From the NCBI RefSeq assembly GCF_025118155.1, contig NW_026251387.1:1457501-1521500 (forward strand): 64,000 nt of DNA, read 5' to 3'. Of this stretch, positions 1 to 64,000 are shown piece after piece. The notes below the pieces were generated by a model. The model was not told where the DNA came from, searched no databases, and was given only the letters and a program-made list of their open reading frames with translations. Each line of letters begins with the position of its first letter. The stretch's first letter is position 1. The stretch comes from Cokeromyces recurvatus (lineage: Eukaryota > Mucoromycota > Mucoromycetes > Mucorales > Mucoraceae). A program made the position numbers and the translations under genes.

Positions 1-70
1 AATAAACGTATATATCATACATTTTATATGCTATCCCTTCATTTATTTATTTATTTTATAACATTCATTA

Positions 71-1543
71 TTAAAAATCACCCATATCATCATCATCATC
101 TAAATCACCCTCTGCAATTTCTTGAGCAAGTTCTCTTTCTCTTTCCCTTGCTTCTTCAGCACTAGCTAATTCTTTTCTATGTGCATCCATAGGGAAACGC
201 ATGGCCTTAACAGCCTCATTATGAAGATTCAAACAAAAGTTAATACGTTGATGGTAAGCATTTTGTGGTTCATTCGTACTATAGATATCAACAACTTCTT
301 TACTCTTCATATATCCTTTTGAATGATCTAAGGTAGCATCAATAACACCATCTCGAATTGCTTTAGCCACAATGAATTCTGCATCCTCCTCACTGTCCAA
401 ATGAAGCTTGATACAAATATCTCTCAAAGAAATTTTAGAATAAGAAAGACTGATCATACGAATACCCGTCTTAATAACATTGTGACGTAGACGAAGAATA
501 AGAGTATACGTCTTATCCTTTTTAAATACTGCATCATAATGTGCTAATCCTTCTTGAAATTTGTTAAGATCACCAACACGAACAGCTAATAAAATAATAT
601 ATTAATATTACAATTGAAGGATAAAAAAAAATAAAAATAAAATAATAATACCTTGAGTAATGACAAGATAAGGTGCAAGGGCCTTCTTTAAAATAGTCTG
701 TCTAAAGACAGATCTTTCAGGAATTTCACCCATTAAAAGCTGAACAACAATAAAGAATTTATAAGCAGTTTGTTGGAAACCAGCTGTAACGTTGTTTTGA
801 GGTGCTTTTCTAATGGCCTGTGTCAAGTAAGTATGAGCAGCAGTGTAATCTAATTGAAGAGCTTTGATACGACCAAGATAATAAGCGTAACGAGCAGCTT
901 GATTATTTCCTGCCTTTTCAGGGAATGTACTCTTAGAAACAAGTTTATCTGCTTGATCATAAAGGTTATGGAAAAAGTAATTACGCAACAATAAATTTAA
1001 TAATGTTGCTTGGCTTTCCACATCATGTCTTAATGTAGCTGTTCTATGTGCCGCTAACTGAACACTAAAATAAAATGCATTCAATTAATTTTCTTTTTTT
1101 CTTTCTTTTTCTTTTTTCAGTTTATCTTGCTTACGGTCTAATTTCGGCCAGTGTATTTGTTAATTCATGAAAGCGTGCATGATAAAAATAGACACGAGCA
1201 GCAATTTGATCCATGGTTCTACGGTTCAAATGGACGACTTTTTCTATAGTTTTATTTGATAACTCGAGACCCTAAAAAAGTATACTCATATTTAGCTTTT
1301 GTTCACTTTTTCTTTTCTTTTTTTTTTTTTTTTTTTTTGTTTCCCTCTTTCAAAATCCTTCTTACCTTCTCCAATTCATTTTTATCCAACAAATAAATCA
1401 ATACATTCAAGTAAAGATAAATATCAACTTCAGGTAAAACAACATTCTTTTTATCGGTCTCTTCCTCGCTTGATGCTTTTTCGGTCTAATAATAAAAGTT
1501 AAATAACTATATAATGTAGAAAAAAAAAAGAAGGGATAAAAAC

Positions 1544-1582
<39 letters not shown>

Positions 1583-1867
1583 ACCTCATTCAAATATTTC
1601 AAGAGCTCTGATCTTTGTTCATCACCTAATAGCAATTGCATACCATAGATTATAAACATTACTCTACTCCTCAAATATATTTAATTGATATAAAACTTAC
1701 CAGAATTATAGTAGTCCGAGATCACCTGTGCAAGTATTTCAGAAGTCAAACGACGTCTAATTGAAGGTAAAGTTCTCAAAACACGTGTGGTGAATCTTGA
1801 TTCAATAGTTTCAACTGCACGTTCCAACAAAGTGAAATTACGTTTGATTTCTATACATCACAATTAA

Positions 1868-1898
<31 letters not shown>

Positions 1899-2040
1899 CA
1901 CGTCTTCTTGTTCGTTTAATGTATGTTGTACCTGTAATTGTTTCTTTTGTAATGCGTTGATGTTTTGTTTCTTCATCTTCAACAACTTCCATTGATTCAA
2001 CTTCGTTATTTTTATCTTGCTTTTGTTCCTTACTACTCAT
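71..2040 (-). CDS. RPN3: 26S proteasome regulatory subunit Rpn3 (PSMD3), PCI-domain lid subunit
   Basis: Subunit of the 19S lid of the 26S proteasome, which helps hold the lid together and dock it on the base. I read seven exons on the minus strand: 2040-1932, 1850-1701, 1661-1585, 1485-1366, 1271-1135, 1064-652 and 585-71, giving 506 residues, close to the usual 500-535. The middle exons read like the helical solenoid of the family ([17 protein letters not shown]), and the last exons carry the PCI/winged-helix part ([12 protein letters not shown]) and the typical acidic tail ending DDDDDMGDF. The start MSSKEQKQ is the first ATG after the promoter it shares with the divergent gene at 2391. 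Introns 1 and 3 hold A-runs of about 24 and 36 nt. The exon 3 acceptor (AGAG/TAATG) was chosen because it is the only nearby AG that keeps frame. Family is secure; exact splice sites are by eye. Confidence 0.93.
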
Positions 2041-2390
2041 TGTGTGAAATTATGCTATGATGTATATATTTATTTATTTAAAGGAAAAAAAAGCAAAAAT
2101 AATTGTAATATTTCTGCACAAAAAAAAAATTCGACTTACGATTTTGGATGTATTGCGCGTCGTCAATCAAATGATGACATCTTTTCTTGATGAATATTCG
2201 GAGTTTTCATTATTATTTGACAGAAAAAAAAAAATCTTTGATTTGCCTTAAAAGAAATTTCTTACTTTTCAAAAAAATGTCAAAGTTACCATTACATGAT
2301 TCTAATTTAAACATTCAAGATCTGAATAGTAAATGTTAATGAATTATAATTGACTTTAAAAATGTATTTATTTATTCGTTCATTATTTTC
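2041..2390. promoter_or_regulatory. Shared divergent promoter region of RPN3 and the C2H2 gene
   Basis: About 350 bp of AT-rich DNA lies between the divergent start codons at 2040 (-) and 2391 (+). No coding signal fits here, so it should hold both promoters. I saw no copy of the yeast proteasome-associated control element. Confidence 0.5.
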
Positions 2391-3910
2391 ATGGCAGTCT
2401 TCCAACCGATAAAAAAAATTTTGCCTTATGATTTACCAAAACATTCTGTTTCGACTGTACCTGAGCCAATGGAAGCAGCCAACCAAACAAAAACAGCTTC
2501 GCTTTTACAAAAAGAGGCTACCAATGACAATGATACTTATTGTAGGGCATGTAAAAAGAAGTTTACTAATAAACTTACCTATGTCAATCATCTAAAAAGT
2601 GCAAAACACATTGCTAATGAAAAGAAAATGAAGCCTACACTGCCTTCTTCATCATCACTTTCAAAACCTATTTCAAGCGGGAAAATAATGGTGAATCCTC
2701 AAGTTCAAGGTAATTTAATATATATATAAAGAAAGAGAGAAAATTTAATAACTAAAAAGAATAGAAATAACAATATAGAAGCGTTAAATAAGTTAGAAGC
2801 AGCACAAAAGTCATCCGATCCAACTTCTTCAGTAACCCTATATTGGAACTTAGCACACACTTTTTACACTTTAAAATATCCTCAATATACTGCTAAATCA
2901 TTAAAATTGATTATTGAGACATTGACTTCTACATCAAGCACGACATTTTCTTCAGCACAAGTTACTGCTTTTTTGTACAATTCACGATTAGCATTAGCCA
3001 GGTTATTCTGTATCTATCAACAACTAGATGAATGTAGGACTGTTTATTTAGATGCTCTAGAAGGGAAATGGAAAATAGAAAAAATGGAATTGTTAAATAT
3101 TGCAAAGGTTAGTAAAATACTGTATTTTCTATATAACCGAATATAATTTATGATACATCTTTTTTTTTTGTGTGTGTGTATATGTGTGTGTAGAATTTAC
3201 GACATTTATCAATTATTGAGTTATTACAGTCCTGTGATCAACTTGCTAATCGATATTTAACTAGAGAAAGAAATAGAACAAAGCCAGCACCTGCATTAAC
3301 TGACCCCAATAACTCAATTACTTTTATTTTAAATGAAGCAGCTAATTTATTTGCTCAGGAAGGACATCTATTCAGCGACACTATTCTTACAGAACATGTA
3401 TCTATTGTATTATATGCCACATGTTCACTTACTTGTCCATACGAGCAAATGCCTGGATTTATAAAAAATGATTTTTACTCTTTAATGACTCAGATATATG
3501 CATCGCTTGATGGCTTAACTCATCGTATTATTGAAGTTAAAATGCTAGATACAAGTAATATTTGGAACATTTTTTATTCCTTACTTTTATCAATAGAAAT
3601 AGGTAGGGAAAATAGTGAGTCTCATATAGATTTCATATTAACATGAGTGAGTGTATTAGATGACCTTGTTCGAGCTAAATCAATAAAAGCAAGCCTTCTT
3701 CAACAAGAAACATATAGCTTATACCCAGATGTCAAATTACTATGCGATTTATATGAATATAAAATTACTTTAGATTCTTCTTCAAACCTGGCTTATGATT
3801 TAGACCACATCACTTTAATATTAGAACTGACTAATGAACCATTGTTAATTCGTCAACAAACAAAGCAAGTACAAGAAGATGTTTTAAACAGAATTAGAAA
3901 TTTAATATAA
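2391..3910 (+). CDS. U1/JAZ-type C2H2 zinc-finger protein with a helical C-terminal region, unknown function
   Basis: Four exons (2391-2709, 2779-3107, 3194-3602, 3648-3910) give 439 residues. One zinc finger is clear: C51-x2-C54-x12-H67-x5-H73, the long-spacer form seen in U1-type/JAZ fingers that bind RNA or dsRNA. The rest is rich in Leu/Ala/Tyr helices reminiscent of TPR or HEAT-like solenoids (VTLYWNLAHTFYTLKYPQY), but I cannot name a family. The last intron is only 45 nt, a multiple of three, with a TTAAC branch-like site and an in-frame TGA, so retaining it would truncate the protein. The gene is divergent from RPN3. The finger supports nucleic-acid binding; any wider role is unknown. 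Confidence 0.75.
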
Positions 3911-4359
3911 TTCTATTTTTAATTTTTTTTTTCTTTTTCTATGCATACTTTTTATATGAATGGTTCATATCATAATAACTTTTTATTTATTTATTTATTT
4001 ATTTATATATAAATAAACTTGGAACTATCAATAAGGAAAGAAAGGAAAAGAAAACAAAAAAGAAAGGGTTTCTCCAAAGAATGTTAAATTTTGCCTGTTT
4101 TATTAGAAAAGGGAGATCTATTCATGTTTAACTGTATATTGTTCGTAAGGGAAAAAAATACTAATTTATTTAGGTATTATTTACAAGGAAAATAAAATAA
4201 AATGAAGGTATAAGCTTATCCATAGTAATTAAGGAAATATATATATATATATATATATGTATATGTATATATTTCTATGTATTATATAAATAAAACGAGA
4301 GGTCTGATATAAGATAAGAAGAATAATTAAGGTATATATATATATATATAAAAAGGAAT
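3911..4359. other. Convergent intergenic region with AT microsatellites
   Basis: This stretch separates two convergent genes and should hold both 3' ends. It contains TTTA repeats near 3981, a run of AT dinucleotides near 4231-4258 and another near 4334-4350. No further gene is visible. Confidence 0.5.
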
Positions 4360-5847
4360 CTAAGTTCTTTGTGCTTCTTGTTGTAATTTGTAAAGGAAAA
4401 CTAAAGTACGACTCAAGTTTGCGCATCCTTGTTCTAGTTGAAGTGCACGATAGGTTTTCATTAAAGAATGAGTCGCAAATTCAAACATTTGTGCTCTATG
4501 AGAGTGCATTAATGTTGCATTATTTAACATATTTGAATAGTAATCATATCCTATTTTAGCAAAGTGCTCAGAGAGACGAGAAATTGAAGTAGACCAAACA
4601 CCACTATGATCGTCTAGGGTCGTCTCCCTTTCATTTGCATTATTCGTGTTAGAATAGGAAGAACTAGAGAGAAATTGTTTGCACCAATAATAAGATCCAT
4701 TCGAATTGCCACTACTTTTTGTCCTTGGTCTCTTATGTTTCAAGATATGAGGCCAATCCCATCCTGCTGGTTGAAATACGGGCTTTGCCATATTGAAGAC
4801 CATAGGCATCTTGAAGTCTCCATCGTTCTCTTCATTCGTATTCGTCTCCTCTTGTTCTTGATTATTTTCTAGGATAATGATTGATTTCCTTCTTTCTAAG
4901 AATGAAGAATTTCTTCTATTAAGATGAGGTATATGATTATTACTTGATGAACCATTACTTGGACTTGGCGCAGTAGGTAAACTAGTTGGATAGGGTAAAA
5001 TGACAGATTTGGGACGAATGATAAACACTTTTTGTATAAGTTTTTGAATTTCATCTAAAACGTCTATATCTTCTTCTTGTTGAAAGATACGATGATAGCT
5101 ACCTGCCATACGTGCTAAATTTTGTGCTGCATTCTCTTGAAAGACCATACTAAAGTCCTTTGCAATATTGTTCAATACCTCTTTCTTAGATTCATCTGAC
5201 ATACAGGACTCGTAGATGATATAATATTTTCCAATTGAACTGAAGCCGAGTCCTAAAGTAGCTAAATGAGATCGTGTTACTTTTACAACACGATAAGCAG
5301 GGAATTTTAATTGAGCTGAGGCTAAGATAGAGAGAACGATATTTTCAACATCTCTTTTACGATGTTTCCAGTCATTACGTAGCTTTTTTAAAGCCTGTAA
5401 TAAATCTGTAAGGTCTTCATGGGCTTGACCATACTCTTCTAATAAACCACTGATGCGTTGTACTTGATCCAAGTGACTAATCCGTTCAAGATCACTCGCG
5501 TGTTGGCGTATGCATTGTGATTCAAGCTGCATGTTGTATCGATCACGAAGAGTTAAAACCCATTCTGTCAAATGATTCCAATCTTCTATAGTTACTGGTA
5601 ACTGACGATGTTCAATAAGTGCTCTAGCCATCTTATAGGCTTGTTGCTGTTCATATTTAGATAACATTCCCAATTTTTGACAAACTTCCATTTGTTCAAC
5701 TGAGCATATCTGTCCAAATGCTTCGATCAACGAATTTTGGATATTTTGTAACTCGCTCATACCTGAATTCATATTTAGTTGAGATGTAACTGAGTTAGGA
5801 GTAATTAAAGATTTAGAAGGAGAAACCATAGAAGTAGTTGCTGCCAT
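4360..5847 (-). CDS. Uncharacterised 495-residue helical protein with a Ser/Asn-rich C-terminal half
   Basis: A single uninterrupted reading frame of 495 codons plus stop. The start ATG at 5847 (MAATTSMVSPSKS) is preferred because the two codons before it are not ATG. Residues about 30-300 are charged and helical, with many Gln, Leu, Lys and Glu (LLQALKKLRNDWKHRKRDVE), so coiled coil or a helical bundle is likely. After about residue 300 come low-complexity Ser/Asn/Pro stretches, then a final helical segment near the C-terminus. I see no signal peptide, membrane span or catalytic motif and do not recognise the family. The lack of introns contrasts with its neighbours. The upstream DNA is a purine-rich tract. 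Confidence 0.75.
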   Translation of the reverse strand: MAATTSMVSPSKSLITPNSVTSQLNMNSGMSELQNIQNSLIEAFGQICSVEQMEVCQKLGMLSKYEQQQAYKMARALIEHRQLPVTIEDWNHLTEWVLTLRDRYNMQLESQCIRQHASDLERISHLDQVQRISGLLEEYGQAHEDLTDLLQALKKLRNDWKHRKRDVENIVLSILASAQLKFPAYRVVKVTRSHLATLGLGFSSIGKYYIIYESCMSDESKKEVLNNIAKDFSMVFQENAAQNLARMAGSYHRIFQQEEDIDVLDEIQKLIQKVFIIRPKSVILPYPTSLPTAPSPSNGSSSNNHIPHLNRRNSSFLERRKSIIILENNQEQEETNTNEENDGDFKMPMVFNMAKPVFQPAGWDWPHILKHKRPRTKSSGNSNGSYYWCKQFLSSSSYSNTNNANERETTLDDHSGVWSTSISRLSEHFAKIGYDYYSNMLNNATLMHSHRAQMFEFATHSLMKTYRALQLEQGCANLSRTLVFLYKLQQEAQRT

Positions 5848-7583
5848 TATCAAATTAAAAGAAGAAGAAAAAAAGGAGAAGAAGAAAAGAAAAAAAGAAA
5901 AAGAAAAGAAAAAAGATATATCTATATATAAACAGAAAGGAAAAAAAAAAAAAAAGACAAAACAATATAAATGTATTTAATGCATTAAAGAGAAAGGGAT
6001 TTAAGGGAAAGATGAACTTTATATGTATACATGTATATAAATATATATTTACAACAATACACTCACTTCTCTATACTGCACACAGACCGTCCATTCCTTT
6101 TCTTTGTTCCCTTATTCCTTCATGACTTTTATATATAATCGGAATTATAAAAATGATAGGATAATCACAATACTGCGAAAGTAACTGAACACCTATTTGT
6201 AATACATATAGCTAATAGTGCTATAATATTAAAAATCATCCTATAAAAAGCATAAGGTTTTTATTTGATGAGATTGCTTTTTTGTTTTTATAATATAGTA
6301 CATAATTCAATTTTTTTTTGTTAATTATAGAACCTACGTTCCTAAATCCTCCCCTCCCCCTTTCCCTTCCTTAATCGATCATTTTTGACATAGTTTACAT
6401 CAACTTATACTACCGAGCCCTTAATTTTTTTTTTTTTTTTTTTATTATTATGATTTAAACTTTTTTTTAATTTTCCTTTTTTGGCCACAATGATCGTTGA
6501 GACCGTGTCCTACATTTTTATGCTCATACCAGCCAAAATAAAATAAACCATATAATGCAATCATTTAAGAAGTTATCCTGTATAAGTAAAAACGTTTCTC
6601 ATATCCTTTAACACTTGGCATTATTCTTTCATACATACATACATACATACATACAAAAAAGATATTTTTATATATATTGCCAAGATATCCGGATTGAATA
6701 CACTCATCTTAAATACCTACATTTGTACTATGAAAAATTCATAAGCCTGTACACTTTAATAAACTGTACACAGATACAATAAATATATAAATATATGTGA
6801 GTTTAAAAGTATAACTATTATACACGATAGTTTTTTTTTTTTATCATTTCGTTCTTTCCATTTTATTGCAGAAAAATAAACAAAAATAAAAAAAAAAGGT
6901 AATGACATCATTTCACGATATCTACGGTTACGAACATGTACTTAAATACATAAAATTGTAAAATATAAGTCGAAAAAAAAAAAGCAAAAACAAAACATGT
7001 CAACATAAATTTTTTCAGTGTGACATTATTTTTGAGAAAAGATGTATAATAATAATACAAAAAAAAAGGAGGGGGGATAGTAGTAATATGTATAAAGGAT
7101 ATTATGTAATGGAAACACATGGTTTAAACAAGTCAATTGTATAACAAAAAATCACATTAATATTGGCTTTCATTGGCTTTGAATGGAATGGCCCGATGTT
7201 TTCTTTATGTGTCACGTATAAGCAAGTTGCATCTTGATTTTCCACTGCCATAAAGCATACTACCTTTTATTATTTGAACTAAATAAATCGTAAGACAATT
7301 GTTCTTTATTTTTTTTTATTTTTTTTTTTTTGTGACACATTATTTGTAGTATATTAAAAGGGATGAAAGGCATTTTTGTGTGAAATGTGTAATATTTATC
7401 TCTCAAGGTAAATTATACTTATTTTTTAGAAAATTAATATTTAAAAAGACATAGTATAATTGTTTATTAATTTATAAGAGGAAACGAGATATGAACGATT
7501 AATATATACAAATTATGAATAATATATGATGTAAAGTAGAACAGACTTGTGTAGGAAGAGGCAAAAATGATTATGTGTATAAA
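5848..7583. other. 1.7-kb intergenic region, no gene seen
   Basis: AT-rich sequence with homopolymer T and A runs, a short CATA repeat near 6635-6655 and no reading frame with coding character. The part nearest 5848 is GA-rich and is the likely 5' leader and promoter of the gene ending at 4360. Confidence 0.5.
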
Positions 7584-9651
7584 CTATGTATAAGCAGCTA
7601 TTTTTTTGTATTTATTGCTATTGCTATTACTACTACTACTACTACTATTGCGAGGTACAGACTGTGCTCTTAAGGTTTTTCTTTGATTAATATTATTATT
7701 TTTAGAAATAATATTCTTCATTGTTGTTATAGTTGGTTTACTTTCTATAGATTTTCTAATAACACCTACGTTTACTAAAGAAGATGTTCTGTCCCTAATT
7801 CTTCGAGTCATAGGATGAGTAGATGGCATTGGTGACTGATTTTCATTAGGAACAAATGTATTTCTACGAGTTTTTGTAATTGAATTTCTATTCTTTTGTA
7901 GTTGTTCCATCGTATTTAACAAATTTTCTTCAAAAGTTTTTCGTGCCTGACTTTCACGTTTAACTGACAATTCTAATTCATTCATTCTGGATAATAATGA
8001 TTGATAAATTATGTCTTCTTCTCTTTCAGGGGTAAGAGTAAAAGAAGTAATTGTTGTGTTACCATCATTCATCATGATGTGTTGTTGTCTTTGTTGATAC
8101 ATGATTTCAACTCTCTTTAATTTCCTTTCTACTTCCTGTCGCCTTTTCCTTTCCTCTTCTAATAATGCCTCTAATTCAGCTAAACGTTCATTTGATTTTT
8201 GCTGTTCTAATTTGAGAGAATCATGAAGCATATGAAATAATTGCATCAGATCAGTAGTTACAGATGTGTTCTCTCCCATTTTATTTTTTATTGTTAAATT
8301 AGGTGGCGTTGATATTGACTTGTAATCCTTCCAAATGATTTGGACTTTAGACGTTGTATCAGTGGAAGTAGCGACAGGTTGTGTAGATTCCTTATTATGC
8401 GATCGTAGTCTAGGTAGATGCAAAAGCACTTTTCTAGATATGTAACGGTTATGATATGTTTCATCAGGAGGTAAAAGTGATGTTGTACTTGTGATAATAT
8501 TATTTGTTGCCCATCGTTTTCCCGCTTCACTCTTGAATTCAATTTTATGATTACTATAGCATGAAGAGAAGGTGGATGAAGGTATTGGCTTAACAGATGC
8601 AATAGAACGTTGATACGACTCTTTTTTTGTAGATGATGGTACTCCTTTAGACGATCTCTCCACTTCATTAATCCAGTTAATAACTTCAAGCTCTTTATTT
8701 GCCTTAGACAGCGGTTTATTATCTTCATTTTTAGAAAACCATTTCTTGATGGCTAACTCATCAGGTTGTTTCATTTCTAATGCTGTTATAGTGTCTTGGT
8801 TTGGTAACTGATGCATACTATCACTTGCTATAGGGCTTTGAATAACTGATAAACGTTGACGCTTTGCTGTAGACACTGCTAATCTTTTAAGAAATTTGGA
8901 CCGAGGAGGAAATTGATAATGTTCTTGCTCTGGAGTTAGGATCTGTGGAACAATAATTTCTTGTCTACCATCAGGATATCGCTTGATAATAGCCTAAAGA
9001 TGTCGAAGAGCCCGATATATTTGTGATTTTATAAAGTAAAATAAAGATAAATAAAAAGATAAAAAGAAATTAATTTTAATGTGTTCTTTTTCTTTTTTTT
9101 TTTAAAAAAAAAGGGGGGAAATATTATTTATGAAAGTTGTGTAGATTCATGAAACACTCTTTTTTTTTTTTTCATTTAACATTTCTATTCTCGGTTACCC
9201 TCTTTCTCTATTCTTTTTCCTTTAATAATATATATTCCCTTTATTTTTCCTTTCTTTTTTTTTTTTCTTTACAAAGGGCAATTAGAATAATAAGGGAATA
9301 TTATTATTATTATTGTTTTTAAGAGAAAAAGAAGAAGAGAGAAGAGTGATAATCAATCTTATTGAAAGAGAATATAAATATTAAAATGAACACACGATAA
9401 TATATTTTGTGTATAAATTAAAATAAAAATATTACTCGGCGCACCTTCTTCCGGTCTCCCCACATCTTCAGTGACCGGGGTTCACGTCTACTATTGCGTA
9501 GCACTTGTGCCATTGCTGATGCTGCTACTCTAGCTGCTACTTTCTTTTGTTGGTTCTCTTTTATTTTGTTAGATAATGATGCTATAGGGCCCGTGCGTGT
9601 CTGTGCTCTATCTTCTTTTTTCCTGTTTTCATTTTGAACCAACTCATGCAT
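7584..9651 (-). CDS. Coiled-coil protein with a conserved-looking basic N-terminus, unknown function
   Basis: Two exons, 9651-9445 and 8993-7584, give 538 residues. The junction reads smoothly through GDRKK/AIIKRYPDG. An in-frame stop lies just before the ATG at 9651, which fixes the start (MHELVQNENRKKE). The N-terminal ~140 residues are basic. A strong heptad-like segment follows at roughly residues 320-370 (LEEERKRRQEVERKLKRVE), with a second one later (SRMNELELSVKRESQARK). The tail is Ser/Asn/Arg-rich. This layout suits a cytoskeletal or scaffold protein, but that is inference and I do not recognise a family. The 451-nt intron is unusually long for this window and includes a T-run/A-run switch near 9100. 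Confidence 0.65.
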
Positions 9652-10207
9652 TTAATAATCTGAAGCAATCCCTTCTTTTTATTGAGTTTTCTTCTTCTTT
9701 TCTCTGATCTATACTCGGTATGGCTTTTTCATGAATATTTAGTGTTAAACCTGCAGCAAAAAAAAAAAATAGGCGTCTATATAAAAAGAAATGTGTATAA
9801 TATTATATATTTATATATATTGCTCTATTGGCTTTAAACAATAATAAATATTAAATGTATTATTATAATAGTATTTATGTGTTGAATAGTATATAAAGAA
9901 AGAAAAAAAATTTGAAAGAAAGCGAAAAAAAAAAGAGTAAAAGGGAGAAGAAATTGAACAAAAACTATACTTTTTTTTTTCTGTGGTTGACAATCCATGC
10001 GGAAAGTGATTCAAAAGAAAGGTTACACGCTATAATAATATGCTCACATGAGTGTACAATATGCAATAAAAAATATATTTAACCATTACCTTTATGTGTT
10101 AATCGTGCAGCTTTTTAGGGGTTAAAGGTGGTGGCAATACATTATTTCTAATGATTTAAATATAGTTTTTAGTCATTTTATGATAATAACGATATTCTAT
10201 TCGTTAT
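9652..10207. other. Intergenic region, no gene seen
   Basis: AT-rich DNA between the 5' end of the coiled-coil gene and the 3' end of the VHS-GAT gene. It should hold the promoter of the former and the 3' untranslated region of the latter. No coding frame is supported. Confidence 0.45.
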
Positions 10208-11356
10208 TTACCCTGAAATATTGGCTGAATTTATATCAGCTTGTACATGATTAGTATCAGCGAAAGGGTCAAAAGGATCCATACTAAAGGAAAAAGTATA
10301 AGTATATAAGTGTATATGTATGGATGTATGTAGCAATAATAATTGTACCTTTGATTTGAATTAAAATTGATTTGTGGGACTTGAAATGGATTAGTAGCTT
10401 TAGCTGCTATTTGGTTATCATTAGAATTGTTATTGTCAGTAATATTATTATTTTCTTCTTCTAAATGATGTGGATTAGGGTTAGGGTTAGGCACAAAAGA
10501 TTCTCCATTCTAAATTAAAAGAATGTTATGCTTTCTTTTTCTCTCTCTCTCTCTTAATCGTTGACATGGTTTAATAAACTTACATTATGGATGTTACGAT
10601 CGAAAAGTGTTTGAGAATTAACAGTTGCTTCATTGACAGCACGTTGTTCAAGCATTTCATCATAGGATCTAAAACAATTTAAAAGTTCATTATTTGCGTT
10701 AATCAAAGCGGCTATAAAAAAAAAATTGAATTAAGATCTAACGTTGTATTACAAGATAAAATTAATTATTTATATAACGTTGTACTTTACAAATAAGCTC
10801 AGAATCTTCACAAATTTCCAAATAAAAGGCTAACAATTGTTGAGATTGTTTACATTTACTATAAAACTCCTATTATTTTAAGTTAGACTATTTTTGATTT
10901 GGTAATACTGTATTTCTTTCTAACCTGAATTAAATCATTCTTTGAAATATCTTCCTTTGTAGGGTCAGTGAACGATAAAGTTTGAGAAAATAGTTGTGCA
11001 CTGTTTTTTGCAACTTCAATACCATCTTTCATATCTGTGGGCTGATATTCAAGTTAAATATATACTAATTCACCTTCTCTAACCCTTTATATATATGTAT
11101 ATACATATATTACCGTAGGCATCTTTCTTGGCGCATGATTCGTGTTTCCAATAGTAAGGATCTGGCTTGGTTGACTATTGCCACCATGTAAACTTATCAT
11201 AGTATCGTAAGCTTTTTTTATGGCTCCAGATTGTGGATTTACTCTTGTTTGTCTTATCCATGTTTCTAAGCATTGTGTAAGTTTTCCACGTACTCTATCA
11301 TCAAGAGTCTTTATATACACGCATATGCATATAATTTAAGTATTTAATATCCTTCA

Positions 11357-11442
<86 letters not shown>

Positions 11443-11864
11443 TTGAATGAAGATAAGGCAAGAAGATCTTCACCGAATGACTTTGCACATAATTGAGTTT
11501 GGAACTTTTCAGAACAGTTTTCGGCCAAAGAATTCAAAATCTAGAGAAAATTATGCAGCATAAGTCTTTTATATATATATATGTCAAATTTTTCGGTTAT
11601 GAACTTCATAAACATGAGTAATAAAAACAAGAAGACAGAGAATATAATCACCTCTAAAGCTAGAAATTGTAGTTTGGGATCATGCGACATCATCTTCTTT
11701 TGTAAAAGTTTTCTTGCTTCTTTTGCACCCAATTCTGTTGAATTAACAGCATCACATATTTGAAAAACAAGTGTCCAATCTAATTCAGTTACAGATGGGT
11801 TTACTGCCTTTTCAATATTCGAAGTGATTTCTGTAGGTATTATTTTTTTGGAAAATAAAGGCAT
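10208..11864 (-). CDS. VHS-GAT domain endosomal/clathrin adaptor (Tom1/Lsb5-like) with NPF and DPF motifs
   Basis: Eight exons (11864-11652, 11540-11442, 11308-11114, 11041-10925, 10869-10791, 10711-10584, 10509-10349, 10283-10208) give 355 residues. Residues ~10-150 form a VHS domain (TELDWTLVFQICDAVNST; KLQFLALEILNSLAENC). A GAT-like three-helix region follows, around SQTLSFTDPTKEDISKNDL to SYDEMLEQRAVNEATV. VHS-GAT proteins sort ubiquitinated cargo at endosomes or the trans-Golgi. The tail has an NPF motif (EH-domain ligand) and, near the end, DPFDPF (AP-2 appendage-type ligand), which points to endocytic partners. No GAE domain is present, so it is Tom1- or Lsb5-like rather than GGA. Intron 2 contains an 81-nt T-run. 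Confidence 0.85.
11359..11439. repeat. 81-nt T homopolymer inside an intron of the VHS-GAT gene
   Basis: An unbroken T-run of about 81 nt lies next to the donor of the second intron; it is an A-run on the coding strand. It is the longest mononucleotide tract in the window. Its true length is uncertain because such runs are error-prone in sequencing. Confidence 0.9.
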
Positions 11865-12573
11865 GATACATAAGTAAAGACAAAATGAAGAAAAAAATAA
11901 AATAAAATAAAATAAAATAAAAATAAAAAAGGGAGTTTAAATCAATAGTAAAAATAGTGATAATAGTTTATTTCTGATTTTTGTTGATAAAATTCATGTG
12001 ATCAGACGTGGAATTTAAAAAAGAATACAAATATTCAACCATGTACATGAATATTTAGATGCAACAGTATTCAATGTAATAAAGAATATTCTATGCATAA
12101 AATAAATAATAGTGGTTTTCTACAAGTGATGATATGCTGATCAGAATATTATTGACAGACATTAAGTCAAAAAAATTGAAATAAGGTATTTGACAAATTT
12201 TATATTATTTTCTGCGGGAAAAGGCTCATAATGTACTTCTCGATTTGTAAAGAGAGAACTATACAAATCCAGGAAATAATGCAGCAGTATTTTCCTCTCT
12301 AAAGCTTTAAGAAAGTGTCTTGATTAAAGTATAATGATCAAATGTAGTATTGCTTGTAGTATATTATCAGTGATATACGCTGTCATTTTATTATCCTTTT
12401 CTAATATGATAAATTACTCTTATTATTATTAAGGTTATTAGGTTTAAAGTAAACTCTGTTGTTATTAATAAGCTAATAATGACTTTAAGGACAGGTTCAT
12501 ATTTAATGAATAATCGACTATTTAGATTACTTGAACGACAACATTGCTAGAATTTTCAACATATAAACTTTAG

Positions 12574-12625
<52 letters not shown>

Positions 12626-12986
12626 ACATATTTACATACATTTTATTCGCTTTTAATTTACTAATAAGATCTCTAAAAGCCCTGGAAGTAGTAGTCATAA
12701 AGAAACGTTATTTAATTCAAAATATAATCATAACTTTATTCCCAACATATAATATTATCCTTTTCCGATAATGCCTTCATCTTATATGGATGTATAGAAG
12801 ATATCAATACTTAAAGAATTCAATAAAGGGCTGTTGCAAAAAAGCATGATTAATTAGACTGAAAAAAAAAATAGGTTAGCATAAACAATAGGGGAAAAGT
12901 CAATATGTTAAAACGATTAATTTGAAAATGTGTATATTTTATTAGTTCGTCATCTACATGTAAAAAATGTCTAGAGATAGCTTTCT
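11865..12986. other. Intergenic region with AAAAT repeats and a 48-nt A-run
   Basis: No gene is supported. It holds an AAAAT-type repeat near 11897-11932, a 48-nt A-run at 12574-12621 and the 3' flank of the BLM10 gene. The part nearest 11865 should be the promoter of the VHS-GAT gene. Confidence 0.5.
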
Positions 12987-15900
12987 TTATGCATAATAAC
13001 TTGGAGAGATAAGCATATCACTCAACATAGATAATTGATCTTCATTAAATTTGAGCATATCTTCATGCCATGTGTCTGAATGGGTTCTTCTAAAATCTGA
13101 AAATGTTTTACGAATGGTAGTCTATATTTAAAATAAAACGGTTAACTAGTTATTCTTCTCAATTTCTTTTCTTTTTCTTTTTTTTTTTTACCTGAATTTC
13201 AGCAGCTGGATCAGACATACATTCTGCAAGTTGACACAGTATAGATGGCATCCACTCAGGCACTTCATAAGGGAAAGCATTAATTAAACAAGAAATACCA
13301 AGAACTCCAGAATGTTTTTGTAATACGGCTTCTGCATATCCTTCTGGCTCAACATTCTTGCCCGTCTTTTCGTCACGCTTTCTTTTAGGAATTTTCACTT
13401 GTATTTTAGCTATAAATTGAGCGAGTAATGTTTGAATGGCATCTCTTTGTGAACAACGAACCAAACCACCTAGGGTAACTGAAGCTAACTGGCGTACTTC
13501 TATCTGCGTATCCATTAACATTTGTCCAATCACTTCCATAATACGTAACACTTGTGTACTATTTAGAGTAAACAAGTTTTTGAAGAAAAATATTTGTAAC
13601 ACTGGTAAAGCTCGAATACGAATATGCCAACTGGATGATGTAGTTAATGTAGTCAAAAATTCGTCAATTAAAGTAGGTAACATGGAAGATGGATAATTGA
13701 TACGGGCTACTAAACTTAATATGCGGCCAGCCATTAGTTGTAAATCTTGATCATCATTAAATTCTTGCATGATAAATAATTTTGGAAATAAAGATGTAAT
13801 GTAAGGCAAGGTGCCGGAGACACTTGCATGACTAAACGCTTCATACAGCCAGCAAAGAATTGTTTTACTAGCATGCGCATAGTTAGTAGTACTACTCATT
13901 ATATCACCGCTTGTCGTCATTTCAGTTAACCAATTATCTAAGTGTTGTACTACTACCTTCATTCTTTCTGATTGCTCAGCATTCAATGTCGTTGGTACAT
14001 TACCAACACCATCAATTATAGAATTTGCTTTTAATAAATTATGAACAGATGGATAGGATGGAACCCATTCTAATTGAAGTAATTCGTTTATATTTACACC
14101 AATGACCTCACGTACTTGCTTATAAGGATGCTGTATATTGTTGATATAAGTAGGTAATATTTTACAAATCAAAGGCTTAAACTTCCATTTCAATGATACA
14201 ATAAGTGCACGTACAAGCAATAATTTGCGTGCTTCGTTAAAGGCAGCATATGAAGTTGGATCTAATTCAGCTTCTAAAATCAAGTCTATTAAAGGCTGGA
14301 TTCGACGAGGATCACGACGAGTAGCGCAAAATTTAATAAAAGCGTCCCAATACAATAGGGAATCAGGTGTGATACCATTAAAGATATTTTGAAGTAAAGG
14401 CTTAAGCCATATCCAAACAGAGGATAGTTTCGTTACGTTCCAATGTTTGGTGCCTCGGATTAAACCACCTAGAATTTCAGATGCAGCACGTTGTGAATTC
14501 TTCTGGTCAGTTGCTTGACATAATTTTTCAATATGTTCTTTTGCTGCAGACAAAGGTCTATCACCAAATACTTGAAATATACTACTAATCAAGCGAGCAT
14601 TTTCTAAATTAAACCGATCTTCTTGTTTCTGGTTGACTTCTTGTGAAAAGTAAACACAAAGCTTTGACCAATATTCTGATGAAGTAAGGACCTTTTGAAA
14701 TTCATTAAAGGCTTCTTGAGAATCAGGCTCAACAGTTTCAAATAAGAAATCCCTGTTATTGACCTTATATGCCGTATAACTTTTTGGCCAAACATACCAT
14801 CCTAAAGTTGCATCATCAACAAGTACACTTGAATTTGCATTTACAGGCGTCAATGCTTGATAAGAAGCCTCTAACAGATTAGACCCCATTTGAAAATTAG
14901 ATGGATCTTGAACTTGGATATTCACCTTTAAAGGATTACGTACTTGTCCTGTAATAAGTAGTGTCTCATTACCAGCAGCAAAAGTGCGCTGTTTAATGTA
15001 TAATAATAATTGAATGGTGGTGCTAATACCAACAAATCGCATACTAGGCAGCTCCGATAAAGTAGCATTATTAGCAAATGCAGCCAAACGTGCAGATGGC
15101 TTCACATCATTACTTAAAAATAACTCAATGAAATTTGCTGTCATTTGCGCATAACGCCAGTGTACACGCGAATCGAGAAGAAAGTCAATTAAGGAGTCAA
15201 TTAACTTGTGATACTGTGCTCGGTTATTTTGAAGACGTGATTCTACTAGTTTTTGGATAGATTTTATTTTCTGTTGAAAATGATCTGTTTTAACCGTAGT
15301 AGGAGAAAGAGCAGAAAGTAGAGAATCCAAATAATCAGGTGTAATAACATGGAAGGAATAAGTATGTATATAGGAAACATAATCCGTGTATACCTCACGG
15401 ATTAATTCCTGTATAGTTAATTTATCTTGATGTTGAGCATTACAAATAGCCATCACAAAACTAGGAATAAATTTCCAGTGTCTTAAACAGGGCATTAAAA
15501 TAGACTTGTGTGTGAAAAGATAAAGAGCGCCTTTCATACGATCTGCAGGAGTTAATGGCTGGAGAGCATCTAACAATACAGGTACAATTAACGATTTTGA
15601 CTGACGAAAACAACGAGCAGTTACCGAGAGTGCAGTTTGACTAATTTTTCTAATCTCAGCATAAGATCCCAGTGACATTTCAAGCAAATCGTTGAGAATT
15701 GCATCGTGTAATGAAGTTCTTTGGCGCGCATGAACATTTTGGCGTAATCTTAAAAGATGATGATTATACGCTCGACGGATTAATAGATTACGAGGATATC
15801 TCTTTTTACAAAGTGGTGTTTTTCCGATACATTTTGCATAACTATACCCACTTTTACTACGATCAAATTGCGACTTTTCTACACCTCGTTCAGAAAGAAA

Positions 15901-18900
15901 AGTACGAGCAATTTTAATCAAAATTTTTATGCTTTCAACATCATCTTCTCGCTTATTTCTGAAGAAATTGGAAAGCTGATGGATTAGTTGGCCAATATCA
16001 TATCGAATTCTACATGCTTTTTGTGTTCGAGGATCGGTAGGATCAGAAAACGCATATCCTACTTCTAATCGTGGTACAATAAAATCTTGCAATTCATCTT
16101 CTTCCTCTTTTATGCCATCTACATCTTTCATTATAGTATCCTCATTTATATTCTCACCATCGTTAGCAATCATTGCACCACTACCCATTAAGCAGTTCCT
16201 TACGACTGCTAAATGACGACAAAATTCATTACTAATTTCATGATTGCTTTTTCCTAACTGTTCTGTATCATCCATAAGCTTTTCTAAACGATGCATAGAC
16301 GGTTTAAGGAACTGATCTAGATATTCAAGTGCAAAGTTCTTTTCAGTTTCAGAAGGTGTATGCCATTGAATCTCTAAATTAGCAGGATCACCAGGCTGGC
16401 CCCAAACTTGATGTGATTGTTTGGACATAAACTCTTTGTCATTCCATTGGGAAGGATTTAAACTTCTGAATTCCTTTGGATAGATATTAAGCGTAGTACT
16501 TAGTACGCTACGTATCAATTTGCCTGTCCACATAATACCTCTACGACTGCGACATTGTTGAATCATAAGATGTGTTATATCTATAATATCTTGTTTATAA
16601 GGTAAGATTTCAGCTCCTAACATGGATACAACTGAAAACAAAATATTTTGATACCAATGAAAAGTTGAATCAGACTGAATTAAATTAGATGAAGCCGCAT
16701 GAGCAACAGTAGCTGCAGCACCGTGTTCTAATTCATTACGAATATTAGAAATGCAAAGGGGTAAAAACACTTTTGCAGCCTTTTTAGGATTAATTGAAGC
16801 GATCGCATCACACAAAAGCCCCACTGCACGAACAGCATTGGGTAAAACACGATCAGTAATAAATTCAATAACTAGACGTAAAGCTAGGTCATATAATTCA
16901 TCTGATAACTGGCCAAAGACAACATCACAGGTATGTAACAGTATTTGTGTCAGGCCAGTTTCCATTGTCGCACCACTATGACTGCTACCTTGTTTCTTAC
17001 GATTCTCTTGGGGAAGGTTCTCAAAGATAGTAAAAGCACGATTTAAAAACTTTGCTAACCATTCCTCGAATTCACCTGTACTGGCTTTAACAAGATAATC
17101 TTCAGTATCTTTAGATAATTCAGCAAAAGGATTGTCTGTATATTCTTCAGTTGGATAATAACCATCTTGATGTTGAGTCATATCACAAATAGGAATTGAC
17201 ATTAAAGAGGTTGATATGAACATTAATGATGCAATCGTCTTGATAGGATCATTCATATCGATACCTGGAATAGCAAGATGTAATAAAGGTAATAAGTGCT
17301 TTCCTCCTGCTGGATAATTGTCACGAGAGAACAATGGTAAAGCAATATCTGTTAGTATGCTTAAAGCGCTGGATGTTCGATGTGTTTCTGTCAAAGTTTC
17401 AAGTGAAGGATAGATACGCTCAAGTAATCCAGGAAAAATAAGTGAAGGTTCAAGCCATGAAAGATATTTTAAGGTTGATTGACTAGCGCCAACAATATAT
17501 TGGTCCTTACCGAACATACTCAAATATGTTACAGGTCGTAAGATTAATACAAACTCCTTTCGCAATGCCAATGTCAGTCGACGATGTGGTGGTACATTAC
17601 AATCTTCTTCTTGCTCCTCTCTCCAACGTTTTAAAAATTCAGCTGCTAGATGGCGTGCAAAGGTGGTTAACATATAAGACCAAGGTCCATGATTAGAAGG
17701 ATGATAATAGAGCTCTGTTGCCTGAATCATATCAGATAAAAGTGAAAGAGTATAGCTAGATTGTTGATTATTTTCGTCTGGCATAATTGTATATACAATG
17801 AAACGTGCTAATGATTTAAATTTTTCCTATTATATTTATCATTTTCTTTTTTTTTTAATTCCACTTATTTTTCTATTATTAATGTGTTACTTACAGGTTT
17901 CTTTCGAAGCAGTAACGAATTACCAGCTTTTGAGTCAATTCTTAAGCCCTGTGATCCATAACCTGTTGTTGCTCCACCTGCTGCACCACTGCTAGAACTA
18001 CTTCCATCGCTACGACTACCGACAGGTAAATTCATCATCCTTAAACCTACTGTAAATATTGTTTTTATCTGTTGTTTTGTGAATAATCCAATATTGCTTC
18101 CTTGATCTAAATTGTGTTCAGCAATACAAGAGACAAGATAAGCAAACTGAGTATCATAAATAGGTGAATTTGAAAACATAGACCATAATGAGAAGATAGT
18201 AGGTAGATAATTTTGAGCATGTATCGTATGTGTGGATTGATATTCTATAGGTAAAAATAAAACAAGATAGCCCTGAGCTTTGATTGCGTCAGATATTGAG
18301 TGCGTAGTAAATTTTGGCAAAAATTCTGCTAAAATTTCTTCTGCTGCGTTAGGTGAAAAAAAACGCTGAGCGTAGCCTACCAATCGAAGTACATGTACTA
18401 TGTGTTTACTATTAAATAAATTATTATACGTTAGTTCTAAAAGATCAAATAAATCTACCTAATTAATAGTATACTTACGATTCACTCATTAAAGTTCGCT
18501 GCCTTGATTTTGGAAATAAGATTCTTTCGATTAGTTCATATAAAGGACGCCATTCCAGTTGAAGATCTTCAGGACCTAATCTCTTTTTGTGCCTGTTTTT
18601 TTAATTTTGCATGTTAATTGCCTTGTTTTGGTAAATTCAGTGTGTACTTACCTAATCAAACGTATACAACTATTTGCCCATAGCTCAACAAGTGCAAGCT
18701 CCATGCCGGGCATTATTACCATTTCATACAGCAACTTAGAGAGGCTTGCCCTTATTTCTCGAGGTACAGCATGCTTCATATCTAAGTAACTATAAATTTA
18801 TAATGCATAGTAAATATCTATATAAATGTATATATATATTGATATATATACTGATAATAATAACAGTATCTAGTTACTTTGCTAGACGTTTAATCCAAGC

Positions 18901-19068
18901 AACAGCACCAATAGTAAAGTCTTTAGCTTTTACACTAATGACTAAATTAGTACATATAGTATTTAACCAAGTTTCAGCTTCTTTATCGAGTAAGTTTGCA
19001 TAAGGAAGACTCTGAGCATAATGCATGGCATGCTCATTGTCATCTTGAATTACAGATAAAGGAATCAT
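12987..19068 (-). CDS. BLM10: Proteasome activator Blm10/PA200 (PSME4), giant HEAT-repeat protein
   Basis: Caps the end of the 20S proteasome and opens its gate. Six exons (19068-18878, 18789-18652, 18592-18479, 18408-17895, 17826-13192, 13121-12987) sum to 1909 codons, giving 1908 residues. That lies between human PSME4 (about 1840) and yeast Blm10 (about 2140). The 4.6-kb fifth exon is a continuous HEAT-like solenoid typical of the family (GPWSYMLTTFARHLAAEF). The C-terminal family domain is clear (KHSGVLGISCLINAFPYEVP), and the last exon ends SPSYYA: the YYA tail is the element that docks between alpha subunits and opens the channel. The start MIPLSVIQDDNEH opens a short first exon. Splice sites are by eye, but every phase matches. 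Confidence 0.95.
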
Positions 19069-19772
19069 TTATCCCTATTTAGCAAATTGTAAAATAAAAT
19101 TAAGTAAAACAAAGAAAGAGAATAATAATATGAGATTATGGACATTGCGCAACAAAAGATATATTTTTTTAAGTGCGGACAATAAAAATGTTGTTTATTG
19201 TATTTCTTATGTAGAAAAGGAAACATTTCTGTTGACATAAACATTCTTTTATATACGACACAGCAATATGTTTGTCTATATAATTTAAAAAAATAAATAA
19301 ATAAAAGAAGATTATTTCGATACTATATACTTTTAAAAATGTTATAAAAAAAAAAGTTGACACTAATAATTGATATTATTATAAGTAGCCATTTGATATG
19401 ATTAACAGATTACAGGTATATTTTGGCAGCTTCATAGGGTTAATCTATATTTTATACCACTTTACAAAATACACATATTTTTATGGCTTGTTTTTGTAAT
19501 TTGTTTAGGTAAATAATAATACAATTATAAATATATGCAATACATTTAATACTGAGAGAGTAAATAAACTACGAGCTTCAGAATAACAGTAAAAAGAATA
19601 AGTACTATTTGTACTTGTCCAAAATAATTGAATGATTTTTAAAGTAGAAGAGATTCTAGTGTGATGTTTTGAAATATATGCATTATGAATAGAATATGAA
19701 ATTACCCGTGTTGAGTAAGGAAAGGAATAGCAACAGTTAAAAAAAAAACAGTATTAGATTGACTGACATTAT

Positions 19773-19819
<47 letters not shown>

Positions 19820-20320
19820 AAGTAAAGCCATTAAGCACAACTTGTTCAACCCTGTTTAAGTGTTTATTAAGATTATTTTGACTAATTTTAATACGTTTAA
19901 AAGCTTTTCGAAATAAATACAGTTTCTGTCTTGCTACAGATAATACATCTCCTTATTAAAAGTAACTTTCTTTCTCTTATGGCTTTGAATATAACTATTA
20001 AAGCTGTTTATTTAGGACACTCTGAACTTGAGGCAATAAATTACTACGAGTTGACTTTATTCAAGTTATTTGTATTTTTTTTCCTCTCATATCATTTTTA
20101 TTACTCAGTAAAAATTCTTTTTCGTGAGTGGTATGTGGTTTAATAAGACTGCAAAATGAATAGACAAATATATATGAAGTGTAAAACAACTTTAAAATCA
20201 TAGTTAATAAAGAAGTATATAAAAAGTTGAAATCCTTTGTTCGATCTTATTAATCTAACTACTTTTGATCAAAGGACGATGTTGAATGAAGTTAAATATT
20301 TCATAAAAATAAAAAAGGAA
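19069..20320. other. Intergenic region between BLM10 and tRNA-Phe
   Basis: AT-rich DNA with a 37-nt A-run at 19775-19811. It should contain the BLM10 promoter near 19069. I see no supported gene; short frames here have no coding character. Confidence 0.5.
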
Positions 20321-20393
20321 TGCGGCTAAGGTGGATCGAACACCTGACCTTTAGATCTTCAGTCTAACGCTCTCCCAGCTGAGCTATACCCGC
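20321..20393 (-). tRNA. tRNA-Phe (anticodon GAA)
   Basis: A 73-nt cloverleaf on the minus strand. The D arm is GCTC/GAGC, the anticodon arm is TTAGA-CTGAAGA-TCTAA with GAA at the centre, and the T arm is AGGTG-TTCGATC-CACCT. The acceptor stem has six pairs and one G-G mismatch at position 5/68. There is no intron and no encoded CCA. A Ty3/gypsy LTR begins 12 nt upstream of its 5' end. Confidence 0.92.
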
Positions 20394-20404
20394 TTAGTTG
20401 TTTT

Positions 20405-20449
20405 TGTCCAGTTCATTAGTAATGAAGTAGATACGCAGCCAATAGAAGT
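20405..20449 (+). repeat. 5' LTR of the Ty3/gypsy element, first 45 bp
   Basis: This matches the first 45 bp of the 3' LTR at 28712 with only a couple of differences (TTAGTAATG for TTAGCAACG). It ends where the CACTGCAA-ended insertion starts. Without the 3' LTR copy this stub would not be recognisable. Confidence 0.85.
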
Positions 20450-23225
20450 CACTGCAAGCAATGAGTATATCTTGTAAAAAATATAATACAGGATATAATC
20501 AAATTTTAGCAGTGATTTTTAAATGTTATTATTTTGATCACTTTTTATTAAAAAATGTTTAAATAAAAATAATATTATATTTTGGAGGTTATAATAGTAT
20601 TCATGTATCCAAAAAAAAGTATATCTCTACTGCCATTTTCTATCATTTTATTTAATTTTTAATTTTACAGCTATTTTGGCTGTAGACCAGGAATTTCCTT
20701 TATCCGGCATTTCCGCCAATAAAATTACATAAAATGAAAAAAAAATAAAAATTGCGGATTCTGAAAAAGTACTTTAACATTTTTTTATTTATTTTTCATT
20801 TTTTTTTATTCCCCACAAATTTTATATGCGTAACTTTAATTATAGGCTTATAAAATGTAAATTACATTTCAATAATGTAAAATACATTGCAATTGTTTCA
20901 AATCATACTTGATGTTTTTTTTTCTCACTCAAGTTTTTACCAAAAAAAAAAATAGTACACGTAATATAATAAAAATATGTATTATAATTATATAAATAAA
21001 ATAAAGAATTTTTATTATATGTAAATAAAAAAAAGATGTTTAATTAAATTGCATTCAATCTAATCTATTTTGCATTTCAATTAGATCGTGTAATGTGTTG
21101 ATTTATTAATTGACTTTAATTTTGAAATGAAGAAAAAAAAAAACTAATTGCGAATGTAAATTAAAGCAATTCCATTATTAGTGATTATATACATTCGTTT
21201 ACAATTAGTGAATTTAGAGAAAAATAAAAACAAGATTTAGCAATTATATAATTAATGTAGTTGTGTTCATTTCAATTAAATTCCTTTTTTTTTTTAAAAA
21301 AAAAAAAATTCAAATTTAATCCCCCCTAGTAAAATTATTTTATATTTTACTTTTTTTATTCTTTATTTAACAATGACCAACATTACCGACATTGACAAAT
21401 GCAAATGTTCTGCAATCAGCTCAAAAAAAAAAGCCCTAAAGACTTTACTATATATTTTCAAGAGGTAATTACTACAATTACAAGAGTAATGACATCTCCA
21501 TTGTTTAATGAAGATGACATTGGTAAATGAATTAACACATGTAATTAACAATTCTCAAATATTTTTAGTAAAGGATATTATTGTTCAAAGTAACAGACAT
21601 TTTGAAAGGTAAAAGATAATAAGTTAGTGCAAAAAATATAAATGTATTGCTAAGACTTTTTACATTGTATATATAGAGTTTGCTGCTATTCAATAATTTA
21701 GTTCGTTTTATTTCAATAGCGGACCGAAAAAAAAACTTTTTTTTTAAAAAAAAAAGAGGTAATCACATCCTTTTTTCCTTTTTTTTTCATTTTTTAATAC
21801 ATTCGTTAAACTACTAATTTTTTTATTGTAATAGATGTTCATTTTAATATTGTTAGCTATTACTCTTTTTTATATATGTATTTAAATTATAGGTCTTTGT
21901 TGATTATTTCAAATTGTAAGTATTTACATTATTTTGAAAATATATGTATCTTTTTTTTTTTAATTTTTCTCTTTTCTTAAATCAAAAACAACTAAAATGA
22001 AACAATTAAATAGGTATGTGTTGGTCTTTATTATGCAGCAGCAATATTTGATTCAGATCTACAACAAAGACTTGTATTATTTATCTATTGAAAAAAGGTA
22101 TATAAAATAACACCTTTATCTTTAACTATTTCAATATGTGTATTAACAATTCTTTATATAACAGGGAGGTCAAGTACAAGTGTACATCATTCTAATGTAA
22201 CATTGAAAGGTATAGTGTGGGAAAAAAATAATAATACCCGAGATTTAACTAATATTCTTTTCTCTGCAGCACAAACATAGATCTAGCCTTTTGTATTTTT
22301 TTTTTTTTTTGGTAAATATGATATTTCTATACTTTATCATATGTTAGCTTTTATTAATTATTTATTCTATTAATAGTGTATGCTTCTTTTGTAAATGGAA
22401 TACTTTTCTGTTGATCACTTCAATTGCTACTACTTTTTGTTTCTGTTCTGTATGATAATCCTTGCAATCTCTGTGTTCTTTTTCTTTTTTTTCCCCAAAG
22501 CCCGAAAGGATTCTTTAATCAATGGCCATGTTATCAATAGAATATGTATTCAAGGTAAGTGTAATATTTTACATGTAATGCTTATAGCATACTCTTTTAT
22601 TATATTATTATATTATTATTATATTATATTATATTATATTATTATTATTATTATTATTTTATATGTACCAATTTTTTATGTAATAAATAAATAAATAAAA
22701 AAAGTAAATAAAAAGCCACATTTTTTGTAAACAATGTATTTAATAACGTCCAATAAAGAAAGGCAATAAAGAAGCCTATTTAATATAAACAAAGCCTAAA
22801 AGGGAATAAAATACCATCTATATAACCCAATAATGTATAACCATGTTTTGATGAGTCATGAAGCATAAAGCCAATGATAAACAACATGGTATGTAAAATA
22901 TTAGCAAATGAAAAGCAATTATAAAGTACAGGATTTAATCAAAACTTGTAAAAAACAGTACATGAAATATATAAACCCTGTGTGTATCTTGTAGAAAAAA
23001 GTACAAGAAATGTTCAAAACTTGTATATATCCTGTAGAAAAAGTGCAAGATTTGTTTATATCTTGGTTATATCTTGTATGATTTTGAGGCAGGATTTATA
23101 CATATCTTGTACATATATCTTGCACATACAAGAAATGTCTAATTCTTGTAGTACATGATATAGTGCAAGATATAATCAAATCCTGTGTTATATCTTGTAA
23201 AAAATATACTCAGATGATTGCAGTG
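20450..23225. mobile_element. Non-autonomous CACTA-like DNA transposon inserted in the 5' LTR
   Basis: A 2776-bp insertion whose ends are inverted: CACTGCAAGCA on the left and the reverse complement of CACTGCAATCA on the right, followed on both sides by similar GAGTATAT, CTTGTA and ACAGGAT words. The right ~300 bp hold many TATCTTGTA/TACAAGATA words in both orientations, like the subterminal repeats of CACTA (En/Spm) elements. Joining the flanks restores the LTR with one extra T, so the target duplication is 1-3 bp and not resolved. I find no transposase; only short low-complexity frames occur. Part of its interior (22700-22860) is also found at 46750-46900. The superfamily is inferred. Confidence 0.72.
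22920..23215. repeat. Subterminal repeats of the CACTA-like element
   Basis: More than ten copies of a short word around TATCTTGTA, its reverse complement TACAAGATA, and the variant ATCCTGT are packed here. Similar words occur in the first 60 bp of the element. In CACTA elements such arrays are transposase binding sites; that role is inferred here. Confidence 0.65.
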
Positions 23226-23602
23226 TGGAATATAATCTGCCGTTCAGAATAAATAGACTGAATAAGAGAAGATTTAAACCATCAGTAAAGGAGTCCGACG
23301 TGAGAAAGAAGAAGTCGAAGTTATGCATGATTTGTGAAGATAGAAAACGTCGGCATAATCAATTGACAACATGAGAAAATCAAGAAGACAACACTTATGC
23401 ATCTTTACTACAATCACGATTTTCCCTGTTGTCATATAAACTTTATTTTGTAGCAAAATTAATATAAATATCGAAAAATAATTGATTTTAAATAAAGACA
23501 ATCAATAAATATTATAAAAACTTAATTATATTCTTTGTTATTTTTTGTTTAATACCGTCTAAAGTTTTACTCTTTTGTATCTCAAGAAGTCAAGAAACGA
23601 CA
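23226..23602 (+). repeat. 5' LTR of the Ty3/gypsy element, remaining 377 bp
   Basis: Nearly identical to 28756-29132. It begins TGGAATATAATC directly after the insertion and ends GAAACGACA. It carries the U3, R and U5 regions that should drive the element. Confidence 0.88.
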
Positions 23603-23622
23603 ATTGGTAGCATCAGAGCGTT
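23603..23622 (+). promoter_or_regulatory. Likely primer-binding site of the Ty3/gypsy element
   Basis: Directly after the 5' LTR stands TTGGTAGCATCAGAGCG. TGG at this position is the usual complement of a tRNA CCA end. Which tRNA primes cannot be told from the window; neither tRNA-Phe nor tRNA-His here ends with the matching sequence. Confidence 0.55.
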
Positions 23623-23804
23623 TCGTATCTACTAGCTTATATTATTTTGTGTGCCCTTTGTGCTGTTTAATACTATTTACTTACTGATTGCCTTTGTGCT
23701 GTGCCTCCGTGCTGATTAAAATATTTGATATTTGCCTAAGTGCTGTTAACTACTATAGTTTGGAAATAATTGATAATACAAGTTTATATTGACTTTGAAC
23801 AAGA

Positions 23805-24720
23805 ATGAATACATCTACAAGTGAAGACCAAGTTATTAATAAGGAACAACAAGACTCAAAGATTGGAGAATATACGGAAATGTATGCAACTATTATGAAA
23901 GAATTTACTAAGGCTTTAAAAGAAAATTATAACTCTATGTCCAAGGTCACTACTCATAAAACTACTGAACCTCCCACTTATGATGGTGTAAGAGATGCTA
24001 TGACCATTGACTCATGGATTCGTACAATGGAAAGATATGCTGCTTTCCATGAATGGGACCATATCAGGATGAAAAATTATGCTATTACTTTACTCAGAGG
24101 AAGAGCTGATGCCTGGTATAGGACACTGGAAATTGCTAACGATGAACCTGAAGACTGGTTAACCTTTAAAAGGGAACTTATTGATTTTTTCCGACCAGAT
24201 GACGCAGTCCGTTTGGCTCGTGACAAACTAGCAGTCTATCATCAAACTGGTTCATTAATTGATTATGTAAATGGTTTTATGGATATTATAGCCGCTATTC
24301 CTGGAATAACTGATGATGAAGCATGTGACAAATTTATGAGGGGAATCTTAAACAAGACTACAAGATCCGAAGTACGACAAGTATTGCCTTGTCCTCTGAA
24401 GGAAGCTATTCGTATTGCTATTGCACATGATAGCGCTATCCATGAAGGTCAACAATACTATCGACGAGGTTATAATGGTTATCGTCAACAAGGAGCTTAT
24501 GCGGGTGAACCAATGGATCTGGATGTTATATCTTCTTATCGGGAACCTGGAAGAAATACTCGTAATAATATCATTGTCACTACTGTGGAAAAATGGGGCA
24601 CATCCGTCGTTATTGCAAAATCCGTCGTGATGATATAAAAAGGTTGGAGTTGGAAAAATATCAAAAACTCAATAGTCAAGGAAAAAGTCAGGTGTCATCA
24701 AAAAAGGATTTTCACTAAAT
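23805..24720 (+). pseudogene. Ty3/gypsy gag (capsid plus CCHC zinc knuckle), frameshifted
   Basis: The first frame, 23805-24638, encodes a retrotransposon capsid (PPTYDGVRDAMTIDSWIRTM; LRGRADAWYRTLE). The nucleocapsid zinc knuckle C-x2-C-x4-H-x4-C lies at 24575-24616 in a different frame (CHYCGKMGHIRRYC), so a frame change occurs near 24560. A single indel in the AATAATAT stretch is the simplest cause. Programmed frameshifting is less likely because gag proteins normally carry capsid and knuckle in one frame. Confidence 0.85.
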
Positions 24721-25464
24721 GTAGTTGATGACAAGGAAGTACAACTACATGAGAATTCGGAAAATCTTCCTTCTCCTCATAATAATATTGTAAATTGTCA
24801 AAATTGTGTTCATCAAAATATTAATAAAGAAATGATTGAATTTGTTCCCTACTCCTGTTCTAATGACTACAATAAGACTGAAAACAAACAATGCTCATCC
24901 TCTCCTGTTGATAACAAAAGAATAATCACAGAATTAGTACCAATTACATCATCAAATCATGATTTGGCGGCAGAACTCAAGTATCTAACTGAATTAAACA
25001 CTGTCTCTACTCAACTACCTCTATATCAGGGATACATCAATGATAAATGTCTCAATATCTTAATTGATAGTGGTGCTAGTGAAAATTATGTTTCTCCAGA
25101 AATAACTAAATGGGCACAAGATGTTTCTTTTGTTAATGATCGACAAGTTGAAATAGCAAATGGGAATATAGCAGAAATCACTCAAAAGGCTACATTGAAA
25201 CTGAACTTAAATGGCTTTGTAAAAACAGTAACAGCATACGTATTCCCTACAAAATTTGACTTGATTCTTGGGCGTTCATGGTTAAAAGAAGTAGATCCAA
25301 AACCTGACTGGACCACGGACTCCTGGATAATAAATGATCAAATAAAACTGACACCATGCAATGATCATTATAATACACAAGCAAAATTGGCCTTGGATTT
25401 GAATTATTTGATCTCACATAAGCAAGCAGAAAGATGTCTGAAAAAAGGTGCAGAAGGTATCTAA
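24721..25464 (+). pseudogene. Ty3/gypsy aspartic protease region of pol
   Basis: The frame encodes a retropepsin-like domain with the active-site motif LIDSGASENYV and the later hydrophobic-Gly element (FDLILGRSWL). It is in a different frame from the gag knuckle and ends at a stop before the reverse transcriptase, so the polyprotein cannot be made intact. Confidence 0.85.
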
Positions 25465-25639
25465 TGTACTTCAATGTGGTTGAATCAAATGATCAAAAGA
25501 ACCCATCAACGGTACAAGAAAAATATTGGGATGACCTAGTCAAAGAATTTCTTCTGTTTCCGTGAGGAATTACCTGGACTGCCACCAGAACGTGAAGTTG
25601 TACATGTTATCAACACTGGTAATGCCTCACCGGTTAGTC

Positions 25640-26740
25640 GTCCACCATTAAAATGAGTCCCGCTGAATTGGATGAACTACAACGCCAAATCAAAGAACTA
25701 CTAAATTAGGATTGATTCGTCCTAGTGCGTCTCCATGGGGTGCTCCTGTTTTGTTTGTGAAGAAAAAGAATGGTGAAATGAGAATGTGCATTGACTATAG
25801 GGCTCTAAATAAGGTCACCGTGAGAAACAATCATCCCTTACCTAGAATTGATGAGTGCTTGGATCGAGTAAAAGGTGCTTCTTATTTTACTAGTCTTGAT
25901 CTCAAATCTGGATATCACCAAGTCAGAATTAGACCCGAGGATATACCAAAGACAGCTTTCAACACCCGTTATGGACAATTTGAATTTTTAGTTTACCTTT
26001 TGGACTGACAAATGCCCACCAACATTCCAAAGTCTAATGAACAAAGTTCTGGTGATTGTCTGGATAAATTTGCATTAGTCTACCTTGATGACATATTGAT
26101 TTTTAGTAAGACGGAAGAACAACATAAACAACATGTTCGACACGTTTTGAATTTACTGAAGGAGGCCAATCTAATTGCAAATTTGAAAAATGTGAATTTG
26201 GTAAAAGAGACTTGATTTTCGTTGGATTCAAGATACTCCAGAAGGAATCTTACCTAGTCCCCAGAAGACTGAAGTCATTCGTAACTTCCCTCGTCCAACA
26301 AATGTCAGGAAGTTCGACATTCATAGGTCTTGCCCAATACTATCGAAGATTTATTCCAACTTGCTTCTATTGCTTCACCGTTGACGGACTTAACTAGAGG
26401 TACGGTGCCAAAAACGTGCAATCATATGGACTACTGAATGCAAGAAAGCTTTGATAACTAAAATTGTTACTAACATCTGCTCCGTTTTACGACTGCCTGA
26501 TATGGATAAACCATATAGAATTGAAACGATGCATCGGATTTGGATGTGGTGCTGTACTCTACAACCAGATGATCAACACCGCCATTATGGCATCCTATTG
26601 CATATGAATCAAGAAGTTTCTGCTGCTGAAAGGAAATATGCTGTACAAGAACGAGAATGTTAGGAATATTGCATGCACTCAGAAGCTGGCGATGCTTTAT
26701 TGATGGATGTAAAGGAGGGTACAAGATACTAACTGACATT
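25640..26740 (+). pseudogene. Ty3/gypsy reverse transcriptase and RNase H, broken by several frameshifts
   Basis: Reverse-transcriptase motifs are easy to follow across frames: [20 protein letters not shown], the DYRALN box, [10 protein letters not shown], and the catalytic YLDD box ([13 protein letters not shown]) near 26085. The frame changes at least near 26008 and 26210. RNase H remains follow (SAAERKYAVQERE). The density of indels shows this copy is dead. Confidence 0.85.
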
Positions 26741-27249
26741 TGCCTTTATGTTACTATCGATCTCAAGAACGACCATCTCCTCGTTAACAAGGTGGATGAA
26801 TGAACTGGAGTTGTATGCGCCTGACATCGAGTACAAGCCAGGAAGGAAAATAACGTACCAGATATCTTGTCAAGAATAGGTGGACCAAATACCTCTTGTG
26901 CTACTACTTCGTTCGAACCGGATTATTATATGCTACATGGAATATAAGAAATGCTTCAGTATCAATCCAAAATGACTGGCCTTATTTACACTAACCTGGA
27001 TAGAGTAAAATCGAATGACTTACGAAATATCTAGAAGATAAAAAGATAATTTCATCATCCGTGATAAAAGGTCTTCGTAAGGTGATCACTGATACGGAGA
27101 AAAATATAATACAAGCTGTCCCTTTCTGCCATTTGCTAACCGAGCCGATACAGTTGCCAGATATCATGAAACATATGGCACGCAGGTTTCAAAACTATGC
27201 TTAAGTGTTTACTCCTCGTTTTGGTGGCCACAATGAAGAAGGACTTGAA

Positions 27250-28904
27250 GAATGGTTAAAAACATGCCCACTTGCCAAGTAATAGTCGCCAGGAAAATAC
27301 ACCACGATTATGCATCCTTTAAAAGTACCCTCTGCTTTGATCGTTGGCATATCGATTTTATTGGCGAATTCCCACTACACTAAATAAAAACAAATGGTTA
27401 ATCGTTGCTGTGGATTACGCTACAACTGGCCAGTTGCTAGAGCAGTACCAGAGCTACTAAAGAGGCTGTCGCAGACTTTATATATGAAGAAATCATGATG
27501 AGGCATGGTTGTCCATCCGAAATCTTAACGGATCGAGGAGCTAACTTTAATTCGGCTTTGGTAAATGCATACTTAAAACGAGTGGGGACTCAACACAAAT
27601 TAACTTCAGCGTATCATCCACGTACAAATGCGAAGGTTGAACGATTCAATGGTGTTTTAAAAAGTATGTTACGTAAATATGTAAATGGTGCACTTCATCG
27701 ATGGGATGAATTTGTGAATGCCGCGCTTTGGGCCGCTCGAATTCGTGTACATTCCACAACAGGTTATAGTCCCTTCTATTTAACGTATGGTCGTGAACCA
27801 AGATTACCTGGTGACACATTAATTCCGTATATCGACAAGGACACTTTCAAAGACCCTAGGACAGTAGCTGACTATACCTCTAGAGAATTAACTAATTTGG
27901 GACAACACCGCGCAGCTGCAGAATTCAAAATGAAAGCTATGGCAGAGCAAGATAAAGAAAAATGGGATGCACACATTAGAAAAACTTCTTTTGAAATAGG
28001 TGACAAAGTCCTACTTACTCATGAAGGTCGCTTCACTCTTGAACCTACGTTCAAAGGCCCTTATATCGTGGTAGAATCATTTCCCGAGTTCGGAACTTAT
28101 CGTTTACAAACATTAGCTGGTGAGCCGTTGCAGTCGTTAGTTCATGTCGATCGCCTAAAAGCCGCTCATGGTACTACACCTATAGCCCCTTGGTACGATC
28201 CCGTTGCTGCACGTTCAGAATGGAGAACAGTAATGCATAATGCTGGTATCGCAGGCACAGTTCCAACTCTTCCTACGGATATAGAAGCTGAAACAGCAGA
28301 CATTACTATTGATACAGTTGATCCCGTTAGTTCCCCCACTGATATTCATACCACCGACGAGACGTTGCATCCATCACAAACAGAAGTATCTTCAACCAGC
28401 CCCCCCATGTATAATGACCAGAGCACCATGACTTCAACAATATCTTCTTTTGTAAATGATGACAAAATTGAACCTTGTGATGAAGATCTACATTTTGAAC
28501 AAGATATTCCTCTTCTACAAGAATCAAACGATAATTCGCTTCCCGAGCCGGACATTCACCCTGAAGACACCCCAATCACGGTTGAAACTTCCATTGAAAC
28601 CTTTGATGTTGACATTGAGGATAATCCTTGCATTGATAGTGCCGCTGACTCTCTTGCCAACAGCCCAGTTCTAAGTGCTCGAGGACGATCACCAAACAAG
28701 GAGGGGGGTAATGTCCAGTTCATTAGCAACGAAGTAGATACGCAGCCAATAGAAGTGGAATATAATCTGCCGTTCAGAATAAATAGACTGAATAAGAGAA
28801 GATTTAAACCATCAGTAAAGGAGTCCGACGTGAGAAAGAAGAAGTCGAAGTTATGCATGATTTGTGAAGATAGAAAACGTCGGCATAATCAATTGACAAC
28901 ATGA
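27250..28904 (+). pseudogene. Ty3/gypsy integrase with a C-terminal tail running into the 3' LTR
   Basis: The zinc-binding part and the first catalytic Asp (VAVDYAT, near 27410) are in broken frames. From 27495 a 469-codon open frame carries the other two catalytic residues (LTDRGANFNS and NAKVERFNG), then the family C-terminal module (GDKVLLTHEGRFTLEPTFKG; LVHVDRLKAAHG). A long acidic Ser/Thr/Pro-rich tail follows and enters the 3' LTR, ending in a basic stretch with Cys-x2-Cys (KLCMICEDRKRRHNQL). Confidence 0.88.
28697..28711 (+). promoter_or_regulatory. Polypurine tract of the Ty3/gypsy element
   Basis: AAACAAGGAGGGGGG lies immediately before the 3' LTR start and is followed by TAA and TGTCC. 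This is the expected place for the plus-strand primer. It lies inside the coding frame of the integrase tail. Confidence 0.7.
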
Positions 28905-29132
28905 GAAAATCAAGAAGACAACACTTATGCATCTTTACTACAATCACGATTTTCCCTGTTGTCATATAAACTTTATTTTGTAGCAAAATTAATATAAATA
29001 TCGAAAAATAATTGATTTTAAATAAAGACAATCAATAAATATTATAAAAACTTAATTATATTCTTTGTTATTTTTTGTTTAATACCGTCTAAAGTTTTAC
29101 TCTTTTGTATCTCAAGAAGTCAAGAAACGACA
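28712..29132 (+). repeat. 3' LTR of the Ty3/gypsy element (421 bp)
   Basis: Starts TGTCCAGTTCATT and ends GAAACGACA. It is uninterrupted and was used to define the split 5' LTR. A diverged relative is at 29895-30322. The first ~190 bp are also protein-coding as the integrase tail. Confidence 0.9.
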
Positions 29133-29803
29133 TTTTGACAAGTGGTATAAAAATATAAAATTTGCACACAAAAAATTTAGTTAACAGTCACGTGATATAC
29201 CGGACAAGTCCGGCAATTCAATTTATTTCATTTTAATTTACCCTTCTTTAATATTTCCTTTTATATAATATCATTTTTTTTATTTAAGTATCATTTTTTA
29301 ATATAATGGAATAAAATCAAGCTTTTTACTTTGCTTTAAATTTTTATCAAGTTGTTTAATTGTAATTTGATTAATTGAACTGAAACGACAATACAGAAGA
29401 TTGTCAATTAAATATAGAAACAGTAACAGAAAGAAATATCAATTCATTAACGACGACATAAAGAACAAAAGCAATATTCAACTTACATTTATACCTTTGT
29501 CTCAGTATAAAAGTAACTAGAAGAAACATTAGCTTCACAAAAAAAAAATAAAAGAAAAGGATTCTACTGTTAAGCACCACGAACATATCAGTTTGACGCA
29601 GTGTATAATAATTATAAGATGGCAATTATATAAAAGGCAGTCACGTGACCTATGACTACTTTTTCGATATGTTTTTTTTATAATTATTATAAATATTTTA
29701 TTTTTCTTAAATCTTTAATAAAGAGAGCTTTTCTTTTGATACGGTTGAGAAGAATTTTTTCAAAAAATTAAAAAATTACCAATGAGCACATTTAGGTTAA
29801 TTC
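29133..29803. other. Flanking DNA between the Ty3/gypsy element and the next TIR element
   Basis: AT-rich sequence with no supported gene. Two copies of GTCACGTGA-like words occur near 29187 and 29642. The region may be older mobile DNA but shows no clear ends. Confidence 0.4.
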
Positions 29804-30413
29804 CCCATATACCGCCGTCGGACTTGGAAAAATAGAATTTCCTTTTATTGTAATACCACTAGTAGTGATAACCTACAGCTAAAATATGTTGGATTGTCCA
29901 GTCTATTAGGAACGAAGTAGAGAACCAACAAATAGAAGTAGAGTACAATCTATCGTTTAGAATTAATAGGCAAAATAAAAGAAGATTTAAGCCGATAGTA
30001 AAGGATTCGGACGTGAGAAGAAAGAAGTCAAAATTATGCATAATTTGTGAAAATAAAAGACGTCGGCATAATTAGTTGACAACATGAGAAAATCAAGAAG
30101 ACAACACTTATGCATCTTTACTATAATCAATAATCACGATTTTCCCTGTTGTCACATAAACTTTATTGTTGTAGCAAATTTAATATAAATATCGAGAAAA
30201 TATTAATTTTGAATAAAGAAAACCATTAAATATTATAAAAAGTTAATTATATTCTTTGTCATTTTTGTTTAATACTATCTGAAATTTTACTCTTTCGTAC
30301 CTCAAGAAGTCAAGAAACGTCAAAGTCAGTATTTTTTCACTAGTAATATATTAGAGAGCCATTCCCGTAAAATAAAATTGCATTTTTCAAAGTCCGACGG
30401 CGGTATATGGGGA
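29804..30413. mobile_element. 610-bp TIR element carrying a solo LTR
   Basis: The ends are inverted repeats of about 25 bp beginning CCCCATATACCGCCGTCGGA, with one or two differences. Between them are about 90 bp of non-LTR sequence on each side and a diverged solo LTR at 29895-30322. No transposase is present, so the element is non-autonomous. Its right end sits against the cut reverse transcriptase of the DIRS fragment. I see no convincing target duplication. Confidence 0.7.
29895..30322 (+). repeat. Diverged solo LTR related to the Ty3/gypsy element
   Basis: About 428 bp starting TGTCCAGTC and ending GAAACGTCA, alignable along its whole length with the LTR at 28712-29132. It has many substitutions, small indels such as an extra TCAATAA near 30128, and a stop within the shared coding tail. 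It is older than the element next to it. No internal domain is present, so it is a solo LTR. Confidence 0.85.
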
Positions 30414-32538
30414 AGGATCCACTTTCGAGAGGCTGAGTGAACTAGTACATGGAGGAATGCATCCTGTAGGTCGATAGAAGTAAGGTAATCTTGCGGTTGG
30501 ATCATTTTGCAAACGAGTTGAATAGTTTCCATTTTGAATGGTCTTCGTGGTACGTACTGATTTAGTGGTCGTAGATTGAGTACGGGACGAAGGTCGCCGG
30601 TCTTCTTGGGTACGATGAAGAGATGGGAAAGGAAACCGGGACCATGGGTTTTCTCTATCGCTTTCTTCTCTAGTAATGATAAGATCTCGGTCTCGATTGC
30701 TGTTCGTGCTTGTGATGTTATTGCTGTTGGAAACTTGATTGAAGAAGTGGATCGGTAGTAAAGTGGATTCGAAATCCGTTTTGAATGATATCGAGAATCC
30801 ATTGGTTGTTTGTTATCTTTGTCCATGCGTCTTGATAATATTGAAGACGTCCGCCAACAGGTCGAGGTTTTAGCGTTTCTGAAAACCCCGAGAGTTGTGA
30901 GAAGAAGAGTTTGAAGCACGAGGAGCAGAAGGTGTGGTAGGTCTTGAAGTGGTACCAGATAAATTAGATTTGTCAGAAGACTTGGAGAAGTGGTCTTCGG
31001 ATTGGACAGTAGTGGATCTTGGACTACTGTTAGAACGTTTTCCCTTTTTCTTTCAGGAAGTACGACCTTTGGATTGAGCATCTTGAATGGCTTTGGAGAG
31101 CTTGGACTGTTCGAAAATGCGTGTCGTATCCAACAAAGCGTCTTCATCATCTGAGTTGGCTGCAAGTGGGGCCGTTGGCAAGCCGGCATCTCGACAAATG
31201 TTATCAATACGAAGTTGAGTGATGTGAGAGGCAACATCAGACAGTAAGCTGTGAATCGTACGAATAAAACTCGTAGAATCAGCAATAGTTGGAGTATGTC
31301 CTTGGGCAAGATTATGTGCCATAAGGTCAATCGGTCAAGTGAGTCCAGACAGGCGATATTGTACGTCGGCAAGCTGTTGATCAAACTTGCGAGTAAGTGT
31401 TCTAGTGTTGATAAGACAAAGATAACAAAAGAATAAGACAGAATAAATCTGTGAAAACTTTGTATAAAACTTTTATTATCAAAATGAAAATTAAAAATTA
31501 AAAAATGAAAAAACTGAGTTTTCAAAAGATGAGTGCAAAATGGATCCTTATTTATATCTTGTGGAGAACGGGTTACTTCGAGACAGGAACAGAGTGAAGA
31601 TATCTTGAAAGAAGAATATTTCCCATAGAATAATTAAAATTATTGTGTTAGAGCTCTAGTCTTTGCCCTGACTGAGAATTAATCTCAGTTAACTCTAATA
31701 AACATTAAATTATTGGTGCTTGATTTAGCCGGTTATTTTTCTTGAAACAAAATAATAAAATCTCGTTTTTTCATACTTGTGAATGATATAGGAAAGACAC
31801 TTTTGATATATAGATTTATATTCTAACCAGCTTCTTTATGTTATATTCATTCCTCAATGTACTACTTAAATGAATTTCATTATATTATATAGTGTATTCA
31901 ATTAGAATAGAGTTCTCATAGATAGTATATGATTATATTTATAAGTTAGTATTTTAGACAACATTAAATAATAATGCATATATATAATTAATAGGTATAA
32001 TCTATAATTCATATATCTTTATCATTAATAACTCCTTACACTATGTTTTTCTTATCATTATTTTGTAGAGTTAGTATTTATTATAACATTATTTTTTCTC
32101 ATCACAAGAATGTCTTATAAACTGAAATCAAATAATATTGTATGCATAAAGTGTATAACTAATAATTATAATATCATCCGGTTCTTCATGACTCTGATTT
32201 GTACATTATAAGATATTATGTAATACATCATTATATACACAACATCTAGCATTGACAGAACGTTGTAAAACAGGTGCACGATAACGTCGGTCCGAGTTGG
32301 AAGGACAGAGATTGAGGAATTTGCGACAGTCGGCTTCTGACAGAGGTGATCTAAAGAAATCAGCAGCTGCGTCAGAAAGAACATCATAGAATTCATCGTA
32401 AGGTTGCAGATCAACTGTAGTTGGTCGTGGAGTAAGGTAGGGATCCACATGGGCTGCTACAGGTGCTGAATGTTGCTGCTGCAATAACGTCTCCAGGTTT
32501 TGAAGGCGTCGTAATAATTCGTCGTGCTCATTGGACAT
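30414..32538 (-). pseudogene. DIRS-type retrotransposon fragment (gag and N-terminal reverse transcriptase)
   Basis: On the minus strand the gag-like frame starts at 32538 (MSNEHDELLRRLQNLE) and continues past a solo LTR insertion to a second gag part (31330-31050). Reverse transcriptase follows with DIRS-type signatures: WTKITNNQWIL, then LFIVPKKTGDLRPVLNLRPL and SIDLQDAFLHV. There are frame changes near 31050 and 30745 and an in-frame stop near 31336. The sequence stops at 30414, where the TIR element begins, so the catalytic core after DAFLHV, RNase H and tyrosine recombinase are missing. No intact product is possible. Confidence 0.82.
31406..32244. repeat. 839-bp solo LTR with perfect TCTAG target duplication
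   Basis: The insertion starts TGTTG and ends CAACA, and is flanked on both sides by TCTAG (31401-31405 and 32245-32249). Removing it with one TCTAG joins the two gag parts in frame (SVNAR/TLTRKFDQQL). The short perfect terminal inverted bases and 5-bp duplication are those of an LTR, probably Ty1/copia type because of the TGTTG...CAACA ends. No internal element remains. Confidence 0.88.
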
Positions 32539-32695
32539 AGATCTATTAAGTAATTCGAATGGTTGAGTACAGAAATTGCGAAAGAAAAATTGATAATTAT
32601 ATAACTATAATTATTTTTTTATTTTATGATATATTTTCGATAAATAAAGGAAAAATTGGTAACACAGTCAGAGTCTCCGACTCAGGACCAATAAT

Positions 32696-32978
32696 TCGAA
32701 TATACGATATTGTCGTTTTGCACATACGATATTGCCGTTTTGCACATACGATATTGCCGTTTAGAACATACGATATTGCCGTTTTGAACGTACGATATTA
32801 CCGTTATTGCCGTTTAGAATATACGATATTGCCGTTATTACCGTTTTGCACATACGATATTGCCGTTTAGAACATACGATATTGCCGTTTTGCACATACG
32901 ATATTGCCGTTTAGAACATACGATATTGCCGTTATTGCCGTTATTGCCGTTATTGCCGTTATTGTCGTTATTACCGTT
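32696..32978. repeat. Minisatellite of ATACGATATTGCCGTTT-type units
   Basis: About ten copies of a 20-22-bp unit (ACATACGATATTGCCGTTTT and variants with TTTAGA), followed by several 9-bp TTATTGCCG units. The same two unit types occur inside both arms of the inverted repeat. Spacing is tandem and variable, so this is a minisatellite. Confidence 0.9.
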
Positions 32979-33097
32979 GGATGCTATTGCAAATAACCCC
33001 GTCGGAGTTTCAATTTTCCAATTTCCTTTTTTGGAAATTGACTACGCACACCACATTTGTATGTTATATGGCGGAAGACTAAAAAATAATAAATGTT

Positions 33098-33172
33098 AAA
33101 ATGTATAAGTGGCTAGTAATCGCGTTCTCAATCTGCTGGAGCAAGTTCGAATCCTTTTTGCCTCAATTTTTT
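33098..33172 (+). pseudogene. Degenerate tRNA-like sequence near the outer end of the left TIR element
   Basis: A near-perfect B box (AGTTCGAATCC) at 33144-33154 follows a D-loop-like AAGTGGCTAGTAATCGC at the right spacing for an A box. T-runs that could end Pol III transcription follow at 33155 and 33168. The acceptor stem does not pair, so it is not a working tRNA. An inverted copy lies at 39452-39526. Confidence 0.55.
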
Positions 33173-34441
33173 GTCCCCTTAATATATTAGTTTTTTTTCA
33201 TAAATGCCTATATAAATGTGGGGAGTTGTTTTTATTTAACAGTTTTAGGTAATTTTATTATTTTTTTTTCTTCTCTTTTTGGTTTTTTGTATTGATTGCT
33301 TATTCTGTCGGGTTCTACGGTTCTTAATTTTATTATATTTATATGACGTTTGAAATGTTATGATAATATTTGGGGAGGTGTGCCAAGTGTGTAAAAAAAG
33401 TTAGCTTTGCCTGTGTAAGCGAGAATTCTGCTTGTCTAAGTTTATTAGTGAAAGACGGTTTGTATTTTACTAGTAAAATATAATAAAATAGAGATAAAAT
33501 ATAATTAATAAAATAAAACAAAAAAAATGAGATAGATAAAGCACATTAAAACCTATTAATAAATTCTAGCAAGGTAAACATAAGTTAGAAAAGTGTATTA
33601 AACTGAATTACACAAAATAAAGGTTAATAAGTTAAGCATATTTAAAACTTTTGTAAGATGATGAGTAATAATAAGATAAGATAAAAATATAACAATTTGT
33701 ATTTGATAATATAATTATAGAACTAGAATAATTATTTAATTATTATAATTTCAAAAATCATTACAGGTATATACATATCTTTTGTAAATTTAATCTAATA
33801 TTCTTACTAATTCACGTACTTTGAGTAAATTCAATTAATGTGCCTAGTTGTATTTCCCCTGTTTGATTTTTAAAGTTATTTTTTTAAAAATGTTTAATCA
33901 AAAATATATTTTTACATGTAGGGCTTATATTAGTTGTTTTTTCCATACAAGAGTATATATTTAATATATATACAGACAGAGTTATTATTGAAGTGTGCTG
34001 TATGATCTATTACGATTATTTATTTTATTCAATTAAGTTACAAATCATACAATCATGGGAAGGCCAATAGATATTATAATTTTTATTTATATATTCAATT
34101 TAGAATAAAAAATAAAGCCAGTTTATAGCTGTTACTAGATTTTCAGAAGTTTTGAACCTTTATTATAAATCAAACAGTAATATAAAACTAAATAAACTAA
34201 ATTACTCTATAACTTATATTAAAATATATCATTATTATTCAAAAGCTTTAAGTTGTTTTAATTGGCATTTAAATGCATTATAAATGAAAAAAACAGATAG
34301 TTTAATAATAATGAATTTATATATACCTATAATGAACAATATTGAACCAAAACAACGGGTAAAAACCATTAAAATAAACATATAACATATGAAAATATAA
34401 TTTCGACGCTAAGCGCACCTCAAAAAAATAAAAAATAAAAA

Positions 34442-34512
34442 GAGTCGATCAGGATTCGAACCTGCGTCTCCACGTTGCCAGCGTGATACTTAACCACGCA
34501 GACAACCGCGCA
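34442..34512 (-). pseudogene. tRNA-like sequence near the inner end of the left TIR element
   Basis: On the minus strand the anticodon arm TCACG-CTGGCAA-CGTGG and T arm CAGG-TTCGAAT-CCTG fold well, and GGTTCGAATCC is a perfect B box. GTGGTTAAGT resembles a D loop. The 5' acceptor strand does not pair with GATCGACTC. A T5 run follows at once, as a Pol III terminator would. The loop would read GGC (Ala) if it were functional, which I doubt. An inverted copy lies at 38112-38182. Confidence 0.65.
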
Positions 34513-34619
34513 TAATTTTCTCAGATATTTTAGAGAATAAACAAGAGGAGTACCGGCTTTTGGGCAATTTCCAAAAAAGGAAATTCGAAATTTCAAACTC
34601 CGACGGGTTATTTGCAATA

Positions 34620-34848
34620 TTAACCATTACCGTTATTACCGTTATTACCGTTATTGCCGTTATTGCCGTTATTGCCGTTATTGCCGTTATTGTCGTTATT
34701 GCCGTTTAGAACATACGATATTGCCGTTTAGAACATACGATATTGCCGTTTAGAACATACGATATTGCCGTTTTGAACATACGATATTACCGTTATTACC
34801 GTTTAGAATATACGATATTGTCGTTATTGCCGTTTGCCGGTTTAAATT
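34620..34848. repeat. Minisatellite in the left arm
   Basis: Nine-base TTATTGCCG/TTATTACCG units followed by GAACATACGATATTGCCGTT units, the same two kinds as at 32696-32978. An exact inverted copy is at 37776-38004. Confidence 0.9.
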
Positions 34849-35265
34849 TGAGTAATCCAAGTGGGCACTATTTTGAAACATCATACTCTTTTCGTGCGCT
34901 ATTCTTTAATGTGTAACGAAGCACATGATTTTAGGGAGGTGGGCATTTTGCATGTTTTTTATTTGTCTTGCGAAATGTTTCATATATGTATATAGTGCTA
35001 TAGGATTGGATTATAGTGAATGGTAGAAAGCTAATTGCTTTAGCTAGTTTTCATGTCTGTCATAGACAGTTAGTTAATGTGTCTCATGTAAAGGACGAAC
35101 TTGTATGCACATAAGAGATATTTGTGTAGGAATTAAAAATAACAAGCTAATACGCCAAATTAAGGAGTAAGGGGGAACGTGGGATATTTTTTTTATTTTA
35201 GTACGATGTTGCCGATATTGCCGTTTAAAATATACGTTTTTACTCTTGCCTTTTTCAACACAATA

Positions 35266-36384
35266 ATGGAGATACCTGGTAATATTAACATAATAAAAAT
35301 TAGGAATAAGATTCTAATAACATTATCAATAGGACAATTAGCAACATTCACCCTGGCACCTGATTTTGTACCTGGGACGGATTTCATTACAAGATTTCTT
35401 TTACAGGACGAAAGAATTATGGACATTATTGTAAAGGATTTGGTTGATCAAAATGTCGACCAGTCCGCCTATGGTCTGGGTCGCTGTGGTTGGGCAAACA
35501 AATGCATTTCTGATGTCGTGTACATTCCTAGGTTACCACAACTATCTCCAGTCTTAATAGAAGTCCAATGTAAGATGGATGAGGCTTTTACAAGAAGACT
35601 AATTAATTATTCCTTGCAATTGAAACAAGAATATGGACAATTACCAAAGGTGCTCGTAATATCTATCCAAAATATTGCAACAAAAGTCAAATCAACACTT
35701 AAAATTTCTGAAAATGATTTCATGTATACAATGACTTGTGACTTTTGGGCAGAAAGTTGTCATATAATTTCAGCTGAATCAATTGAACCTCATCTAAACA
35801 ACATCCCCTTGAACAAGTTGGTTGCTTTAAGTCACTTTCTTACCCAGCAAAAACGAAACATATTATCTGTCCGTAAAAAAAATGATCCAACAATACAGCT
35901 TCTATATCAAATATCTAAAGATAAATTTGAGAACGAGTGTCATATCGAAGAAGAAAAACTAATTGTTATTAACGACCTATGTTTCAAAGCAAAAACTCAG
36001 TTTGAAAAAATTGTAAAATGTTTACAAAATGGAGAATCTACAGAAAAAGCATTAAAATACGCTGAAGATGGTCAAATTTACTTCTATCATCAAGAAAATA
36101 AATTTAAAAAAGATCGTGAAATAACGCCAATCGAAGATACACCAAACATCAGCAATTTGCTGACAGTTGATTACCACAATGATATAATAGCAGCGGATGA
36201 TGCGACGTTCATTGAAGAGTTTCAAAAAAAGAAAATAGGAAGGATGAGCTGGGAACGTTGTTTCAAGGAAGGAAGAAACAAAGAATTTTTTCTTAGCTAC
36301 AGTAATTGGAAAACTTTAAAATCATCATACCACGGCAAAAGCAAAAAACTAAGCAAAAGAAAAATAATTGAAATTGAACAATAG
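35266..36384 (+). CDS. PD-(D/E)XK nuclease-like protein in the centre of the inverted repeat
   Basis: A 372-residue frame from the ATG at 35266; an in-frame ATG at 35206 would add 20 residues but lies in minisatellite-like DNA. The core reads RCGWANKCISDVVYIP, then VLIEVQCKMDEAFTRRLINY, giving D83-x15-E99-x-Q101, the D...ExQ arrangement of PD-(D/E)XK enzymes related to Rpn/transposon-associated nucleases. A helical region and a Lys-rich tail (KSKKLSKRKIIEIEQ) follow and may bind DNA. It stops 42 bp from the convergent paralog at 36427. Fold assignment is from motif and spacing only; DNA cleavage and a role in moving or rearranging the locus are inference. Confidence 0.7.
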   Translation: MEIPGNINIIKIRNKILITLSIGQLATFTLAPDFVPGTDFITRFLLQDERIMDIIVKDLVDQNVDQSAYGLGRCGWANKCISDVVYIPRLPQLSPVLIEVQCKMDEAFTRRLINYSLQLKQEYGQLPKVLVISIQNIATKVKSTLKISENDFMYTMTCDFWAESCHIISAESIEPHLNNIPLNKLVALSHFLTQQKRNILSVRKKNDPTIQLLYQISKDKFENECHIEEEKLIVINDLCFKAKTQFEKIVKCLQNGESTEKALKYAEDGQIYFYHQENKFKKDREITPIEDTPNISNLLTVDYHNDIIAADDATFIEEFQKKKIGRMSWERCFKEGRNKEFFLSYSNWKTLKSSYHGKSKKLSKRKIIEIEQ

Positions 36385-36426
36385 TTTAATAAAATTTACT
36401 TATCTTATCGTTTTATGTTATATTTA

Positions 36427-37126
36427 TTATTTGCCCAAATTAACAAAATATTTAACAATTGGGTCATCGCTGTATAGACTGTTTTCTGTGTCGACTATAC
36501 AATAAGCTAATGCAATAAATTCTTGCATTGGATATTCATTGACAAAACCAGCAATAGATTCTTTACATAATACATAACAATTATCTGACCAAAAACTACA
36601 ATTTGCTTCCATCATAAAAGAATTGTTTTCCACCTTGAATTTAGATTTGATCTCTTCATCTGAAAATCCTCCAGTCAAAAAAATAAGTACATATGGTGAG
36701 ATTTTGTATTCCTCATGTAGTGATAAACAATACTTGATTAAATCTTCCATGAAATCAGCATTGATTGTATTTTCAGCTATAACAATGACTGGTGGCAGAT
36801 CTTTAGAGCATTGGACCTTCGGAAATAATACAACAACAGACGCTGGCTTGTTAGCCCAATGGCAGCGGCTTGCTCTATACAAAGATTTTGAAGCCTGTAA
36901 ACCTTTATTTTTTATAGTTTCTTAATAATATAATAAATGAATATGAAAGATTTTGCGTACACACCTAGCAAAGATTTTAAAATGAGATCATGAATTTTTT
37001 CTTTGTCTAATAAGTTATCGCTGAATGTCACCGATTGAGCAGAAATCCTATTTTCTACAAAGAAGATGTAAATCTGAGTGGACATGTAATTCTTTTCATC
37101 ATCTATTCACCATTTCCGTCGTCCAT
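36427..37126 (-). CDS. Paralog of the PD-(D/E)XK-like protein with the catalytic positions lost
   Basis: Three exons (37126-37111, 37054-36965, 36902-36427) give 193 residues with matching phases. It aligns along its length with the neighbour: LLDKEKIHDLILKSLL with LLQDERIMDIIVKDLV, CHWANK with CGWANK, and NCSFWSDNCYVLCKESI with TCDFWAESCHIISAESI. The predicted active-site residues are changed: D83 corresponds to V58, E99 to I77, Q101 to E79. It also lacks the long basic C-terminal region. It may be a non-catalytic partner or a decaying copy; its intact splice sites favour the former slightly. Confidence 0.65.
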
Positions 37127-38111
37127 TATGAGCTCGAAAATAATAAAAAAAGTATAGTCAACTTAGTTACTTCCCACCCCCAAATATATTTCAAGGAAAT
37201 GGTTTTGCGGCACCAACATTGGTCCAAATAATTTAAGCGGTCATTATATTCAGTTAAAGCAACAAGTTTTTCGTGTCGCGTTAGTTCTTCTATATAACTT
37301 TTTTTTTTGACTTTGCCAAATAACAAAAAAACATAAATACTGTATGCTTTTTATATTTACTCAGAAAGCCCTGACATGGTTGCCGAACCTACCTCAAAAG
37401 TAAGCCTTGTTAAGCATGTTTCCATACAACAAAAAAAGCGCCCACATACCCCCTTACTCCTTAATTTGGCGTATTAGCTTGTTATTTTTAATTCCTACAC
37501 AAATATCTCTTATGTGCATACAAGTTCGTCCTTTACATGAGACACATTAACTAACTGTCTATGACAGACATGAAAACTAGCTAAAGCAATTAGCTTTCTA
37601 CCATTCACTATAATCCAATCCTATAGCACTATATACATATATGAAACATTTCGCAAGACAAATAAAAAACATGCAAAATGCCCACCTCCCTAAAATCATG
37701 TGCTTCGTTACACATTAAAGAATAGCGCACGAAAAGAGTATGATGTTTCAAAATAGTGCCCACTTGGATTACTCAAATTTAAACCGGCAAACGGCAATAA
37801 CGACAATATCGTATATTCTAAACGGTAATAACGGTAATATCGTATGTTCAAAACGGCAATATCGTATGTTCTAAACGGCAATATCGTATGTTCTAAACGG
37901 CAATATCGTATGTTCTAAACGGCAATAACGACAATAACGGCAATAACGGCAATAACGGCAATAACGGCAATAACGGTAATAACGGTAATAACGGTAATGG
38001 TTAATATTGCAAATAACCCGTCGGAGTTTGAAATTTCGAATTTCCTTTTTTGGAAATTGCCCAAAAGCCGGTACTCCTCTTGTTTATTCTCTAAAATATC
38101 TGAGAAAATTA

Positions 38112-38182
38112 TGCGCGGTTGTCTGCGTGGTTAAGTATCACGCTGGCAACGTGGAGACGCAGGTTCGAATCCTGATCGACTC
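38112..38182 (+). pseudogene. tRNA-like sequence, right-arm inner copy
   Basis: Inverted copy of 34442-34512 with a perfect B box and a following T5 run. It points away from the central genes, toward the outer end of the right arm. Confidence 0.65.
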
Positions 38183-39451
38183 TTTTTATTTTTTATTTTT
38201 TTGAGGTGCGCTTAGCGTCGAAATTATATTTTCATATGTTATATGTTTATTTTAATGGTTTTTACCCGTTGTTTTGGTTCAATATTGTTCATTATAGGTA
38301 TATATAAATTCATTATTATTAAACTATCTGTTTTTTTCATTTATAATGCATTTAAATGCCAATTAAAACAACTTAAAGCTTTTGAATAATAATGATATAT
38401 TTTAATATAAGTTATAGAGTAATTTAGTTTATTTAGTTTTATATTACTGTTTGATTTATAATAAAGGTTCAAAACTTCTGAAAATCTAGTAACAGCTATA
38501 AACTGGCTTTATTTTTTATTCTAAATTGAATATATAAATAAAAATTATAATATCTATTGGCCTTCCCATGATTGTATGATTTGTAACTTAATTGAATAAA
38601 ATAAATAATCGTAATAGATCATACAGCACACTTCAATAATAACTCTGTCTGTATATATATTAAATATATACTCTTGTATGGAAAAAACAACTAATATAAG
38701 CCCTACATGTAAAAATATATTTTTGATTAAACATTTTTAAAAAAATAACTTTAAAAATCAAACAGGGGAAATACAACTAGGCACATTAATTGAATTTACT
38801 CAAAGTACGTGAATTAGTAAGAATATTAGATTAAATTTACAAAAGATATGTATATACCTGTAATGATTTTTGAAATTATAATAATTAAATAATTATTCTA
38901 GTTCTATAATTATATTATCAAATACAAATTGTTATATTTTTATCTTATCTTATTATTACTCATCATCTTACAAAAGTTTTAAATATGCTTAACTTATTAA
39001 CCTTTATTTTGTGTAATTCAGTTTAATACACTTTTCTAACTTATGTTTACCTTGCTAGAATTTATTAATAGGTTTTAATGTGCTTTATCTATCTCATTTT
39101 TTTTGTTTTATTTTATTAATTATATTTTATCTCTATTTTATTATATTTTACTAGTAAAATACAAACCGTCTTTCACTAATAAACTTAGACAAGCAGAATT
39201 CTCGCTTACACAGGCAAAGCTAACTTTTTTTACACACTTGGCACACCTCCCCAAATATTATCATAACATTTCAAACGTCATATAAATATAATAAAATTAA
39301 GAACCGTAGAACCCGACAGAATAAGCAATCAATACAAAAAACCAAAAAGAGAAGAAAAAAAAATAATAAAATTACCTAAAACTGTTAAATAAAAACAACT
39401 CCCCACATTTATATAGGCATTTATGAAAAAAAACTAATATATTAAGGGGAC

Positions 39452-39526
39452 AAAAAATTGAGGCAAAAAGGATTCGAACTTGCTCCAGCAGATTGAGAAC
39501 GCGATTACTAGCCACTTATACATTTT
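39452..39526 (-). pseudogene. Degenerate tRNA-like sequence, right-arm outer copy
   Basis: Inverted copy of 33098-33172, with the B box GTTCGAATCC and no pairing acceptor stem. Confidence 0.55.
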
Positions 39527-39645
39527 AACATTTATTATTTTTTAGTCTTCCGCCATATAACATACAAATGTGGTGTGCGTAGTCAATTTCCAAAAAAGGA
39601 AATTGGAAAATTGAAACTCCGACGGGGTTATTTGCAATAGCATCC

Positions 39646-39770
39646 TTGGTTAGGTTCTCCAAGTTATGAGGATCAACTTCCTCATCCCAATCCATTGCTT
39701 CATTCCCGCTCTTATCAAAAACATTTCCTTGACCATCTTCGAAAATAATTTTTGCTTTTATTGAGTACAT
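39646..39770 (-). pseudogene. Possible exon fragment abutting the right arm
   Basis: On the minus strand an open frame from the ATG at 39770 reads AKIIFEDGQGNVFDKSGNEA and then MDWDEEVDPHNLENLTK before entering the inverted repeat in frame. The amino-acid content looks coding, unlike the low-complexity frames nearby. I do not recognise it. It could be the cut end of a gene into which the right arm was joined. Confidence 0.35.
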
Positions 39771-40166
39771 ATTACCGATCTGATATTTGCCTTCAAAGAA
39801 ATAATAGCTTATGAAAAAGGTATCAAAAAAATAATGCAATTTGAGCTGTAAAATACGCAGTTTGAGAAATCACAAGTACGCAATTTGAAGAAGTGTGCAC
39901 TGTAATAAATTAATTGTGTACATTAAGTACTATGACTGCAGCTGAGGGAATTGAAAAAGAATATTAATAAATATTGTCAGCAGAAGAACTCGGACAAAGA
40001 AAATATTGTCGAGATTGTCGTTTGGTTATTTGAGTCTTATTTGGTTTTTATATTTGAGTTTAGTTAATCAGTTTTTATTTTATTATTTCACACCTAAGCA
40101 CCGCAGACGTATCAGTTTTGATAGGTTATTTTTGGTGTCTTATCAGTTCGCCGCAATATTTTTTTC
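39771..40166. other. Short unassigned spacer before the 6.9-kb TIR unit
   Basis: AT-rich sequence with no supported gene and no clear repeat end. Confidence 0.4.
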
Positions 40167-40627
40167 CACTGCGAAAAGTTGGCGTACGATGTATAAAAGT
40201 ACTATACGTCGTCCACCACCATTTAAGCAGCGATTTTTTTAATTGTTTATTTCTACTAATTTTTAACATAAATTTTCCAAATAAAAAAATTAGCTAATAG
40301 AATTTCTAAAATATAATATTTTGCTGGATTTAAAAGTACTTTTAATTTTTCATTGTATTTTTTTCCCTTAAGGTAAAGTTTACACATGCATTATTTTTTT
40401 CAGCCATATATATAAAAATAAAAAAAAAAAATATTATTCATATTTGCGAGTTGAGAGAAAAAAAGTAATTACACTATTTGTGAAATTAGAGAGAAGAAAA
40501 AAAAGAAATCACACTATTTGCATTGCGAAATTAGAGAAAAAAGAAAGAGTAATTACATTATTCACATTGTGGAATGAGAGAAAAAAGTAAATATTTTTTT
40601 TTTGATATCTATAAAGAAGGGTTTTCG

Positions 40628-40647
40628 CACATTGAATTATATTTATT

Positions 40648-40700
<53 letters not shown>

Positions 40701-40858
40701 ATTTTTTATTTTTTATTTTTTATTTTTTATTTTTTATTTTTTATTTTTTATTTTTTAATTTTTATATCTTATATCTTATATCTTATTTCTTATTTTCTAT
40801 TTCTTATTTCTTATTTCTTATTTCTTATTTCTTATTTCTTATTTTTTTTTTATTTTAG
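40628..40858. repeat. TTTTTAT/TTATTTC low-complexity repeat
   Basis: Tandem TATTTTT-type units change to TATATCT and then TATTTCT units. Long frames across it encode only Phe/Ile/Leu/Tyr and are not genes. Confidence 0.9.
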
Positions 40859-41357
40859 ATGATTCAAAAAGAAAGAAGGCCTCAACCTGCATGCGTATGA
40901 GATCAACAACATGGAAGTATGGAGCAATGAATTTGAAGATCCTTCAGCAATGTCGATTGTTCCCGTCATGCGCATTCACTCTCCTGTTGGCATTAAACTT
41001 GATCACCTTCAAAGTATCAAGGTTATTATAAATTTACCGAGACATTTAATCAATTAGTTTATTCATTTTCATTTTCATTTTCATTTTCATTGAATTAAAT
41101 TAAATATATTATCTGTTGCAAAAAATCGTTATGTCAGTCTTTCAAATGTTCTTTTTTTTTCTTTTCTTTTTTCTTTCTTTCTTTCTTTCTTTCTTTTTTT
41201 TTTTTTGAGATGATGTTAGAAGATAGAAATTAGTGTGATATCTATATACAAATATATAAAGTCTTTTGTTTTTGCTGATGTAGATATTTATGATCGATTA
41301 ATGCATTCTCAAAGGTAAATTATAAAAAAGATAAAAATATTATAATTATAGGCGTCT

Positions 41358-42400
41358 TCACTTTTGGCCCAAGCAGGAAAGGTATCCAAAAGATTGCACC
41401 CTCGTAACGACGATTCTTGTGGGTGTAGACTTGTCCACATTCTTGGAGAGAGTGTCCAGTTTATCGAACAGTTGGTTCAACTTTAAAGGTATTCAAAAAA
41501 ATATTCATTACAGTTAGTTTTTTTTTATTAGTTTGTATTTTAACTTACGTACCTTTTCACTTCTCCGATGTGGACGTAGACTTTTCCAAGTCCTCAACGA
41601 GCCCTGAAAATGAATGTCATACTCATCGTCAGTCATATAAGGTGCCTTGATCATTCGGAGACATTCATTATAAGGCATGCCCAATTCTTCAGCAATCCTG
41701 GCTCCTTCTTTGCTGAACTTTGCCAATCTTCTTTTGTGCTTCTATAGAATATAAGGAGAAAGAAGTTAAATTTACTTTATCTTGTATTAAATTTTATGCT
41801 AAGTATATACTTACTCTATTTTTTCTGCTTCTAATTATTTCCTTTTTTTTAAGAGCTTCTAGTTGCTCCTGTGTGTTGATTTCGGCACGCGAATGCTTCC
41901 TTTTTTCCGTATCATACACACTTCTGATACGTGCCGAAATCTCTTTCCGTGCTCTTTCCCCAGAATTGTTGTTGTCTCTAACCTGAGCAAAGATGAAATC
42001 GAAGATCTGCTCGTTATGACCTCCATCTTTTAACGTAGATCTGGGATCAAATTTACGTCCACTTTACTCGTAAGCATCGTGAATCTTGTCCTATTGATTG
42101 AATTGAATAACAGGTATTATACATTTTATTTAATAATGATTGTCATTGTAATTACATAATAATAATACTTACGGTCATATCGGGATTTCTGCTGATCTTT
42201 CTCTGATTATACATATTTTGGCTTGTTAAGTTGCTAATCTCTTCCTCCAACTGAGAGATTCTTTGGCTTTGGGAAGCAACTTGCTCTTCAAGCTGGTTCA
42301 TTCTATTGCTACCACCAGTAGATGCTGTTTGTCTGGAAGGATGCAAACGAGCAGTGGAAGCAGTATTAAGGACAATAGGAGGATATTGTGAACGAGACAT
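41358..42400 (-). pseudogene. Uncharacterised coiled-coil/basic protein gene, one in-frame stop
   Basis: Four exons (42400-42173, 42090-41815, 41741-41553, 41480-41358) keep frame over 272 codons, ending SCLGQK. Exon 1 has a heptad-like coiled coil (NQLEEQVASQSQRISQLEEE). Exons 2-3 are strongly basic (KKKEIIRSRKNRKHKRRLAK), followed by MTDDEYDIHFQGSLRTW. A TAA at 42066-42064 in exon 2 breaks the frame after DAYE; one substitution from GAA would explain it. I do not recognise the family. Placed inside a TIR unit with good splice sites, it may be a transposon-carried DNA-binding protein. If the stop is a sequence error, it is a working gene of 271 residues. Confidence 0.55.
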
Positions 42401-42687
42401 ATTAAAAAGGGATTTTGCTGGTAAAAAGATTGATTGAATAAAATAAAAAGTAAGTAATTGAAGAATAACTTATTTGTTGGTAAAGATATTTATATGTTAG
42501 CCGTCTAGCATTATCCATTACTTCCAGAAAATTTCCTTTTTCGGACTAAATTAAAAGAAACTACTATATTTCTACGTCATTGTCGTTTCCTTTTTTTCTT
42601 TTCATTTACCGTTTTTCATTTATCTTTTTCTTTTCTTCTATCATTTTTTTTCTTTACTTTAGATTAATATTTATTTACTTACAATTA

Positions 42688-43190
42688 CAGTGAACGCAGC
42701 ATTAAATTGCAGGTTTCTTAAAAATCAAATTGCAGTTTTTTTGTGAAATTAAATTGCGGTAAAGCGAAAAGGATTTATGTGATTATAAGGGTTCTTTATT
42801 TCTACACTTTTCAAGTTGATCACAAGAGTGTTGTATGAAAGCTTTCACATGTTGAATAGGAACATTGTTGCATGCATCTGCAATTCTTGTCTTGAGATCT
42901 TCATCATCAGAAAATGTGCCCCTCTTGTCCTTGTTCTTTACAACACACCAAAATTGCTCAATTGGGTTAAGCTCAGGTGAATATGGGGGAAGATATATGC
43001 TTCTATAACCTCTTGAAGTGATCAATTCGTCAATATCACTATGTGTATGAATAGGCACATTGTTCATAACAATATAAAAGCCGTTCATACAAGGGGTTTT
43101 ATCCATTTCATTTAGAGTTTTTCGAATAAAAGTTAAATAATGGCCGGTTGTGGTGTCTTTTGATTTTTTGCAATCCAAATAGCAACACTC
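42688..43190 (-). pseudogene. Tc1/mariner transposase fragment (C-terminal half)
   Basis: The minus-strand frame encodes the C-terminal DDE half: GFYIVMNNVPIHTHSDIDEL, then YLPPYSPELNPIEQFW. The first position of the usual MDN motif is Asn, so the second catalytic Asp appears replaced, while the final Glu of NPIEQFW is kept. The N-terminal DNA-binding half and first Asp are missing; the sequence stops at an A-run at 43190. Beyond the stop codon a TA followed by CAGTGAACGCAGCA (42686) could be its 3' end. Confidence 0.82.
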
Positions 43191-43199
43191 AAAAAAAAA

Positions 43200-44498
43200 A
43201 AGCTATTTAATAATACAGAATGTACTGATTACTGGAATAAAAAATTGATTGAACAGCACAAAGATGGCGTAAGGACAAATGAAACAAAGCGTGGAGTTGC
43301 ATCGTACAGTAGAATGACCACTCGCGGAATGAGAAAAAAACCCAAGGCAGAAATTGTAAGTGATGAATGTCAAGTTGTACACAAAATTTTGAGAAGTGTA
43401 CATTATAGGAAATTATTGAAGCAGACCCAATAGCTACAAAGATAAAAAATCATGCTCATGCAATTTATAAAGGCAAAATATACAACAACTTGCCTGTCGA
43501 TGCCCAAACAGCAATCTGGTATATTTTGCTTTGTCATTTTAAATTAGAACTTCTACTAATACATTTGATTTAGTCTTGGATTCAATTCCACGCTCGATTT
43601 AAGTAACAACAGTGAAACATCAAACAATCAGCGACATCTGTTCAATGAAGATGAATGGGAAAAAATTAAAAATGACTACGACGCCAAAGTCAAATTCGAG
43701 GATATCCCTGAGAGCATAATGACGGAGCTGAAAGAGATTGAACATCTTGCTGAAGGCAGTCTTACAAAAGCCTATCAAGAATGTTTGATGAAGCAAGCAA
43801 AATATGCCTTTACTAAAGAAGAGACATATTTTAAAATATACGCTCATGTTACTTCTGTCATGAAACTTCACCCTGAATATTTGGAGGCCTAACCTCAACA
43901 TACAACTGAAGCAAACACTTGTATACAAATCTGGAGCCCTATTATAGACTCCATTTTCGAGCACCCAACCCTAAAAATTATGTGGGGTGATTCTGTTAAT
44001 GGCCAATCTTCGATAGCAAAGAAGGCAAATCAAGAATCAAAAAAAAAGTGCATTGGGGACAAGATCGACTTCCGCGTTTGTTGCAAAGACCGAAACAAGT
44101 TAGTTGATTTGCTAAATGGAGAAATCGCCAGAGATCAGACTAATAGCAAAAAATATTTCGATGATCATGCCAAATTGTGCAGAGAGAGTAAAATAATTTC
44201 TGATCAATTTTACTCCTCCCCACACATCAAAAATAAAGAAAAAAAGGCACTCAAAGTTCGTGGTATACAACTTTGTGGTATCGAAGGAGAAATAACAGAG
44301 ACACGTTTGGTCGAAGAGGGCCTATATACCTTTTCTGTACTAGGTTCCTTACGTCTTCCAACTTCCGAAGACCATTTATATCGTCTTAGGACGTTGATAA
44401 AACGTCTTTTTGAGATAAAAAGGGGTTGTTTGGCATTGGCCAGAACCTACAGAAAAATGAAAGAAGCGAGGAAAGATTTTGAAAAAAAACATGGCTAA
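43200..44498 (+). pseudogene. Uncharacterised protein gene of the TIR unit, 5'-truncated and with one in-frame stop
   Basis: Exons can be followed on the plus strand: 43200 to about 43356 (CTDYWNKKLIEQHKDGV), a second to about 43518 (NHAHAIYKGKIYNNLPVDAQ), and a long third from about 43574 to 44498. The third contains DEWEKIKNDYDAKVKFEDIP, then a TAA at 43890-43892 after HPEYLEA, then an uninterrupted frame with IMWGDSVNGQSSIAKKANQE and RGIQLCGIEGEITETRLVEE. The 5' end is lost at the A-run where the mariner fragment begins. The family is unknown to me. The composition is soluble, with many Lys and Glu and no membrane span. Confidence 0.55.
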
Positions 44499-46749
44499 AA
44501 ATAGAAATGCAAGGCGCTCACCAGATAGCAACTCTGATGTTGAAGACCACGATACTATATTTAAATCTGCCAAGTATATAGGCTGGGTCAGAGGCAGCTG
44601 GTTTCCATCTAGTCGAAGCAACAGCCAAGTTTATGATGGCTCTTTACCTGCCTTTCTTCTGTCCCCCCCTCCTCGTCTAGACAACTAATCGTCTTTTTCT
44701 ACCGCTTTTTTTTTTTTTTTTTTTTTTGTTTAGTCGTTCACATCCAATATATGTTTTTATTCTTATGCTTATTCTTTTATCAACTGTCATATTCATTGAT
44801 ATTTCCTCTTTTCATAAAACTTTAAACTTCTTAAGAGAGATTCTTCAGTGCAGTCTATGTAGGCCAATCTCTTAAGATAAAGATGGTTGATTGCTTGTAA
44901 GACGAAGGGTTCTCAATTATATAAGGCTGACGAATAGGATGTATCTAAGAAAATAGAATATCCTTTATTAGATTTTTAAAGATTTACCTCCATTAGTATT
45001 ATTTAAAGACTACGCTAGCTATACCTGACTGCCTTTTTTATTTGTAGTAGAAGGAATGCTGGACATCTTTGCGATGAGGAGTAAGCCCTAATTATATTGA
45101 TGCGTACATTGTAACTTGGAACGGAAGTATTGCAGTTTGAGTAAACCAGATTTTTCTATCATACTGAATAAAATTTTTGAGTGATGATACCCCCATCAAT
45201 CAATGTTTGTCGAATCAAGTATATTACACTTAACTTATCTTTTTATTTTATACAGAAGCATGTATGAGAAACTTAAACTGCCAAAGTATCAAGCTTTCAT
45301 GCTTGTAGCTTTTCCAGTGGGGGGGACAAGAAGTCGATAGTAAATGAGCTATCATCGCAATCAATGAAATAGTGGTAATATTAAAGAAGTAAACACTACA
45401 ATATGATATTAACTAATGCGTTATTTGTTTACAAATAGTATTTCTATGCTTAACTATATAAGCCCTCCTTTTTTTAGCGTTTGATGTACTAGGACCAAGA
45501 CTTAATGCGCGTCAAACAATACTTCAAAGTTGCATTAATCGTAACTTTATTACATTTTTTCAGGTGGTCCAGCACACTAGCGCTTGAAGTTCAATATCTG
45601 TGATCAACGGACAAAAATCCTTTTCATTTAAGGAAACACGATACGACACCCTTTCATTTCAAAACACATAACTTATGGTCAACGTTAACAGTAGCTATAC
45701 CATCACCTGTTGGCGGCGGTGTTTTTACTTTCTGGTTTTAATGGAAATTAGTAGGCCTAACAAGACATATTTTGGTGTTGTCCAATACATAAAGCGTAGG
45801 CTCAACCTAAACCCTTCATCAGAGTGCTGTAGATGAGAAACCAGTAGGCAATCAGGTAACCAGATAGCATGTCTGTCATGAGCTGACTTACAATATCATG
45901 TTTCATGACTAAACATGCGGATCATAAATTTATTTAAGAAATTCTATCCTAAATCTCTCTTGATCCGCTCCATCAAATAATATTAAAAACTTTTAACACT
46001 TCATTATCAACAATGTATCTTATTCGGTCGTAACTAACACTTTTCTGATTCACATCTTATCCTCAGACCTCTTTAACAATTCTTATAAATAAATACCTAA
46101 ATAAAAATGATTGACTTCAGAACTATTGTTCGCTCTCCTTGACTCTTTTTGTCTTAATATTATTTTTTATTTTCTAATATTTTTTATTTGATATTTTAAA
46201 AGAAATATTACACAGATAAACAAATGTATATACAAAGGTAAAATAAAATATAACATTTATCTGTTAATTCCAAAAGTATACTTTCTTTGTCTAATATAAG
46301 ATATATCAATCTTATCTTTTATTCTCTTCTTTTAGGACTTTTTACTTTTTTTTTCAAATAGCTTTTGTCCTTTTTGAAAACCCTTTTTTTCTTTGTTTTC
46401 GGTAAGCATTTTATTCTTTTGAATACCAATACTCTTTTTTATTTTTTTATTTACTAACTAATCAACTTTGTTTATTATAGATTGTTTGTTTTCTTCTGTT
46501 TAACTGCTGTAATTTAGCTTCCTAGGCCCCTATCATTATTATCTCTGTCTTTTTCTCTTATTTATTTGTATCTATTTACTGCGTAATTGTACTATTTCTT
46601 TTTAAAGATGCAAAGGTAAGTGCAATCGTATTTTCTATTATCAATTGTAAGAAATATCCTTTTTTTTACTATTATTTTAAAAACAATTTATTTTTTGTAA
46701 TCATTCATTTGCTATATATTTCCATTATTATTATTATTATTATTATTAC
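44499..46749. other. 2.2 kb inside the TIR unit with no gene seen
   Basis: Apart from a T-run near 44707 and ATT repeats near 46725, I see no coding frame, RNA gene or repeat that I can support. Confidence 0.4.
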
Positions 46750-46900
46750 TATTCTAAATGTAAATAAAGTCACATTTTATGTAAACAAACTACATGTTTA
46801 TTTTTAAATAACATCCAATAAACAAGACAATAATAAAAGCCTAATATGAATTAAATGTATTTTATAAGCCAATAAGTAATAAAGATGAAACGTAAATGAA
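46750..46900. repeat. Block shared with the CACTA-like element at 22700-22860
   Basis: Both copies run through a similar series: ATT repeats, GTAAATAAA, CCACATTTT-like, TGTAAACAA, AACRTCCAATAAA, AAGCCTA and ATAAGCCAATAA-like words, in the same order with small gaps. Both lie a few hundred bp inside a right-hand GCAGTG end. Confidence 0.65.
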
Positions 46901-47097
46901 CGTTATTTATTCTGCAAAATACCAATGATGGCTCATGTTTTTCAAAGAAATAGCCAATCAAATGTAAAAAGTTATACGTTGTATGCATAGAGTACTATAC
47001 ATCGTACTCGCGTACGACGTATCGTACACCATATATGCAGTACGTGAGTACGACGTATAGTACTCCATACGTAACAACGGACAAATTTTTTGCAGTG

Positions 47098-47975
47098 GAT
47101 CGAGGTACGTCTAAGGAAAGAAGCAAAGCAGAAGATAAAATTCAAGCCCATTACCAATAACAAAAGGTTACGTAAAAACAGGGTCCAAAGTGAAACATGT
47201 TAACACGTAAAGACTTCTTTAAGGCTTTAATATTTGTTCAAATCTTATTGGATCACGTTCATACTTTGATAACATTTTACAATATTTTATTTAGTATAAA
47301 TACAATTATGATTTGAATGAAATAAACATTATCTTTGATCTTGTCTTTTAATTTAACATCTTCTTTAAGTTTTATTTTATTTTGACTTACCGGTTAACCA
47401 CAGAGAGTTGAATCGGGTTTACACTTACTATTTAAATTGGCATTTACAAAATTTTTATGTAAATTATATTCCCTTTTAGTATTTAGGAAAGTCACGTAAC
47501 GTGACCAAAAGGATTAATTTATTTGTTATTTAAATTTGTAGTTTCCAAAATGAAAAGTAAAAAAAAAAAAAAAAAAAGGCACTGTCGCCAAACCCTTATT
47601 TATTCTAATTAATTTTATTATACATGTCATTTTAACTTTGATTCGAGTTATAAAAAAAAATTAATCAATGAAATTAATAGTTATGCCAAATATAAGCTTG
47701 AATATCTCACATTTACTCAAAAATTATCTTTGAATGACAATTTAATAATATAACGTATAATATGGTCTATTTATGTAGGCTATGTATGATAAACGACAAC
47801 TTTTTTTTTCTTTTTTTTTTACATCAATATATATATATATATATAAAATATATACATATATCTATATATATATATGCAAAAAGGTAACTACAAGTGTTAT
47901 CGTAAATACATATAAATACGCGTATAGACATATACATGATAATAGATTAACGTCTTGTAGTTGTTATGAATTGAT
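47098..47975. other. Intergenic region after the TIR unit
   Basis: AT-rich, with an A-run near 47560 and AT microsatellite near 47828-47875. It holds the 3' flank of the membrane-protein gene. No further gene is supported. Confidence 0.45.
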
Positions 47976-49104
47976 TTAATATTGTTGTTGTGAATACGAA
48001 GAAGAAATGACTGTTCTATCATGTATAAGATCAGATTTTTGTTGCTGTATTGGTTCATCTTCATCGTCTATAAAAGTTTTAGACATTCTTCTAGGCATAT
48101 TCATTTCATATAATGTTTGATGTGGTATATTATTCACGTATTGGTGCTTTGTTATCGGATATAAGTCATCATTTAAATTGTATTCATAAGCGACATCATG
48201 AGTCACAGACTGTTGTTGAGTAGGAGTTGTTATTTCTGATGTATTGTGATAGTAATTATCCCGCTGATCTTGATAAGGAGGATAGGATATAAGTTCTGTT
48301 TTTGTTGTAGCCATTACAGGTGGTAAAGAGTTCAATCTTTGTGTAGAAGTAAGTATTTCTGGTTTAGTCATAGGAATATCATTCTTAAAGTCATAATATT
48401 CATCTTCAATAATTAAACATTTTTTAAAGAGAATTGAATAGGCAGATAATAAAAGCCAGAAAAATCCTATAATAACTATACCAAGCCATTCTCCATTACT
48501 TAACCCTATAATCGCAGTCAATATAAATATGATATACACTATAGTATTGTATACTTTACAGCATCGAATCAACATGTTGTCATCATCGTAGTTAGAACAA
48601 TAAGTAACGTAGCCTTTTGTAGTTGATGAAAATTGTTTTTCTATGTTTCCTGTCCAAGGAATCACTCCTGACTTGAGTGAAATATAGATAATAATAGAAA
48701 CAAATAATAGCATATTGATTATACTAATCAAACAGTCGTACCAAAGTAATTTTGGAAGAAGAAGCATACAATTTAAGAATAATAATACAGTAGACGACAA
48801 AACAGAAGATATTGTTCCAGCATAGTATAAAATATACTGTATATAACTAATTGATTTAATTATCATATACATATTATTATTATTATTATTCTTACAGGTA
48901 CATAATGTGGCCACCATGATCCAGTTTTATCAGATAATTGATTTAATAATACAAGTTGAGCTTATATATTCATATAAGTATACAGATATTATGTAGTAAA
49001 TATAGTATATATCTGCACTTACCAACATGGCAACCTAATGTTCCTAAACTAAGCAATAATATGGTAAACTTCAATATATACAAATAAACTATCTTTAATC
49101 TCAT
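47976..49104 (-). CDS. Four-pass membrane protein with a long cytosolic tail (MARVEL-like topology)
   Basis: Three exons (49104-49023, 48960-48896, 48836-47976) give 335 residues. There are four hydrophobic spans: IVYLYILKFTILLLSLGTL, ILYYAGTISSVLSSTVLLFL, ISIINMLLFVSIIIYI and IVYIIFILTAIIGL with LGIVIIGFFWLLLSAYSILF adjacent, so four or five passes are possible. Then follows a ~150-residue Gln/Tyr/Thr-rich hydrophilic tail ending SSYSQQQY. The pattern suits MARVEL/Sur7-like plasma-membrane proteins, but I see no diagnostic motif and leave it unnamed. It is divergent from the gene at 49337 with 232 bp between starts. Confidence 0.7.
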
Positions 49105-49336
49105 TAACAAAATAATAATAAAAGATTAAAAAATAAAATAAAATTAATTACATTGTTCCTTTAATAGATCTTTTTTTTTTTTTTTCCTTCTTCTTCTTTA
49201 TGTTACACAGATAGTGATACATAAGAAATAAGTGACGTGAGTTTTATTACATAATACATAGATTATACAGCTATTTTATTTTATTTTTAAATTTTTTTAT
49301 GCATTTTCAACTTTTTCTCATTTCTTTCATACAAAT
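49105..49336. promoter_or_regulatory. Shared divergent promoter region
   Basis: 232 bp between the divergent starts at 49104 (-) and 49337 (+), AT-rich with a T-run near 49171. Both promoters must lie here or within the leaders. No specific site is claimed. Confidence 0.45.
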
Positions 49337-49966
49337 ATGACCTTGAGTTTTGGATATGAAACAGGTAAAATTATATCGACATAAATAAATAAATATATTC
49401 TTATGAATATATCATTAGACGTTGATAATCAAGGTGTTCGAATAATTACACCACCTCTTTTAAAAGATAAGATTACACTCTCAAGTGTAGAAAATACAAA
49501 CCGTTGGGTATTTTATGGAACAAGAACTGAAATAATAGAATGGATTAAAAAACATAGTCATATTCAACTAGAAAATGGCTTATTTCCAGCCATGAAACCA
49601 TTATCCTTCAATACGCATACAGAACTAGTTATTGATTTATTGTCTTATTCAGATCCTGAACAATCTATGTTTGATTACCTTAAATCCTTTATAAAAACTG
49701 ATTTCGAAAATGAAAAAGTAAAAATAGAAATAAGGCCAAGGATAGAAAGCAAAGACCAAATGATACCTACCTTATGTAGAATCATTGTTGCGAGTGGGGT
49801 CACATTTGGTGATATATTAGTCGAATTAGTTCAAGAATGGTATCAGCCTTCACGTACTTTAATTGAACAAGCAAAAGATATATTAAATAATAATCCCGGT
49901 CCAATTCATATCTTGAGCACAGATACTCCAATGCAGATTCAAATAAATGATAATATTAATAAATAG
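49337..49966 (+). CDS. Uncharacterised 191-residue protein
   Basis: A 28-nt first exon (49337-49364, MTLSFGYET) joins by a 54-nt intron to 49419-49966, reading on as DVDNQGVRIITPPLLKDK. Without that intron, an ATG at 49403 would give 187 residues with a different N-terminus; both share everything after DVDNQG. The protein is soluble, with a mixed alpha/beta look (NRWVFYGTRTEIIEWIKK) and a low-complexity end. I do not recognise a family. It lies 228 bp upstream of GEA in the same direction. Confidence 0.65.
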
Positions 49967-50194
49967 GCAATAAAAATTCACAATGTATAAATGAATACAT
50001 ATTTTTTTTTTTTATTCAAAATTTCTGCTAATAAAAACTTCCTTTCTCTATTTTTTTTTTTTTTTCTTTTAATATTTTTTTTTTCTTGTAAAGAGGAAGG
50101 AACAAAAGGAATTTTAACAAAGATTATAAACATCATTCTATTAATCTATCATCTTTAATACCATCATTACGTTCAACTAATCCCTTTTTTTTCA

Positions 50195-51365
50195 ATGTCC
50201 ATAAATAACTCGACATCCAACACAATTAATTTAACAGATGAACATAACACAAGAAAAGTCTCTGACACTGGTCAACATGGAGAAGTAAGAATCAAATCAG
50301 AGCTATCTTGGTCACAACTTGTAAACGCAGAGATTACTGGCAAGTATTATAAATATTAATAAACACGCACATATACACACACACATATATATATATATAT
50401 ATATCTTGTAAATCTTATTCTATATTACATTAGCTGTTACTAGCGCTATGCGTAAAAATGCCCGTTGGTCTGGTATGGGTGTAAGTGGACTTAGAATGGG
50501 TGGTTTAGGTAATAGTATGGGCCTGCGAAGTGCACAATCAAATATAAAGGACGCAAATACTAGACAGGTTTGTTATATCAATAAAATAATAAAGAAAACC
50601 TTTTCAATAAAAATCATTTTTAAATAGGAGAATCCTTTAATGCAAGAATTTACTAATTTAAGAACATATATGGATACTATAACGGGTAAAAGAAATATGA
50701 GTCTATCTTATATTGGTATAGAATTATTATTAAAAAGTATTTTTTTTTTTAAAAAAAAAGATGTTAGTGAAGTGGATGCTGTCAATATATTAAATCCTTT
50801 TCTTGAAGTGATTCGTTCTGGAAATACAACAGGCCCTATTGCAGGTACTGCATTAGGAAGTGTTGAGAAGCTTTTAAACTATGGAATTATTAGTAAGTGT
50901 CTTGTATACATATATGAACTTGCGTTTTTACGCAAATGTAAATAATGCTTTTATTTACGTCAATTATCAGATATACACAACTCAAGGATTGCCACAGCTA
51001 TGAATGCCTTAACTTCAGCTGCAACACATTGTAAATTTGAAGCTTCTGATGCTGCTTCTGATGAACTTGTATTATTACGTATGTTACAAGTACTACAAAT
51101 GGCTATTACAAGTGAATGTGGACAAGTTTTGAGTGACGAAGCTGTATGTGAAATGATGGAAACAGGCCTCAGCATGTGCTGTCAGATGAGATTAAGTGGT
51201 AAATTGAATCATTCGTATACAAAATAATGTATAGTTTCTTATTATTATTTTTTGGAAAAAGAAATGTTAAGACGATCAGCTGAACATGTTATGATAAATA
51301 TGGTGATCGCTATATTTGAGAGGTATAATATCTAGATATACTTTTGAGATTTATTTTTTTTCTTT

Positions 51366-51411
<46 letters not shown>

Positions 51412-51720
51412 ATCTAACAAGAAACATAACCATTACATTATAGACTAAAAAACTTAGATGATGAATGGCAGTTGATTGAGTCTTCAAACGAGGCTATAGA
51501 AGAGCCTACTGATCCTCATATGAGTACCTCAAATTTTTCTTCATCACCTACACCAACACAGCCCACAAATACTGTTACTGAAGTTAAAAATGAAGAAGAA
51601 AATATATCAGATACATTAAAAGATTCCAATAATATACCAGAGCAAAAGACAGAAGATACAGAAGTAGAAACATCAACATCTGAAGAGCCATTAATGACCG
51701 ATTCACCTGAAGCAATTGCT

Positions 51721-51771
<51 letters not shown>

Positions 51772-54700
51772 GGGAGAGGGGAAAGAACAATGAAAAATAA
51801 TACTAAAATTCTTTAAATATAGCAGTTGAGCCTTCTAGTTTAAAACCATACGGTTTACCAGCTATACGTGAATTGCTTCGAGTTTTGATCTCTCTTTTAA
51901 ATCCTCATGAACATAAACACACCGATTCAATGCGTTTAATGGCTCTTAGTATTCTTAATGTTGCATTTGAAGTAGCAGGCAGAAGCATCGGACGTTTTGA
52001 GAATTTACGTTCTTTAGTTACTGACGAATTTTGTAAATACGCTTTTCAGTTGGCTAAATCAGATTCTCTACCATTATTATCGTTATCTCTCCGAGTTATT
52101 TCAACTGTCTTTGAGACGCTCCAACCTTATTTGAAATTACAGCAAGAGCTTTTTATTTTCTTTTTAATTGAACGATTATCTCCAGCATCCAATGCAAGCA
52201 ATCGCAATATGTCAGTTGATATAGATGATGAAGGAAACATTAGTTTTATATCATTAAAAAGTGACTTGGAACAGAATAACACAGCAGATGTTAGAAGTTC
52301 ATCTCCAAATATGTTTTTAACCAAGTCAACTGATTATCCTCGAACAAATAAGGGCTATTCTTCTTCTGAGCAAATGGTAATTTCAAGTGAAGTGCATGAA
52401 TTATTATTAGAAAGTCTAGTACAATTTGCTCGTAAGCCCACTTTTATGATTGATCTATGGTATAACTATGATTGTGATTTAGCTTGTGGTGATTTATTTG
52501 AAGAATTAATTCAATTCTTAAGCAAGGTAGTCTATATAAAATAATGATATAACAAGAGCTGATCCTTTTCTCTCTCCTCCTCCCCTCCCCCCTTTTTTCT
52601 TTCTTTCTTTAGAATTCTTTCCCCAATCATCAAAGTTATTCTTTTATGAATTCTCATGCTCTTTGCTTGGATACACTTTTGATGTTTGTTACACAAATTG
52701 TAGAACGAATTAACAATCAGGTAAAGAATTTTGAAAATAATAAAAATAATAATAGTAAACAAGTAGCTGATTATATAAATAGGAGAATCAAGATGGTTAT
52801 GTTGTATGTGTAAGAGCAAAGATGTTGTTTAAAACTTATAATAGCCCATTTAAAATTTTATTCCTATGTTATATAAAAATTAGGAAATCACATCTATACA
52901 AGAATTGGCAGAAAGAAAAGAAAGGAAAAGATTAATTTTAAAAGGATCCAGATTGTTTAATGAATCTCCCAAGAAAGGTATCCAGTTCTTAGTTGAAAAT
53001 AACATAATTACAGCAGATGAAAAAGGAGATATCAATACTAGTCTTTCACATTTCTTAAGATCAACACAACAATTGGATAAAAAAGTATTAGGTGAATATT
53101 TAGGAAGACCTGAGAATTTTGATACCTTAAAAGCCTATATGCAACAATTTGATTTTAGAGGGAAACGTATGGACGAAGCGTTACGAATGGTTCTTGAAAC
53201 ATTCCGATTACCAGGAGAATCACAGCAAATTATGCGTGTTACAGAATCATTTGCAGCCACTTATTTTGAAACAGGACCTAAGGAGATTGCTAGTGTAGAA
53301 GCTGCAGAAGTGTTGGCGTATTCTGTTATTATGCTAAATACAGATCAACATAGTCCCCAAATCAGGCGTCAATCTCGTATGTCTTTAGAGCAATACATTC
53401 GTAATGTTAGCGGCGTTAACAATAAAAAGGATTTTCCTAAGGAATATCTTTGTGCTATCTATGAAGCTATTCAGCAAAATGAAATTTTAATGCCAGAAGA
53501 GCATGAAGGATTATTAGGCTTTAATTATGCCTGGAAGCAACTTCAACACAAATCACTTGTTAGTGGTAAATTTGTTCAATGTATGACTTCTACTTTTGAC
53601 AAGACTATCTTTGAATTATCATGGAAACCTATTGTAGCTGCTATTTCTTATATTTTTAGTACAGCTCAGGATGATGATATATTACAAAAGGCGATCGCAG
53701 GTTTTCGCCATTGTGCAAGCTTAGCTGCTCATTTTGAGCTTTATAACATCTTTGATAGTATTGTCATCAATTTAGCTACTATGACTGGTTTATTAGAGAA
53801 TACAAACGGAAACACTTCAGTTCCTGATCCAATTGTAGATGTTGCAGGACAAAAGTATGTAGTTAGTAAATTAGCTACTCGTTTTGGTCGTAACTATAAG
53901 GGTCAATTAGCTGCTGTTGTCATGTTTACTATCGTAACTCGACATGGAGACTCACTTCATAGAGGCTGGATTAAAGTTCTACAAATCATTCGAAATCTTT
54001 TCTTAAATTCACTTTTACCTAATTCTATGCTTCAAGTAGAAGATTTCTTATCGGGAACAACAAGTATACCATTAAAACCAAAAAGTCCTAAACCAGTTAA
54101 GCAAACAAATCGTCGTGATGGATCTCTCTTGTCAACTCTTTCTTCGTACTTACTTTCGCCTTATTCAAGTGATGAAACTTACTGCCGTGATCCCACTGAG
54201 GAAGAAGTAGAACAAACATTATGTGCGGTAGACTGTGTAGCAGTCTGCAAATTAGAAGAATTATTCTCAAATATTCATATCCTTCGAACTGATACATTAA
54301 TATGTTTATTAAAGGCAATCCAAGCCGTTGGTTATGATACCGAAGTTATGAAAAAAGCTACTGTCACTATCCCTTATGATCCAGCTACAGTATTATTTTT
54401 AGAATTCATGATCACTATCACAGTACGAAATGCAGAACGAATTGAAGAGTTATGGTAAGTTTTATTAATAAATATGAATTATTATTTCTATGATATATAT
54501 AAATATATACATTTGTGTATTTATATTGGTGCTAGGCCCTATGCTACAGAATATATATTTGGTATTCTAGAATTTGCTGATAAGCAAAGTGTGTTGGTTG
54601 TTGAACGCACAGTAGTTGGACTATTACGACTTTGTATTTGTAGCGCTTCTAGAAATGTCATGCTGGATGAAATACTAAAATGTTTACGTCTTTTACGTGA

Positions 54701-54917
54701 TTTCCCTCCTAATGTAACACAAGCTGTAGCAGAACAAATGATGGCTGGTATTTTCAATTTATCATCAGCAAATTCTGAAAATAGAAAGTAAGTTTACGTG
54801 AATAGTCTTTACAATATTACTTAATCTAACTTTATCTTTTTTTTTCTTTTAAATAGTGATACTGAATTTTTGAATACAATTTTAGAAATCAAACAGAAAG
54901 TTGCAAACTCTTTATAA
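50195..54917 (+). CDS. GEA1: Sec7-domain ARF guanine-nucleotide exchange factor, Gea1/2-GBF1 type
   Basis: Activates ARF GTPases at the early Golgi to start COPI coat assembly. Eleven exons (50195-50339, 50434-50567, 50628-50892, 50971-51198, 51262-51322, 51444-51721, 51823-52526, 52613-52720, 52884-54454, 54536-54787, 54857-54917) sum to 1269 codons, giving 1268 residues. The N-terminal DCB part (NAEITAVTSAMRKNARW), the HUS-type region (KPYGLPAIRELLRVLISLLN) and the Sec7 domain (about residues 650-840, with the glutamic-finger motif FRLPGESQ near 748) are in the family order. One HDS-like segment follows. At 1268 residues it is shorter than yeast Gea1 (about 1400) and much shorter than GBF1. 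The first intron has a GC donor. Confidence 0.93.
51373..51410. repeat. A-run (38 nt) after T10, in a GEA intron
   Basis: T10 then A38 with no gap lies inside the intron 51323-51443. The neighbouring intron 51722-51822 has another A-run of 46 nt (51724-51769) right after its GT donor. Confidence 0.9.
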
Positions 54918-55042
54918 TAAGATGAATATTACCGTACATTCATTTAAAAAGAACTACATAATAAACATGAAATGGCATTATTGCTCACTAGTTTGATTTT
55001 TTTTTAAGACAAAATATAACCTTTTGGTATTTCAGCAATTTA

Positions 55043-55087
<45 letters not shown>

Positions 55088-55808
55088 ATGTTGTTCTATT
55101 GATATTTTAACGATTGTTGAAATATTCCACAATCTTTGTTCAGACGGAAGAAGGGGAATATGTATATGTATTTATATATATAAATATTTCTTAAGAAAAA
55201 GAAGAGGGGAGGTCATATAGAACCATTGCTAAGCGTTCCTTATGTTTCAATAAGCTATATTATTGAAAAAGCGAATGACGGTAATTTATGTTAAAATAAT
55301 ACCTTGGATTTAATGGAAAGTAAAAGATATAATTGAAGAGAGAGAGAGAGAGAGAGTAAAGGTGTTATAGCAGTGCAATATTAAATCCAGATACAATGAT
55401 ATCAAGCTATAGAGTTGTTCTATTCTATACAAATATTTTAGTTGATACATATCGATCACACTCGAGTGTTAAATATTAAAGCTATAAGATTATATAAATA
55501 TTTATTTTTGTACTGCTTTATCTGAAAGTGTATAAACTATAAATTTGGGATAGATGAGTAATTTAGTGATTATTTTTTTTTTTTTTTTTTTTTTTGCAGT
55601 AGACACTTTCAGGAACATATTCTATAAAGCCTTATTACCGTTTACTTTTTTTTTAAAAAAAATATAATGTGTATTAAACAGTAGTATATATACATATATG
55701 TATATATACATATTGATATTTGTTTAATTATTGACTGTTTGTTGCCTTCTATAAATAATGTATTTATTTTCTCAAAAATTTAACTAAAAGAAAAATACAT
55801 GTGTATAA
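54918..55808. other. Convergent intergenic region
   Basis: Contains a 42-nt A-run (55044-55085), a GA repeat near 55339-55356, a T-run near 55569-55597 and a T/A switch near 55648. It should hold the 3' ends of GEA and the deacetylase gene. No gene is seen. Confidence 0.5.
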
Positions 55809-56741
55809 TTAAAAAAAATGATTAGTAAGTAAAGCGGCTATTAAAGTAATGGAAGCAGCATAACCAAATGAAGTATTTAAACTAGAAGATCCACTTGAAT
55901 CTTTATCAGCCTTAGAAGTAGTTGTAGCATTATCAGTTGTAGAGCTTGCTCCAGTAGTATTAGTGTTAGAATTAGGTTTTGAGACGGCAACACTCTTTAG
56001 CTGACAATCAGAAGTTGTACAAAGACATGTGTTTCCAATAGGATCCCACCATGTAGTACTATAATAATAGAGACAAATATTAGTTGAATATTTCTGATAA
56101 TAATAATAATAAACTTTACTCGCAAGTATCAGAAATAGGGTAACGATAGCCTGAAGTTCCATTTTGTACAGATGAGGCAGGTGTAGGATTATCTAATGTA
56201 GGTGCTGAGCCGGGACAATTAAAGCAAGTTTTTGTAGTCGTTTGACCAAAATTGCAGCTGTATATAAAGAAGATTTAGTTATAATTAAAAATGAACGTTA
56301 CTGTTTGATTTACCTATTGAGAAGGCTGTCATCTATAACACCATTATGATCGTCATCAAGACCATTACAAATTTCTTTAGGGATAACAGGTTGTTTACAT
56401 TGCATGTAGGGTTGATTGCCTAATTCAGAGGCTTTGACAGGTTTCTTCATATATTCTAATAATTGTTGGTTGGTTACAAACCAAACATCAGGTTTAGAGG
56501 AAATTTCTTGAATAAATTCAAGGACACTAGCAAGCGTATCTTTAGGATCAGGAAGCCCAGCATAAGTTGTTAAGTGAGCTAATATACAAATATATAAATA
56601 AATAAAAAAAATAAACAAAATGAAACATACGATTAGTGTATTGTTTTATTATTACAAATAATCATACTTTACTCGGATGAACATAAATACCGAAAGGTTG
56701 ACGGTTGCCATTATAATGGCTATTAAAAGCGTCTTCACTCC

Positions 56742-56785
<44 letters not shown>

Positions 56786-57888
56786 TAATCATGATATTAG
56801 CATGAACACAATTTCAAGTTACTCATAATAAACACATACATTTTTTGGTATCAGCGGGAGCACCGGCAAGATATACATCCATAAGTTGAGGAACATTTGT
56901 ATTACTAAGAACAGAATACATAGGAATCTCCCACAGACCTGGAAGCTTAACTTCACCAGCACCACAAATGCCTGTCCAGCAGTCGTTTGCCATACCATTA
57001 TCAAGGGTATAAGGCCAATAGGCATCCTCAGTGACAGCACTTGAACTAGAATCATACAAGAAGTTTTGCTGATCTAAAATAGCGAGAGTATCCTTTGTAT
57101 AATTTAAGAAAGGTGCACGGAAACCTTGGAGTTTACTGTTAGGGATACCACCATATGCATTTAGCATTGATCTACAGCTAGAAATTTCCTGAGCTGAAGG
57201 AGAACCGACATGAGAGAATGTATGACTATTTCAGGATACATATTAATATATTATTAGAATATTAAAATCAAGTACATTTCTTTACATACTCTGCTATTTC
57301 GTTTCCAGCAGCATACCACTGTTGAACCAATGAAAAGTCTGTATATTCCATAGAGACAAACCTGTAATATGAATTATCAGTTAGTAAATATGGTAATTAA
57401 TCCAAAAATAGAAAAAATAAAAAGCTTCTTTTTTATTATTACCAGGTACCGTGACCGGGACAACCATTTGGATTACTGTAAATAGGATTAAAGATCGAGT
57501 TAAAAAAAAAACAAAGGCAACCAAGTTATAAAAAGGAGAATAATATCACTTACGTAACATTCACCATAGATAATGCTGTTTTGTAGAGGGCTTCTTGAAC
57601 AGAATCATCAAAGGTAACAGTAACAAACTTAATAAAGCATATGATTAATATTTTACTTAAATCTAATGAACATTTTATTAATATTACCTGAGGTATATCC
57701 GAAGGAGAAAGTCCACCAGGAGGTAATTTGGATGCACAGTAACAATTATTCTCGATTTTGCAAGTATTAGGATCACAAGAATAAGTTGAGGTAGCAGGTG
57801 TTGAAGGAACAGGCACAGTTGAACCTTCTTGTGCCATAATAACATTGAACAAAAGAGCAATACTTGATATGATTGACAAAGATTTCAT
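55809..57888 (-). CDS. Secreted, probably GPI-anchored chitin deacetylase-like protein (CE4/NodB)
   Basis: Likely removes acetyl groups from cell-wall chitin to give chitosan. Nine exons (57888-57688, 57627-57554, 57475-57443, 57361-57290, 57225-56840, 56741-56673, 56578-56314, 56257-56120, 56058-55809) give 495 residues. A signal peptide begins MKSLSIISSIALLFNVIMAQ. CE4 motifs are visible: TFDD at residues 72-75, metal-site HTFSH at 128-132 and RAPF at 163-166, with VHPTHLTTY later. A Cys-rich segment follows (CFNCPGSAP; CLCTTSDC), then a Ser/Thr-rich linker and a hydrophobic C-terminus (FGYAASITLIAALLTNHFF), which together suggest GPI anchoring. Motif 1 reads TFDDSV rather than the usual TFDDGP. 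Activity is inferred from the retained Asp and His residues. Confidence 0.9.
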
Positions 57889-58062
57889 TTTTTTTTATCC
57901 TTCCTTATAATTATTATAGAAGAAAAAAGAAAGGAAGAAAGAAAGAAAGAAAGAAAGGGAGATCAATTAAATAAAAAGAAAGCATAATTTAAAGTTTATT
58001 ATAACAGTTTAAAAATAGATGCAACATTATAGACAACGTTGTACACATACCGTGGTTATGTC

Positions 58063-58095
<33 letters not shown>

Positions 58096-58319
58096 GTTAT
58101 ATATTATAACAATAACTTTTCTCCTTTCTTTAAGAGGATAGATTGTTAATTAAATGTATAATTTTGATATATTTTTTTGCGTATACATGCATGCAATTAC
58201 ATTATATATTATTCTTTGTAGAATTTACTAAGAAATAGATGATCGCTCTATTATGCAATCGTTACACTTCATTTCAATATTAATAAAAAAAAAAAAAACA
58301 TGTGTAGGATATTATTTTA
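57889..58319. other. Intergenic region between the deacetylase gene and NUP54
   Basis: Contains a GAAA repeat near 57936-57957 and a T-run near 58070-58095. It should hold the deacetylase promoter and the NUP54 3' end. Confidence 0.5.
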
Positions 58320-60095
58320 TTATGTTTGACGTCTTGATATATAATTACTGTCACTCTTTACTTTACGCTTTTCTTTTAATCTTGTCTCAATGTCTTCTAA
58401 TTCTTTCGTATCTGATTTTAATATGCTAGTAACATGTTTAATTCCTTTTTGTTCATCCTCCAACACCTAAAGTTTTAAAAATAAGTAAAACGTATTCAAA
58501 TATAAACATATTCTTACCTTTGCGATAATATTAGTGTCTTCTTCATTAACTGTACGCCAGATCTCAGTTTTTCTATCTTGTTCACCACTTTTTTGTGCTT
58601 TAATGGCTTGAAGTTGATTCCATAAGGTTACTAACTTTGCATTAAGCTGTTCTGGATTATCTATTTGACTGATCATTTGAGATAGTTTATTCATTGATTG
58701 TTCTTCATCTGCAGTTAATGGGAAACCCTTATAACGAAGTACTTGACTATATCGAAGAAGCTAATAATATATATTAGTTTTTTTTTTTTGTTTTCGATAA
58801 TCCCATTTTCTAATAACTTACTCTTAGTAATCTTTGTGTTAAATATGTATGGCGACGTTTATGCTCTTCTAATTTGACTAATGTTCCAAGTAAATATTGA
58901 CGCTGTACTGTTGATAATCTTTCTGTTGCTTCTTTCAACTTTTCTTGATGTAATTCAAGTTGTTTGGATTGAATTTCCATACGCTTTAAGATATCATCAA
59001 ATCCAATAGCTAAAACAGGCACTAAACTAGATATATAAAAATATACATTAAAATAATGTTCCTTTTTTTTTTTTCTTTTAACTCTTTTTCTTACTTTGCA
59101 GGATCTGGATTTTTGCGAACAGCTTCATTCCATAATTGTTCATCTTGATTTTGAGGGCGAACATACAGATGTATTTCATTTGCTGGTACTAAATTATAGA
59201 AATAGTGCTAATAAATAAGATAGATTAATAATGAATTGTTTTGCATAAAATATTATTTGCATATCTATATTTTACTCTAAATTGACAAAGTGGTGAAGTA
59301 GGGTCAAATCGTGCTCTAATCAATGCAAGCTCCTGCCATACTTTTTCTTGAACAGGTGCTGCACCCATTTGCTGTTGACCAAACATATTATTTTGTTGTG
59401 TTTGAAGCTTATTACCAAATAAATTGTTTGTAGCTCCAAAGCCTCCAAAAGAGGGTTTGTTAGTGTTGGCCATAGAACCAAATCCTCCAAAACTATTATT
59501 AGCATTCGTTGTTGTTGAAGTACCAAAGCCTGATGTATTTGTGGCAGCTGTATTACCAAATCCACTAAAACCAGTGCCTATACTGGCTGCTGGTTGTGAA
59601 GTTGCTCCAAATCCCCCAGTTGTTGTTCCAAAACCAGTAGCTGTGGATGTATTCGTTCCAAAAGTTGATGAAGTAGCCGGTGTTGAACCAAATCCTCCAA
59701 ACCCTAATGATAATATTAAGTTTAGTCTGCTTCATATACTCCCTTTTTTATTTTTTTGTAATATTTTAATACCTGTTGAAGCGGGTGTAGTTGTTGTAGC
59801 TGAGCCACCAAACAATGTGCCTGCTGTTGAATTGCTGTTTGTATTTGTACCAAATAGAGTTCCAGCAGAATTATTATTTGCAGTAGAACCAAATAAACCA
59901 CCTGTTGTTGTTAAATTATTAGTGGCTGAGCCACCAAACAATGTACCAGCAGAAGATTGTGTGTTGGAAGCTGAACCAAATGAAGGGGCTAAAAATACAG
60001 ACCATAACTAAATAAATATAGCTAAATTTTATTATTCAAGTCATTTATTTACCTGTTGAGCCAAATCCAAAACCTGTTTGATTCGTAGAGTTCAT
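58320..60095 (-). CDS. NUP54: FG nucleoporin Nup54/Nup57, central channel
   Basis: Part of the central Nup62-Nup58-Nup54 (yeast Nsp1-Nup49-Nup57) transport channel of the nuclear pore. Seven exons (60095-60053, 59988-59773, 59703-59276, 59207-59095, 59026-58822, 58760-58518, 58466-58320) give 464 residues. The first ~190 residues are an FG/GLFG-type repeat domain (GTLFGGSAT; GGFGATSQPAASIGTGFSGF). The C-terminal half has the conserved alpha/beta segment (NLVPANEIHLYVRPQNQDEQ) and long coiled coils (QSKQLELHQEKLKEATERL) that assemble with the partners. It is slightly shorter than human NUP54 (about 507). It is divergent from TMEM42. Confidence 0.93.
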
Positions 60096-60371
60096 TATTT
60101 TATTCTTATTCGTTTAGTTGTAATTACAAATCGTCCTTTTTCTTTATTCCTTTTCTTTTTTTTTTTTTCTTTTTTCTTTTGTATCGATGAAGTGGAGTTA
60201 ATTAGCAATTAAAAATAATAAGTTTGGAAGAAATAATTTAAATATTTTATACGCGTATTTTCAAAACTTTTTTTTTTCTATTAGTGAAAAGATAAGTCAC
60301 GTCCTTCTTTATTTTTGACCTTTTAGCAGTAGAAAAATTAGTTTTTTTTTTTTTTTTTTTTTTAAGAAAAC
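60096..60371. promoter_or_regulatory. Shared divergent promoter region of NUP54 and TMEM42
   Basis: 276 bp between the divergent starts. It includes poly-T tracts near 60159 and 60342-60363, on the sense strand of the TMEM42 leader. No defined binding site is claimed. Confidence 0.45.
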
Positions 60372-60928
60372 ATGACAAGTAAAAATAATTCATTCATTCC
60401 ATTTGCCATCATTTCTGGTATTTTCGCAGCTTTATCGTCTGTCTTTGCAAAGCTCTTTTCAGATGAACGAACAGCCTATTTTCATGCGTACATTTCCAGT
60501 GCATTCTACATTCTCCCTGAAAAGGTTTGTGACAAAGACAAATGCGGCCATTATCCATGATTTGATCTAATCTTCTACTACAAGCTATCGTTATTGGTAG
60601 TAAGAGGAATATGTTTCATTTTAATATTTGTCTGTAACTCAGTTATGTGGACTACATTTACAAAAGCACTTAATGTAGCACCATCATCTATACAAGTATC
60701 TATAGTTAATGGAGCTATTAACTTTAGTACTTCTGTAAGTGCTGAATATAAAACACAAAGAATTCATATTAATGATGTTTATAGGCTATACTAGGACATT
60801 TAGTATTTCGTGAGCCGTTAACATTAAAATGGTGGTTAGGGGCTAGTTTTATATTATCTGGAACTGTCTTATTGTCGCAATCCCAAAAAAGACTGGAACA
60901 AGACAACCAGAACAAAAAAATAGAATAA
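60372..60928 (+). CDS. TMEM42: TMEM42-like EamA/DMT-family membrane protein
   Basis: Three exons (60372-60524, 60585-60734, 60785-60928) give 148 residues, close to the usual ~150-160. The protein has about four hydrophobic spans typical of the half-length EamA/drug-metabolite transporter fold: FIPFAIISGIFAALSSVFAK, then GICFILIFVCNSVMWTTFTK, then a span around QVSIVNGAINFSTSAILGHL, then WWLGASFILSGTVLLS. The CNSVMWTTFTKAL stretch and the REPLTLKWWLG segment match the TMEM42 pattern. Its substrate is unknown. The tail is charged (RLEQDNQNKKIE). Confidence 0.85.
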
Positions 60929-61806
60929 AGATTTATTATTTGAGTAGGAGATGAGCATATGCTAATTCTTGATAAAAGGACAATGATAAGAAGGGACAGC
61001 TAAAGATTCAATGTGTACTAAGACCGAATAAAAAAGTATAATTATTTATCTTCTTTATTCTTTAATTTCCATGAGATGAAAATACTAACTTTTATAAAGG
61101 ATAGTGCGACCAATAAAAAATGTGTTTCGATGCATTGAAATAATTTTATGATAATATGCTTTAGACTATTTATATAGATAAGCTTATCAGCCTTTAACTC
61201 ATAATCATTATAGTTGATTTCCATTATAGCTTTATTTGAGTAATAGCTATAAATTTCGTAAGTCTCTATAAATTATTATGTATGACATTAATTTGAAAAA
61301 GGAGAATTATACGTAGTAAATCAGATTTAAAGAAGACCCCTGGTAATTATTTAAGATGAAATACTTGTCAAAAATCTAGTAAATAGATATGAAATCATAA
61401 GCATAATTCGGTTTTATGCGATGAAGAAATAGATATGATTGCTAATATCCTTCAGGTAGAATAGTCTTTTTAATAGAACAAAAAAGTCGTTGCTGTTTTC
61501 TTTTCATTGCTTTCTTAAAAATCAATTAGAAAAGTTGTTTATTGTGACATGATAAACTTGTCTGCAACTAATTCATAATGTCTATATAAAATGATAATTA
61601 TTTAAGAAACATTGTCATCGTTTACATATTTGGAGAGAAATCTCTTTGATTTGCAAATATATTAATTCATAAAATACAATACCTAATAAACATGCTCCTT
61701 CATATTTGTTCATAGAATCCAATATAAAAATCGTACTACATCCTTAATCTTTCTCGAAGACTTGTTTACAAAATTCTAAAAGATGTAATGTCAAAAACAT
61801 GTCCTT

Positions 61807-61850
<44 letters not shown>

Positions 61851-62165
61851 TGTATGATTGCCAATTTTCTTATTTTCTTCTATGTTCTTGAATCTCTAAA
61901 TCGAGTATAGATCTTCAAACAGGTTTGTATAACATTAGATCAAGTCAATTAAAATTAACGGAGATGAAAATCAGTGCATATATGTATCAGGAGATTCTTA
62001 AAAAGATGTTTTCTACTTTCCCTAAATCGCAAAAATAACTTCTCAAATATACGAAGAATTTGTTAGATGCATCAACTTAAGGTCTCTCCCTTAAAGCATT
62101 ATTATGTTTTAGATATAAATAGTAATATGTATTTTGCTTTTATATTTTCATACATAAAACAAGTA
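60929..62165. other. 1.2-kb intergenic region, no gene seen
   Basis: AT-rich with a T-run to A-run switch and a 35-nt A-run at 61814-61848. Short frames upstream of 62166 lack coding character. It should contain the promoter of the Kre9-like gene. Confidence 0.45.
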
Positions 62166-62630
62166 ATGTCATTTCCTGCTACCACCTTTTTTTTAACTGC
62201 CGCCTATATCGTATTTCTGATTTCATCTTCAGAAAGGCATGAATTTCTAACAATCACATATCCTGTAGAAGGTGTTGTATTTAAAGCTGGTGATCAACTC
62301 GTATTATCTTGGGATAATTTATTTGATGAAAATATAATTTTAGAAATTGTTTTAATTTATGATGATTCTCTAAATAAGGAGAAGAAGAATATGGGTAACT
62401 CTAAACGCGAAAAAGTCGTTGCCAATAACGTCAACGCTAATAAGTTACACTATATGTGGGATATTCCTTTGGATACCATTACTAGCGACACATGTAAGTT
62501 TTTTTTTGGTATAATAATAAATCACTAGCTCACTATACTTATTGTATTAGACATTATTGAATTTCGTTCATCACTCACTCAAACTCTTCGTTCAAAGTAT
62601 TTTACTATTGAAGGTGTCAGTGATATGTGA
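62166..62630 (+). CDS. Small secreted protein with a Kre9/Knh1-type N-terminal domain
   Basis: Two exons (62166-62493, 62551-62630) give 135 residues. The start MSFPATTFFLTAAYIVFLIS gives a clean signal peptide; an in-frame upstream ATG would hide it, so 62166 is preferred. The mature part reads LTITYPVEGVVFKAGDQLVL then SWDN, which is the start of the Kre9/Knh1 immunoglobulin-like fold (pattern of I-T-x-P, a G-x-x-x-x-A-G turn and a W). It ends soon after the domain (KYFTIEGVSDM), with no GPI signal. Related proteins act in cell-wall beta-glucan assembly or as Ser/Thr-rich wall proteins. The role here is inferred. Confidence 0.68.
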
Positions 62631-62848
62631 AAAACTAACAATGGGTATAGTATAATATACTGAGTAATAAAAATATATTTTACAAAAAAAAACAAATAAA
62701 CAACTTTTATAATTTTATATAAATAACGAGCCGACAACTACGTTGAGATAATTGGAGTAAAGATAAACCACCGGAATGTCACGTGACTTCCCGGGCTAAT
62801 TGCCGATTATCGATATCATTTATTTAAAAAATTTCTATCAACAAATAA

Positions 62849-62919
62849 GCTGGCATAGTATAGTGGCAGTACATCACGTTGTGGCCGTGTCGACGCAGGT
62901 TCGATTCCTGCTGCCAGCA
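62849..62919 (+). tRNA. tRNA-His (anticodon GTG)
   Basis: A 71-nt cloverleaf. The acceptor GCTGGCA pairs fully with TGCCAGC, the anticodon arm is CACG-TTGTGGC-CGTG with GTG, and the T arm is CAGG-TTCGATT-CCTG. The extra 5' G of tRNA-His would be added after transcription. Discriminator A. A short T-run follows the gene (62921) and T8 lies at 62931. Confidence 0.92.
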
Positions 62920-63868
62920 TTTTTACATTCTTTTTTTTCTTCTTTTTTGCTAATAATGATATTTGTGGTGTCATGGTATGACAAGACAGGCCACTTATAA
63001 AACTAATTTCGATCATCATCCATTATCTTTTTCCTTTTTATATTCAAATAAAATCAAACTAAATACAAATATTTTACATTAACTATATATGAATTAATTA
63101 AAGCTACAATGTCTCGAGATAAAGAGTTTGCATAGTATTGCCTAAAAGATAACAGGTATATATTGTGTCCTTCTTCTGCATGATGATGATAAAATAAAAC
63201 TATATAGCTTTTTATTATCAATACTACTACTGTCCGATCAGAATTTGGTAATGGATTGCTTAATAAGCAACTAAATCAAATAATAATCATGACTTTTGGT
63301 GGGAATAGGAAATAAGTTTATTTTTATTTATTTTGTTTATCGAAAACAATAGTCTATTTATATTAATAAAATGATGATTAGGCATAACCTCTTCTTGCGG
63401 AAAATATCATCTTGTCTTGTTGTATCTGGTACCTCATTTTAATAAACCTATAAAGAAAAAAAAAAAAAGATGGGGGTAAAAGAAGTACATTTTCAAGCTT
63501 ACTCACTAAATTAATTCAAGACATATTTGTTAAATTATGAACTTTTCTTTTTATAAAATCATATTCCAGTTAAAATAATATACTGAAACTGATAGTTTAT
63601 ATTCTAGTAATGTGTATTTTTTTTATGCTTCTTATTGCTACTACTGTAACATGTAGTTAATTCTTCAATAATTTGATTAGTCTTCTGACCTTTTATAATG
63701 AATTGAGTTATAGTAGAAATACATGGACTGAGCATATCTATAGTCCTATACATAATATTATGCTACTGAATTAGTATATATTTTATACAGCTTATATTAT
63801 AATCTTCAATGTCTAGTTGTATTTTTTATACCAAAGGGCATATTTTATTTTCCCAAAAAAGTAATAAT

Positions 63869-63915
<47 letters not shown>

Positions 63916-64000
63916 CTATAATAATGTCCTTTGTGTTTAAATATGTATGCATATATTTGGCTTTAGATTAATACTATCTATTAACAAATTTTTTGAGCTA
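62920..64000. other. Right edge, no supported gene
   Basis: AT-rich, with a 41-nt T-run at 63872-63912. A possible small minus-strand exon near 63386-63447 is discussed among the rejected items. Confidence 0.4.

Follow-up and report, generated by a model that had tools for sequence, protein, structure and literature searches.

The arms of the Drosophila element Galileo grow, according to passages of PMC3573991, by taking in neighbouring non-TIR sequence in inverted orientation. The palindrome described here, from the mucoralean mould Cokeromyces recurvatus, resembles Galileo and other foldback-type elements in its long inverted arms (2197 bp) with internal tandem repeats. It differs from them in several respects: the arms contain a whole other transposon (TE-B); a target-site duplication is lacking; the search for further copies of the unit gave none; and the enclosed genes are Rpn-like, where Galileo encloses a P-type transposase.

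Composite insertions of maize Ac/Ds offer another comparison. As portions of PMC4270019 describe them, these consist of a transposon end with adjoining DNA, the other junction being joined end to end or at microhomology; they involve the termini of two Ac/Ds elements and show 8-bp target-site duplications. The palindrome segment likewise begins at a transposon end and carries adjoining DNA, but without the duplication. The main text of PMC4270019 nowhere uses the word 'inverted'.

The enclosed genes point to the Rpn/YhgA-like recombination-promoting nucleases (PF04754, TIGR01784), with which their family appears to share the PD-(D/E)XK core motif in register; unlike bacterial Rpn genes, those of the Mucorales family are fungal and intron-bearing, and gene 1 of the palindrome has no PF04754 match. 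Tc1/mariner elements and MITEs are relevant as well: five related units have TA-flanked ends, and a Tc1-type element matches the ends of one; here, unlike in Tc1/mariner, the enclosed family gene encodes no DDE transposase, and the palindrome locus lacks such ends. Among the open-licence PMC titles listed, 3 to 15 out of the 3 to 517 found at a time, none concerns this gene family or palindromes of this kind in Mucorales.

Architecture of the palindrome

The window, the whole stretch of 64,000 nt that was analysed, contains a 6.67-kb inverted unit around two core genes, with the following features.

32702..32978, no strand: left outer tandem array of 9/22/31-bp units (TATTGCCGTT...), outside the palindrome (TRF)
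32979..35175, + strand: left arm, exact inverted match to 37449-39645 over 2197 bp
32979..34625, + strand: TE-B copy 1, a non-autonomous TIR element with termini GGATGC.../...TTAACC and TIRs at 32985-33040 and 34565-34619
34626..34835, no strand: inner tandem array of the left arm, mirrored identically at 37789-37998
34846..35175, + strand: u, upstream of gene 1, confined to the two arms (among 40 of 116 candidates scored)
35202..35236, no strand: array relic within the core, some 30 bp before gene 1 starts, read in the sequence
35266..36384, + strand: gene 1, Rpn-like PD-(D/E)XK family, 354 aa, one intron at about 35279-35332, NCBI annotation BX663DRAFT_482270 (P0001)
36427..37090, - strand: gene 2, a paralog that has diverged from gene 1 to about 31% identity and is short at its C-terminus, 5' limit approximate
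37449..39645, - strand: right arm, 2197 bp, the putative copy, judging the direction of copying from the arrays
37449..37778, - strand: u', which repeats u and here lies upstream of gene 2, exact inverted match
37789..37998, no strand: inner tandem array of the right arm, from tandem-repeat finding
37999..39645, - strand: TE-B copy 2, whose outer terminus is the exact palindrome limit; unrelated sequence without array follows

The original prediction of an exact palindrome holds over all 2197 positions: position i of the left arm pairs with 72624-i throughout, without mismatch or gap (100% identity), and the predicted minisatellite does lie within the arms, identical on both sides. A match of this length cannot be chance. 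Mismatches start at 32978 outside and 35176 inside, and there is no decay gradient at either end. A repeat search recovers the same arm pair as 2215 nt at a rounded 100%, the additional 18 nt at the inner end being of lower identity. Between the arms lies the predicted 2273-bp core (35176-37448) with its two related, convergent genes; the core has a single match in the genome, and of 116 candidate matches to the complete arm, the 40 that were scored include only its two occurrences at this locus. The flanks of the unit end in ..ttaccgtt on the left and, reverse-complemented, ..ctaaccaa on the right, and thus show no target-site duplication; TA is absent from both outer ends. Beyond the arms, the best eight inverted flank matches listed are at most 17 nt long, none better than E=0.13. 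The inner junction shows a short imperfect homology (CCCAC, three positions, CCCCC), and the search for decayed homology within the core ends gave only a short CCCAC/poly-T likeness.

The arms are compound. Three quarters of each is TE-B, a separate transposon of 1.65 kb; the tandem array and about 330 bp exclusive to the arms make up the rest. No ORF of at least 80 aa lies inside TE-B, and one ORF of 104 aa enters the right copy from the right flank. A relative on contig C48, 99% identical over 504 nt, starts at GGATGC within sequence that runs uninterrupted at about 31.5-31.7k of the window, so the position of the TE-B terminus is fixed independently; the closeness of this relative suggests that TE-B was recently active. 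The array lies on both sides of the left TE-B, in register across it; beyond TE-B it is present on the left only, and the right side has none. It is peculiar to this locus: a 29-nt pattern of its 22-bp unit, allowing up to 3 mismatches, matches 19 times in the genome, every time (19/19) at the palindrome. No counterpart of the relic was seen beside gene 2. Because the outer array is left-only and the relic lies beside gene 1, the right arm has the look of an inverted copy that stops exactly at the TE-B terminus. Of the ages offered in the original prediction, 'very new' is accordingly favoured over long-term conversion, since the array marks the left arm as native and the right arm as the copy.

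A missed adapter can yield a chimaeric inverted assembly, and TE-B did trouble the assembler, since contig C48 ends inside a TE-B copy. Such a chimaera, however, would lack the unique 2273-bp core, the distinct outer flanks and an arm limit lying exactly at a transposon terminus; moreover, the C48 copy falls short of full identity (99%), and arms of intermediate identity at other loci (93-99.7%) are unexpected of an artefact, which we therefore consider very improbable. A telomere or subtelomere fusion came into question through the position of TE-B relatives near contig ends, and was dropped, as the assembly contains zero (TTAGGG)4. A tRNA-like stretch in TE-B scored 23.4 bits, below the gathering score of 29, and was likewise set aside.

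RNA interference operates in Mucorales. Read-through of the palindrome would give a 2.2-kb stem that could feed interference against TE-B and its kin, and a perfect stem of transposon sequence does adjoin convergent genes; but hairpin RNA would be a consequence of the structure, not its origin, and a hairpin-RNA locus is the least probable of the explanations weighed here, almost negligibly so.

The core genes and their family

The core genes are paralogs within a Mucorales-wide family that appears to be remotely related to the bacterial Rpn nucleases (PF04754). Family proteins come from Benjaminiella, Blakeslea, Rhizopus, Thamnidium, Mucor, Circinella, Gilbertella, Apophysomyces and others. 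Profile matches are sparse: PF04754 matches 3 of the 34 aligned members, with P0035 of Mucor mucedo (21.5 bits) just above the cut-off of 21 and P0034 (18.3 bits) and P0033 (13.9 bits) below it, and does not match gene 1; TIGR01784 matches 2 of the 34 (best E=1.6e-3). In the same permissive scan as PF04754 an unrelated model, CpeT, scored E=1.4e-3. Profile comparison of the family with E. coli RpnA/B/C/E (hhalign) gave E=5.2e-4, probability 31%, and a score of 35.6, whereas none of 13 controls, reversed or shuffled, exceeded 18.9. RpnA residues D63, E82 and Q84, which passages of PMC5350276 report as mutated, align with family D65, E81 and Q83, a D...ExQ motif in register. The motif and the hhalign score bear out the PD-(D/E)XK signature that had been predicted for one core gene. 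E81 and Q83 are invariant across the 15 sequences of one alignment (A1); across the 34 of another (A2) no column is. A PDB sequence search returned only two chance-level matches (E 0.32 and 0.45).

Gene 1 carries the full motif, D65-x15-E81-x-Q83-x9-R93-x3-Y97 (P0001 numbering, from the family alignment and motif table); in gene 2 the motif is lost, D, E and Q reading V, I and E. Among 25 distinct family copies with data (3 others gave none, and C3:328k was left out), 18 retain D, E and Q, some of them with stops, and 7 have lost at least one of these residues. A motif-dead copy as a trait specific to convergent pairs can be ruled out, as five of the seven lie outside the two such pairs.

Over 154 positions the two genes share 31% identity. 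In the tree, gene 1 groups with Thamnidium, Mucor mucedo and one JGI protein (support 0.91), and gene 2 branches immediately next to this group, not within it. Judged by these comparisons, the arm identity is much younger than the gene pair, because the arms are 100% and the genes 31% identical and because of the place of gene 2 in the tree. By the same reading of the sequence, gene 1 with its intact motif and gene 2 with its dead one now share identical upstream DNA.

The discrepancy between arms and genes also suits an older palindrome, descended from an old inverted duplication of gene and flank, with arms homogenised by gene conversion; the arms of sex-chromosome palindromes are kept identical in this way. 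Family genes stand in inverted order at C1:1.49M, C1:939k and C10, and at C1:939k the stretch of 96.9% identity breaks off within the coding sequence of two paralogs, as expected of a conversion tract. But the left-only outer array and the relic found only at gene 1 argue for one-way copying of a young block, and neither limit shows a decay gradient; we hold conversion to be unlikely, while giving it more weight than the remaining rivals.

Inverted arms at related loci

The original prediction asked whether core genes in related genomes also lie between long inverted flanks. Within C. recurvatus a minority of family genes do: at 6 of the 27 family loci examined the gene lies inside inverted arms of 77-2197 bp. 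Besides the palindrome, these are C10:245182-249788 (arms of 2192 bp with zero mismatch, 223 bp apart, and a degenerate family gene in each arm); C1:939.3-944.3k, two convergent genes whose arms, 575 and 581 bp long (96.9%), reach into the first exons of both; C62:807.2-810.3k (331 bp, 99.7%); C3:633.4k (77 bp, 93.5%); and C1:840.0k (130 bp, 96.9%). None of 26 control loci, which include 14 tiles of the window outside the palindrome, has such arms. The difference gives p=0.013, a figure for which some family loci, but none of the controls, had been given extended flanks; under equal flanks of about 1.5 kb it is 4/27 vs 0/26 (p=0.06), with controls not matched for transposon density, so that the excess under equal flanks is only suggestive. 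Among the 12 loci given longer flanks, 9 had no qualifying arms around the gene.

Some candidates were not counted. At C34:775.7-779.7k a family gene lies between inverted repeats of about 620 bp (93.5%), which by eye have an LTR-type look and no TA start. At C24 an inverted pair of 100 bp (92%) leaves the family gene outside, and another, of 157 bp, does surround it but is too low in identity (81%). Smaller inverted pairs were seen at C1:465k (52 bp, 83%) and in control L060 (58 bp, 91%, just short of the length counted).

Transposon ends and mobility

Read from alignments, TA stands at 10 of 10 ends of five related units, at C10, C1:840k, C3, C62 and C1:939k. At C10, C1:840k, C62 and C1:939k the arms themselves start at TA followed by a Tc1/mariner-like end; at C3 it is the unit, not the arms, that starts so, its left terminal element being cut to about 9 bp. 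We take these TA-flanked ends to resemble Tc1/mariner TIRs. TE-B lacks the TA ends seen at the other loci, and the palindrome locus may therefore have arisen differently from these five.

Mobility of related units bears on the suggestion that the 6.67-kb unit is itself a transposon with very long (2.2-kb) terminal repeats, the nuclease-like protein acting as its transposase. One arm-bearing family unit is present at two sites, C3:633.4-635.1k and C62:807.2-810.3k, 91-97% identical; parts of the C1:840k unit, one end included, recur at C45:44.06-44.61k; and the motif is retained in most copies, as counted above. But an element at C13:92.5-94.3k resembles the C3/C62 unit at both ends (84% identity), and its interior encodes a Tc1/IS630-like DDE protein (PF13358, E=8e-6, with 26.2 bits against a cut-off of 28.6 that it does not reach), so the mobility of C3/C62 could be explained without the nuclease. 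At the palindrome itself the missing target-site duplication, the lack of a second copy and the continuation of the array outside the left arm only all speak against a mobile unit, which we regard as quite improbable.

Origin of the palindrome

On balance, the reading we favour is that the palindrome arose recently, when one flank of a diverged pair of Rpn-like PD-(D/E)XK genes was copied in inverted orientation, an event linked to a transposon end and foldback-like in character. At first gene 1 had its upstream tandem array and u, as the sequence indicates; TE-B then inserted into the array on the left, as is seen from the array continuing in register on both sides of left TE-B; and a single inverted copy of TE-B, the inner array and u would have been placed on the opposite side of the gene pair. 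The junctions are seen in the sequence, the outer lying exactly at the TE-B terminus and the inner at the CCCAC/CCCCC homology; the direction is inferred. The likely agent would be the end of a transposon, here TE-B, at which an aborted excision or strand transfer would have been followed by copying of adjoining DNA and end joining, comparable with transposition-linked re-replication or the growth of long foldback-type TIRs. This copying mechanism is deduced solely from the end points; neither a donor nor an empty allele was seen, and the empty-site check proposed in the original prediction gave nothing at the right junction, where the first 257 nt of the right flank are covered by no other match.

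Similar copying probably acted on some other family members in this genome, where arms also reach DNA-transposon ends; because they do, the structure looks like recent transposon-linked copying and not like a finished transposon.

A bolder variant gives the nuclease a part: cleavage by an Rpn-like nuclease near gene starts would initiate inverted copying to the next transposon end, homogenised arms would grow around family genes, and the intact and motif-dead genes of both convergent pairs would receive the same upstream DNA, possibly as a nuclease and inhibitor kept in step. We think this improbable, marginally more so than a transposon with very long repeats.

Implications

The palindrome offers a clean natural case in which the copying of an arm ends exactly at a transposon terminus and the source arm is identifiable. 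Further cases in the same small genome range in identity from 93 to 100%, and the growth of foldback-like repeats could be followed there stepwise. The analysis also brings out a fungal branch of Rpn nucleases, only one of whose 34 aligned members reaches the PF04754 cut-off. If a nuclease of this family promotes recombination in fungi, as Rpn does in E. coli, the palindromes that surround its genes would provide a footprint by which this could be tested.

Scattered members of the family also match six PADLOC models, the best being CARF3--CARF, in one member (E=1.4e-6).

The palindrome and its setting

An exact palindrome had been claimed for this locus in the original prediction, and it is borne out: two 2197-bp arms match with zero mismatches around a core that holds two convergent paralogs, gene 1 (plus strand) and gene 2 (minus strand). 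The window belongs to contig C1 (2,298,495 bp) of the 28.05-Mb, 64-contig genome of Cokeromyces recurvatus, a mucoralean fungus; with one intron removed, the gene 1 protein is identical to BX663DRAFT_482270 of the annotation of that species.

Features in the window
23225-29133: Ty3/gypsy-type retrotransposon; gag domain above cut-off, integrase-like matches beneath cut-off, 300-nt ends identical
29938-30323: third copy of the retrotransposon end, more diverged
30326-32538: DIRS-like reverse-transcriptase remnant (by eye), adjoining the left array; a Pfam search of 30326-31633 gave zero matches
32702-32978: tandem array outside the left arm
32979-35175: left arm
35176-37448: core
35202-35236: array relic, inside the core and close upstream of gene 1
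37449-39645: right arm
42783-43202: fragment of a DDE_3 (Tc1/IS630-type) transposase

Anatomy and origin of the arms

Each arm is built of three parts.

Arm positions 1-1647: TE-B, a TIR element with ~56-bp inverted ends, termini GGATGC.../...TTAACC, and no ORF of its own of 80 aa or more
Following TE-B: tandem array with units of 9, 22 and 31 bp
Last ~330 bp: u, the stretch upstream of gene 1

All 19 genome pattern matches to the 22-bp array unit fall at this locus, and among the matches listed for u there are none besides the two arms. TE-B has a relative on contig C48, 99% identical across the first 504 nt, where that contig stops; this copy begins at GGATGC within sequence that looks DIRS-like by eye, the uninterrupted form of which is found at window ~31.5-31.7k. 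Within TE-B, arm ~456-1087 resembles a dispersed repeat (65-77% identity) at 36 or more further places, a lower bound, as 40 of 116 candidates were scored.

Several smaller features of TE-B may be recorded. tRNA-like stretches lie near both ends and point inward, one at 34449-34504 (minus strand; 23.4 bits against a gathering score of 29), the other, seen by eye only, at ~33105-33170. At three TE-B-related places (L040, L041 and C34:776.5-777.2k), TE-B-like ends adjoin, by eye, a 3' piece of the Ty3-like element, as if retrotransposon pieces were repeatedly framed by TE-B ends.

The two sides of the palindrome differ. On the left, the array continues outside the arm, in register across TE-B, and its relic lies at gene 1; on the right, the sequence beyond TE-B lacks the array, and gene 2 has no relic of it alongside. 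The array is thus original to the left side, where TE-B inserted into it, and the asymmetry makes the right arm most plausibly an inverted copy. Its outer end coincides exactly with the TE-B terminus. At the inner junction, left and right have CCCAC in common, then three positions (two of them differing), then CCCCC. The bases flanking the palindrome hold no target-site duplication; for TE-B itself the array phase is compatible with a duplication of 0 or 9 bp, from neither of which a superfamily follows.

The genes have a different age. In a midpoint-rooted FastTree phylogeny of the family (~190 columns), gene 2 branches just outside a group (0.91) that joins gene 1 to proteins from Thamnidium and M. 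mucedo and to one JGI protein; the gene pair is therefore older than the identity of the arms.

Recurrence at other family loci

The gene 1 family of Rpn-like PD-(D/E)XK genes has 35 matches in the C. recurvatus genome and relatives across Mucorales. Thirty loci were fetched, representing 27 distinct places (two further places were left out), and inverted arms were scored by one criterion, 60 bp and 85%, at family loci and controls. Arms enclose a family gene at 6 of the 27 places, the present locus and five others.

Other family loci within inverted arms
C10: arms 2192 bp, zero mismatches, separated by 223 bp; each arm carries a degenerate gene, array at the centre
C1:939k: arms 575 and 581 bp, 96.9%; convergent pair with a nested Tc1-type element (DDE_3 domain) between
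C62: arms 331 bp, 99.7%
C3: arms 77 bp, 93.5%
C1:840k: arms 130 bp, 96.9%

TA and a Tc1/mariner-like end are found at all 10 outer ends of these five units. The C3 and C62 units are one element at two sites (91-97% identity), and their ends match both ends of an element on C13 with a Tc1-type DDE protein (84%); the left terminal element of C3 is cut to ~9 bp, so that its inverted match stops short of the right outer end. A seventh locus, C34, has LTR-like inverted repeats and was excluded from the count.

Family genes often sit in transposon-rich DNA, for which the 26 controls are unmatched; these comprise 14 tiles of the window, six kinase loci and six repeat loci. Against them, 4 of 27 family loci were positive with ~1.5-kb flanks versus none of the controls (p=0.06), and 6 of 27 when some family loci had longer flanks (p=0.013). 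Longer flanks at 12 family loci gave nine negatives and three positives, namely C62, C1:939k and C34, the last outside the count; 11 viewed with 1.5-kb flanks only gave none.

Tandem arrays of differing sequence also lie near several family genes, as here: at C4:282.7k and C48:8k (~0.1-0.3 kb upstream), at C10, and at C6:360.5k (3.3 kb away).

The likeliest mechanism and its parallels

Directly observed are the identity of the arms, their limits, the one-sided array, the difference in age between arms and genes, and the recurrence at other family loci. The likeliest mechanism, an inferred one, is that a transposon end initiates copying of the adjoining DNA into inverted position; the initiating end would be TE-B at the present locus and Tc1-type ends elsewhere, and the inverted copy would be joined at short homology. 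Known parallels to such copying are offered by Galileo, whose TIRs are described as growing by recruitment of neighbouring sequence (PMC3573991), and by maize, for which composite insertions following re-replication are described (PMC4270019). A finished foldback transposon would carry a target-site duplication and recur in the genome; the present locus has no such duplication and, among the candidates scored, no second copy, and is therefore not classed as one.

The nuclease-like family

Profile matches are sparse among the 34 aligned members: three match PF04754 (21.5, 18.3 and 13.9 bits; cut-off 21), the best, P0035 of Mucor mucedo, barely above the cut-off; two match TIGR01784 (best E=1.6e-3) and three DUF2887 (best E=1.7e-3). 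Because these permissive scans also took unrelated models to E=1.4e-3 (CpeT), the best PF04754 match is the only one clear of noise. Sequence search of solved structures gave no match better than chance. Alignment by hhalign with E. coli K-12 RpnA, B, C and E gave E=4-5e-4, probability 31-35% and a score of 35.6, against at most 18.9 for 13 reversed or shuffled controls; it pairs RpnA D63, E82 and Q84 with family D65, E81 and Q83. Change of the proposed catalytic residues of RpnA is reported to lower or abolish recombination, toxicity and damage signals (PMC5350276).

Of the 25 distinct family copies with data, 18 retain D, E and Q together. Gene 2 has V, I and E in their place, in the C1:939k pair the second gene has T, N and Q, and five other copies have lost a residue (C3:633k, C1:758k, C2:24.7k, C3:246k and C10). 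Bacterial Rpn proteins have a further described role, as anti-phage toxins whose antitoxins are intragenic (PMC10327210); by analogy, and as speculation, the motif-dead partner here might play an antitoxin-like role.

One aligned member matches the CARF3--CARF model of PADLOC (E=1.4e-6). In Benjaminiella poitrasii, the P0019 gene model joins a family gene to what looks, by eye, like a Tc1-type helix-turn-helix region, and this region has an 86% match adjoining a family gene at C24.
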